Shown here piece by piece: positions 1-64,000 of a stretch of DNA of 64,000 nucleotides; positions within the stretch are counted from its first letter, which is position 1; each line of letters begins with the position of its first letter. The notes under the pieces were generated by a model. The model did not search any database and was not told the DNA's origin. It was given only the letters and a program-made list of their open reading frames with translations. The DNA is from Acholoe squamosa (Eukaryota > Annelida > Polychaeta > Phyllodocida > Polynoidae). Where the stretch lies: positions 86,527,920-86,591,919 of the forward strand of contig OX439036.1 in the NCBI GenBank assembly GCA_949317995.1, given 5' to 3'. A program made the position numbers and the translations under genes.

Positions 1-220
1 TATGTTCTTTCTTCACCCTGTGTTATGCCATTTTATTGACAGTTTTAAGAATCAATGTAATATTATGTTCAGTTAATCAGGTCTTTCACATCACTATCGC
101 AGTCCAATATGGTCTGATTTTGCCTGCTTATGTTAAAAAATCTGGAATCAAAATGCGTTGCATCTCTGGGAATGTTGTTTTGTTCCTCAACTAATTCTGT
201 AACTGAATTGTTAACAACAG

Positions 221-3200
221 GTTCAGTGACTGGCAACCAGGATGCCAAGAAGACCCGCTATGAGACAACCTTAAACATCAAGTCACCTTTGGTGCGTGGT
301 AAGATTGATGGCTTCGTGGACAGGACTGAGGCAGATGGCATCGTATACAGCTCTCGTCTTGAGGTAGCCTACAAGCCCGCTAATGCTCTGAACAACCGCA
401 TTACCTTCAGTGGAAAGCTGCGTGACAAGAACAACAACAAGAAGACTGACGTCAGTGGCACCGTTGCCTTCACCTCCAACATGTGGCCACGCTATGACAC
501 CGACGCCAGGTTCGAGGTTCTGCAACAAGGCAAGGCACTGACATCCTCATTCGAAGGTACTTTGGCTGGTGACAAGACCAAGTCTCTCAAGATTCAGCAG
601 AATGGACTCCTCAACTGGGGCACCAGCATGAAGAAGGCTACCATGGACCTGGACGTCAAGCTCCCATACCTGGTAAGCAACATAACCTCAATTAACAATT
701 AGGAAGATATTTTTTTCAAGGGTGGTAGTTTTAATGCATCTATGTGATATGACCTTACATGGAGATAGCTATCTTCTTAGTTGTTGATAACTGAGGCTAA
801 ATCTCACATTCTCACATATGTATCAGTCATGTCATGAATATGATAAATGAAGAGACATTTTTGTGTAATGCCACACGTATATTATATGCATGAAAGATCC
901 TAATAACAAACAGTTATATAACTTGTTTCTCTCATTTCAGAACATTGACCATGTCTTCAACCTGGCCCACCTCTACAAGACTGACAACGTGAAAACCACC
1001 ATCTCCTTTGACAAGAATGGTGCCGACCACTGCCTTGTTACCATTGCTCTGGCTCGTGAGAGCAAGAGGCCCCTGAAGGCCAACGCTGACATTCAGCTTC
1101 AGTATCCTGGCCGCCAGATGAGGTACCAGCAGAGCATTGAGGAGGTGAAGACAAAGGAATTCAGAAATGAGCTGTCTTTGCAGTTAGATACAGACCAGAC
1201 CATCCGCCTGACCGCTGACTACAAGATGCTTCCACGTCACGAGCTTACGGCTCAGCTCACCACCCCCTTCATCCCACCAGTCACCTTTGTTGGCCACCTC
1301 AACCCAGTCCTCAACAACTTTGCAGCAAAGGCATCCTTCGAACACACAGGTGACCAGTATGCTGCCGAGGCTAACATGAACCTGAAAATCAACCTGAAGC
1401 GTGCTAACATCCAGATCATCCACCCCAGGAGAACCATCACTTCTGATATTGAGATGAAGCGTGCAGGAAAAGTCATCAGTGGTGTCTTTGAGACCAAATG
1501 GGATGCCAACCGTGATGCTGACAAGAAGTTCAAGCTCACTGGAGAAGTCACACTTGCCAAGATGAGACCACAACTGAGCCTTAAGGCTGAACTCTACCCC
1601 AGAAAGTAAGTCAATGACACTTTATTCGTTCCATCGTAATGATCATAGAGCAGTTAATTCATTAAGCTTATTTCTATACACATTTTATGGTTTAAATCTA
1701 CCCAGTATGTATATGAAATGGAAAAACATCATGAAATTCAAACTGATATTCAGATTTTTAAATGCTAGTGTACCATAAAAGTATTAGGTGATAAATTTTA
1801 TGAATGGTCGTTATTGTCTCCCTCTCATGAAGATTCATCCAAGTCATCACACGTGGAGAATTCACACATCCCAATGAAATCTGCAACCATCAAGGAGACT
1901 TCACCTTCCGGTCCTCATTCACCAACTTTGAGGAGATCACCGCTTCATTCAAAAACAAGATTACCCCATCAGCAGTTACTGCTTCTGGACAGATGTCCTG
2001 GGCTGCTAACAAGAAGATTGACGCTGACTTCGCTCTGAACCTCCGCAATGGCTGGAAGAGCGTAGATGCCAATGCCAAGCTCCTAACACCATTCCCTGAA
2101 GTTCGTCGCATTACCTACACACTTGATTATGCCGTTGAGGGATCCACCTTCAGAGGAAACACCAAGGGTATTTTCAACAGACACAACATCGGCCTGGTCG
2201 TGGCTGGAGTTGCTGATGCACCAAGGCTGGAGGGAAGTGTAACAATGGACAGTTCATTCACCCAGAAGATCATCCTAGCTGCCAGCCATGTTGACACTGG
2301 ACGTAAGTGCCATAGTGAGGCAGACCTGACCTGGGGAAGTAACAAGAAGATATCCCTCATCTACAACATGGACCACGCTCGTTCTGGGTACCATCTTAAC
2401 AACAATGGTGACTTGCAGGTGAAGACCCCCTTCAAGGGCTACAGAAACAGCAAGATCTCCTGGAGACACAGCAATGATGAGAGCTCCGTCAAGCACCATG
2501 TTGAGGTTGAGATGTTCAAGAAGCAGGCAGTCTATGACTTTGATGGCAGCTTCATCGCTACTGGAAGCAACCGCAGACTTAACATCAAGACCTTCATCAC
2601 TGCTCCCCATGTCGACTGGCGTTTCACAACTGAACACCAGCACAACACAGAGAACCTCCAGGGCGTGAAAACATCTGCTATGGTTCAGTGGGAAACTGGT
2701 AAGACGATTCAGGTCACCAATGACTTCAACCTGGGATCAGGACGTCTGCAGGAATCATTCAAATTCATCAGTCCATTTGAAGGAGCCGAGACCATCACAC
2801 TTGACCTAGACAATACCTTCTCACCTAATGCTTTGACTGCCAAGAATGAGCTTAAATGGCCTGGAAACAAGGTCAGTTTGAATGGAGGAATGAGGCGCAC
2901 TGGATCTGAGTTTGATGCCAACTTCCAGCTCGAAACACCTTTCATGCCAACACAGAAAATAACCATGGTCAACAATATGGAGAGTAACAGAATCACTGCC
3001 ACAAAGACTTATGAATATGCTCCCGGAAAGGTCATCAGACTGGCTACAACCTTCAACAGTGGAACCACCAAGGCCTACACTTTGGACTTCACTTCACCAT
3101 TTGAATACATGAAGGTGGTCAACTTCGCAATTGAGCACACCGGAACAGAGCGTGACTTCACCCTGAAATCTTCCTTCTTCCACAACCTGATGGCTGACAA

Positions 3201-6200
3201 GGTTGAAATGACCACCATCATGGGCACATCTGACCTAACTGACCTAAAAGCTCGATTCAACCTGAAAACACCAATCGAATCAGTGTCAAACCTGCAAGCA
3301 ATGTACAGCCACAGACTTCAGGATGATGAGTTCAAATGCTCAGGTAGCTTCCAGATTCCATCCTACAAGGCTACATTCAATCATGAGATGACTGGCAACC
3401 TCAGGCAGTTCAACACTAAGACAGCAGTCATGTACAAGCGTGGGGAGAAGATTGAGCTGACAACAAACCTTCACTCGGTAGGAACCATTAGGGGTGGAGT
3501 AACCTTCAAGAGCCCATTCAATGAGGATGTTGCTTTCAGCTTCAACCGTGAAGGCCCCCTGGACAACATGAAATCTTCATTTGAGGTGTCATTTGAGAGG
3601 ACCAAAAGGATCACCGGTGAATTTGAGTTCCGTGGTACTGGAAGTTTCTTCACAAGTGGAGAGCTGACAACACCTTTCATGGGATACAAGACACTGGGCT
3701 TCACATTGAAGAATGAGGGACCGATGACAAACTTCCAAAATGAGTGGTCATTGCATGGTGAAAGTAGGAGAATTGCTGGAGAAACCTCCTTCAGCCTAGA
3801 GGATGGAAAACTTAACGTCAGAAGCAACTTGGAGACACCATTCCAAGGATATAAGAGCTTCCTCTTCACATTCGAGCATGAGGGAACCTTGTCAAACTTC
3901 AACCATGAAGGTCTCTTCCAGTACCCCGGTGGCAAGTTCATCCTGAAAAACAACTTTGTTCTTAGAGGAAATGGAATTACTCTGAAGCAGGAGATCCGCA
4001 CACCATTCCAGGCAATGCGCATGTTCACCACTGAAGCAGAACACAAAGGAAAGCTTGAGAACTTCAAGAACAGCCTGAGCTTCCGTCTTAACCGTAATAA
4101 GTATGAGGCCAACTCTAACTTCATGTATGCCCGAAATGCCATCAGCGGAAGTGCTATCCTTCTCATTCCTGATGAATACAGCATCAGCTTCAGGCACAGC
4201 GGAGACAGCAGCAACTTTAATAATGACATCACTATCAAATTTGACGGAAAACAGATCTCTGGAGAAGGTCAATATAAATACCGTGGAAACAATGTGGAAG
4301 GTTCACTCAGAGTAGCCACTCCATTTGAAGGATACAAAACATTCTCATTTGTTGCAAATCACCAGGGACCTCTTGACAACTTCCAGTGTGACTACACAAT
4401 TGAATTAGAGGGTAGAAGGATGACAATCAGTGATGAGTTCAAGCTTGATGGTAATACATTGATGGCCAAACTTGATATCAGCACTCCTTTCTCCACTCTC
4501 AGAAACATCAATTTCAACTTTGACCACCAGGGACCTCTGTCCAACTTCAAGAACAGTGGCTTTTTGAAAATCAACAACGACAGGTACACAAGCAGTTCAG
4601 AATTCTCTCTTGCAACCAACTCTATCAGTGGATCAGCTGTGCTCACCCTCCCAAGAGAGTACTCCATCACATTCCGTCACAATGGTCCACTCACTGATTT
4701 CCGCAACAGCTTTGAAATTAAGGCTGCCACCAAGGTAATGAAGGGTGAGAGTACATTCAAGTGGGACAATGGAGTTGAGCTGACTGCAAGTCTGACCACC
4801 CCCTTTACCAGCCCAATTGTATTGAAATACAGACACAATGGTGTCCTCACTGACTTTGAGCAGGAAATCACTCTGACCCACGGTAGCAACAACTATTTTA
4901 AGAAGATGAAGTTTGAGAAGAAGGCCCAGCAGATCACTTTTGAGGATGAGATCAGGACTCCATTTGAGCCCATTCGCACACTAATCATTGAGGCTAACCA
5001 TAATGGAAAGAGTTTCAAGAACTTCAGAAACAACATTGACATCATTCACAATGGCCTCAAGAGATCTGCAAACGTAGACTTCAAATGGTTCAGCAACATC
5101 TTTAAGTTGAAGGCAGCAGCCACTATCCCTGATGAATACACACTTCTGATAAAGAACAAGCTTGAAAGTGATAAGCTAGACGCAGACCTTAAGATCACAA
5201 CACCTTCAGGTAACATTGATGGAAGCTGCCAGCTTGAAGCCAGCGACAGTGCTAAAACTGGTTCATTCGTCCTGACGACTCCCTTCAGATACTTCACATC
5301 TCAAAGCCTTACATTTGAGCACAGGGTAGCAGCTGGATTTGAGTCAAAGCTGAACATCATCACAAGTCTTCCTGCATTCAAGACATTTGAGGCCATACTC
5401 TCTCACGAGGGCACCATTGAACGTTTCACAACCACAGGTAATGTCAACCTAGACTCTCACAGAATGAGCTTCACAATGAGCCACCATGGTCACCTGCTTG
5501 ACTTCACATCAAGTGCATCTGCATCTATGAATGATAACACAATCACTATGCAGGTGTCATTCAAGAAGGAAACTGATGGCAAGATCACAACATCTGGTGT
5601 AATGACCACTCCTTTCACAGACTTTGAGAAGATGACATACAACATGAATCATGAAGGTAGCCTGTCTAATTTTGAATCATCTGCTTCCGTTGCTAAGAAT
5701 AGTGAAGCTATCACTGCTCAAGTAGCCTACAAAAAGACCGGTGCCAAGATCATTTCCTCTGGGTCAATAAACACTCCTTTCAGAGGTTTTGAGCATATGC
5801 ATTTCAACATTGAGCACAATGGTAATCCAACTGACTTCTCAACCAATGCTGTTGTTGCAATGAATGATGAAGCTATCACTGCTGACATGACATTCAAGAA
5901 GGCCGATAACAACATTGACTCCTCTGTCACTCTCCGCACTCCTTTCACAAGCTTTAGGGAAATGATTTTCAGCATGAACCACAATGGTGACATTGCTGAC
6001 TTCTCAACCAGGGCTTCAGCTGAACTTAACAACCAAGCTATAATCGGGCAGGTCAACTACAAGAAAACTGGTAATAAGATTGTAACATCCGGAACCATCA
6101 CCACACCTTTCACAGGTTTTGAGAAAATGACCATCAGCCTCGAACATGATGGACATCTTACTGACTTTGAAACCACTGTCTCTGCAGCAATCAATGAGGA

Positions 6201-9200
6201 CAAGATCACAAGCTCTGTAATGTTCAAAAAGGCAGGGAAAAAGGTGACCACATCCCTTTCACTCACCACACCATTCAGGAACTATGAACGTATGAACATC
6301 GCACTAGAAGGCCATGTGAAAGATGTCTCCTCTACTGCATCAGTGACCATTAATGGTAAGACAGCCAGCTTTGAGGTTACATACAAAAAGACAGGCAACA
6401 CAATCTCCTCTGTCGGTTCCCTGAACCTGCCCATCACAGATTTTGAGCGATTTGCCTACACCTTTAACCATCAAGGAACTATGAACAACTTCCGCACAAC
6501 ACTTCAGGTCAACACTCCATTCAGGAATGTAGATGCAAGCTACAGCCACAAGGGAACCATGAGGGACTTCGAATGTGAAGGAAGAATCGAATCTGATGGA
6601 CAGAGGTATGCAACTGACCTTAAGTTCAATCTGGGCGATAGCTCCCTGGAAACGGTTGTAAGCATCGAAACCCCACACAGAAGATACGAGAACTTTGGCA
6701 TCAACATGAATCATCTGACCACCTCCCGTGGTATCAAGAGTTCCATGAACATCCAGACTCCATTTGATGGTTACAATGCTATTGGTGCTGAACTGCAGCA
6801 CGATGGTGAGATCAACGATTTCCGCACAACTGGTTCAGTCAATGGTGCACGCTGGCCAATCAGGTTCAGCCTGACACACAAGGGTGACTTGTCTGACTTT
6901 AACACAGAAGGCTCTGTTGAACTTATGAACAACCGCTACACAGGCTCCAACACTTTCAAGTACACAAATGGAAACGTTGATGCCAGAGGCTCACTCAGTC
7001 TTCCAATGGGTGATTACAGATACAGCCTGAAGCACCTGTTCACTTCACGTGGCTTCACCACAGAGGGCTCCATTGACACCCCACACACAAGCTATGAGAA
7101 GATTTCCTTTGATCTCGACCATGAGGGAACTCTGAACAACTTTGTCACCTCAGGAAACATCAATGTATTCAATGATAAGGGCTCCTTCAGTGTAAACCAC
7201 CGTGGAACCATCCGGGACTTCACCACATCTGTCAACACAATGTGGAACAGCAGACCTATCACTGGAGAGGTCGCCTTCAAGATTGAAGATGGTAAAATGG
7301 ATACACATGCAACTATTACCACGCCATTCTCTGGTTATGAAAGGTTCCATGCCGAAGCCACTCACAATAAGCAAGGAAGGAAGATCAAGACTGAAGTCAG
7401 CATTGAAACACCTTTCAGACAGATCAGGAACCCAAGCTTCATTGTTGAGCACCGTGGTCACTGGAAGAACTTCAATACCATGATCTCTCTGACAACACCA
7501 TTCAAGCAAATCAAACCCATGGTCATGAATATCAACCATCAAGGTCTCCCTAAGGACTTCACTTCAAGCGGAACCTTCAGGTACGGAAGAGAGACATCCA
7601 CAGCCAATGCTAGATTTGAGAGGACCTCCAATGGATTCAAAGCATCTGCTGACATCACTACGCCATTTGAAGAGGCTAAGAAGTTTGGATTCAACATGGA
7701 CCATTCATTTGATGGCCGGAGTCTGAACACCAAGGGTTCCATTGAGACTCCCCACCAGGATTACAAGAACTTTGGCCTTGAGGTTAACCACATGGGCAAC
7801 CTGCGCAAATTTGAGACTTCTGGAAAGATTGAATCTCCCTTCTTCAAGCCTGTCACCTTTGAGATGAACCATGATGGTGAGCTGACCAACTTCCAGTCCC
7901 GTGGTTTCGTTCAGCATGATGGACAGAAAGTTGAGGGTGAGGCCCGCTACCAGAAGGCAGACAAGTCCCATGATGGATATGTCAGGATTGCTACTCCTTT
8001 CAGCTATCTCCAAAATGCTGATGCTACACTGTCCCATGTACATGGTAACAACTACGAGTTCTCTGGCAATCTGAAGGGCACCTACAACACACACAAGTTT
8101 GATGGTGATTACAGTGCAGTCAACAAGAGGACCAAATCTGCAAGCCTCAGACTGCGCCACCCACAGCCAATGGAGTACTCCTACTCTGTCACACCAAGTG
8201 ATGGACGGGCTGAAGCTCTCATCAACTGGGATTCCACCACCACTGACAAGCAAATCCGATTGGAGGCAACAGTGAAGAACGTAGCTGATGGCTCAACCAC
8301 AGACCGTGAAGTAGCTTTGACCATGCGCTGCCCACATGACACTCACAAGATGACTGCTGGCTACAAGAAGACTGATAGCACATTCTCTGCTAAGACTGAA
8401 TTCGAATCAAGCAAGAGTAAATTCACCCAGGAGATTGACCTCAGCAAGAATACTCGTGGCCGTGAGGTGATCTTTGATGGCAGCTTCAAGACAGTTTCAC
8501 CAATTGTCAACTTTGAGATGAATGGTAACCACAAAATAAACACTGGCCGCCGCTACATGACAGAGCTCAACATCATGACCAGTGAACCTCTGCAGATCCG
8601 TAGTGACATCAAGACTCCCACCAAATCTTCCTGGACCTCCATCTTCACCATCAAACACCCACGTTTCACAAAGGTATGTTAAACAAATTGTACTGCAATA
8701 TGTGCTATCATAATTAAAAGCTTTTTAATACCATCTGATATGTAAGTGTTATCTCTAAAAGTTTTACTGTATCAAGCCTATTGTTGGAAGTACTTCCCTC
8801 AGGCTGCCACGTGATGTACGTTAATCATCTTTGGAAAAGTAATACGAATGATTTGATTGATGTTGATTTGCATTATCTTTCAGGATGTTGTTATTGAAGT
8901 TGATGGAAAGATTGACACCGTCAACCATGACTATGAGGGCAAGATTGACTTGGAGTACGCCCGTGAGAAAATCACCTTCACTGGAAAGATTGCTGATGAC
9001 TCCAACCGCTACAGGACAAAGGTAATTGTCGAATCCTCTCTCAAGCACCCAAGCAACAAGGTTGATGTCTCCTTCAAGTCCAACTACCTAAACAACAAGA
9101 AGGTGTTCAAGATCGACTCTGAATTTGCCTACCTCATGTCCGCCAACAACCGTAAGAACGTCATGACTGGCACAGTGGACTTCAACAAGGTCACAGAGGA

Positions 9201-12200
9201 GATGGCAGTTAAGGTAGGCCTCTTGTTAGGTTACATATTATACTATTTTTTTATAATTGTTAATTGAGTGTATCATGATTCTATCATCAATGAAATTGTG
9301 TGATGAAATGATATCAACCTTCTTTAGAGCCTATTATCATAATTGTATAGTGATTACAATTAATCTTTTAAATTATATAGGTCAGTACACCTGTGAAGAG
9401 ATTTGACATCACTGGACGCAGAACTATCAATGAGGCTTCCCGCCAGCACTTCTCCATCTCTGGCTCTGTCGATGGTGAGAGTATGAATGCTGAAGTTGAA
9501 GTAGACAAGACTATCCCCAGCATCAGCACCAGCTTGGACTATGCTCCAGGTAAGAATTTGATAAATATGGAATAATTTTTTTTTTCATTCAGCCTGCTGA
9601 TAATCAGATAGCAATAAAATGTTTTTTGACTAGGACAGATCCACGGGAAACAATTATTTGATACACTTTTTTTGTCAGTGCACCAGATGTTATATTATGC
9701 TAAAAGCCATCTTTGTCACTTTTCCGCACAACAGATAGCACACTGCACATGTTTGCCAAGTACATCTCTCGTGACCATTTCACCATGGAGGCTTACCGCC
9801 AGGTCTCAGGCCGCAAGATCCCAGAGACAGCCTTTGATGTAGAGATCGTCGGTGGCCACCTTGTCAAGGGACGTGCCTTCCTCCGCCCAGGCACTGTGTC
9901 TGATCTCAGCGACCTGTTCAGCATTGACTCTGGACTTGGACGCTTCTACTCTGACATCTCCCAGACCATTGCCAATGACCTCCGTCTGAAGGTCCCTGGC
10001 TTCAAGCGTGCCATTGAACCAGCAGTAAATGCAATGGAGTTTGTCAGCCAAGGCTTTGGAACCATCGCTCAGCGCACTGAGGCCTTCTTCAGTAGCAACC
10101 AGTTCTACACTCGTGACATCGCCCGTGCCATCTCAGGATTCTTCAGAAAGATCCGGTATGTATATTCTATGATGATCGCTGATAATACACGCCTATTAGT
10201 GGATAATACTTTCCCACTTATCATTCTCATATTTTTTAAATATGTATGAACCAATGAAGAAATATGATAATCTCTGACATAGGTTATTACAAAATTGACC
10301 TAGGTAATTACACAAAGAAATACACTTAATACTTATGTGCGAATATACTATTTTAAATTTTCATTGTTGCTAAATCATTACTTTTATTCATCCATCAGCA
10401 CCTGTATTGATGAGAGCATTGCGGAGACTATTGCTGCCATCAGCAGTGTCGAGCAGCTGTACCGTGAGGCTGCCGCCAAGTACGATGAGTGGCGTCAGGT
10501 AGCTGTCAGATACTACAACAGCTGGTACCAGCAGGCTGCAGCCAAGATGACTGAGTACCGCGTCAACCTGCGCAAGATGGTCGCTGGCCACATCACCACC
10601 ATGCAGGGAAGCCTCCTTGGTGAGTGCCAATTGGTAATGGTAGACATATCTTAGAAATTTTGTGTATTGAACCTGAATTAATGTATTTGGCCTTTCTTGG
10701 GTTGTGGATGAAATGTCTACAACCATTTGCCAATCACCTATTTACAGATCTTGTCGAAGCCATCCGCAACAAGCCCTATGTGCAGAACGCCCTCAACAGC
10801 CTCCAGGCTAAGGGAGAACGTATCATTGAGCGTATCACCCAGCTGGCTGATCACATCGCTGAGGCTGCAGAACAACTGTTCAACCGTCCTGAGTTCAGCA
10901 CCATCCGAAGCTGGGTCAACAAGGCTAATGAGAAGGTGAGGTGTCATAATACATTTATCATATCTTACTGGTGTTATGTATCAAAATCTTACTCACATGT
11001 CCCTGTATTACATTTTAACATGGTGGCAGATCAGAACACATTACCACATTTACTGTCTTTTGACATCATCTGCTTTTGAATTCAGTTGATTATGAGAGAT
11101 CATACACAATTATATTAACCATAAGACTTATCTTTGTATCTGTCCTATCCACATCACAGACAGCTTGGATCTTTGAGTACATCAACATGGAGGTCCGTGC
11201 ACGTGAGTGGCTCCACAAGCTCAAGGATGATGGCCTTACTCCTCTCCGCCGTGCTGCCTGGAGTTCCATCCGCAAACTGCTTCACCTGGAGGAGACCCGT
11301 ATCAACACCTGGGCCCCTGAACGTGGAGAGATTGCCGGCCAGGTATACATCCCCATGCTGATGCGCGACCTTAACTCCATGCCAACCCTCAACGTGCGCG
11401 GCTTTGTCGACAACATCAAGCGTCACCTTCCCGACACTGACTGGGTCCTCTGGGACACCCTGTATGCCTACAAGCCCAGCTCTGACATCCGTGACTGGAT
11501 CCCACCATTCAAATGTAAGCCTCTTAAAATCATCATTGTTATGGCTTCCAAAGAGTTATGAAATGATAATAAAAAGTGTCAATTTGCTAGAGCAACTATG
11601 AATATAGAATGTTATGTCTTCACACAAGATTGTGTAATCATCCAGAGATGAAGCATTACTATAAGTTAATTAGCCAAACAGTCTCAGCCTCTAGGTGCAC
11701 CAATATAGTGACAAATACTTATGAATGTCCCTGAAAAAGTTGGAACATTTAACTTATGGAAATGCATACTTCATATGTCTTGCAGCCCATGCTACCATCG
11801 CAGGTAACCAGCATTACATGACTTTCGATAAGAAGTTCTTCGAGTTCGCTGGAGAGTGCAGCTACTTGCTGGCTCGCGACTTCATCGATGGCACCTTCAG
11901 TGTTGTCGTTAACTATGAGAACCGTAACAACAAGGCAACCAAGAAGTCCCTCACCGTGATCCATGGCAAAGATACTGTTGAGATCTTGCCTGAGTTCCGT
12001 GTTGAAGTCAATGGCCGTCGCTCTGAACTACCCATCATTGGCCAGCACACCGCTGTGTACCGTGTGGGTAACACCCTGCGTATTGACAATGACCATGGAG
12101 TGAAGATCACCTGCAACCTGCCCAATGACCACTGCACTGTCGCCGTCACTGGATGGTACTTCGGCAAGACTGCTGGTCTCCTGGGCACCTACGACAATGA

Positions 12201-12709
12201 ACACACCACCGACTTCAAGAAAGTGACCGGGGAGCGCGCCTCCACGCCCGAAGAGTTTGCCACCAGCTGGACTGTGGGTAGACAGTGTCGGGCCATCAAC
12301 CGTGCCGTGCAGGAGGAAGTGAGCCCCATCCACCGTAACTACGAGCAGTGTGCCACCATCTTCCAGGCTCAAACATCTGCCTTCAGGCCATGCTTCAAGC
12401 AGAGGGACCCAGTACCCTTCATGAAGATGTGCATCAATGGTGACATGTGCAAGGTAGCCTCCTTCTATGTGTCTGAGTGCAAGATGATGGAGATCCCCAT
12501 CAGAATGCCCACACAGTGTGGTGAGTGGAATCATTATGCTACACATCCATTTATATAAGATTATTATAGCCATTGAAGAAAGTATAGTTGGAACATGTGC
12601 ACAATTCTGACCATGTAGAACTAGACATTTGATACTGTCCCCGATTTGGTCGATGGTAATCAATCAATGAATCCCATTTATTTACATCTATATATTTACA
12701 TTTATTTAC

Positions 12710-12759
<50 letters not shown>

Positions 12760-12777
12760 TTATTTACCCATTTATTT

Positions 12778-12849
<72 letters not shown>

Positions 12850-14626
12850 GAACTATGATATATCATTAAGAAAATTAATGTGGTACACATTCTGGAAGCA
12901 CTTAACTGAAGGTTACTTTCCATTGTTGCAAATGAACTTGCTAAAAAAATGAAATGAAATAGGCTAACGATTTTATTCTATAATATTCCAGTGAAGTGCC
13001 AGCTGCCAAATGGTGCACCTATATCCGAGGGACAGGAGCAGACCGTCCGTGGTACTGAGATCCCCAAGAAGGCCGACGTTGTCTTTGTCATCTCCCACGG
13101 TGAATGCAACCAGGATGCTGTCCCCAAGATGAACCAGGTAGCCAACCAGATCCTCTCCAGCATGAAGAGTATTGGTGTCCAGGATGTCCACTTTGGTCTT
13201 GTTGGATACGGAGGTGAGGGCAGGGAAACCAGCCCACACAGCCACACCATGGATGGTCAGCTACTTAACAGCAAGACCACCTTCCTCCAGACCATTGGCA
13301 ACTTCCGCACCCTGGCCTCTAACAACGAGGATGAGGATGCTCTTGCCGCCATGGAGTTCGCCAGCCGATATGCCTTCCGTGAAGGTGCCTCCAAGTCCAT
13401 CGTGCTCATGCCATGCGCCAAGTGTAACACCAAGAACGTAGCCTACTCAGCCATCCAGACCTCCCTCAGTGACCAGGATATCAAGTTCCACATGCTCATC
13501 CATGAGGACTTCAAGCTCAGTGCCTACAGCAAGTCTCCCAAGACCAGCTACATGTATGGTGAGTGGCTATAACTAACACTTTAACACTCAGAAGATAAGG
13601 TGGATCTGACACATTGTCTTGAATATGATAGACTACTAGATAAAGAGAGAGACTGATATCATCAAACAATAGACTCTAGATTTTTGTCAGAGGAGTTTAC
13701 CAATGGACAATTTTGCTTTGACCATGGGTTCACATATTCTGCAATATTGAAATTTAAACCATTGTAATTCACCATATCAAACCTACTAACACAGAAAATC
13801 AGTTATTACATTTGTACTTAGCACATTCCTAACCCAATTCCCTTACCCTTGCAGGTATTGACCGCGAGAATGTCTACACTGCCAAGGATGCGCGTGGCAG
13901 CTCAGTGAGGGGTGATCGTGACCTCAGGCGCCATACTCTGGCACCTAAGGACCTATGTGTTGCCCTCAGCCATGAGACAGACGGCTCCGTGTTCAACATG
14001 CTGAAGCTGACTGAGACGACCAGTGATAAGCAGAAGAGGTTCGCCACTGTCCTTGGACGTGTGGTGGCAAAGAAGGGTGACCCAGCTGAGTGCCAGCGTT
14101 GTGAATGCCGGTCTGATGAGTCCGGAGTGGGTGTGACCGTGTGCCACCCATGTGTACAGGCTACTCCCTACATCTTCACATGGGACCGTGAGCACCTGCC
14201 AGAACCTGACGTGGTGAGGTGGTGTTTTACTGATCATGGTCAATTATGATATCAAAATTTACAGCTATAAAGGTGATAACTACTAGGGCCTTTAATTATT
14301 CACTATTAGTAGAATAGTGTAGGCAATGGCATAAGATGGGTCGTGAAATCTTCTGTATCACTTTTCGGAAGCCAAATTGAGCTTCTTCAAAACTCAACTA
14401 ATTCACAGGTAGTTTCTGGAATTCTAAAAGAAAAAGAACAGGAACACTGCAATTTCAAAGATATTCCTGAGTCGATCTAAATTTGAATTGTTATGAATAC
14501 CATCATCTTAAACACTAGGAACTGTATTTTCCAGAGAAGTTGGAATTATTGCTTGTGTTCTTGACAGTAATAGGAATTTCTATTTCTTATCCATTTCAGC
14601 CTTTCCACAAGTCACGCTCCCTGTAA
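221..14626 (+). CDS. Apolipophorin-like large lipid transfer protein, 3' part (5' truncated by window)
   Basis: Secreted lipoprotein of the apolipophorin/apoB/vitellogenin superfamily, expected to carry lipid in body fluid. The visible exons are 221-672, 941-1605, 1833-8673, 8884-9213, 9381-9549, 9735-10155, 10399-10619, 10748-10935, 11160-11514, 11786-12520, 12992-13558, 13855-14213 and 14600-14626 (stop TAA 14624-14626). Every junction is GT...AG and the phases chain without a break, giving about 3,775 residues. The order is amphipathic beta-strand repeats, a helical region (exons 6-9), a VWD domain, a VWA-like domain and a Cys-rich tail. The N-terminal lipid-transfer module must lie upstream, since exon 221 starts in phase with 1 nt missing. 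VWD plus long beta repeats fits invertebrate apolipophorin better than vertebrate apoB, which lacks VWD, or vitellogenin, which is shorter. The family call is firm; orthology is inferred. Confidence 0.9.
1833..8673 (+). other. Giant 6.8-kb exon of the apolipophorin-like gene encoding about 55-aa tandem repeats
   Basis: A single uninterrupted exon of 6,841 bp, with acceptor AG at 1831-1832 and donor GTATGT at 8674. From about 2.6 kb onward the protein is a run of degenerate units of about 55 residues. Each has T-P-F/H near its start, an aromatic or Gly-Tyr, then His/Asn-x-Gly-x-(L/M)-x-(N/D)-F about 15 residues later, followed by two further beta strands. More than 30 units can be picked out by the TPF...H.G...F signature. 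Alternating polar and hydrophobic residues suit the lipid-binding beta-sheet of apoB-like proteins. The ORF seen from the internal ATG at 1993 is not a gene start: the same frame is open back to the acceptor. Confidence 0.88.
11786..12520 (+). other. VWD-domain exon of the apolipophorin-like gene
   Basis: This exon encodes a von Willebrand factor type D domain. It opens with [12 protein letters not shown] and an early Cys, and includes the diagnostic G-L-L-G-T-Y-D-N-E with a following acidic D-F. A Cys-rich segment resembling the C8 region follows, with about nine cysteines in the last 90 residues. The fold is known from apolipophorin and vitellogenin. The exon is bounded by TTGCAG at 11785 and donor GTGAGT at 12521, with phase 1 on both sides. 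Confidence 0.88.
12714..12846. repeat. (TA)n microsatellite, two blocks, in an apolipophorin intron
   Basis: Two uninterrupted TA/AT runs at about 12714-12755 and 12784-12846 are separated by TTTATT/TTTACA-type sequence. They lie in the intron between the VWD and VWA-like exons. Open frames reading Tyr-Ile repeats here are artefacts of the dinucleotide. Confidence 0.95.
12992..13558 (+). other. VWA-like domain exon of the apolipophorin-like gene
   Basis: After the VWD segment, this exon reads [13 protein letters not shown] as a first hydrophobic strand. It continues with an amphipathic helix, then [10 protein letters not shown], a further helix with an E-D-E-D-A acidic patch, and a K-S-I-V-L-M-P-C strand. 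This order resembles a von Willebrand factor A (Rossmann-like) domain. The metal-site signature D-x-S-x-S is absent (I-S-H-G-E in its place), so metal-dependent binding is doubtful. The fold assignment is inference from the pattern alone. Confidence 0.55.
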
Positions 14627-15177
14627 ACCAGGCATCCCAAACAACTGACATCATCTTCGTCTTCTGACTATCTTTAAGCTGACCCTTTTTACGACTATAC
14701 ACCCCGACCTGGAATATCACCCATGTAGAGGCTGAGCGATAGACACGTGTGAATTTAAGTTGGACAGAGACCGAGTGTTTAATATAAGAACCGTGTGACC
14801 TGATATGTAGAGAACTTCTTATATATGTATTTATATATTATGTGAGGAATGAATATAAGCCTAGATATATTCAGTATTTGCGCTACCATGAATGAAACTT
14901 ATTTGTAAAAAGTGGCCTCACTTACGCGTTACAATATAATGCCACACATGTATTATGTTACTGATGTATTCTAGTGTTAGACTTACTAAAGGAGTGATAA
15001 AGAAAAGTAATATGTGCTAATGGGAGGGTATCTTGTCTGACTCTGCATGGTAATGATATTCTATATTCATATATACATATTCTAAATTCTTTACAATGGA
15101 ACCTGAATGACTGATCATCTCTGCAATCGCCGTTCATAAATTTATGTGTATCTACTGAACATGTTCATTTCTTCGTG

Positions 15178-15183
15178 AATAAA
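15178..15183 (+). promoter_or_regulatory. Polyadenylation signal AATAAA, apolipophorin-like gene
   Basis: AATAAA lies 552 bp after the stop codon at 14624-14626 and is followed by a TG-rich stretch (TTTGTGTCC). It is the first canonical signal after the stop, so the 3' UTR is probably about 570 bp. Confidence 0.65.
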
Positions 15184-15549
15184 GAATGAATTAGACTAAA
15201 GCAAATAGCTCTTTGTGTCCTCATCCCTGCTATTGATAAAACCTTGATATTGGGAGCTACTCTCGTTGGGCCAAGGTTGTGATATTATACTATAGGAACA
15301 CAGCTATTGTTCCTATATCATTCACACCAACCAAGCATAATAGCCAAGATGACAATGGGATCAGCTATTTCCTGCTTCTGAACTTACACACAGAAATTAA
15401 GAAACCATTGAAAAATACTAAAAAACCCGGGTATATATGTAATGCACTCTGAGTTCATTCAAAGGCCAACCTGTCAACATGAGCAAAATCTGAAATTCGC
15501 TGAAAATTCTTAAAATTTGCATCCACAGAATACTCTCTAAAGGAGCTAT

Positions 15550-16062
15550 TGACCAAGTCTCGCAAGAGTGATGCAGGTCTGAAGTGAGCAGACACATGAC
15601 GAGTAGATGCGGGACAGATATTTTTTTCATTATTTGCCCATGATAGCCGCATATTTTGAGGATATTTGACAAATATGGCACTGGGAAAGAAGCTTCACCT
15701 ATCAACTAATTAAATAATTTATTTCAGGTTCATAGAGTCAGGAAAAAGAGAGTTTCAGATGAATTTACTGTTATGTCACGCATCTGGTCACTTGCTTGCC
15801 ATGTGTCTGCTCATTTATGTAGCAGCTCAGCAGTTGTTAGCCTCTTACAACCACAGATTTTTCATTTATGGAGTGCATATGGTCTCAAAGAATGGGATTC
15901 ACCCTCCAAAAGGGTGAATATTACTTAAAACAGATCAAAATACTCTCCATTTCTCCATTTGCTCGTCATGTCTCTGCTACTAATGTATCTGCTCGTCATG
16001 TGTCTGCTCGCCATGTGTCTCCTCACTACAGACCTGCATCACTTTTGAGACTTGGTCTATTA
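15550..16062. repeat. Imperfect inverted-repeat (foldback) pair
   Basis: Sequence at about 15555-15610 (containing GAGTGATGCAGGTCTGAAG and GCAGACACATGACGAG) reappears in reverse complement at about 16000-16062. The right arm holds extra copies of CATGTGTCTGCTC, which also occurs near 15797. The arms enclose about 390 bp with no coding signal. This is probably a decayed non-autonomous DNA element. Confidence 0.5.
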
Positions 16063-16079
16063 TATGTAGGCCACAGATA

Positions 16080-17076
16080 GTCACGCCAAAGTGGGTCCTA
16101 ATAAACAGTCTCTGGCTAGCTGTCAATGATATAGCCATAAGTTGAGAACTTTGTGAATCAATACAAAGGAGGTATACCTGATAAGTATGCCTAGTACGCC
16201 TAGTCCAAATGTCATTGAGCTTACAAAGGGCACATTATTTGAAAATCCTATAAGCAAGACCATGATAAATGAAGGTTCTTATCATACACAACAATGCAGA
16301 GAGGGCATGAACATAGAGAGAAATGATAACTATAGAGAAAGCCAATATTTTGGACAGAGGGGGCTAAATTGCGATTCGAGAACGAGGCACAGCGAGTCAT
16401 CGAACTGGTTTATAAAGAGCCAAGCCCACCATAAAAATTATCCATCAAACACACATGGCCATTGCCTGATAAATACTCTAATTTCCATATACTACTTACA
16501 CCGACAGTCGGTAGCTGTGGCCACTCAGTGAGAGAGGGACGATGCCTTTATTATTCATTTATCAAAGAAAGTGAGTATGGATTTAGCATTTGCGAAACAA
16601 TCAGTTTCATATTATGGTGAAATTGGCTGCAGGTTGGTGACAGGTAGCTTGTTAATTTCAATAGCTCCTGGCTGGTATTGATGGCATGGCGCCAGGGTCA
16701 TCACATTGTCGCCGGTATGGCACCGAGCGCGACCACAGCAGATGGGGCGACATGAACGTAATTAACGACGGTACGATTGGAATATGAGACAATTGAGAGC
16801 AGACATTACGGCGACAGTTTCAATCGCCTATGATGGCAAGGAACCAGTGACGGCTTGATTAGCCTGTGTACATCTATTAGTCATGAATGGTCTCCATCCT
16901 TCTGCCTTGGTATCCATCACGCTTCAGAAAATGGAAGTCATAATAATTTCCTAGAATACCTGCGTTTTAGATAGCTCAGTTCTAATAATATTGATTGGAC
17001 ATTTCCTGCATCACGAAGATTCAGGGACTACGGACCATCAGTCAAACTTTGACATTATAATTTATTTACTACTAGA
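16080..17076. other. No gene recognised
   Basis: Unique-looking sequence with only short open frames. No splice-bounded coding segment, tRNA or strong repeat was recognised here. Confidence 0.5.
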
Positions 17077-17140
17077 GACAGAGAGAGACAAAGACAGGCA
17101 GACAGCAAGGCAGACAGACAGAAACAGACAGACAGCCATA
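17077..17140. repeat. Imperfect GACA/GAGA microsatellite
   Basis: A purine-rich run of GACA, GAGA and GGCA tetramers. It is adjacent to the left end of the possible element starting at 17151. Confidence 0.85.
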
Positions 17141-17150
17141 CCTACTAAAG

Positions 17151-18411
17151 CTACATTGTGGGGAAAATTTTGACTGTGCACTGTGGGGTTGGGAAAAAAA
17201 AGTACAATCTCTGATCGCGGGGAGCACATTTCATACATGAACATATGTACATTCTGGGGTTAAAATGTCTGAATATAGTGGGGTCATGTTGTTATTCATT
17301 CATGAATATATTTTATTAAATAACACACCAACACACACTAAGACAGATATGTGTTCACACTGACCATCCCCTCACTTGGTCAAGTCCCCAGTTAATTTTC
17401 AGGTCCCCAGTTGATAGGTGACCTTCCAAGTCCTCAGTTCTAGCAAAAGCAGGAAACCCACTAGTCAGGGTCCGTTTTCAGGCAGGATATGTGACAGGTA
17501 GCCTGGGCATTTTTTTTTGTTAAAATTGGTTTTAGACTCAAATTGTCCTAATTCAACCCTATAAACAATTTTAAAAAAATGCCCAGCACCCTTATTTAGC
17601 CTCTTTTGTACATTTGGCTCCAGACTACCAAGAAAGCAGCTTCCATGCCCTTCAAAACGCACCTAAGATCAAGTCGATCGGACCAGCGGTTGCTGAGATA
17701 TTTAATTTTGAAGATTTTAGCAGAAGTATCGTAAAAGAGTCCCTATTCAATATGTTAGACTATGGGTTCTCTTTTGGGTGTGGAGACTGGATAATGGCTC
17801 AGTGGGCATTAACTCTTGCATCTACATGATGCAGGCATCATCTGCTCACCATAGGACTATTTGGGAAAAAGTGCCTCCGCTGCGTGATGGGGTCCGTAAA
17901 AGAAAGATTTTGTTCTAGCTTGTGAACCATTGCACTTAGAGACACGGGACCCGGTGCAGATCGAAGCTTATTGCAACGGCTATCAGCCAAATGTGTTGAG
18001 GCTGAGGAGTTGAAATGAAGCATGTCAACCTATGCTCTCTTCGTCACACACAGGCAAACACACGCACAGGAATTTAAAGTTCTGATTAAATTGGGATCAA
18101 CTGTATCTTTTTATGTTGTGTCAAATGTCTGTAATCATGAGGTTACTGCTATATGTGGGAAGCAATGTCTGTCATTATGGGGTTACGTGTCTGAATATGT
18201 GGGGTGCAATAATTACTGCTCACTAGGGGGCAGTAGGTGCTGGTACTGTCTGAAATATGCACAGACAAATCGAGTCGTTCTGACAGACACAATACAGTGT
18301 GGGGTTGTAAAAGATTTCCATCCCAATGACCCCAGAATACCAGTTTACACCAATTTGAGTGACATTCATCGTGGGGTCAACCCCACAATGACAAAAAAGC
18401 TCACAATGTAG
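17151..18411. mobile_element. Possible decayed DNA transposon with CTACATTGTG ends
   Basis: CTACATTGTGGGG starts at 17151 and its inverse (CTCACAATGTAG) ends at 18411. Within about 50 bp of both ends, TGTGGGGTTG-like motifs recur in the matching orientation. Repeats of GTCTGAATATRTGGGG occur near each end (about 17265 and 18189). Tetranucleotide microsatellites flank both sides. No transposase is recognised inside and no clear target duplication is seen. Confidence 0.35.
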
Positions 18412-18455
18412 GATTCTATTTGTAGATGACCCCACTACGTAGCTCTAACAAGTCC

Positions 18456-18619
18456 AGACAGACAGACAGACAGACAGACAGAGACAGAGAGAGAGACAGA
18501 GAGAGACAGTGAGACAGAGCCAGAGACAAACAGGCAGACAGGCAGAGACAGACATAGATAGAGCCTAGCATAGGCAGAGAAAGGCAGACATACAGACAGA
18601 GCAAGCGACAGAGTCCATG

Positions 18620-18683
<64 letters not shown>
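18456..18683. repeat. GACA microsatellite followed by (TA)n
   Basis: GACA/GAGA-type tetramers span about 18456-18604 and an uninterrupted TA run spans about 18620-18683. Both are simple sequence. The minus-strand open frames rich in Leu-Ser or Ile-Tyr here are not genes. Confidence 0.95.
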
Positions 18684-18689
<6 letters not shown>

Positions 18690-18690
<1 letters not shown>

Positions 18691-20590
18691 AAAGAGCCAT
18701 GAATTCAGGGCTGAGAGAGATAGCCTATAGGGATTACATTCTAACCATATCTCCAAACTCAGTCGGACCACTGTGTGCCACCCACAGTGTGGTCATTCAG
18801 TTACAGACTGAGATAGGGAGATTCGAATGCGGCACGCAGGCAGGCAGAAACCAGTAGCGGATCCAGGATTTCAATACGATGGGGATGTTGAGGACACGCC
18901 CCATATATTTTTTATTTTAGAATAACTTTGAAAACATAAAGGAATAGAATGTAGGCTTAGCTTCATCTGGGGTCCCACAAGAAGGGCCTCTCATATATAC
19001 TACAGTACTAGCGAGAGGAATTATCAACCCATGAAATAGATCCCCCTGTCAGACTGTGCACGGCGAAGCAACTGGTACACATCAGATAAATCTTATAAAT
19101 CATATGGGCTGGTAACCAGCTCAATTAATGTCTGCACCCACCGTACGTCCCATAACGTCGCTATACCAGGTGGAATGTTTCCATTCTGTTAGATATGAGT
19201 GGGCTTGTGAATAATAAGTATTATTTAGTGAATAGACAACGATTTTATTCACATCGTGACTGTCAAGATGTGAAGAAAGAGTTGTCTATTGTCTTTATAA
19301 AACGTTCAACATTAACTTGAGACAGTTAAGCACCCAATCATGGTGAGTCTAGACCAATCAGTGGGCCTTGATTGTATATAGGTGACCTTGCTCAGGCGTG
19401 CACTGTACTCCTATAGGCCTAATACACTCAAGGTTACTTCTATTGTACAGCAGAGCACTGCTCGTCGTTTTAGAAAGATTCATAATGAATTCCCATAATG
19501 CCATATTAATTTAGCACTCTTCGCTATCTTCATCTCCAATATCAATCATATGCCTAGCCTATACTTGTGTGTGGGAACGTACAACAATTACGTCACTGCT
19601 TAAGCGCACCGCAAACGGGTGGATTCTTTGGGTTCCTCTATAGGGCTGACCCGGGATACATTAACATCCAATCAGATCATTCCTTGTATTCACTGCAGGT
19701 GGTTTTGGGTACATTATTTAACACCTGGTACCCATCATGCTGGTTCGTATCAGTGCTTATCTTGCCAGGTGACAGATCCAGCAATGGGGGACCCACTAGG
19801 CCCCCATACTAGCCTAAGCCCTATATGTTTCATACAAAAACAGTGACAAGGGGGTGGATGGGTCCTAAAAAAATGCCTAAATAAACAGTGACATATAATT
19901 GTTGAACGTTCCCTATCTTGAAGGATGTTAAGGGCTTAAAAAATTACCCTCTCCCCAGCCCCAAAGAGGCTACTCCCAAAAAAAGACTTGTTTCTCATTA
20001 CCGCCCTCGCCAAAAAGGGGAAAAAAACGTCATTTGTTTGTTGTTGTTTTGTTTTGTGTGCTTTTTTTAATTTTCTTATAAAATCCCCTGAAAACCGGGG
20101 CCATAAGAAAGTACAGTAGGCCTAGTCTATGCAGATTACCTTAGGTAGTCTTTGAGAATCATGCTGTAGGCCTAGGGCCTATAGGTACTGTTGCATATGG
20201 TGCAAAGAGTAGGCCATCTTATCAGCAATTTCCTGATTAAGAACATGCTTACCTACATCAATAATGTTGCAATAGCTGTTTATATAAGCATGTAGGACAC
20301 TTGACCTGCTAGGCCTACCATTGCACTAGATACAATTATGACTGTAAGGAAGATCTTGGGTATCTTCATGCATTAACACCCTTTGTGTGTCTGCAACCAC
20401 AATTACATATCTATGAGCTGGCTGTTGACTATCAGAGTAGGCCTATTATGCACCTTAATGTCTTATGAGCAAGAATAGTAGGGCTAGTAAACACTACTAT
20501 TCTTGTTATAAGGGCTAGGAGAGAGAAAACCTCTAATAAGAGCGTGGCAATGATGGAAGGGGGGGGGGGGGGGAATTGATGTAATTACCA
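18690..20590. other. Intergenic, no gene recognised
   Basis: No coding exon was recognised. A fragment resembling the worn end of an interspersed repeat (GTAGCGGATCCAGGATTTC) lies near 18855, and a similar phrase in the opposite sense is at about 36134-36150. A G-run of about 15 lies near 20560-20574. Confidence 0.5.
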
Positions 20591-20889
20591 TTAAGGAGTG
20601 GTCATTATTTATCAACAGGGGGTGGTGGTGGGTTTTAGGGGGTGCTTAAAAGATTCAGATCCCTCTAGAGGGGGGGGGGCTAAAAAAAATCGACCCTCTT
20701 TTTAGCAAAAAAAAAAGCCAGCGCGCTTCTATAGATTAAAGAGGGGTGCAAAAATTCTCTGCGCCTCGGGCGGGGGAGGGGGACAGACTTTTTTTTTTAC
20801 TGCTACTAAGGGGGGGGGGGATAAAATAATTTTGCGCACGCATGAAAACCACCACCACCCCTGTTGATAAATAAGGACCACTCCCTAAG
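20591..20889. mobile_element. MITE, family with GGGAGTG...CACTCCC ends (copy 1)
   Basis: The left arm GGAGTGGTCATTATTTATCA is mirrored by the right arm ending in ACCACTCCC. The arms are about 40 bp and end in a (G)n/(C)n and GGTGGT-rich subterminal part. The flanking trinucleotides are TTA on the left and TAA on the right. A second copy lies at 31531-31776. The interior has no coding capacity. Three-bp TWA duplications are typical of PIF/Harbinger elements. Confidence 0.75.
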
Positions 20890-20890
20890 A

Positions 20891-21162
20891 CGGGCGCAGA
20901 CGGGGCCGACTCGGTCGGCCGATCGTGACGTCGGGGGCGTCTGCGGGGATGTCCAATCCAGTCGGTCAAATATCAAACATGTTTGATGTGCCCGATCCGA
21001 TCGGGAGTGACTTGCTTAGGTACCGATCGAGTCTGGCCCATCTGCGGTGGCCTGGGCCCGACTACCCTCCCGATCCGATCGGGAACATCAAACATGTTTG
21101 ATATTGTCCGACTCGATCGGACATACTCGCAGACGTCCCCGATCCTCCCAGTCGGGTCCGTT
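20891..21162. mobile_element. GC-rich foldback element (about 270 bp)
   Basis: Two arms of about 110 bp are near-complementary: CAGACGGGGCCGAC at 20897 matches the right end GTCGGGTCCG at 21151-21160. The middle of each arm contains the palindrome TCAAACATGTTTGA and the phrase CCCGATCCGATCGGG. The element abuts the preceding MITE. It has far higher GC and CpG than its surroundings. There is no coding capacity; it is probably a non-autonomous transposon of unassigned class. Confidence 0.7.
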
Positions 21163-21169
21163 TAAGAGA

Positions 21170-22229
21170 CCTAAAGTAGTCTGCAGAGACAACCTTTCTC
21201 AGCATCAGGTTTTCAATGTATACGGGAAAAATCAGTAGTATTACAACAGAACCGCCAAATGCACCTTTTCAGATGAAGGCACTATCGTACCGGATAACAT
21301 CTGGCAGCCCGGGAAAGTCTGGGGCAGCTGAGCTAAAGGGGATCCCTAGGGATCCCTAAATGACGTCATAATTGCGAAGGGGTATTCCTGCTTGAGATGT
21401 TTTGATGGAGAGAATCTGTGCAACCACAGTAGCTGCAGATATGTCGGTAGGTAATGTTAATCGATGTGCAAACTTAACAAAGACGTTGCCATCTGATTCA
21501 TTGATCATATTTTGATATGAATGTAGACTATGTGCGCCTATACTATGGACTTTACAACGTAGGTCGAGGAACTGATTACTGCCAGGCCCAGGGGCTCTGG
21601 CCCTGGATGAGCTGCACTGAGTCAATGAGTGAGTTATTGAGTGTCAGATTCACAGTCACAGTCCTCAATAGATATAGCTCTAAGATATAAATAATAGACG
21701 CCCTACTCTAGCTTACATACTTCTCATCTCTAGGACCCCCCTGTGAGGTGGAGAACTTCATGAGAGGGCATGAAGGAGAGAATAACTTCATCGACATCAG
21801 GAGTCCATGAAGCGTCCATGAAGGAGTAGTCCCCTTCCATGCTAACAGTGGGCATACCGAATTGGTAAAAGGCGACAAACTCAAGGTTTCTTGTGAGGCA
21901 AGCCTTGAAGGGCTTTGGCAGTTGGTGTCCATATGCACAGGCCAAGGCTTACATGTCTTGTAAAGCTTAAACTTTTGGCATGCGCCTCCCCCTCGATCAG
22001 TGTACCACATCTGAGTGATCAAAGGCTGTGGTTTATCTGGTGCTGCCTATACCTATGGGACTAGCCAAATAAAACAACACTTACTATCCTTTGAGAAGAG
22101 TAGGGGAGTGAAGCCTCAGTAGGGGCCTTCCCCCTAACCACTCCTCATAGATTCGATCATTCATCTCATAGATTCAGTCGTACATATATGCGATCACCGC
22201 TGTAATGGACAAGTAGTGTATAGTTACCT
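21170..22229. other. Intergenic, no gene recognised
   Basis: Two short overlapping minus-strand open frames (21708-22022 and 21730-21945) have no recognisable domain, and their exon boundaries cannot be supported. Nothing else was identified before the Ngaro element. Confidence 0.45.
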
Positions 22230-22378
22230 GTGTGCGCATTGGTCGGTATTCGGCCCAGGCGCAGTCATTGACCACCCAACCGGAAGATACCGGAACTACC
22301 TTCCCCGGGTGATTCAAAATATTCATAACACCGGTCAGTTTACTTCCAGACGACCTGAGGAGAACAGAACTTTCTTCC
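22230..22378 (+). repeat. Split direct repeat A1 (element 5' end)
   Basis: A 149-bp terminal repeat beginning GTGTGCGCATTGG and ending ACTTTCTTCC, matching A2 at 28115-28263 base for base by eye. It marks the left boundary of the element. Confidence 0.92.
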
Positions 22379-22804
22379 TGGAAGTTACCTGCTTTCCTTG
22401 AAAACACAAGGATTTAGATTCCTTTCTGACAGTCAGTGACAGTCACAGTGGATTACCTACCAAGCCGGCTTGAAATCTGGATAAAACTTACTCTTGTTTG
22501 ATGGTACATTGAACATTGACAGCTGGATAGAGTGAAGTGACAGCTGGGTCAGTGTCTATGATGTTGTGCTGTATGGTTTAGAGAAGCACACTGTTCATTT
22601 TACTGTCTGCTTCTAGAGACATTCAGATTGTGTGGAGAACAGAACTTTCTTCTCGGCCCCTGGGGTAAATACCATAGCCGGTACATCCATCCTTTGTTGC
22701 ACATCCATCCCTCACACGAACATTTTACACTTCAAGTAAGTTTGTGCAATATTATAATACATATCGCCCGCATAAACATTTACCTCCACTCCGGTCCGGT
22801 AAAC

Positions 22805-24700
22805 ATGCCAACAGCGTCTCGTGTGTCACCACATAACACGAGGCATAGAGCCCGCGTGGATGCCGACAACCAAAAAATGGAGTACAACAGCCAATTGGAT
22901 AGGATACGCCAAGAGGTAGCTGCCCTCGAGGCCTCCCTCGAGGTGGAAGCAAGCGATTGTAGTGACTCCACCAATGGTATTTCATACCCCAACACCCGAC
23001 GGGAACAGCACATTGCTCCCAACACGCCACACGCTGTGAGGCCCCGTAGTCGCCATGACTCGGCAGTGTCAAACAGGTCAGCTGTCAGTCATACCAGCCG
23101 CGCGTCACAGTCCGGAGCCGTGTACAATTCTCCACGCTCCAGGGCTGACATCCTGGAGCAGCGCGTCGCAGACCTGGAGAGTAAGCTACATAGAGTGCAG
23201 TCTGACATGACCGGAATGTCCGCGAACATTAAATTTCTTGTAGACCAGGCAAAAGAGACGCGACAGCAACGGGTACAGGAAAAGCACGATGAACATGACC
23301 TTCGCCAGCAGGCACTCCGCCTCAAGGCAGATACAGAGCGACTAGAGAAGGAGAAGGCACAACATGCCGCCCAGCTTGAGAAGGAACGCCTCGAGCTTGT
23401 AGAGCAGCAGAAGAGAAACCTGGAGGAACAGCGCAAGATGGCTGACGAACAGCGTGCCCGCCTCGAGGAGCAGCAGTGCCTAGCAGAGCAGGCAAGGAAG
23501 CAGCGAAAGGAAAGGAAGCGCCAGCGCCGCCAGGAGAAGAAGGACGCCGCAGCCGCCGCCGAGGCCGCAGCCCCCGCCGGGATTGCTCCACTTCACACAG
23601 ACAACACGCCACCCGCGGCCACACAACAGCCCGCGGTCAGCGTCATGCCACCCGCGGCGACACAGGCGCCACCCGCGGCCCAACGACAAGCACCCGGCCC
23701 TGCCCCCGGACAGGCCGCACTTCACAACAGTCGGGTAGCCCCGCCCCCGGAACAGATAATAGAGCTTGACAACAACAACCATCCGTCACATATCCCCACT
23801 CCCACGGATCTCAGGAGGGAACCGGGAGCAAGGGATTATATACTGGAGCAACTTGCAAAGGAGAGGTACCAGGTTCAGGAGGCCGATGGTAAGCTCAATT
23901 TCATTACATCCATCATACCAGCAAAAACCAAGCCAAAACCATACATGTATATGGACCGTGAATCGTGTTATACTCTGAAGCAAAAGCTTGACGTAAGAAA
24001 TGAATTATCTCCCATGGAATACTTGGATGCGGCGTTACGCCTTGTCCACGACCCTGACAGTGCCTGGACGGCACAGGAGCGCCAGTGGATCCTTAAGCAC
24101 GTAAATAACGTCTCTAGGGATTCCATGTCCCGCCATTGGCCCGACGTGCGCAGGTGGTCGGACAGTGTCTTTGATGACGTTGAGAAGGGCACGTATAAAT
24201 GGTCAGATTTGCAGGCTATTCAAAATTCACGTGTTGAAATCTCATTCACTGGTGGTGGCCGCCGTACACAACAGGGTAACCAGCAAAACCGTAGCGTGCA
24301 TCAGAGCAATGGTAATGGTAATAATAACCAAACATCATCAGAACAGATTTGCCTGGACTTCAACTCAACCCGCGGATGTGCATTCAACGCTCACCACGGC
24401 GAGAACAGAGCCAGAAGGGTACATTTCTGCCTCTACTGCTACGGAAAAGGAAAACAATCCAACCATTCCGTCCTGGCCTGTAATCAAAAGTTCAGAGATG
24501 CCCCTCCACAAGGCGAAAACAATGCCACGTGGCGGCACGCACCACACCATAACACGTGCTACAATAATGGATTCCAACAGCAGCCCCACTGGAGCCAGCA
24601 GCAGAACCCCCGCCCGAACACACAGCAACAATCACAGGGCTACGCTCACAATCAGCAACAAATATATCATTCAAAAAACGGTACTCAGGCGCCTCAGTAA
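22805..24700 (+). CDS. Gag-like ORF1 of the Ngaro-like element
   Basis: A 631-residue protein from the ATG at 22805. The frame is open further up, but without an ATG. The central part (about residues 110-250) is a long charged heptad-like coiled coil rich in Glu, Arg and Gln, ending in a basic K/R block. An Ala/Pro-rich linker follows. Near the C-terminus, a C-x8-C ... H-F-C-L-Y-C ... H-x4-C cluster resembles the cysteine/histidine motif of DIRS-order gag proteins. The tail is Gln/Asn-rich. The likely role is assembly of the retrotransposition particle and nucleic-acid binding. The CH-rich motif and position before RT support the call; overall gag sequences are poorly conserved. Confidence 0.75.
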   Translation: MPTASRVSPHNTRHRARVDADNQKMEYNSQLDRIRQEVAALEASLEVEASDCSDSTNGISYPNTRREQHIAPNTPHAVRPRSRHDSAVSNRSAVSHTSRASQSGAVYNSPRSRADILEQRVADLESKLHRVQSDMTGMSANIKFLVDQAKETRQQRVQEKHDEHDLRQQALRLKADTERLEKEKAQHAAQLEKERLELVEQQKRNLEEQRKMADEQRARLEEQQCLAEQARKQRKERKRQRRQEKKDAAAAAEAAAPAGIAPLHTDNTPPAATQQPAVSVMPPAATQAPPAAQRQAPGPAPGQAALHNSRVAPPPEQIIELDNNNHPSHIPTPTDLRREPGARDYILEQLAKERYQVQEADGKLNFITSIIPAKTKPKPYMYMDRESCYTLKQKLDVRNELSPMEYLDAALRLVHDPDSAWTAQERQWILKHVNNVSRDSMSRHWPDVRRWSDSVFDDVEKGTYKWSDLQAIQNSRVEISFTGGGRRTQQGNQQNRSVHQSNGNGNNNQTSSEQICLDFNSTRGCAFNAHHGENRARRVHFCLYCYGKGKQSNHSVLACNQKFRDAPPQGENNATWRHAPHHNTCYNNGFQQQPHWSQQQNPRPNTQQQSQGYAHNQQQIYHSKNGTQAPQ

Positions 24701-24780
24701 ATACAGCCCAGCTCGAGGCGCCAGAACGCAACATACATACACACGACAGTATAACGTACTACAGTAACTCCGCCCACTCT

Positions 24781-26980
24781 GTGTCTGTAAACAAGAACGC
24801 ACGTGCGCCCTCACGAGGCCCCGCCCACACACAGAACCATGACGTCAAGACAGACGCTGACCAATACAAGGACGCGCGCCTGCAGAACCACGGAATTGGT
24901 GACGTCACCGCAACATGTCTAGTTGCTCCCAGCATGCACACCGACAACAAACATGGCGGCCTCCATCACTCGCCGCCACAACAACAAAGTACAGAATTAG
25001 CGGTGGACATTGTCGGAAATGGTCGGTCTGCAGTTCATATTCATGATGACTTGTACAACCTACACCAACCACCGCACACAGGGGCACACAAGAACGACTA
25101 TGTGCACCCCACATCGGAACTTCCACCAAACATACAACGCCAACAACAGGACCAAAGCAAAACAGGTACGGCCCCCAACTTTGACACTATCAGAAAAATG
25201 TGCGAAACAAATGTGATCGATGGTACTGTTGATATTTCCCCATATGCTTTCCAACAATATAGACTGGACTACTGGCCGAACTTCGCATTCTCTGATACTC
25301 ACCCAGAGCTAGCCAAATTATATGATATTGTACGGCAGACCGGTCTTCCAAACGCTTTGGCGGCTCGTGTCCCAGTAAAAAGTGAGTTAAAATTGGATGC
25401 TTGGGAAGCATACCTGGGCCACATACCTGAAAAAAGGGTCCTCCTAGATTTCATGAAATACGGGTTCCCAATCGGCTACATGGGCCCAATATCTGATACA
25501 CAGGCTGTCCACAATCACCCTAGTGCAGAGGCATACAAGGCTGAGGTGGATAAATTCGTGGAAAAAGAACTTGGTATAGGGGCATTAAAGGGCCCATTCC
25601 ATAACAATCCATTTGACCCATGGGTCCATGTGTCCCCCCTTATGACTAGACCTAAGAGGGACACGGAAGCTCGCAGGATTATTTCTGACATGACTTACCC
25701 ACCTGACTCCTCTGTAAATGCATATATACTTAAGAATACAGTTAACGGGGTTACACGCAATCACAGCCTCCCTACTGTTAAAGAGGCCGTAGATTACATT
25801 GCTAAGGTTGGAAATGGAGCTTACCTCAGCACAATAGATATCAGCCGTGCATATAAAAATCTTATGTCCTGCCCATTAGACTATCCACTCCTGTGCTCAG
25901 TATGGAGAGACAAGTTCTACCTGGACTTGAGTGTCCCATTCGGGTCCAGGGCAAGTGCTTCGCACATGCAGGCAGTAGCTGACTCAATTGTGGAGATATT
26001 GGCCACAAAAGGCATATTCTCACGAATGTACTTAGATGACTTGCTCATAATCTCTGTTGATTATTTCAGAGCACACTCAGACTACAACACCGCAAGAGCG
26101 CTTCTACAACAACTCGGCCTCCCAGAAGCTATAGACAAGTTGCAGCCACCAGCCAAGTCGGTCCAGTGGCTTGGGGTGGTCATTGATGCAGCATCTATGA
26201 CAGTGTCAGTACCACGTGACAAGCTACAGGAGGTACAGGGAAAAGTGCGCTATTACGCCAAGAGACGATCAATGAGTAAGAAACAGCTGCAGTCCCTCCT
26301 AGGTGTCTTGTTACATGTCGCGAAGTGTATCCAGTCAGCTAGAGTCTTCGTGGCTAGACTCCTAGACAGCCTCAGGTCGATGAGGGGAAAGTATCTTAAT
26401 GTGTCAGCGGAAATGAGGGCAGATCTAAGATGGTTCGAGGAGTTCAGCTCCTCATGGAACGGGGTAGGCATGATCACAGACCCATCCCCCCCGACCAGAA
26501 CTATATATGTGGATGCCTCGGGATCTGGCATTGGGGCCTACGATGGAAAACTGGCATACGCCACCCAGGTCACCCCACTGGAGGACAAGGTGGAAAATAT
26601 CACACATTTGGAGGCTGCAAATATTGTGATTGCATTACACACATTTATTGGCTCCTCAGACCGTGGCTCTGTGATAAATATAAAATGTGATAATCAGGCT
26701 GCCGTCACGGTGTTCAGAACTGGAAGAGGCAAGGACCGCATACTCACTGACTGTGCCCGGGCAATCTGGATGATGCAGGCCGCATTCGACATATCCATTA
26801 TCTTTGACCATGTGCCCGGAAAATCTAACACAGTTGCAGATGCACTTAGTCGCGCCCATATAAGTAGTGCTGATAGAAAGGCGGCCATCCACCAGTTAGC
26901 TATTAACAAGTTGTACCTGATAGACTCCTGTTTGTATTTCTTTGATGTCCTAACACCTGGCCTCACCTCTAGGGGAGGCA
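24781..26980 (+). CDS. Reverse transcriptase-RNase H ORF of the Ngaro-like element
   Basis: This frame starts 80 bp after the gag stop and its first ATG is at 24934, so translation probably uses reinitiation. RT motifs appear in order: I-S-D-M-T-Y-P fingers; L-S-T-I-D-I-S-R-A-Y palm; F-G-S-R-A-S; then the catalytic Y-L-D-D-L-L (26029-26046). RNase H follows, with Y-V-D-A-S-G-S, H-L-E-A-A-N, K-C-D-N-Q-A-A, and D-H-V-P-G-K-S-N-T-V-A-D-A-L-S-R near 26800-26850. These motifs are intact, so the enzyme could be active. The frame stays open to 27807, but after about 26950 the conserved coding moves to the +1 frame, so I end the meaningful part there. RT makes cDNA from the element RNA. Confidence 0.9.
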
Positions 26981-27943
26981 TTCAATTACTTTCAGGCCAG
27001 AGCGGCTGCAAGGCAGCTACAGGCGCGAGCAGAGGGTACCGACCGGAACAGACATTCAGCAGCCGGCCTGTACCACCTATTCACAAGAGAAATGGGCCTG
27101 GACCCCATGTCACCTACCTACCAGTCAATATGCGCTTTCATAGAGTTCATGACAATGTCTACACAACACCCGCGGACAATTGCCAACAACTTGTCCCACG
27201 TGACGCAGCACCTGATCCTGGCCGGAGCAGACGTAGCTGCTTTCCAACACCCACGAGTCTCTCGTGCAAAGCAGGCGCTGCGTCGAAACAAGAAAATCAA
27301 AAAGAACCAGAAACCAGCAATACCCATGACTATGCTAAAGGCCGTCATCATGCACACCTCACATACATTCATGGGTCTAATGATAAGAACAGCAATTTTA
27401 ATTATATATCTGGCAGCTCTCCGCAAATCAGAGGTCCTCCCGCCATCAAAAGGGGGCTTCAAGCCATGGTGGCATCTGACCAGAGGGGATGTGGTCCTAT
27501 ACGACGATCACGTGACAGTCAGAGTCAAAGCAGCAAAGAACATGCAACTGTACGACCAGGAAAAAACAGTCCTATTGCAGAGCTCAGAGGACTCTGCAGT
27601 ATGCCCAGTGCATGCAGTAAGCCTTGTACTAACAGTAATGCCCACGACAGACCCAGCACAACCATTCCTTATGAACACAGACGCCTCCCCCATCCCGGTA
27701 ACACTAGTAGAGGCGGAATGGAGAAAAATTCTGAAAGAACTGGGTCAACCACCCCGAAAATTCTCTCTACATTCGCTGAGAGCCGCCGCGGCGACTCAAG
27801 CGTATGACGCTGGATGTAATGAGTTGGACGTCCAGAGATATGGGGCATGGTTGTCAAATACCCACAGGGACTATATTAGATCACAGAACCACAGTTCTGT
27901 AAACTCAGCCATTACCAATGCACTGGCAAACACACAACATTAA
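26954..27943 (+). CDS. Tyrosine recombinase ORF of the Ngaro-like element
   Basis: An integrase-like tyrosine recombinase in the +1 frame relative to RT-RNase H. The catalytic set is visible: L-A-A-L-R-K-S-E (first Arg), S-L-H-S-L-R (His-x-x-Arg), G-A-W-L-S-N-T (Trp/His position) and H-R-D-Y-I-R-S (nucleophilic Tyr). The first ATG is at 27092, but the frame is open from the TAA at 26951. Its translation from about 26972 (EAFNYFQARAAARQLQARAE) looks like the N-terminal core-binding helices, so the protein probably starts earlier, by frameshift from RT. It would integrate a circular DNA intermediate without target duplication. Confidence 0.88.
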   Translation, partial: HLASPLGEAFNYFQARAAARQLQARAEGTDRNRHSAAGLYHLFTREMGLDPMSPTYQSICAFIEFMTMSTQHPRTIANNLSHVTQHLILAGADVAAFQHPRVSRAKQALRRNKKIKKNQKPAIPMTMLKAVIMHTSHTFMGLMIRTAILIIYLAALRKSEVLPPSKGGFKPWWHLTRGDVVLYDDHVTVRVKAAKNMQLYDQEKTVLLQSSEDSAVCPVHAVSLVLTVMPTTDPAQPFLMNTDASPIPVTLVEAEWRKILKELGQPPRKFSLHSLRAAAATQAYDAGCNELDVQRYGAWLSNTHRDYIRSQNHSSVNSAITNALANTQH

Positions 27944-27961
27944 AACCCAAAATATACCCTG

Positions 27962-28116
27962 GCTATGTTTCATCAGTTTTACCATTGTGCGATGTTCTGT
28001 GATGTGATTTAAAATCTCATGTGATATTCCATTTTAAATACTCATAAAATTTATAAATAAATTTTATTCACCCAAATGAACTAGAACTCGTTACTGGGAA
28101 GGGATGGGTTAATGGT
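27962..28116 (+). repeat. Split direct repeat B1
   Basis: 155 bp beginning GCTATGTTTCATCAG and ending GGGTTAATGGT, identical by eye to B2. It directly abuts A2 and shares the dinucleotide GT at the junction (28115-28116). Confidence 0.92.
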
Positions 28117-28263
28117 GTGCGCATTGGTCGGTATTCGGCCCAGGCGCAGTCATTGACCACCCAACCGGAAGATACCGGAACTACCTTCCCCGGGTGATTC
28201 AAAATATTCATAACACCGGTCAGTTTACTTCCAGACGACCTGAGGAGAACAGAACTTTCTTCC
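28115..28263 (+). repeat. Split direct repeat A2
   Basis: 149-bp internal copy of A1. The B1-A2 junction is expected to template the ends of the linear element or match the circle junction. Confidence 0.92.
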
Positions 28264-28385
28264 CACCCACCCACACCTAGTATATTGTGAGTATATCGTC
28301 ATAGTTGGTCTGACCACACAGGACAGTGCTTTTATCTGGACTCAGTAAGCAACCACATAGGTGCCTACATATTTATTCTTTTACT

Positions 28386-28540
28386 GCTATGTTTCATCAG
28401 TTTTACCATTGTGCGATGTTCTGTGATGTGATTTAAAATCTCATGTGATATTCCATTTTAAATACTCATAAAATTTATAAATAAATTTTATTCACCCAAA
28501 TGAACTAGAACTCGTTACTGGGAAGGGATGGGTTAATGGT
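28386..28540 (+). repeat. Split direct repeat B2 (element 3' end)
   Basis: 155-bp terminal copy of B1. The right boundary is the last base shared with B1 (…AATGGT); after it, host sequence CTAGCTG begins. Confidence 0.92.
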
Positions 28541-28746
28541 CTAGCTGTTTGGAGAAGCAGCTTTTAAATACCGGGTACCTACCGAGATGAGAAAGAAATC
28601 ATCTCTAGAAATACCAGTACTTATTATTATTTTTACTTTCAATATTTTTCTCAAATATCTAAACATCAACTTCAGTGTATACACTCCTCACATGTCTCAT
28701 AGACTTCACCTGTACCATGATCAGGCAATAAAAACAGGTAGTCATT

Positions 28747-28940
28747 AGTGTGCCCCTACATGGGGGCCGAAATTATAGTGTGTTGCCGTGTCGGATGTTA
28801 CAGATAGGGCCATGTTGTCGTGTCGTTCTTTATCCAATGCATTTTGCTCTCTACCCCTGTGTCCTTCGGCCATGTCGCACGTGTTGGATTTAAGACCCCC
28901 TGTGTTGCGCGTGTCGGATTTTACCCATGTATAGGCACAT
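28747..28940. mobile_element. MITE with GTGCCTATACATGGG-type ends (copy 1)
   Basis: The left end AGTGTGCCCCTACATGGGGG is mirrored by the right end ACCCATGTATAGGCACATTAG. A second copy at 42080-42297 has the cleaner end AGTGCCTATACATGGGT. The interior is full of GTGT/CGTGT-rich short repeats and does not code. Confidence 0.65.
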
Positions 28941-29379
28941 TAGTCAAATGAAAGAGCACTTGATAACGTAGGGGAGGGGGGGGGGAGTTGCTACGGGGGC
29001 GGAAAAAATCACAACATTTTCTTGATACAGGAAAACATCTGCCAGCATCATGAAAATCAGGCTTTACAGTGATCAAGATACAATTACTGAGCACATTATA
29101 CAAAGAAAGAAGCTAAGAATTTTTGGCACCAAGTGGCATAGATAGAGCATTCCAGGGATTTTAGCACTAAGATACTTTCATTCCATGATTATCTACACAA
29201 AGTTATGTCCACCATCTATCACCCCACCCCATCATTGTTTTAAAGTAATAGATACCCCCAAGCTGTACATGTATATGATAATTTCCGCTTTTCTTACAAG
29301 TTATATGAAGAATCAAATTTGTTAAGATACTGGTCCTTTGACGTACCGTCTATATCTGCAGGTTTTACTTGATGACGGC

Positions 29380-32300
29380 ATGGATGCCGCCTCACCGCTT
29401 TACCACAACGTTGAAGATCTAGAATACTCAAAACAGTTTATGGAGCGTTTGACAAGACTCCGTAGTGATAACCAACAAACAGATGTCATTCTCAAGGCTG
29501 ATGACAAGTCGTTCCCATGTCATCGAGTCGTTCTCTCTGCATGTAAGTGCATATGCCTCGTAAGTTATGTGCCCCAGCGCTCACAGATTCTGAAGCTAAG
29601 TTAAGTTCCTCCTGTACTGGTGTAAGACCGACAGGGAAAAGATAAGGATTCTAGTGCATGAGAGTTTTTTTCGCCCCCCCCCCCGCATTTACAGGCTTAA
29701 AGGCAACCGTAGTTTGGATTGCTATCTTTAAATCTTCATAGGTAATGTACAGTGCATAAAACGGCTTCTAACTTAAAATAATGGTAACATGATATACCTT
29801 TTTTATTATGCAGCAAGTGAATATTTCAATCGGATGTTCAATTCGGGTCTAGAAGAGGCCAGTTCAGGAGTGATTGAGATTAAAGGGACAGACTCAGACA
29901 CACTCTCCTGCCTTCTCCAGTATATCTACTCTGCCCACATTAAGATAACCACCGACAACGTGCAGAACTTAGTTCAGGTAAGACATATCTTTCTGTCATA
30001 GATGTATACCCTCTCGTAATTCATGCACACGTATTGAGTCACTATATGATTAAAAAAGCACCAGAGGCTGACTAAAATTAGGACAGTTGCTGAGAGACCA
30101 AGAAAAAAAATCAGAACTCAAATAGAAGATTTTCCACTCTCAACAAAAAATCCACAAGGCCTTTGGACAGGATAATTATACTTTTAAGGTGGCCCATGTC
30201 TAAACCTGCCACTGTCAGAGATGCCACTTTTCCTGGTTTATCAGGAATTCCTGGTTTTTTATTCTAAGATTTCTGTAATTAATCATGTTAGATTCCTGGG
30301 GAGGTGTGGTTCAAGTCCAGTTTTCCTGGTTTTTGTCGACCAGTGAGTGGCATCTCTGCACTGTAGGCACCATACCAGTTCCTGTAATGTGGGTTGTAGA
30401 GGCGTCAGATCAGTTCCTGTTCTGTGGGCTATACCATGTTACAGGCGTCAAACTACCAAAATCTCCCGCGTATAAGACGCGTCTTCTACGCCAAACAAAT
30501 GCCTTGTGCGTCTTATAGGATTTTCTGAAGTTTGGGGTGTGTCTTATACGCGGGGTTTTTTGATTTTCCATTTGGGAATTAGTCTGATTTGATCAGGAAA
30601 ACCCCCCCAAATCACGGCATCGACTCATAGCGGCAGCACCGCGGCAGACCGGGAGGTGTTAACGCGCTCCCCCGGGGTGTAGGGACGTATGGGCCGACGA
30701 CAGCAGAGACTCAACAGGTTGACACTATAGACAAAGCGGCATGGCTGGCCGGGGTGTAGGGAACGCATGGGCCGACGACAGCATAGACTTAACATTTCTT
30801 TTAAATTTCGGGGGGAGGGTGGGGGGGTGCGTCTTATACGCGAACCCCCCCTGCTGAGTTGGGGGGGCGTCTTGTACGGGGGGTTTTTTACAAATCGATT
30901 CAGAAGGGTTGGATGCGTCTTCTACGCGAACCAGCATACCCTGAGTTTGGGGAGCGTCTTCTACGCGCACAGCGTCTTCTACGCGGGAGATTACGGTAGT
31001 TCCAGTACTGTGGTTATATTTTGTCACAGGCATCAGACCAGTTCTAGTACTGTGGGTTATACTTTGTATAATACAGACATCAGACCAGTTCAAGTTCTGT
31101 GGGTTATATTTTGTTACAGGCGTCAGAATAGTTCCAGTACTGTGGGTGATACTTTGTTTAATACAGGAATCAGACCAGTTCCAGTTCTATGAGTTACAGT
31201 TTGTTACAGGCATCAGACCAGTTCCAGTTCTGTGGGTTGAAGAGGGCCTGTGAGGACTTCATGCTGCAGCAGATTGTGCCGTCTAACTGCATTGGACTCT
31301 ACAAATTCTCCAAACTTTATCCACTGAAACATCTCAAACATGGGGCTCGTTCTACAATGCTGAAAAAGTTCCCTGAAATCGTCAGGTGAGGATGGGTGCC
31401 AAAATGTGAATTTTTAAAAGTCATACTCGGCTTGTTATCAGAAGGAATTGAAAAATTCAATCTGATGGTATGTTAGAGTCATATCAGTGATTGGGTATTT
31501 ATATTACTAAATTACCTTGACCAATCTCCGTTAGGGAGTGATCATTTATTAACAACAGGGGGGGGGGCTGGTGGGTTTGAGGGGGGGTCAGAATTTTTTC
31601 AACCCCTTGACCAGGGGGGGGTCAGAATTTTTTCAATACCTCTGATGAGGGGGGTCAAAATAATTTCACCTGTTTTCAGTGGAAAACCCCGCGCGTTACT
31701 ATAGGCTAAAAGGGGACGTTCACGCGCAAACCCACCAGCCCCCCCCCCCTGTTGTTAAAAAATGATCACTCCCTTACACTATGTAAAAAAATGTTTTATT
31801 GTGCATATTAATATTGTTTACAGTATTTTGTCTAGACTTTTTTTTAATCTTGTTTTGTAACCTATATACTTCCAGGTCGACTGAGTTCACTGAGCTCTCC
31901 GTTGATGATGTTATAGAGTATATCTCAGATAGTGAGCTACGGGTGCCCACAGAGGACACAGTGTTTGAGGCCGTGTGTATGTGGGTGAAAGTAGATCCAC
32001 AGCAAAGGTAAATATTTGGCCCCCTTATTGTAGTTCGACTTGTCACTCACTCGTATACCTTAACTAAAATCATGAAGCATTGGAAATATAAGGCACTGAA
32101 AATAAACCAGTTTCCACTATATTCTCACCTGTCTCTGTTTTTAACTTATGTGTACAATACTACCATATCTCTCACGTAGAAAATGTGGTGTGCGTAGAAG
32201 ACGCTCCCCCAACTCACGGTAGGCTGGTTCGCATAGAGGACGCATCCAACCTCCCTGAATCAATTTTTAGAAAAAAAAACGTATAGGACGCCCCCCCCAA

Positions 32301-35300
32301 CTCAGCAAGGGGGGTTCGTGTATAAGACGCACCCCCCCAACCCCCCCAGAATAAAGAGAAATTAAACATTTAGAGCTGTCATCGGCCCATCTGCTCCCTA
32401 CACCCCGGCAGGCGTGCGGACTAGGCACTATCGGTCGTTGCTGTCATCGGCCCATCCGTTCCCTACACCCTGGCAGGCGTGCGGACAGTTCCCTGGTCGC
32501 CGCAGTCGAGGCACTATGAGTCAATGCTGTCATCAGCCCATGCGTTCCCTACAACCCGGCAAGCCACGCCGCATTGTCTATAGTGTTAACCTGTTGAGTC
32601 GATGCTGTCATCACCCCGGCAGGCGGGCGCGGCAGGCATGCGGGCAGTCTTGGCGCTATGAGTCGATGCTGTCATCGGCCCATGCATTCCCTTCAGGCCT
32701 GGAAGCGCGTTAGCACCTCCCGGTCTGATTTGGAGGTGTTTCCTTGATCACATCAGACTATCTCCCAATTGGAAAATCGGAAAACCCCGCATATAAGATG
32801 CACCCCCAACTTGAGAAATCCCTATAAGACGCACCAGGCATTTGTTTGGCATAGAGGACACGTCTTATACGCGTGAGATTACGGTAGTAGTATATCAAAA
32901 TATAATACAATTATTTAACAATTGTTGTTCTGGGAAAAACTTCAAAATCATGTAGCGATTAAATGGGGATAAGATTGTCTTTCAAAATTCACAACCTTCA
33001 GTTACCTAGTACACGATCCCATTGATAAGGCCACACCAAAAAAATAAATTGGTCTACGGATTTTGGTTTTGAAAAAATGGTGCGAGCGAGTGAATTTTTT
33101 TTTTTTTTTAAAAGAATTTTTTGGCGTTGAATGGATTCCTTGGTAGGAAAGTGAGGCGAGCGAACAAATTTTTTTTTTTTTTTTAATTTTGCCAAACATC
33201 ATAAAGAGAAAACTTGTTGAAACTGAAGCGAGCAAAATCTCTAGACAAGATTTTCAAAGAAAAAAAATTGTGTTTCCGAAAATATGGAGAGGGCGATCCG
33301 TAGACCAACTTAATTTTTTGGTGTGGCCTAATTAAACAATTTTCTTTCTAGAGAGGCGTTCTTCCCACAGATCATGGCCCACGTCCGGTTACCATACTGT
33401 ACAAGTATCTATCTGTGCCGCGTGGTGTCACCGAGTCCATTAATGGTATCCGCTGAATGTCAGCAGTACCTGGAGGAGGCCAGGTCCTACCACATGTTAC
33501 CCGACCACCGCCATGAGATCAGTACCCCGCGTACCGTCCCCCGCTGCCGCTTTGCAGTCCATGGCTGTCTTGTCATTGTTGGAGGACTAACAAAGGTAAT
33601 TGTGTTTGACATATCAGTTTCTATATTTGACCTGTTATAAGGAACAATGTACAGCACCTACCCTAGCCTGGCAAATAAGGGATCCAGGTAGTTGCACATG
33701 GTCAGCCAAGATGCCCTATACCTAAAATAGAGGCAGGGTTTCACAGTCTATGATCAAGACAGCTCATTATAGATAATCCAAGAGGTCAGATCATTCCTTA
33801 ATGATATACACATATAAAACTTCGATAACTGACTAAATATAAAATGGTCAAGTCCCATCTGGACTCAATAAGAGGTCCACTCCTAGAATTATAAGGTGGT
33901 ATGAATAGTAAATCTGTCAGCAATTCTCTTCTCTACTTCAATACAATTGTCCACAGGAGGACCATGAGAACCGCTACAGCTGGTACCTTAAGGCAGATGC
34001 CTCATCATGGGAGCTGCTTGCCCAGTTACCCCGCCCATCATGGAAGTTCTACAGTGCCTCCGCTACCCAGAGTGGTATCCTCGTGTCGGGCGGCTACTAC
34101 CACGAGGTCAAGAAAGACTGTTGGCTGTTCGACATCTCTGAGAAAAAGTGGAAGTCTCTGCCACCCATGACGGAAGGTCGCTGCAAACATGGCAGTGTGG
34201 TTCATAATGGTTGTGTGTACGTCCTAGGAGGGGAGGATGATTTTAGACTGTTGAAGTCCATGGAGAGATATAATACCAGGCAAAGACAGTGGTCCCTCCT
34301 GCCATCCCTATCTAAGGGGCTCTCAGACCCTCTGACTGCCACCTATGGTCAGTATATTTACGTCCTCAGTGGTATAGAGGGCAGTGATGCTACCTCAGTT
34401 AGTACATTTGCCTATGATACAGTATGGGGGGAGTGGCATACCCGTGCTGATATGCCAGAACCAGTGCGACTTGGGGCTGCAGCTACTGTAAATGAGAAGA
34501 TCTATGTGGTAGGCGGTTATACACGTTCCTGTATGAGCTACGACCCTAGAGCAGACTGCTGGACCGTACTCACCCCGCCCAGGGAGAAGCATGGAAATGC
34601 CCCAGCCACCGTTTGGCGGGTAGGTTTAGACACTATCTTAAACATATTTATGCCTTATAAATATTAACTTCAATATGGAGTGTACCTTATAAAATGGGGT
34701 AAGGCCATACCAAAAATATAAGTTGGTCTATGGATTTTTGTTTTGAAAAAATGGTGTGAACGAGGGAATTTTTTAAAGATTTTTTTGGTGTCCAATGGAT
34801 TCCTTGTTGGAAAAGTGAGGCGCACAAAAAAAATTATTTGAAAAAGAAATTTTGCCAAACATCACACAAGAGAAAAGTGAAGCGAGCAAAATCCATAGAC
34901 AAGATTTTTTAATACAAAGAAAAAAAAATTGTATTTCCGAAAATATGGAGAGGGTAATCTGTAGACCCAAGTTAATTTTTTGGTGTGGCCTAAGATTACA
35001 TTTCTAGATTAGTACTAAACATCTTAGAAAGCAAGCCTCAGGTGCACCTTATGTTATTTTAAACAACTTATGGTATGTCTTTTATATTAGATGCGACTTA
35101 TACACAAGGTACTATGGTAGATATTACTTGAGTCAATGCACCTAAAAGACAATTGAATTACCGGTAGAGTCTGTTTTTATTATTTCTTTTTTCCAGGGTA
35201 AAGTATTGGTTGGCGGTGGGGACATTGACAGTAATGAGACTACATCGGTAGTGGAGGAGTACGACCCAATGGCCGACACCTGGTCATATTGTGCCATAGC

Positions 35301-35358
35301 ACTCAAGGAGGAGCTCTCCTGTCATCATCTCCTCAATATAGACCTCTGTGGCATCTAA
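29380..35358 (+). CDS. Kelch-like BTB-BACK-Kelch protein (complete, 567 aa)
   Basis: Likely substrate adaptor of a cullin-3 ubiquitin ligase, as is usual for this architecture. Exons: 29380-29542 (coding part; the acceptor is at 29361), 29814-29977, 31210-31385, 31876-32007, 33352-33595, 33957-34619 and 35197-35358. They sum to 568 codons with matching phases. The BTB spans exons 1-2 (T-D-V-I-L-K...H-R-V-V-L-S-A-S-S-E-Y-F; S-G-V-I-E-I). BACK spans exons 3-5 (K-R-A-C-E-D-F, W-V-K-V-D...H-V-R-L-P). Six Kelch blades follow, with Gly-Gly pairs V-G-G, S-G-G, L-G-G, V-G-G and spaced Tyr/Trp. Start: first in-frame ATG of the exon; the frame is open to the acceptor, so an upstream coding exon cannot be excluded. 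The nearest KLHL subtype is not assigned. The last residues and stop lie in a minisatellite. Confidence 0.9.
30216..30358. mobile_element. MITE CAGAGATGCCACT family, copy 1 (6-bp TSD CACTGT)
   Basis: 143 bp bounded by CAGAGATGCCACT and AGTGGCATCTCTG. It is flanked on both sides by CACTGT (30210-30215 and 30359-30364). It sits in Kelch intron 2. Confidence 0.85.
30363..31240 (+). repeat. Tandem array of the Kelch exon-3 splice acceptor (about 45-bp units)
   Basis: Units of roughly 45 bp carry TTACAG/AATACAG followed by GCATCAGACCAGTTCCAG and TTCTGTGGGTT. The final unit is the real acceptor (AG 31208-31209) and the first ten or so codons of exon 3 (A-S-D-Q-F-Q-F-C-G-L). Complete units begin near 31030, 31078, 31121, 31169 and 31211. 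Older ones lie at about 30365-30455, split from the rest by the MITE at 30456-30996. Confidence 0.85.
30456..30996. mobile_element. TA-flanked MITE, CCGTAATCTCCCGCG family (copy 1)
   Basis: 541 bp; the left end CCAAAATCTCCCGCG is slightly mutated and the right end is CGCGGGAGATTACGG. TA flanks both sides (30454-30455 and 30997-30998). Inside are TATAAGACGCG/CGTCTTATACGC inverted motifs and one or two copies of the GCGGCAGACCGG minisatellite seen expanded in the copy at 61075. Confidence 0.85.
31531..31776. mobile_element. MITE GGGAGTG family (copy 2, TTA duplications)
   Basis: TTA-GGGAGTGATCATTTATTA on the left and TGATCACTCCC-TTA on the right form a perfect 3-bp duplication. The subterminal (G)n/(C)n tracts match copy 1 at 20591. 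It is in Kelch intron 3, 100 bp before the exon-4 acceptor. Confidence 0.85.
32163..32884. mobile_element. TA-flanked MITE, CCGTAATC family (copy 2)
   Basis: 722 bp from CCATATCTCTCACG to CGTGAGATTACGG, flanked by TA at 32161-32162 and 32885-32886. The interior has about four imperfect units around GCTGTCATCGGCCCAT and CCGGCAGGCGTGCGG. It lies in Kelch intron 4. Confidence 0.82.
33029..33328. mobile_element. MITE GGCCACACC family (copy 1, TAA duplications)
   Basis: 300 bp with ends GGCCACACCAAAAAAATAA and TTAATTTTTTGGTGTGGCC, flanked by TAA at 33026-33028 and 33329-33331. A 3-bp TAA duplication and GGCC start are typical of PIF/Harbinger-derived elements. Its right end is only 23 bp from Kelch exon 5. 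Confidence 0.85.
34703..34990. mobile_element. MITE GGCCACACC family (copy 2, TAA duplications)
   Basis: 288 bp from GGCCATACC to GGTGTGGCC, flanked by TAA at 34700-34702 and 34991-34993. It has the same internal phrases (GTCTACGGATTTT-like, GAAAATATGGAGAGGG) as the copy at 33029. It lies in Kelch intron 6. Confidence 0.85.
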
Positions 35359-36103
35359 ATAGGACTCCTCAGTATAAACCTCTGAGGCATCTAAATAGGA
35401 GCTCCTCAATATAGACCTCTGTGGCATCTAAATAGGACTCCTCAGTATAAACCTCTGAGGCATCTAAATAGGAGCTCCTCAATATAGACCTCTGTGGCAT
35501 CTAAATAGGACTCCTCAGTATAAACCTCTGAGGCATCTAAATAGGAGCTCCTCAATATAGACCTCTGTGGCATCTAAATAGGACTCCTCAGTATAAACCT
35601 CTGAGGCATCTAAATAGGAGCTCCTCAATATAGACCTCTGAGGCATCTAAATAGGACTCCTCAGTATAAACCTCTGAGGCATCTAAATAGGAGCTCCTCA
35701 ATATAGACCTCTGAGGCATCTAAATAGGACTCCTCAGTATAAACCTCTGAGGCATCTAAATAGGAGCTCCTCAATATAGACCTCTGTGGCATCTAAATAG
35801 GACTCCTCAGTATAAACCTCTGAGGCATCTAAATAGGAGCTCCTCAATATAGACCTCTGTGGCATCTAAATAGGACTCCTCAGTATAAACCTCTGAGGCA
35901 TCTAAATAGGAGCTCCTCAATATAGACCTCTGAGGCATCTAAATAGGACTCCTCAGTATAAACCTCTGAGGCATCTAAATAGGAGCTCCTCAATATAGAC
36001 CTCTGAGGCATCTAAATAGGACTCCTCAGTATAAACCTCTGAGGCATCTAAATAGGAGCTCCTCAAATTAGACCTCTGAGGCATCTAAATAGGACCTCAA
36101 ATT
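35329..36103 (+). repeat. 72-bp minisatellite covering the Kelch stop codon and 3' UTR
   Basis: Two alternating units of about 36 bp, CTCCTCAATATAGACCTCTG and CTCCTCAGTATAAACCTCTG, each followed by (T/A)GGCATCTAAATAGGA. They form a roughly 72-bp higher-order repeat present about ten times. The first unit contains the last Kelch codons (L-N-I-D-L-C-G-I) and the stop TAA at 35356-35358. Confidence 0.93.
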
Positions 36104-36161
36104 TTCTTGGCTGTGGCCCCCGTAGACCACCCCTTCTGGATCCGCCCCTGAGAACATATAC

Positions 36162-36167
36162 AATAAA
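36162..36167 (+). promoter_or_regulatory. Candidate polyadenylation signal for the Kelch gene
   Basis: AATAAA about 0.8 kb after the stop, just past the minisatellite. It would place the whole array in the 3' UTR. No transcript evidence is available. Confidence 0.4.
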
Positions 36168-38092
36168 TAGACCTTCCTAAGTATACACCTCTCCAACATC
36201 TAAATAGTCACCTCCTCAATATATGCCTCTGTGGCATCTACAAAGGACTTTCACAATATAGATCTCTGCATCATCTAAATAGTCTGGATGTTCATACCAA
36301 CACATGCTTACATGGAGAAAATAAAACATGCAAGGTACTTTCTTCACCAAATTTAAAGGAGCGAAACTCTGGATCTCTAAAAGAATTAGCATGTCAGTGC
36401 AGCACATCCAACTATCTTCAACTTCTTGAAAATTTCAGTTCATCAGGGACAAATTCTTGCCGATGTTCTCACACAATATATAGAGTACCCAATAATTACT
36501 GGGTTTGGCAAAGCATATTAGGATATATACGGTCAATCAATGTATAGATTACCAGTGTCTGATGTATCATATCTGAATAGCATATAATCTCTATATATAC
36601 ACAGTATTCATTGTAGTACCTAATGTCTACCTGGGATTACTGTATGTCAAGTAATGTGTAGGTAATAAACTAGTAATTGATTTTTTTTTTTTCTGTGGAA
36701 TTCATCAATAAGAATCCACATTCTGAGTATGCTGAGAAACTCCGCAACAAACTTGAGAGGAAATGGATATTGAAATTACGTACCCAAGTCCCCTTTGGAC
36801 TGAATCTGATCGATGCACCAAATTATTAGATCAGTGATACTTCACCAAACCCTTGTGTTTTCTACTTTGGAGCTCCGTTGAAAAAACTAGAGATTACCGA
36901 GTAGAATTCAGTAAATGGCCATCATTGATGGCCCTGGGAATTACACTATGATAGAACTGGGCTACCAATCTGATAGCCTAAAATCAGTAATCCTAAAATA
37001 AATTGTGTTGTATCCTTCCAAGCATTTGAAACATAGAGCCCTATCAAAGAAAGGGTCAAAAATGTTTCCTGTCTCCCCCACACAGAACTTTGATCATAAT
37101 TCCCTGTGGGCCAAAGTCCCTAGAATTTGCATCAAATTTCTAAAATCCCTTAAATAATTATATTTTTTATTTAAGATGTGAAATGTGACAAAATCACATG
37201 CCTTGTAAACCTCACTAACACACCTGATGAGACTAACAGAGTCGAAACCTTGGCTTTTCCACCACTACTGAATAATTGACAGTAGACTCCATAATAAATG
37301 TTAGGAGTTTGACACCTAGGCCTGGAGAGTGAAGCACCTCCAGGACCCTGGGGGCCCACAGGAAACCTGTGGTACCATGGTGATGATGCATTATTGTTTA
37401 TTGATGACAACGATCTCCTTGGAGACTACCCTATCAACGGAAGTTGATAAGGGGAGGCGAGTATGGCAACGGCGCCAGTAGAAGCAAGGTAGTGTTGAGG
37501 TATGGACGGTTCATACATTCGTCCTCTGAGAAACTAGTAATTGATGTACACTGTGACATAATAATGATCTGGTGTACGCTACCAGTTACTGGTGTCGGAT
37601 GATAAGAGGATTAATTTAATTGATGTCTCTTATTAGTGACGGATGTAGTAAACAAAATGTCTCTTATCAGTGACGGATGAAGTAGACAGGGATGCATGTC
37701 TTTAGGGTTTTCTATGATATCAGGGACTTTCAAGGTCCAAAGACCTATATATTCTCATACATACAGTAGTATATATGATGCGATAAACAAGCAATAGAGA
37801 CATAGATGTATATTTGAGGACAATTGGGGAAGAGCAGACCCCCTTATTTATTACTAAAGGAAAAAAGCACACAAGATATTTCCCTCCTGGGACCCAAGAA
37901 ACAATATGGCTACCTGAGGGGGCCTGTGTGAGAGTGAGGTTGACCCCAAAGGGGTCAGAAGTCAGAAGGTGGGACACCTCCACAGGACTTTACATTCATA
38001 TACAAGATGTACCATGTATATTGCTTGGGGTTCTATTTGGGCATTCAAGGCTGGATTTGTGCCCAAGTCACTATCACCCCCCCCCCCCGAAA
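36168..38092. other. Intergenic, no gene recognised
   Basis: No domain or spliced exon was identified. The open frame at 37814-38155 has no recognisable family and runs into a C-homopolymer. Confidence 0.45.
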
Positions 38093-38306
38093 AAAATGTC
38101 TGATATGGTATATATGGATATTCAGGTAGTCAATGTGCATGTTACCAGTGACTGATATGGTATATATGGATATCCAGGTAAATCAGTGTGTATGTTCCTA
38201 GTGACTTATTTGGCATATATACAGATACCCAGGTAATCAATGTGTATGTAACTAGTGACTTATTTGGCATATACAGATATCCAGGTAATCAATGTGTATG
38301 TTACTA

Positions 38307-38551
38307 CCGTAATCTCCCGCGTATAAGGCGCATCTTATACGCCAAATAAAATGCTGCTGGGTCTTATACGTGGGAGGTAAATTGCCTTGAGTTTGGGGTG
38401 CGCCTTATAGGGGGGGTATTTTTACTATAGAACAGTACTAAATTGACAAAAATCAACCCTCAGGGGGGCGCCTTATAAGCGAAACAGCCCCCCTGTGAGT
38501 TGGGGGGGGCGCCTTATATGCGAGCTGCGCCTTATACGCGGGAGATTACGG
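38307..38551. mobile_element. TA-flanked MITE, CCGTAATC family (copy 3, short)
   Basis: 245 bp with perfect ends CCGTAATCTCCCGCG and CGCGGGAGATTACGG. It is inserted in the satellite at TTAC-TA-GTGACT, with TA duplicated. The minisatellite core of its longer relatives is missing. Confidence 0.9.
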
Positions 38552-39574
38552 TAGTGACTTTTCTGGCATATATGGATATCCAGGTAATCAATGTGTATGT
38601 TACTAGTGACTTATTTGGCATATATACAGATACCCAGGTAATCAATGTGTATGTTACTAGTGACTTATCTGGCATATACAAATATCCAGGTTATCAATGT
38701 GTATGTTACTAGTGACTTATCTGGCATATACAGATACCCAGGTAATCAATGTGTATATTACTAGTGACTTATCTGGCATATACAAATATCCAGGTAATCA
38801 ATGTGCATGTTACCAGTGACTGATATGATATATACCGATATCCAGAAAATCAATGTGCATGTTACCAGTGACTGATATGGTATATATGGATATCCAGGTA
38901 ATCAATGTCTATATTACCAGAGACTTATCTGGCATATATACAGATACCCAGGTAATCAATGTGTATGTAACTAGTGACTTCTCTGGCATATATACAGATA
39001 TCCAGGTATTCAATGTGTATGTTACTAGTGACTTATCTGGCATATATATATACAGATACCCAGGTAATCAATGTGTATGTTACTAGTGACTTATCTGGCA
39101 TATAAAGATATCCAGGTTATCAATGTGTATGTTACTAGTGACTTATCTGGCATATAAACAGATACCCAGCTAACCAATGTGTATGTTACTAGTGACTTAT
39201 CTGGCATATACAAATATCCAGGTAATCAATGTGCATGTTACCAGTGACTGATATGATATATACCCATATCCAGAAAATCAATGTGCATGTTACCAGTGAC
39301 TGATATGGTATATATGGATATCCAGGTAATCAATGTCTATATTACCAGAGACTTATCTGGCATATATACAGATACCCAGGTAATCAATGTGTATGTAACT
39401 AGTGACTTCTCTGGCATATATACAGATATCCAGGTATTCAATGTGTATGTTACTAGTGACTTATCTGGCATATATATACAGATACCCAGGTAATCAATGT
39501 GTATGTTACTAGTGACTTATCTGGCATATATGGATATCCAGGTTATCAATGTGTACGTAACTAGTGACTTATCT

Positions 39575-39577
<3 letters not shown>

Positions 39578-39644
<67 letters not shown>
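39578..39644. repeat. (TA)n microsatellite
   Basis: An uninterrupted TA run of about 65 bp between the satellite and the pogo-like element, whose TA insertion preference it would serve. Confidence 0.95.
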
Positions 39645-39647
<3 letters not shown>

Positions 39648-40386
39648 TAAAACTTGGTTACAACGAACCTGTTGTTACAAGCCTAAAAAGTTCGTTATAA
39701 CCAAATTTCGTTATAAGCAAGTTCAACATCATGGTGGAAGGGGGGGGGGGTAGGGGAGGTGGGAGGAAATTAAAGAGGTGTTAGGCTGTGTATCAGGACT
39801 TTTTTGGCTGCCTAGCAGCCCCTATAGGCGGCAGGAGGGGTGGGGAAATCAAAGAGGTGTTAGGCTGTGTATCAGGACATCCTTGGCCACCTAGCAGTCC
39901 CTATAGGTGACAGGAGGGGTGGGGGAATCAAAGAGGTGTTAGGCTGTGTATCAGGACATCCTTGGCCACCTAGCAGTCCCTATAGGTGACAGGAGGGGTG
40001 GGGGAATCAAAGAGGTGTTAGGCTGTGTATCAGGACTTTTTTGGCCGCCTAGCAGCCCCTATAGGTGACAGGAGGGGTGGGGAAATCAAAGAGGTGTTAG
40101 GCTGTGTATCAGGACATCCTTGGCCGCCTAGCAGCCCCTATGGGCGGAAGTAGAGGTGAGGGCATCAACTGGGCCGATAAAAGTACCTATTCTAAGCATT
40201 CAATTTACATTTTTCAAACTTTGGGGGTAAAAACATTTCGTTATAAAGAAGTTCTTGTCAATATCACTTTGTTATAAGCAAGTTTTATTACTATAGAAAT
40301 GTATAGGAAAGGTTTGTGACCAGGCATTTTTGTTTGTTATAACCAAATTTCGTTATAAGGAAGTTTGTTATAACCAAGTTTCACTG
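39645..40386. mobile_element. Pogo/Tigger-like non-autonomous element with a 79-bp repeat core
   Basis: 742 bp with ends CAGTAAAACTTGGTTACAAC and GTTATAACCAAGTTTCACTG, flanked by TA. CAGT ends with TA duplication are typical of pogo-group Tc1/mariner elements. The interior (about 39745-40160) is five tandem units of about 79 bp (GAGGTGTTAGGCTGTGTATC...CCTATAGG). GTTATAA motifs recur near both ends. No transposase is present. Confidence 0.85.
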
Positions 40387-41208
40387 TATATATATACAGA
40401 TACCCAGGTAATCAATGTGTATGTTACTAGTGACTTATCTGGCATATACAGATATCCAGGTAATCAATGTGTATGTTACTAGTGACTTATTTGGCATATA
40501 TGGATATCCAGGTAATCGATGTGTATGTTGACAGTGATATTTGAAATACCGGGTAGTATATTATGTTGGTTAGGACTTCATGCCGCGAAAATGTGATATG
40601 GCTATTTGCAAATGAAATGTATGTCGTAAATTGGATTATATTCTATACTTTTGAAGAGATATGGGAGCGAGGGTAGAATATCTAGACTGTCCCGTGGTCA
40701 CTCTCGCCCCATCAAAAGGGCATCTTGGAGATGTCACATTTCCCATCAGCATCAGAATTTCCACCGTTCCCCTAGGATTTAAACAATAAAATGCATATAC
40801 GGTAATCCGCATTGACAATTGATAAATGGGGAGAAATTCCTAATTTTGGTGAACAGTGAATGGCATTTCTGATGTGTTAGTATTTGTGCAATTCTAAAAC
40901 TACCAGTAGTAATTTTATTTTCATTATGATATCACGTTTGTTGGACCTTGAGTGTCGAACCATATTTAAGTTGGCATGTCCGCTATCACAGTATGAAATT
41001 TGGGGTTTCTCTTCAGTTGCCATCTAGACAACATTCTAAACCATGTGCTAAAATATCTAATGATTTTATGAAGTATTTCTGCCTCAAAACAATGAAACCC
41101 ATGTCCTGTATTTATTCCTATCCTAGTAATAAATCAGGTGTGTCTGATTTCCCATATTATTTGTCATATAGGGAGCCTGGGTGCTGTGGATGATAAGCCT
41201 GTCCTAAT

Positions 41209-41351
41209 CAATAATGCCACTTTTCCTGGTTTACCAGGAATTCCTGGTTTTCATTCCAAGATACCTGTATTAGATTATGTTAAATTCCTGTGAAAATGTG
41301 TCCAAAAGTCCAGTTTTCCTGTTTTTTGTCCTCCAGTGAGTGGCAACTCTG
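41209..41351. mobile_element. MITE CAGAGATGCCACT family, copy 2 (6-bp TSD CCTAAT)
   Basis: 143 bp with the left end mutated (CAATAATGCCACT) and the right end AGTGGCAACTCTG. Exact CCTAAT flanks lie at 41203-41208 and 41352-41357. The interior phrases TTTTCCTGGTTTACCAGGAA and AAGTCCAGTTTTCCTG match the other copies. Confidence 0.82.
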
Positions 41352-41741
41352 CCTAATTCTCAAGGTGTACTAAACACTAAAGCCTGTCAGACTAGCCGAT
41401 AGGTGGTACTGTGGTGAGCAGGAATGTCAACGGCCACCTACTGAAGTGTATTGTGTTGTGATTAGACACATCATTTTGAGGCACTTTGGGCAAGCAGTGA
41501 TTGGAACAATATATGCATAGCACAAGAGAGCATTTACAAACTATTTAGACAAGTTTCCACAAATTTTCAAAATTGTCTTTTTAGCGGATATGTCAAATTT
41601 AAATGGTAACCGGTAGTTATTTTTATTTGCATATATAGCCTAGTGTTGCTTGAGTTGTCAAGGTGCTGTTTTATGACTTAAGTCAGGATTTGTTACAGGG
41701 ATATTAATACCCTAGCGTGCTTATTAATATATCGTTGATTC

Positions 41742-41859
41742 AGTGCACCAAGGTTTTAAATGCATCTGGGTCAACAAGGTAAAGGTAACCCTGTGAGGGC
41801 CCCTCATGGAGGTACCCTTTACCTTGTTGACCCAGATGCATATACAACCTTGTTGCACT
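41742..41859. repeat. 118-bp near-perfect hairpin
   Basis: Arms of about 50 bp: AGTGCACCAAGG...ATGCATCTGGGTCAACAAGG pairs with CCTTGTTGACCCAGATGCAT...CCTTGTTGCACT. The loop is about 15 bp around GGGCCCC. It could be a small MITE or a hairpin RNA source. Confidence 0.75.
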
Positions 41860-42079
41860 AATGATAAAAGACTCATTGGTACGACATAATTGGACTCATC
41901 ACTGATGACATGTAAAGTACCTATATCTGTAATGTGCTAATGACGTATGTATTGGGTCGGTGTAGATGGGCTTAATTCTATATTGAATAGTACATAACTT
42001 ATTGAACAAAGTAGGTTTCTTCTAAGATCATAATGGAATTAATTGTATGTTAGCAGTGATGATTCATGTTTACCTTTAT

Positions 42080-42297
42080 AGTGCCTATACATGGGTGCTC
42101 AAAATTTTTAGGATGTCACATCGTCACTTTTTTTGGAGGGATGGCGCGTCACTACGTCACTTTTTACGTATATACCAATGTACTGGGAACTTCTGCTAGT
42201 GTCGCCGTCTATCACTTTTTAAAACCCCTGTGTCACGAGCATCACTTTTTAAAACCCCTGCGTCACGAGCATCACTTTTTACCCATGTATAGGCACT
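42080..42297. mobile_element. MITE with GTGCCTATACATGGGT ends (copy 2)
   Basis: 218 bp with 17-bp ends AGTGCCTATACATGGGT and ACCCATGTATAGGCACT, in a TTAT-like flank on both sides. The interior contains CGTCAC and GAGCATCACTTTTTAAAACC short tandem repeats. It makes a spurious 103-aa open frame. Confidence 0.82.
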
Positions 42298-43047
42298 TTA
42301 TATTGAAACGGGCGAGCCAGAAAATCTGGCCAGGAAGGAAAAGTCAGAAAAAAAAGAATATTCTACATCTACCATAAAATCTTGTGTAAAGCCTATCTCC
42401 AAAATATGTACACGCTGACTTTAGGAACATCCAACAAGGCTGATTTTGGGGCTTGGAAATTCATAAGCCTATTCATTAGTGTCAAACATCCTATGTAGTA
42501 TAAGGAGAACCGTGGCATTGAAAACATCCCAAAAGCCTCGGTATACTCTAATTGGAGTTTAAACCGTGGCTTGTATGCGAGGTTTTATGGCAACCATAGT
42601 GATACATTGTGATTTTTAAAGGACAACACATCAGTGTATGAAATAAGTGTATCAGAATTTCAGTGCTTTTGGACGCTAGTCATGTATTTTGAATGATTGT
42701 TAAAGATTCGTCATTTATATTTTCGTTTTAAAAGTTATATTGTTTCATTGTTTGATGTATGTACACTATGTATACATAAAATATACATCTCAATGTATGC
42801 CAAGTTAAATGGCTGAGTGATTGCAATAAAAGGATTTGTTATAAACAACTTTTGTAATTGCGTTTATAAAAGTCTTTTAAGTGAACCAAATTCTGATCGT
42901 TATTCAACACTTTTATAGTTTCCACAATCCCTGCTTTTATAGGAGTAACTTCTTTGAACTGAGAAATTGACCAGTGAAATTGCCTGAGTCGACCTGTGCA
43001 TTTGATTATAGCCTTTGATTGGAGCTGGTGTATTACCAGACACTTAC

Positions 43048-43220
43048 CAGAGATGTAAGTCAGGCATGGGCAAAAATCAGGAAGCCATAGATTTACTTGA
43101 TATAAAAGTCTTCTTTTTTTCCAAACAGCCCTCCTTAGCACTTGTATAAGGAAAATACATGTCATTCAAAATCTTCAGAAATCAGGAAATCCTGATAAAA
43201 CTTGAAGACTTACATCCCTG
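43048..43220. mobile_element. MITE CAGRGATGTAAGTC family (TSD ACTTAC)
   Basis: The left end CAGAGATGTAAGTC is mirrored by GACTTACATCCCTG on the right. ACTTAC flanks the left end directly and the right end after one extra G. The interior has AATCAGGAAnnCC motifs. A partial relative starts near 43316 (CAGTGATGTAAG). Confidence 0.7.
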
Positions 43221-43744
43221 GACTTACATAGCCTAAATACCAGTAAATAATGCTGGTGGGTAGTTAGATAATGGTCTATTTACCCTACCCTTTCCCTGGC
43301 AGGTTCCCCGTAACCAGTGATGTAAGTTTTCAGAATTTTGTCTGATTTCAGAGTTTGGGATGCCTATAGATTTAATCAAATTTCTATTCTCGGATGATTT
43401 TTTTAGTAGTATTTTCCAATGAATTTAGAACGGTCCTCTGCCTCTCCCAGCACCATGCACATGCCCCCCACTTTCCCCTCCTTAAACTTTTAAGGGCCGC
43501 TGATGCATTAATGCGTTTTGGCCATTGCTCGTCATGATGCACCAAATAAGTGCTGGTGAGCAGTCTTGCCAGCACTTCATTGAAGTATCATGAAGAACCT
43601 CTTGTAGCTTTTGTGTCAACCCATTGGGTCGGCATGATGTCAGGACTGCATTCATGTATCATGACGACCAATTGACATGATGCATTAATGCATCACCGAC
43701 CCTTAATCCTCATGCACATGGCTCTGTACAAACATGTGTCAAAC

Positions 43745-44140
43745 TTCCTGTCCCTCCCTACACTGTAAAAAATGTGTGTTGAAATTACACTGCCCCTCCC
43801 TACACTGTAAATAATGTGTGTTGTAATTAGACTGCCCCTACCTTCACTGTAAAAACGTGTGTTGTATTTACTGTCCCTCCCTACACTGTAAAAAAATGTG
43901 TGTTGAAATTACACTGCCGCTCCCTACACTGTAAAAACTTGTGTCAAACTTACTGTCCCTCCCTACACTGTAAAAAATGTGTGTTGAAATTACACTGCCC
44001 CTCCCTACACTGTAAAAAATGTGTGTTGAACTCACACTGCCCCTCCCTACACTGTAAAAACGTGTGTTGCACTTACTGTCCCTCCCTACACTGTAAAAAA
44101 TGTGTGCTGAAATTACATTGCCCCTCCCTACACTAAAAAA
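43745..44140. repeat. About 44-bp minisatellite (CCCTCCCTACACTGTAAAAA)
   Basis: About nine tandem units around CTGCCCCTCCCTACACTGTA followed by AAAAAATGTGTGTTGAAATT. Unit length varies slightly (40-47 bp). A 78-aa Cys/His-rich open frame across it is a product of the repeat. Confidence 0.93.
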
Positions 44141-44149
44141 GGTGTGTTA

Positions 44150-46169
44150 AAACATGTGTCATTTGACATGAAATTGGGGCCGGTTCTTTAGGACTGAGTC
44201 CTTAACCTGTGACATGTTTTTAATTCTCTTGGAATTAAACCCAGATCCTGGGATTTCCATCGTTTTGTCAAAGAGTGGTGTCTCTTTACTTTATATGAAC
44301 GTCTAGGCCCTACTGCTATCACATGTCTAGACATGGTCACTCTTGTATTTTATGAGGTGGGCCTGGGCTAGTCAGGCTTTGGCTCTGTAAGATGTGGAGT
44401 CCACCCACCAACTAAAGGACACTAAAAAAGTACTTCTACGGATGGCGTCTTTTATTTTATTTTACTTTTCACAGGGTGTGTCTGTCTAAATATAAAGGAA
44501 AGCCCTGTTTATGTTATATTTACTGTAGACTGTGACCAGGCTGGAAGTAACTCACGCAAAACGACCATGAAGAATTAACCCCTGAGGCTCCAATGCACTC
44601 CTCAAGTAGTAGAATGGTGCTCTTATATGTTATATATAGTCAGGTAACGATACCCTTTCTTTCTTTCTTTCTTTCTTTCTTTTCCTTCTTTTTTTTTTTT
44701 TTTTTTTGTTCTTTAACAGGGAGAGAAGAAAAAGGGATTGTCGCACATCAAATAAAAATGAACAAACTTATTAAACTAAAAAAACAAACAAGTAAATCAA
44801 CGGTGCCTACCTATCCTACCCCACCCCCTCCCTTTTCTTTAAATCCTTTCCTTTTTTCAATTCATTTGAAGTGGGTTGGAGGGCGGGAGGGTCAGCTCTC
44901 AGTGAGTGGGCTGTGTTGTAGATTTTGACATCAGATGCCAGTATGAGTGATCAACATGGCCATTCGGACTGTTCCCATGCAGCGGGGATTTACTATTCTC
45001 ATGCAGCAGGGATATACCATATCATGTTTTAATCCCTTTTAATAAGCGTCTCATTCAAATAATCTGGAATAGGCCTCAAACAGGCACCTATCTTGTATAA
45101 AGACCAGGGGCAATCATAAAAAAAAGTGCTTTTTTTTGTGCCTGGAGGACGTCCCATCCTAGCCCTGTCGAAAATATTGCCAAGGGCAATCATCCTCTTA
45201 ATCTATAACTTATTGGCGCGCTGGTGGTTATTCACGATACCTTAGCCACTGGTGGCTAACCATGTCGCCAAAGTTATAGAGATGTCAATACTCTCTCTTT
45301 AAATCCAATCCCCTGCTTTACCGAACTCCTCCCCCCCCCCTTTGCAGACTGCACCATAAGACTTCCTACTCTCCCTTAAGCTATGGGTTAAATCACGAGG
45401 GTCTTCTCATTGTTAACTTGTTAATACACCTGTTTCTGGTGTTTGTTTGTTTTCTGTTTGAGTTTTTTTTCCTCCCCAATAATATCTGATGATTTATTAA
45501 CAAAACGACTATAAAGGTTAATTATCTGATTTCATTGTCTTCAAATCTATTATCCCGAGGAACTGGTACAGAAATACAAGATATCTCTGAAATCACATAA
45601 AATATAATCTTAAGGACCAATAGATGACTCTGGAAATAGTTGATTAAAAATATGAGAAAATGAAATAAGGCACCTCATCAAGACCATAGTGGCATGATAG
45701 ACTTTGACAACAAACTTATAGTTAAGCATATGCAATTACATAAAGTCCCTATCGATGTTTTCAGACCACTGATTTGATCAAATCACCACCTTTACAGGTG
45801 ATAAGTGATGCATGGGCATATTTGGAAGGACAAAAGGGTGTGCAGCCAATAAAAGAATGTGTGAATAGGTCTAATTAAGGAGACCAATGCCCACCTGTGT
45901 AGAGCCTTGTGGGCGAGCTGTAGTTTCTACCTGTGGTTTGTCAGTGTGCATTTGATAGTGTATTCATGACACTGCTGATGCTGTTATAGTGGAAATACTA
46001 CCAGAGGCAGCAGTCAGGACTACCTGTCCTACCACACCTGACATCTCCCACCTGTCCCGTTACACTGACCAGCACGTGACAGCATAGGCTAGCTGTGTGA
46101 CCCAACCCACCCACACCCACTCCCCACATCCTCCTGCAGTATTCCTGCTCATTAGTTCCCAGCACGGAG
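44150..46169. other. Intergenic, no gene recognised; CTTT microsatellite
   Basis: A CTTT run and poly-T lie at about 44654-44707. No exon was supported. The last kilobase is upstream of the filamin-like gene and may hold its promoter, but I see no decisive core element. Confidence 0.5.
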
Positions 46170-46200
46170 ATGCCGACTGCAGCGGAGCTGATGCTGACTT
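46170..46200 (+). CDS. Candidate alternative first coding exon of the filamin-like gene
   Basis: An ATG at 46170 opens ten codons (M-P-T-A-A-E-L-M-L-T) and meets a perfect donor GTAAGT at 46201 in phase 1. That is the phase exon 2 (47167) needs, so it could replace exon 46721-46754. Which one is used cannot be decided from sequence. Confidence 0.4.
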
Positions 46201-46720
46201 GTAAGTGGAGTTTTATGTCAGGGGATGAGGTCCCGACACGCCCTTTTTCTGTTAAACAGGTATACTACTACTACCAGGTGCAGGTGTACTTCTCTATACA
46301 GTCTATGACAGGTGACTCTATTGCTGCTGACACCAGTTGCTTACACCTAACTTGCTCTTCAGGTGGGAATGAGTTTTAAAACCCCTGATTGTTGGCACAC
46401 AACCTAGAGTTAATGCATTGGAGTAACGGTGACTTAACTCTATCTTACTTAACTCCATTACTAACGGCGTTAGGCACTCACAAAGGTCACATCTAGGATG
46501 CCTAGGGATTTGGATCCAATAGGTTACACCATAATGCCATGTAGAAGAATAGCCTATCGACCCCTACAGCGGCAGGGGGACTATTTACATGGCCTCATTC
46601 AGTGATTGCCTACAGTGGAGGCCAGGTGAGCTGCTCTATCAGCAACACGAGCAACTTGTAGGAGCAGCTTAACATTAACACCAGCCTAGCCCCAGCTGCT
46701 CCCAACGGGATGAGAGAGAC

Positions 46721-49700
46721 ATGGCGAGAAGGGCGAGGAAAAACAAGCACACAGGTGGGTTAGCAGGATCATTAATATTGACACGACTTAATTCTATAGT
46801 TAAAGTGTGAGAGGCAAATGGTGATGGTCATGGATATCGATAGTTGGATGAATATATTGATAATCTGTGATCAAAATGTACGTTTGTAAGGAGTATACAG
46901 ATGCATGGTCCAGCAGTGAAAGCCGGTACATGTGTATATACTAAAGTAGACAAATTTCAAAGGGCCAATCAACCAATTTCACACATTTATGTTCACAGAA
47001 AATAACTTTAGGATAATTCATGGTAGGCCTGAATCACATTGCATTTAAATAAGCTGGTGTAAATTTTAGTTGGTAATAATATCCTATTTGAGGAGTTCCA
47101 AGATAAAAAAATTCCATATTTCAGATATGGTGAAATACTGAAGATAGTAAATTTGATTTATTTCAGCCAAGGTGGGATGGATGGAGATCCGCAATTCCCT
47201 CCGTTGGAGCCTCCTGTGCCTGTGGTGGGTTGTGTGCCTAGCACGGTACATTAATCCATTTCGGTATCTTAAATATAAGTCAGTAACCACCCCAAAGGCC
47301 AGTCCTACAGACGGACACATCTTCCAACCGTCACTCTGGGAGCGTTTTATGGACACCTTCCGCAGTGGTAGGTTGAATATGATATAATTACACTGACTAT
47401 CTTTATTTGTAAATACCGGTGGTTATATACAGGGATGTCATTTCATTTTGGCCAATGTGTAGGAACCTTGATCAGACAACACGGCCAATGATACTACGGT
47501 ATCTATCAAGCTTCTTGACATGGCTGCGGCTCATTTCGTTCTCCATAGCCTCAAAATATCAAAGACGCATCGTATTTCACAATGCAATTACTACTTGCTC
47601 CCATCATCAGCCCCTCAATTCCCTCTCCGATCCTAGCCTTAAACAGGAATGTACATTGGTGCCTGTAACACTAGTGCTGTTCTTTTGAACAAGGTTATTT
47701 CGCCACTAATTTCTCAAAATTATAGTATTTTGGCTACGGTATCATTTAGATATAAAGGGCACAAGATATGTACTATGCACCTCCCTTTCGTATACACCAC
47801 GAGCTTGTTTGATCATGTCTATGTTCATGACAACGCTCCAGTAATAGTGGTGTTATTATCTCTGTATCCGTGGAGACACTTTATCCCTATCTATAGATCA
47901 ACAATAATATAATGCATATCACTTGGAATAATTTACGCTGTAGTTATACATGTATCCGAAAGTCTACATCATAGGTCTACTTAATTATAAAATCTCGCCC
48001 ACTTCATACACCGTGAGGAGGGGTCATTTGTAAAGAGTAGGGGGTAAAACAATAAAAAGTGAACCTGTGCACCCCAGTTCCAAACCAAAGCCCCTAATCA
48101 CTCCTAGTGCCACATGCATGTAACCAAGACAATGTGCAATCCTAATGGATATCCCTACTTGAATCCCAGCCAACTGTAGCTCCTATACCCTCCAGAACAA
48201 AATTGATATACATGTAGTTAATACATACACTGCTATGTTTTTTTTCTTTCCTTTATGTATACAAGTGTGCATAAGTTTCACACTTCATATAATATTGTTC
48301 GCAGATCTACTTGCCAAAACAATGTCATTAAGTCAATGCTTTTTTTTTCATTATTGTCTTTCATTCGATGTTATTACATGTATATGACTTGCAGAGGCGA
48401 CCATCAATCAAAAGCTGTTGGACTGGTGCCAGGACCAATTGCCCACCTTCCTGGTTATAGACTTTGGCTCCACCTGGCGTGATGGTGTCACATTCTGCGC
48501 TCTATTGGAGTCAGTATGTCCAGGAAGCTGCCCACGTTATGACATTCTCAAACCGATGAACAGAACCAACAACTGCCGGCTAGGACTGAAGCTATCCTAC
48601 AGATATCTCTCTATACCACAGGTAAGAGCTTATAAGGCGCGTTTGTTTTTTTGTTTTTTTTGTTTTTTTTTACATGAAACTGACCATGGAACCAAGAGTG
48701 CCTTATAGAACAATCCCACATCGCAGATGTGTCTCATTCAATAAACTTTTCATTAAACTAGTAAAAAATATGTCAAAATGGAGGTGCACCTTACATGTTT
48801 CTATCAAAGTTGGGTGCACCTTATATGTACGGCCGCCTCAAGTGGCAAGTGCCATAGTATTACCCCATAGAGTACATAACATTATGCACTGACATACATT
48901 GTAAAATCTTAAGGCTTTACTACTATTATTTCCTACAGAATCTAGTGACAGCTGAGGAGATGGCTGGAGGTCATTCTGAGGATAAGGTCCGCTCACTACT
49001 TAAGCATGTTCGCTGGGCTGCAGCCCACCACAGTCATGTGTCCAACATTGACTGGTCGCGTGCTAATAGACCTTCAAGGGCACCTGATGGAAGTTTCCTA
49101 AACACAACAGAACCATGCCTTGCTAAAGGTCTGTAACTGTTTGCAGTTTGACTGTGATGTGCCAGTTTTGAGTTGTATCATACAGAAAAAAAATGCCGGA
49201 ATATCGGTCTGGCGATAGAAATTTCTCACTATTTACTAAGTAAAGATGGGTTCCCTAATGCATGCAGGGGTAGACATTACCACTGGCCCGGTGGCCAATT
49301 GCCAATAGTTTTGACATAACCACAGTTTCTTTTACATAACCACATGCTATTCCAGCTATAAATTCCGTTCCAACAGCTTTAGTTGCGGGCCAATAGATTT
49401 CTGAGGCTATCGGCCCGGGTGGCAAGTGGCTAAAAGAAATTGTGTCTACCCCTGTGCATGTATCAAAAGGATGGGGTCATACATGTACGTTTTGAATAAT
49501 GATGTGGGGAGAATATGTTCGAATGCAGGGCCTACTGTTATTTGGTATTGTGATATTCTAAGGAAGTTACCAATCATCACCAAATTGTTTCTGTTTTAAG
49601 GAGGCGGCCTTGTGAATGGAGTGGTTGGAAAGAGATGTAAGTTTAACCTGTTCGTCGCCGAGAGTACCAACCTGAACTTGGAGATAGATATAAGGGGCCC

Positions 49701-52700
49701 TAAAGGGGAGATGTGCCAAGAGAGAATTAAAAGAGAGCATACAGATATGGCAAAGAAGGAGCTCAGTCTGAGAGCTGTAGACAGACACCCCAAAAACAAT
49801 AATAAAAACAACAATAAAGCTCGCAGCCTTTGGCAAAGATTTGCTGGGAAAAGTTTATTTGTTCCAAGATCAAATATGGAGAGATCTATTTTAAAACGAA
49901 CTTCTCTTGCACCTGCTGAGTATAATGCCAATAATAAGGGCATACCCTTTGATTATCAATGTCTGGGGGACAACCATCTTCTCATATCATATACCCCATG
50001 TAGTGCTGGAAATCACTATATTTCAATAAAGTGGCATGGGGACGCTATCCCTGGCTCTCCATTTACAGTAAAGGTAGCTGAGAACGTGGATACCTTGGTC
50101 ATTCACCGGTCAAGGCGCTACCTGAAGGACACCACCAAGGAGGTAGCCTTCAAGGAGGACAACATTGACATGCAGCAGGGTGATTGGTCTGCTGAGGGGT
50201 CTAGTGAAAGACTAACAGATGTAAGTTCAGATACCTCGGCAAGGGATGAACCTTTGAAAAGTGCCCCTGTGCAGGCAGCCATTCTTAGTCACACTAGTAC
50301 AGTTCTTAGGTCTCTGAGCACAAGTAGTCCAACTTTAGGAACTGCAGCGCGTCTTACAAAACAGACTACAATTACCCGTAAGCGGGTTCTGAGGCGCATC
50401 ATGGCTAGGGCGGGACAGGAGATTGTGATCCACGAATCCCAATCAAGCTCATCCACAGAACAGCCCCCTGATAATGGCCCTGGTAGTGGGAAACTCAAAG
50501 AGAGAATGGGAAGTCCAAGTCCGAAGAAGCACACATTTGACTTTGATGTTGTAAGCGACTCAGGACAAAATAGTAAAGCTGTGACTCCCCAGCCTGGGAA
50601 TGTCTCACACCAGGACTTGGCAACCTCCTCTAGCCCACTTGAACCAAAACCTCGCCAAGAGCAAGGTAGGGATAAAGCTGCACCAGAGTTAAAAAATAAA
50701 CAGATTAGTAGTCCACAGCGAGTGAGTTATCGACGTTATAACTCAGACAGTGTCTTGGATCTACCAAGCTTTGAAAGCAGTCTGTCGACAGACCAATCAG
50801 CTTCAAACCGTCCCATCCGCCCGCTCGCTGTGAAGAAACCAAGTCTGCTATCTGTCCCCATGCATGATGAAAACTTCAAAAGTAGTCCATTTCTACCTGC
50901 CAGTATGTGGGCCACTAATGACTTAGCAGATGCTGACATGAAGGAAAAACTCTTAGAGGGTGGGTTTATAACACAGATGCCTTCTGGATTGAATAAATCA
51001 GATCATGCAGAGAGTGATAGTACTATGGACAGTGATTCTGATGGGGTTACCTTTCGTGAGAAATCTAGAGATTCCACCACTGAATCACGGAGCAAAAAAA
51101 ATGCGCTGAGCTCAAGTTCCATGTCACATGATTCAATGGAACAGGAGCTCAACCAAGGTATATTTGCCTCCAATGATCCTTTGAATTTGCACAGTTTGGT
51201 CGATGTTGAAAGCAAGCCTCCCTTAAATGAGAAGAAGCCTCTTTCTAAAACATACTCTGACCCTTTGAATCCAGCTAGATCGAAGAAAGTCACACCGCAG
51301 AGATCAAACACTAGTCCTGGCAGGGCACTTGGACGTCAACAGTCTGTGGACTACACAACTATTCCTGACTTGGAGAGTCCCAGTATTAGAATTCTTCAGT
51401 CTGAAAGTCTTCGTAAATCTTGTTTTTATATCAGTGAAAGGACACGGTTGGAAAATGTAGGAGAATTTTACACAGACGGATCTAGTCAATTAGACTCCAC
51501 AGACAGTCTAGCGTTAGAGAACCATCCAGTGGTAATCCATGAGGACACAGAGATGGATAATGACGAGAAGGGACAATGGGAAAATGAAAAGGAAAGTAGG
51601 GTCAAACCCAACTCGAATGAAAATGATTTGTCAAAAGTACTATGCAGAAAAACAAAGCTGAAAGAATTGCTTAAGCAATCTGACCATCTAAATCTGACCC
51701 AATCACTCTCTCTCCCAGCAAAGTTCAAGAATTGGCATGCTATTGATATAGACTCAGATGAAGATATGGAGAACAGCGAGAGCAAGGTGAAAAACACTAA
51801 ACACAGGCCATATGGGGCAAGTTTGGTTTCTTTTGACCTAAAAGGCCAAGTTCAGCATTTCCAACAGGTCAATGAACCTACCAATGGGGACATAAAAATA
51901 AGTGCCTTAAATGGAGAGCATAGAGGTCTGATGGCATGGCCCGAAGAACAAAGTGAAGATAATTCTAAGTCTGACACAGCTATAACAAAAGGAGCCTTTA
52001 CTCAGGCTGGGCATAGTGTGCCTGATGTGGCCTATCCACCTAACTCAAACTCTCAAGACATTAAATCTGAGGAATCTGGTCACACTCAAACTCAAAGGGG
52101 TTTGTTACACAGACAAGATGTGTGTCAAACATCTAGTAGCCCTGACATGAACACACCCCTCACTGACAGTAAGTCTAGTAACAGTTACGAGGGAAGCGAC
52201 AAAGAGAACGAAACACCTGGTGATCACACGTTCAGTCACAAAATCACTCCTTCGATGAACCACTTGAAATTAGTCACTCGCAAAATGGATAGCCTGAAAC
52301 CAACCTTTGTTGCAGTAAGGTCATCTAGCGTACAACCCACTTTGAGAATTCCAAGAGCTAAGGTTGATCGTACCACTCAGGTCTCACATTATGAGATAAA
52401 GGCAGAGACAGGCTGGGGCTGCCTCAATGTGCAAATACAACACAGAAAGAAACCTATAAAACAGTCTTCTCCGAGTAAGGACGAAACATGGGGGTTTCAA
52501 AGTATGACTCAAAATCATCAAATCACCAAGCAATTGAATGAAAACGTTTCAAAGATTAATTCAGATTCAACTGTAGATAGAGAAATACTTATACCAAATA
52601 TGTTCAACAGTGCAGTAGCACCACATAAATCCCTATCTGGTGTATCAAAGAATGAGACAATTATACTATCAACAGGAATCAATGCTCCCCAACCAGAGTG

Positions 52701-55700
52701 GCAGCCAAAAGCATACAGTGGGATTGCTGAATCTCTGGTCGTGCTGGCATCAAATAATGACAAATCAGGTGAAAAAAGCCTGGAAACCTCAAGTTCAGAA
52801 GCACCAATACCCATAGTATTCACGTAAGTACTAGTAATAACTAGGTGATTTATTATAGCATAGTTTACATACTACGTCCATCTTACAGAGTGCATCTTAG
52901 CTGGTAATAAGAGATGAAAATATAAGCCTAAATAAAGTGCTCCTTGTGAGTGAAATGGTATGACTTCACAGATCTTAATGGTAGTTATACTGGTCTCGGT
53001 CAAGATTTAATCATTATACCCTTGCAATTGAAACATGACCCATTCATGTATATTTTTGCAATGACCCCTTTTTTTTTTTGCAGACCTCCAATAGCACCCC
53101 GATTTATATCAGGGCACCGGGTGGTCACTCGACGCAGAAACAGACGTAGGGTTGTACCAGATCCAAAGTTCTTTCGCTCTTCCCCAAACACATCTCATGA
53201 TGATGAAAGTGGTAAAACAAACCATGACCTGCAAACAAAAGTTTCCAGAGCTACAGGTATGATCAAAGCGGTCTGTAGATTCAACAAGAACAAGCTAGGT
53301 CTGCGAAGATGGGGAAGCGACGAGTTTGCATCCAAAGGCGATGGTCATAAAAGACTGCGCTTATGGTCCAAAATTGGATCACAGCGGAGACATGTCATGT
53401 TTTCAAAACGGGTTCTTGTTCACAGACGGTCATCTAGCAGAGGTTCATCTCGGGGCTCCAGAGCGTCATTAGACTCCTACACCAGGAGCTTTGTGAGCAA
53501 AGACAAATTCCTCAAGGTAGAATCAAGCCATGACTATCAAAGATCAACTTCTGAGGAGGCACCACCATCAACTACAATTGACTCTAAAGACAAAAGAGGA
53601 GCTGTAGAAAGGTGGTTGACTCAAACATCTCAAGACATGGTTCCAACCGATGAAGAAACACCTCTCAGTCTAAAATATGACAGTGTCAATGAACCCTCTG
53701 AAGATTCTATAGCTGGAGAGATTCAAAATACTGTGCCTAAGACAACTGGCGTGAGTACCCTATCAAATGCTATCAGAATCAATGAAATGACTGATGTGGC
53801 CCCAGGCAGTCCACCTGATATGATGATGGGTACACTTGATCCTATGCTCCTCATTCCTCCACCTACAAACAGTGTACTAACAGATACAAATAGTTCTGCC
53901 TCTCCTGACAGACCTAACTCTGCACACAGTATTGCTGGCAGTACAGACGACCCATCTTATTGTGGTTTTGGGGTCTCTCCTGACGTCAGACAAGGCCTCC
54001 TGGAGGAACTAAGTGCCTTCTCAAACCTCACATCCCCAGAGTACCCTTGTTCCAGAAGGACGTCCTTAAAAGATGCTTGGGCGGAACAAAAACCTCTCAA
54101 TGAGATGTGGGAGGAAGGCATTCCAAGACTAATGGAGGATCAAATAGACGAGAATATGGTAAGTAAGAGATATGTAACCTTTATCACTCCAAGAGACATT
54201 TAGGCCAAAATAAATCAAAACGTTTTGTATGTTTTGTGCGTGCTGGTATGTTTTATCATATCCATAAGGATCACGGTTTTGAGGAATAGTTACATTGAAT
54301 ATGACTAAACCTTCATTGGATCACTTTGATATTGATATCTACCAGAATGCATTTAATCTATAAATAGAGTGTATCAATGGGTCTAGATCTTTGCGTAATG
54401 GTAATTAAATGAGTATTGTTTCATTGCAGACGAAGCACGACCTAGTCCAATTTGATCAAGACTCCAAAGCGCAAGGCCTTTCAGAGATCAGAGAGATTCT
54501 AGAGTTAGCCCTGTCTCCCCAACCCTCCCCTGTCCCCACACCAGACGCTACCCAAACAGCAGACGACATTCAATCCACTGACGGCACTTCTGGTGGAACC
54601 GGACCGTCAGCAGACGATGTTCTTGCCAACTACCAGGCGGCCAGACCTGAGAAATGTACAGCTTTTGGGACAGCTCTAATAGAGGGCATCGTTGGCGTTA
54701 AGAATAACTTCCAGGTGGGTAGGAGTGAAGAGAAAAATGCGCACTAAAAAGTGTTCGATCTAAAAAGAGATGGGTACTTTTTTTCTCTCTCTCTAAAACA
54801 TACGGCTAGGTACACCCACAGACATCAATGGTTTGGTCACCTTTCCTTCATCAGCATCTAACTATTGGCCACTGGTATTTATAGTCCTTTTTAAAATTAG
54901 CTTCATTTGATTAAAAGTTAGACGGAATCAATGGAAGCGACATTCAATCGTGGGGAGGTGAACCCCTCAGTGTTGAGGGGAAAAGGCCACAGGATAGCTC
55001 CAAGGGAAATTTAGTGGGCAATACAAGCTAAGAGGAAATATCCTCTTAAAGTAGAATCACGTAAATAAGAAGAAGAGCAAAGATGATAGACCTAGTATAC
55101 CCTCATAATCAATTATTATCCAGGTGGCTGGCATATATCTCACAGAGATGCCACTCACTGGCCGATAAAAAACAGGAAATCTGTTCTTTGGACACATTTT
55201 CCAAGGAATTCAACATAATTTAATAGAGAAAATTTGGAATCAAAACCAGGAATTCCTGGTAAACCAGAAAAAGTGGCATCTCTGATCTCAATTCATGGTA
55301 CTGGGAGCATTATCAGGTTCTTTTATAGCTTTTGAAATATGCTCCTGACCAGGTAAGTCTTTAGTGACGTCACACAGACCAGCGCGGCCCTTATAATACT
55401 TTCCCGAGAGAGACAAGTCCCCCAGAAGGGTCAAATTGAATAGGAAATGTACTAGAAATAGTGTTCCGACCCTCATCTGAAAATATCTAGACCCCATACA
55501 GTAAAATGTAATACAAAATCCAATAGATATTCAAAATGTACACTACATATTACGTGACGCATCATTTTCTAAAACCAACATGAGAAAAAAAATCGGTGAA
55601 AAGGTGAATTTGTCTTAGTATATTACATATTCAAATTGAACCTTTGTGGCTTCCTTAGCAACTAGAATCCTGCTCCCAAGAATATTCTAATATTTTTTTT

Positions 55701-55959
55701 TTAAAGAATATATTAATGAGAATTGTTTTCTATTAATCAGGTAGAGACTACCCAGGCAGGTAATGGAACACTGACGGTGGGTATTACAGGACCCCGACCG
55801 CACACCGTCTCCGAAACTAACGTGACGTACACTGGAGATGACCTGTATGACGTTATATATGACGTCACTCAACCTGGATATTACATCATCACCATAAGGT
55901 GGTCTGACGTGAGCATACCTGGAAGTCCTTTCGTATGCAAGGTTGCATATGGACCTTGA
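46721..55959 (+). CDS. Filamin-like protein with single CH2-like domain and two filamin repeats (about 1,817 aa)
   Basis: Exons: 46721-46754, 47167-47367, 48395-48621, 48939-49128, 49601-52823, 53084-54158, 54430-54714 and 55741-55959 (stop TGA 55957-55959). They sum to 1,818 codons with matching phases. Exon 2 encodes a hydrophobic stretch (S-L-L-C-L-W-W-V-V-C-L-A) between basic residues. Exons 3-4 encode one calponin-homology domain closest to filamin CH2 (L-L-D-W-C-Q...W-R-D-G-V-T-F-C-A-L...I-P-Q-N-L-V-T-A-E-E-M). A filamin repeat follows, from K-G-G-G-L-V-N-G to I-P-G-S-P-F-T-V-K-V, with an 80-90 residue insertion. Next comes about 1,400 residues of Ser/Asp/Lys-rich, probably disordered sequence. 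A second filamin repeat is split over the last two exons, ending I-P-G-S-P-F-V-C-K-V. The likely role is actin cytoskeleton scaffolding, possibly membrane-linked; no close named orthologue is recognised. Confidence 0.85.
49265..49454. mobile_element. MITE CAGGGGTAGACA family (6-bp TSD TGCATG)
   Basis: 190 bp bounded by CAGGGGTAGACA and TGTCTACCCCTG, with exact TGCATG flanks at 49259-49264 and 49455-49460. It lies in intron 4 of the filamin-like gene. Confidence 0.85.
55143..55285. mobile_element. MITE CAGAGATGCCACT family, copy 3 (6-bp TSD ATCTCA)
   Basis: 143 bp, inverted relative to the copy at 30216. The ends are CAGAGATGCCACT and AGTGGCATCTCTG, with exact ATCTCA flanks at 55137-55142 and 55286-55291. 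It lies in the last intron of the filamin-like gene. Confidence 0.88.
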
Positions 55960-58422
55960 CTTTTTCGATTTATATACTGCTGGGTCAACCTTTGAAATAG
56001 TGGCAAACTTTCAAATACGAACCTCTACAGCTTTGTGTTATGGTTTATTTGGGTTATGTTAAGACTTTAGATGATTATGCCATGTGTTCAGGCATTTTCT
56101 CTATCTTGTTCAATACTGAAATACATAGCGATGTTTCTTGTTTATGTGTGTGCGCAGCCAGGACAGTTCTGATCTCGTAATCTCTCTCGAGATTAAGCAG
56201 GTACCATACGTCTAAGTAGTGTGACATGCAAGGAACAAGTCAGGTATGAGATCAGAACCAGATATAGCTAATGTCAGCATGCACATGGTGGGCTCAGCAA
56301 CCGGTCCGCTACTGATTCAGAACTATAGGGCACATTTGGGATTTCATTTGGTCCAGTTTAGCACTAATTATATATAGACTATTCTCGCATAGAAGAAAGA
56401 CTTCAGGTAGATTCTACAAGGTGCAGCAAGGGGCTATCCTTGCATATAAGGCGCAGCGTATGTATACGCAAGGTACTACGATATACTCTATTGATAAAGA
56501 CATTAACCTGACAGTTATTACATGTTCTATCACGGAAGATAATTATCTTCATCACTTAGCTTTCTGAGGCTGCTGATTAAGATTCTTCATATAAGCAGTT
56601 AATTCATTTTGAGTAGCTTAATTCTGCGGTAATCTAACATGTCTTCTACCCCGCCTATAAGGCGCATTCTAGGTGAAGTAACATCACACATGTATAAGGC
56701 GCTCCCAAGTTGTGGTTTGTACGCTATGTTTCACTCTGTGTGATTTACATGAGTCTAGGGTTTATCAAAAGTCTGTGATACAAACACATGGTTATCATAT
56801 TTATGCAACTATTGAATTGCAGAAACTGCTATCGCCCATGCCAACTGAATCGACATGCGGGATTCAGTATGAGGCATTACTGTACCATACCGCCTTCTGA
56901 ACAGTCTAGCATTATTATAAAGACATGCTTGAATGAATAAATCTCCAAGGAGATAAGATATAAATGATGGTAGCATCCTTTTCTGTTCAACAGTAGAAAT
57001 ATTGATTTCTCTCCCCACAAGACTAATACGGTATCTTAAACCTTTGTCAATTACATTTGTATATTTCTCTCATAATTATCTCCTTTATCTAGCTGAATTA
57101 CCTAATATTTTATGTTGAGGCACTCTGATCTCAATGTCTAAATTAGATCTCAGGTAATACCCTGTAGCAATGTTGCCAAAATGACGCCGGTGCGCCGGCT
57201 TTTGCCAGCGTAGAATTGGCCTGCCATAATCTCAGCTTCATAATGGCCTGTGTAAGATGCCAAGATACAGGCCACCTTGGCCTGGGTTAAGAAAAAGATC
57301 TCGGCAAAACTGCTGTAGGCAGTGCCACAGGTAAATGGCGAAGGGTACAAGGGTTAAGAAAAAATTCTTTGTAGTCTAATGTCCGAAGCCATATCAACGA
57401 TTTAAAAACAAAATCTTCATATTAAAGTGGCAAACTTCACTTTGTGTAGGTTAAGACTAGGGGAAGCAGTTATCAGGGTATTAGAAGTGTACATCAAATT
57501 GATGTAATAATCGGGCACCCTGCAGTAATTTAGGGTTTGCATTCATGCATCATAAGTACCAAAGGGCATGATACATTAATACACTCATAAGGCCCACAAT
57601 TATACAGAGCTAGATTCATGCATCACGATGAGCGAGGATCAGTATGGGTTAGAGGTAATCGGGACACTGTGTGCACGATTAATATACAGAACGAACGCCA
57701 ATGTTTTTTTCACCCATGGTGTGACAAAAGTTACCTGGACCGATTCTGTAGAACAAATATTCTTTTTGAGACTTTCCTCACACACGGGAAATCCTCAGCT
57801 TAAGAGTCCACTATGTTATAACTCAAGGCTTATTGTTAAGGATGAACAATTTAAAGTAAACTGTGTTAGGTACTTAATATATCACTTTATTTGACTTTTG
57901 TATACAGATAAGGTAATAGAAAACTGTCCGCTGTGTCTCACAGCCATAATTGGCCAACATTAATCTTCTTGAGAAATCCGTTTCTGATTATTAAGCAATG
58001 AAACGTTCAATATATCGAAGGAATGAATAAACATGTTACTAAATTTTTATCAGCCACTTCCTTCCACAGCTTCATTCGTATCCCCTGCAATAGAGAATTT
58101 AATTTTGAGTAGGCATATAACGCTGAGCATTATTCGGCATGCACTCTATTAAAACATAATCAAGACATCTCCCTACGTCATTACATCAATTACTAAGATG
58201 CGTAAGTTCTTCCAAGTGTTCAGGTACGAGTAACCGCATTCATAATATATCTACGGAGAACACTTCCATATCACACATTAAGCCTCTTCCCGTCTTCCAT
58301 TCCAACTGTCATACAACGTTGATACATGTATTATGACTTGGTCTAATAAAGTATGCGTCTTGACTCTGTTAACATACCAACATGGCATGCAAATTTTCAT
58401 CAACAGTTAAGGTACCCAGTTA
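55960..58422. other. Convergent intergenic region
   Basis: This holds the 3' ends of the filamin-like gene (+) and PSMB4 (-). Candidate poly(A) signals are AATAAA at 56936-56941 for the former and TTTATT (AATAAA on the minus strand) at 57886-57891 for the latter. Worn TATAAGGCGC phrases near 56450 and 56655-56705 look like remnants of the CCGTAATC MITE group. No other gene was recognised. Confidence 0.45.
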
Positions 58423-61400
58423 TTACCAAGGGTTAAGGAATATCCACTGTGCCTTTCGTTTCATTATTACTTTACTAGACAACGCCAAAAGGAGTTCATA
58501 CTTGACATAGTGTGCGATGTTCCATTTTGTCTCGGCAGACTTTGGTCCTTCGATCCTCGCGCCATCCTTAGTTACAATTGCAATCTCATACTGTAAACGA
58601 AAAAAAAAGTAAAGATAAGGAAAAAGGCAAATATACAGTGAGGTTCAAACATCAAGTAAGGATTGTAATATTTCAAAATTATAAAAGAGGATTTCTAGTA
58701 TCCATTTTAACCGAAAGTTTCCCATGGTAGTTAGCATTTCTGTCAGTAACCATTTCTACTGCAGGGATGGAAGTCACAGAGCACGAAACCCCTGAAATGG
58801 TCCAATATCGGCCCAAAAACCTGAGTTTTTATATGAATATATAGGTTCCTGGAATTTCAAAATCACTGAAATCAGGGAAATCCCTGAAGACTTTCATCCC
58901 TGCTACTGATTATAATATTACAAATAATTTCAAATACATTTAGAAATCATTGAAATCTTACTCTGTTTAGGGAGCGTGCATCTCTGTAGAACAGAACTTG
59001 TAGACACCGCTCGATTTCCGTCACAGCCTCGGCCTCTGTCATGTTAGGGTTCTTATCAAGGGCCTCACGGAGAAGGGGCTACAGTCGGGAAAAACGATAA
59101 TATGATTATTTATTATGTTAGATTCGGCAGGTACAATAATTTGCAGGAAACATTGAATCACAAGATTGATACTAACGTCATAAATATGTTTGTTTTTTTT
59201 TCATTCTTTTTTTTCCCCTCATAATGATACCACACTGAACATCACATTTTATGAATGTGCTGCATCTGGCTTTTGGGATAACACAGAGTTTGACATCAAC
59301 GATGGTACCAAGGAACGATGGTACCAGAACGATGGTACCATGTTTTTACGAACGATGGTACCATCAATAAGGAATGATGGTACCACTTCCAAATTATGTC
59401 TGTTATCATATCCTTGATCATATTTTATGCATCTGGTACAGTTGTATTTGTAATTGGGTTTTATTTGGGTGTTTCTGTGAATTTCCTTCACTTTGACGGC
59501 CTTCACCTGGTAGGCTGTGCCTTTGGTTTGTGAGGCTTCTCTAGACCCTGTTGAAGTGTTCCCTAACGCTTACTCCAGAATAACTGACATTTTCTAACAG
59601 TCACAGATGCTGACCTGATCTATAACAACAAAATCAACAAAATTACCAGTAGTGAATATGTGCTCCTCTTGTTTCAATGTTTAACATGGTACTAAAAATA
59701 TTTTTCTAACGCAAATATTGTGCAAATGGCAAGCCATCAAACTATTAAGTACCATGAATTTTAAACTTCTAATCTGTATACATGTATTAACATTTTTGTC
59801 AGGGGAGGGTAAAGGTACATTGTAACAAAATTGTTACAAACTAAACCCAATAAAAATATAATCTTAGCAATTTGCCGTGAGAACATACAATTTTTTACCG
59901 TCATTTTTTTTTTATCATTTTTTTTTTGTTTTTTTTCTATTTTTTTTCCGTCATCTTTTTTATCATTATTTTTAATCAACTCCACCCATTTCCATGCTCA
60001 TCAATACTAAGTAATCATCAAGAGGTAGCAGGGAGAGGTAAGACATGTTTGCAGGGACATGGTACTATCGTTCCTTTCAACATGGTACCATCATTCCTCA
60101 TGGGTGGGAAGTAGTACCATCGTTCCAGAAACCGACATGATGCCATTCTTTAGCAGCACCTGCCATACCTCATCCATAAGCCGCACACAGACTTTGGGAA
60201 GCTTTATAAGACAGGAGCTTCAAATTCTATGTAAGCACGCACAGTTCCATACACCTTCAAATACTATCTGTTACGTACCGTAGCAATGTAGGATCCGAAG
60301 CCAGATGCCAGACTTTGTCCTTCGTAGGCAGTGCCAATCTTGTCAACGTACCCAAGGTAGCTGAAAAATTACAACAACTCTATAATACATGTGTCCACAA
60401 AGTCTTTAGTCATGTATGGTTTTTAGAACGTATTAACACTAGATTCGTTCCTACCCGATAGGTGTACTGGATTAGTTACCAGGTTGTACAGTCCTGAGAT
60501 GAAAGTGATTAAGCAAAAACGAAAATTCCCGAAGCACTCTATACTTTCATCTCTGATAGGTCCCACGAAAGGAGCAAAAGAAGTGTGGATTAAACCTAGA
60601 AAGTCAGCCCCCTGTACCCCGTAGTACTGTAACTAGACAGCAATTAAAAGATAGAGTAAAAGAATATGTAACAAAGTAGTACTTGTATGGGGGACTGTAG
60701 TTAGAAATAGTTAAATCTGATGCAATGTCCACTATTGACACTACACTCTATCCAATAGACTATCACTTGGTCTATAATTACAAATCCTACATCTAATGCA
60801 ATGTCGTGGTCACTGTTGACAATTCATAATGACCAATAGTCTGGGTTTGATTGGTATGTCTAGACCAATCAGTACTGGCTGTGATTGGGTGAACAGTCCT
60901 AATTGCAATATCTCCACTGTGACCACTGCCTGCCTTACAATCTTTTAGAGATATTCATATTACAATTGGCAAAAAATCTATGTTCTAACCATAGGATTTT
61001 GCACATATTCTCGGTTTTTACTTCTTTATCAACTTTCAATTGCCATACAAACTTACAGTATAAAAGCTTCATTACCGTAATCTCCCGCGTATAAGACGCG
61101 TCCTCTACGCCAAACAAATGCCTTGTGCGTCTTATAGGATTTCTTCAAGTTTGGGGTGCGTCTTATACGCGGGGTTTTCCAACATCTCATTTGGGAAAAT
61201 GTGCCGATGACAGCTTGAACTCATAGCGCCAGCACCGCGGCAGACCGATCGGTGTACAGGCGCTCAGCGGGTTTGACGCTGACCGTGTGCCGATGACAGC
61301 TTGAACTCATATAGCCAGCAGCGCGGCAGCGGTGTACAGGCGCTCAGCGGGTTTGACGCCGACCGTGTGCCGATGACGGCTTGAACTCATATAGCCAGCA

Positions 61401-62693
61401 GCGCGGCAGACCGGTCGCTGTAGATTTGCTTGGCGGGGAAGACGCCGACCGTGTGCCGATGACAGCTTGAACTCATAGCGCCAGCACCGCGGCAGACCGG
61501 TCGCTGTAGATTTGCTCGGCGGGGAAGACGCTGACCGTGTGCCGATGACAGCTTGAACTCATATAGCCAGCAGCGCGGCAGACCGGTCGCTGTAGATTTG
61601 CTTGGCGGGGAAGACGCCGACCGTGTGCCGATGACAGTTGAACTCATAGAGCCTGCACCGCGGCAGACCGGTCGCTGTAGATTTGCTCGGCGGGGAAGAC
61701 ACCGACCGTGTGCCGATGACAGCTTGAACTCATATAGCCAGCAGCGCGGCAGACCGGTCGCTGTAGATTTGCTCGGCGGGGAAGATGCCGACCGTGTGCC
61801 GATGACAGCTTGAACTCATAGAGCCTGGGGGTGGGGGGTGGGGGGGTGCGTCTTATACGCGAACCCCCCCTTGGTGAGTTGGGGGGGGCATCTTGTACGG
61901 GGGTTTTTCTAAATATCGATCCAGGGAGGTTGGATGCGTCCTCCACGCGAACCAGCCTACCGTGAGTTTGGGGAGCTTCTTCTACGCGCACCGCGTCTTC
62001 TACGCGGGAGATTACGGTAGTTTTGGAGATAATTTTACTATGGAAGTCAAGGGGAAAAAAAATCAAACTTCAACTTTGCCTTCCTATTACAAAGATTTCA
62101 ACCACACATTTTCATCCCAAAACAAAGAACACAATTAGCCAACACTCATGTATACTCTCTTCACTTTTAATACAATTCTGTCAACTCATTTTGTCAGAAA
62201 TGCCATCAGAGTGATTACTCATTTTTCTTGCCAACCCTGTCTCATAAAATGGGGTCCTGTATTATAACCATTTAAAGCTGAAAGGCAGTCCCCCATAACA
62301 ATCTATGAGTATGATAGCATATCCAGTCCATCAAACCACATTGATGCAATAGGTGCACATACCCAAATAAGCATACACCCCTGCTTTTTTCTCATGTCCC
62401 GGGACTGGAAATTACCCAAAGTTTTATCCTGTTTAAAGCCCAATTAAATTTTTAACTACTGTACACATATTTCAGATATTCTTAAAACACACTGTTCGTT
62501 AATTACTTCAAATACGGTTCAAACATGTAAGTTAATAGATACTCACGGTTCTCCATTCTGAAGGCCTCCTACGATGATGGTGTTCCAGAGGGGGTTCATC
62601 CTGCTGCGGAGGTTGTACAAGATTCTGGTGAGCCATGTGTGGAGGGACTTGGGTGTGTAGTTGAATCCATCGTCCAGGCACTCCTCATCAATC
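58423..62693 (-). CDS. PSMB4: Proteasome subunit beta type-4 (beta-7), C-terminal exons; 5' part beyond window
   Basis: A non-catalytic beta subunit of the 20S proteasome core. In transcription order the exons are 62693-62547, 60360-60279, 59078-58962 and 58590-58423, all with GT...AG sites and chained phases. The translation reads I-D-E-E-C, then M-N-P-L-W-N-T-I-I-V-G-G, Y-L-G-Y-V-D-K-I-G-T-A-Y-E, P-L-L-R-E-A-L, R-D-A-R-S-L-N-R and A-E-T-K-W-N-I-A-H. This follows the known PSMB4 C-terminal half closely. About 164 residues are present; the N-terminal part (about 120 residues in the family) is off the right edge. The C-terminus runs about 22 residues past the usual end. Introns hold MITEs, and an LTR element inserted antisense lies just upstream of exon 62547-62693. 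Confidence 0.93.
58762..58902. mobile_element. MITE CAGGGATGGAAGTC family (6-bp TSD CTACTG)
   Basis: 141 bp bounded by CAGGGATGGAAGTC and GACTTTCATCCCTG. CTACTG flanks both sides exactly (58756-58761 and 58903-58908). It lies in the last PSMB4 intron. Confidence 0.88.
59298..60127. mobile_element. Possible element with clustered GGAACGATGGTACC motifs at both ends
   Basis: Five copies of (GG)AACGATGGTACCA lie at 59298-59387. Three copies in inverse orientation (GGTACCATCRTTCC-like) lie at 60058-60127. Opposed subterminal clusters suggest transposase-binding sites of a non-autonomous element. Its ends and target duplication are not resolved. It lies within a PSMB4 intron. Confidence 0.45.
61075..62017. 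mobile_element. TA-flanked MITE, CCGTAATC family (copy 4, expanded core)
   Basis: 943 bp with perfect ends CCGTAATCTCCCGCG and CGCGGGAGATTACGG, flanked by TA. The core (about 61205-61825) is about seven or eight tandem units of roughly 85-95 bp (GTGTGCCGATGACAGCTTGA, GCGGCAGACCGGTCGCTGTA, GCGGGGAAGACGCCGACC). It is in a PSMB4 intron. Confidence 0.9.
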
Positions 62694-62908
62694 CTGTTTA
62701 TATAAATGTATCAGACATGATTTGATATTCTTTAATGTAATTTTACCAACAGCTAAAACTTATTAAGACACACACTATGTGTCCCTTGGCACTCTGGGGA
62801 CGATAAGCATATGAATTATAGAAAATTTATTCAATAATATCATGAATTTAACATCATTTCCTTATTAGCCCTACAGGATACGGGAACATACACTAATGCT
62901 AATACATG

Positions 62909-63272
62909 TGTAGGGGCCGGCATCATTGTATATATATTAGTGCCGTTCATCCGAGAGACGTGTTCGTGTGGTGCTTGTTCCTTCTATGCTAGCTAGGTGT
63001 CGCTTTGCGATACCTCGTTGGTACAAGAGGGGGCAGCACCATGCCTCGCGTCCAGCTCCTACTAAGGAGCCGGACGAGCGGCAGAAGGGGACTGGACATG
63101 GTCCAGTCCAGACGCTAGTACTTTGTTATCAAAGAGATCTAATAAAGTCCTACCCGAGAGGTAGGGGTTTCTGGGGCTTTGCCCAACCCGAACTATTCGT
63201 GTTGTGTTGGTACATCTAGTGGTAAGCGAGCCAAAGAGCCACCCAACATATAAGTCGATACGAACCATTACA
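62909..63272 (+). mobile_element. 5' LTR of an LTR retrotransposon
   Basis: 364 bp beginning TGTAGGGGCC and ending CATTACA, with TATATATA near 62930 and AATAAA at 63141-63146. It is followed at 63274 by TGGTGCCGTGACCAG, a primer-binding-site-like sequence in the expected place. The 3' LTR is outside the window, so the boundaries rest on TG...CA and the PBS. Confidence 0.7.
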
Positions 63273-63273
63273 C

Positions 63274-63288
63274 TGGTGCCGTGACCAG
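63274..63288 (+). promoter_or_regulatory. Putative primer-binding site
   Basis: TGGTGCCGTGACCAG directly after the LTR resembles the tRNA-complementary TGGYGCCGTGACC start common in Ty3/BEL-type elements. Which tRNA it pairs with was not determined. Confidence 0.55.
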
Positions 63289-63435
63289 TTGGTTCGGGGG
63301 TGGTGCGCGGCCACATTGGCCGAAAGCCTCGGGAAACCCGAAGCGGATCCCCCCAGCCCTGGGCTAGAGGGATTCGAAGAGGATGATTACACATCCCAGC
63401 ATCTGTTGTTAGACTGGAAACCCGGTCAACAACAA

Positions 63436-64000
63436 ATGTTTAATCAGGAGGGTGTACGAAATATTTTTTCTACACCCGACCTGATGGACAATGCCACCAG
63501 AGATGGCATCGTAAAATTGTATCCGGCTACACCCCAAACAGGAGTACCGGATACCGGATTGTTTAGGGGTGTGTTAAGACCCCCAACTTTAGACTTGAGC
63601 GATTGGTCCCAAGTTATAACTAGCAGACGCCAGTTAGGTCCTATGGTACCAACGGGCTCGGCTAGCGGCTTGGGTACACCAATTGCACAAAGCCCTATGC
63701 AGCGTACTGCAACCCCCCAGGGTTCAGCACCAGGTGGTGGAAACGAAGTAGCCCCACTAATGACATCGTCGGATCATGACAGCGACGATGGCAAAACCAT
63801 AAGGGACGCAATAGTCCCAGGCGCGAAAGCAAAAAATAAGCCTAGTGGTACCGGACCGAAAAGCTCGGAAAGGCATCACCTAGGCCGATCTCTAGACGAA
63901 GGCTTGTCTGACTCCATGTTTAACCCTGGAGGCAGTCGCAAGTCTATCTACGGACGTCGGATGGGTCCCGGGTATAAAAATACCCAGGCCTATTTGAAAG
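63436..64000 (+). CDS. Gag-like ORF of the LTR retrotransposon (runs off window)
   Basis: The frame is open from 63232 to the last base with no stop, and its first ATG is at 63436, giving at least 188 codons. The product is Pro/Gly/Ser-rich, with acidic (S-D-H-D-S-D-D-G-K) and basic patches and no recognisable domain yet. Its place just after the LTR and PBS suggests gag. It is antisense to PSMB4. Confidence 0.6.
   Translation, partial: MFNQEGVRNIFSTPDLMDNATRDGIVKLYPATPQTGVPDTGLFRGVLRPPTLDLSDWSQVITSRRQLGPMVPTGSASGLGTPIAQSPMQRTATPQGSAPGGGNEVAPLMTSSDHDSDDGKTIRDAIVPGAKAKNKPSGTGPKSSERHHLGRSLDEGLSDSMFNPGGSRKSIYGRRMGPGYKNTQAYLK

Follow-up and report, generated by a model that had tools for sequence, protein, structure and literature searches.

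A predicted filamin-like protein of Acholoe squamosa with a single CH2-type CH domain and two widely separated filamin repeats

The locus raises the question of whether a gene with recognisable filamin parts encodes a filamin in the usual sense, and if not, what has become of the CH1 domain and of the rod of consecutive repeats. We examined this in a 64-kb stretch of genomic DNA, which we refer to as the window and which contains no runs of N. The in silico gene model on the + strand has eight exons and seven GT-AG introns of 260–1,027 nt with compatible phases (1, 1, 0, 1, 2, 0 and 0), and the spliced frame is open over 1,817 codons to a TGA stop codon (5,454 nt counting the stop; see Table 1 for coordinates). 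Exon 5 sits inside an open frame of 1,075 codons, far more than chance would give, and exon 6 inside one of 417 codons. A domain search of the spliced translation found a single CH domain together with two filamin repeats, bearing out the initial annotation in its main points, with Pfam CH at E 7.2e-10 (6.3e-12 for the isolated fragment) and Pfam Filamin at E 8.4e-28 in the whole protein, and with both families exceeding their curated cut-offs.

Domain scores rise when the exons are joined at three of the junctions (Pfam CH from 39.7 to 45.7 bits at 3/4, and Pfam Filamin from 41.1 to 45.6 bits at 4/5 and from 43.1 to 64.8 bits at 7/8), and these joins are therefore supported independently of the splice signals; the first two agree with the earlier proposal that exon 5 is joined to exons 3–4. 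Junctions 1/2, 2/3, 5/6 and 6/7 were placed by splice signals and phase alone. As no Pfam family matches residues 1–95 at E ≤ 1, the same applies to exons 1–2, the start codon (there is an alternative ATG at codon 17, located in exon 2) and the link between the hydrophobic exon and the CH exons. Several conserved filamin features are gone, as might be expected of a decaying pseudogene, but 5.4 kb are read without a stop or frame break, all seven splice-site pairs are intact, and the GC content at codon positions 1–3 is 0.498, 0.452 and 0.416 compared to 0.365 in the introns; we regard decay as very improbable.

Table 1. Predicted exons and domains of the filamin-like gene, with positions in the window and the evidence for each.
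Feature	Positions	Strand	Evidence
Exon 1 (tentative)	46721..46754	+	ATG start, very basic, 11 codons plus one base; open frame, GT donor only
Exon 2: hydrophobic stretch and linker toward the CH domain	47167..47367	+	AG/GT signals, phase 1/1
Hydrophobic segment, aa 22-40	47196..47252	+	Mean KD19 1.27; crude insertion energy 0.43
Exon 3: CH2-type CH domain, first ~70%	48395..48621	+	Pfam CH 39.7 bits alone, profile 4-78/109; tblastn
Exon 4: CH domain end (match reaches aa 176), beginning of filamin repeat 1	48939..49128	+	CH score rise with exon 3
Filamin repeat 1, aa ~212-373, split by intron 4	49110..50067	+	Pfam Filamin 45.6 bits over profile 7-93
Exon 5: bulk of repeat 1, initial part of Ser-rich linker	49601..52823	+	Open frame; AG/GT signals
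Insert in repeat 1, ~70 aa, basic, Asn-rich, between strand-C and strand-D parts	49732..49935	+	Pfam span; bounds set by hand
Exon 6: linker	53084..54158	+	Open frame; splice signals, phase
Exon 7: linker end, initial part of last repeat	54430..54714	+	Filamin score rise with exon 8
Filamin repeat 2, repeat-24-like, aa 1721-1810, split by intron 7	54640..55935	+	FLNC repeat 24 (1v05) 65.4 bits; alignment
Exon 8: remainder of last repeat and stop codon	55741..55959	+	Pfam Filamin 43.1 bits alone

The single CH domain had been described as CH2-like, and our comparisons agree. Its nearest relatives in the PDB are FLNB and FLNA at CH2 (49.9 bits), and its alignment score is 132 with FLNA CH2 versus 36 with FLNA CH1. 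A second alignment of the region reaches into the tryptophan of the CH1–CH2 linker. On these sequence comparisons we assign the domain to the filamin CH2 subtype. Smoothelins, MICAL and EHBP1 also have one CH domain outside a CH1–CH2 pair, but their CH domains match more weakly than the filamin CH2 (39.1 bits for smoothelin, 35.2 for MICAL-2 and 24.3 for EHBP1) and these proteins are not known to contain filamin repeats.

Searches for CH1 using FLNA and FLNB queries returned noise, with a best E of 0.78 for phmmer on the 2,664 six-frame ORFs of the window (of at least 15 residues, as in the repeat search) and of 1.1 for tblastn on the 64 kb. The sole positive control here was the finding of the exon 3 CH2 domain by tblastn with human CH2 and its linker (E 4e-14 for FLNB and 1e-12 for FLNA). 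Similarly, a filamin profile built from six sequences, both window repeats included, matched nothing but the two repeats and the exon 7 part when run against the six-frame ORFs; it detected no third filamin repeat in the 64-kb window, and the remaining matches were at E 2.1 or worse. Within the 64 kb we thus find neither a CH1–CH2 tandem actin-binding domain nor a rod of many consecutive filamin repeats, but two repeats 1,343 aa apart. The absence of CH1 noted earlier holds for both search methods, and the findings named as telling against the proposed architecture, an upstream CH1 exon or a further run of repeats, were not detected in the DNA of the window.

The gene might nonetheless be incomplete, that is, an ordinary CH1–CH2 filamin or one with more repeats, with further exons that are beyond the window or were overlooked. 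The window begins at position 1 with earlier sequence unseen, and the first exons are weakly supported; a CH1 exon may possibly lie more than 46 kb upstream, beyond the window, or be too divergent for phmmer and tblastn. Against this, CH1 is unmatched in the 46 kb upstream, a stop codon directly follows the last repeat, and the window has no extra filamin repeat. Other coding sequence (a kelch exon, a retroelement and ORFs containing VWD and VWA domains) occupies some of the DNA upstream, which makes a distant CH1 exon unlikely, and we consider an incomplete gene improbable.

The remainder of the window contains several other features. Within 118–14249 (+), a 2,283-codon ORF (1831–8682) that Pfam leaves unmatched at E 0.01 precedes ORFs carrying a VWD domain (E 9e-27) and a VWA domain (E 9e-6); the stretch looks like a portion of some large lipid transfer protein, for instance apolipophorin. 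A retroelement-like stretch at 22562–27943 (+) includes a reverse transcriptase (PF00078, E 1.5e-9), an RNase-H-like match below threshold, and a tyrosine-recombinase-like ORF whose PF00589 match (E 1.5e-5) has 25.3 bits versus a cut-off of 27.1; the stretch resembles a DIRS/Ngaro-type element. A kelch-repeat ORF is found at 33912–34667 (+; PF01344, E 7e-31), and a short tandem array at 43831–44146, whose + strand translation consists of repeated SLHCKKCVLKLHCP-like units, is probably satellite-like. Closely similar translations (RVEDAVRVED..., - strand) at 30725–31192 and 61644–62138 are probably copies of a dispersed repeat, and the stretch adjoining the latter (61307–61815) has a recurring unit which translates as VIGTRSASSPPSK.

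Upstream of the CH domain, residues 22–40 are a real hydrophobic outlier within the protein, as the best stretch elsewhere has a KD19 of 0.99 and a crude insertion energy of 4.47. The initial annotation had drawn attention to a hydrophobic N-terminus with basic flanks, and that description stands in so far as the segment is hydrophobic and flanked by Arg; as a transmembrane segment it is unconvincing, since its hydrophobicity resembles that of the last helix of the soluble FLNA CH1 domain (KD19 1.76, crude insertion energy 0.63). It is nevertheless the basis for the suggestion that the protein is a membrane-anchored or membrane-targeted scaffold, in which the N-terminal stretch, or a start at codon 17 that resembles a signal peptide, would insert and the CH2 and filamin modules would act at the membrane. 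The closeness of the stretch to the N-terminus, its Arg flanks and its outlying values all favour this, but the run lacking strongly polar residues is just 12 residues long (26–37, between Arg24 and Arg38, besides Trp25/Ser26), where a single-pass membrane protein would have ~19 apolar residues, the KD19 is below that of the buried FLNA helix with an energy that is barely better, and both fall far short of glycophorin A (KD19 2.67, crude insertion energy -0.47). In addition, the linker has 11 N-glycosylation sequons compared to 12.9 in shuffles, giving no hint of a lumenal domain, and the splicing of exons 1, 2 and 3 is itself predicted from splice signals and phase. A membrane anchor is accordingly considered unlikely.

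The same stretch could instead be a degenerate last helix of CH1, which would mean that the exon encoding the initial two thirds of CH1 was lost and the rest retained. Human FLNA has an intron inside CH1 at codon 125 in phase 1, and exon 2 here also begins in phase 1; the tryptophan of the CH1–CH2 linker can be aligned as well, and among the 53,012 six-frame 18-mers in the window just 167 match the FLNA helix with as good a score. (FLNA c.622 is placed in exon 3 in the literature.) Shuffles that preserve the hydrophobic composition, however, show no significant resemblance (p 0.16 and 0.30), and the register with the highest score, aa 16–33, differs from the one that pairs the tryptophans. We find this origin for the helix doubtful.

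Both filamin repeats, each said earlier to carry the IPGSPF signature and to stand apart, were recovered by Pfam on either side of the long linker. The first matches in isolation at E 1.3e-11 in spite of its insert, and 87 profile positions are covered by 160 residues, so that the insert is of some 70 residues and not the 80–90 given before. Alignment scores for this repeat are 113 against FLNA repeat 3, 109 against FLNC repeat 24 and 123 against the last repeat of its own protein, and they do not single out any one filamin repeat as its counterpart. The insert lies between the parts that match strands C and D, on the ligand side, and the filamin strands near this position are described in PMC3143143 as binding many filamin partners. 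A single-sequence AlphaFold2 model of the exon 5 repeat was of low confidence (mean pLDDT 50.7, with 31/174 residues at 70 or above) and has one strand before the insert and five after it. Of the 369 Foldseek matches to this model at E ≤ 10, none reached E ≤ 0.001, so that this search gives no independent support to the fold of repeat 1, and the model carries little weight. The non-significant rows included TRIM45, LIN-41 and FLNA repeats (ranks 5, 15 and 43). TRIM45 and LIN-41 are similar in having a filamin domain outside a filamin rod, though they are not known to have a CH domain.

The last repeat is better defined, and its nature was overlooked in the initial annotation, whose interpretation is supported in part (the CH2 type, the separated repeats and, within the 64 kb, no detected CH1); the lineage-specific character that it raised is a possibility. 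In isolation it matches Pfam Filamin at E 1.2e-17, and of the six repeats compared it aligns best with FLNC repeat 24 (35/89 identical columns, score 176; the five FLNA repeats score 75–126). We ranked PDB chains using single-domain chains and, among the multi-domain ones, the per-domain scores of 2j3s, 6ew1 and 4m9p, whose higher totals are sums over three repeats (best single domains 37.6, 36.3 and 36.3 bits). Repeat-24 chains lead this ranking with 8pa0 at 65.6 bits (its aligned sequence is identical to that of 1v05), 1v05 at 65.5, 2eed at 57.7 and 3cnk at 53.6; the next chain that is single-domain by its length, 2eec, scores 48.8 bits. 1V05 is described as the FLNC d24 homodimer and 2EED as FLNB repeat 24 (PMC12046049, PMC3143143).

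The residues of the repeat-24 dimer interface have fared differently. In PMC12046049, FLNC M2667 and M2669 are named for the heterodimer with HSPB7, whose interface overlaps that of the homodimer, T2677 and Y2683 are located at the dimer interface, E2681 makes a hydrogen bond with Y2683 across the homodimer, and R2690 contacts phosphorylated T2677 in simulation. After placing these numbers on the 1v05 sequence by counting, we found that M2667, M2669, T2677, E2681, Y2683 and R2690 align with T, T, P, E, N and D here, with one of the six kept and five differing. By sequence, then, the terminal repeat is of the repeat-24 type and is probably repeat 24 by descent, with most of the compared dimer contacts gone; it should be noted that these changes are no proof that dimerisation is lost.

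Between the two repeats the linker is 1,343 residues long (bounds set by hand) with 14.2% Ser and 0.5% Cys. It had been described as about 1,400 low-complexity residues, and although it is indeed very long and Ser-rich, 'low-complexity' is too strong a term and disorder is marginal: the mean hydropathy of 0.405, compared to a boundary of 0.418, puts it just past the charge–hydropathy line toward disorder. From its composition, the linker is probably flexible. Neither the [ST]P sites (25 versus 19.4 in shuffles, sd 3.8) nor the RxxS/T sites (19 versus 16.3, sd 3.4) within it are striking in number.

These features can be compared with known systems. The protein is like vertebrate FLNA/B/C in its CH2 type, its IPGSPF-bearing repeats and its repeat-24-like C-terminus, but differs in that CH1 is undetected, there are two repeats rather than 24, a 1,343-residue linker is present, and five of the six compared dimer-interface residues are changed. 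Caenorhabditis elegans FLN-2 and Drosophila jitterbug are divergent filamins whose repeats are also broken up by long unrelated stretches (PMC3143143), as the linker and the ~70-aa insert do here; in the account given there, those proteins carry three CH domains and FLN-2 has ~23 repeats, in contrast to one CH domain and two repeats in our protein, and the last FLN-2 repeat is reported to be unlike the dimerisation repeat, which the last repeat here resembles. (A paper on Jbug isoforms is cited in PMC10643981.) Of the architectures described in the literature covered, that of FLN-2 and jitterbug is the nearest, and the filamin-like protein does not fit it. Ten pattern matches to the last repeat in viral contigs and 94 to the CH exon in prokaryotic contigs included no relatives, as expected for an animal gene. 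By sequence, this is predicted to be an animal-type gene whose product is an unusual variant of a known protein and not wholly new.

Canonical F-actin binding had been thought unlikely for want of CH1. The review PMC7240100 assigns F-actin binding to CH1 and reports that the lone utrophin CH2 binds ~1000-fold more weakly than CH1, in keeping with this, and it describes as controversial whether lone CH domains bind actin. The same review gives the CH2 domain of SMTNL1 a part in the localisation of that protein to F-actin, and the single CH domain of EHBP1 is reported to bind actin (PMC7442826), so that actin binding of some kind is left possible. Judged from the sequence, we think the protein more likely to be a flexible scaffold than a canonical cross-linker, with some actin contact possible.

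We therefore favour, as the probable explanation, a divergent filamin paralogue that is truncated at the N-terminus and internally shortened, and which most likely acts as a flexible scaffold rather than as a canonical cross-linker. Such a paralogue would have lost the CH1 part of the actin-binding domain and nearly the whole of the rod, and would have retained the filamin CH2, a repeat bearing an insert on the C–D ligand side, the 1,343-residue linker and a terminal repeat derived from repeat 24. We infer loss, instead of a primitive absence of CH1 and rod, together with the flexibility and the scaffold role, in which the CH2 domain and the two repeats might serve as separate docking modules with the linker supplying reach. 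Canonical F-actin cross-linking is unlikely, given that no CH1 was detected in the 64 kb and that the compared repeat-24 interface residues are mostly replaced. The actin-independent side of this reading is weak, because the CH domain of EHBP1 binds actin or assists in it and that of SMTNL1 is reported to matter for localisation to F-actin.

A more elaborate possibility, which we think quite improbable, is an actin-independent, membrane-tethered filamin with a helix anchor, new partners for CH2 and the insert-bearing repeat, and a tip descended from repeat 24 that would form heterodimers instead of homodimers, carried on ~1,300 flexible residues. No description of such a fly-fishing scaffold for filamins was found in the literature searched, nor of a CH2-only filamin in the titles and abstract openings covered. 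If the filamin-like gene is real and conserved, it would mean that an animal filamin can drop its principal actin-binding domain and rod yet retain CH2 and the last repeat, and roles of CH2 and repeat 24 apart from actin cross-linking, which are hard to separate in vertebrate filamins, would become open to enquiry.
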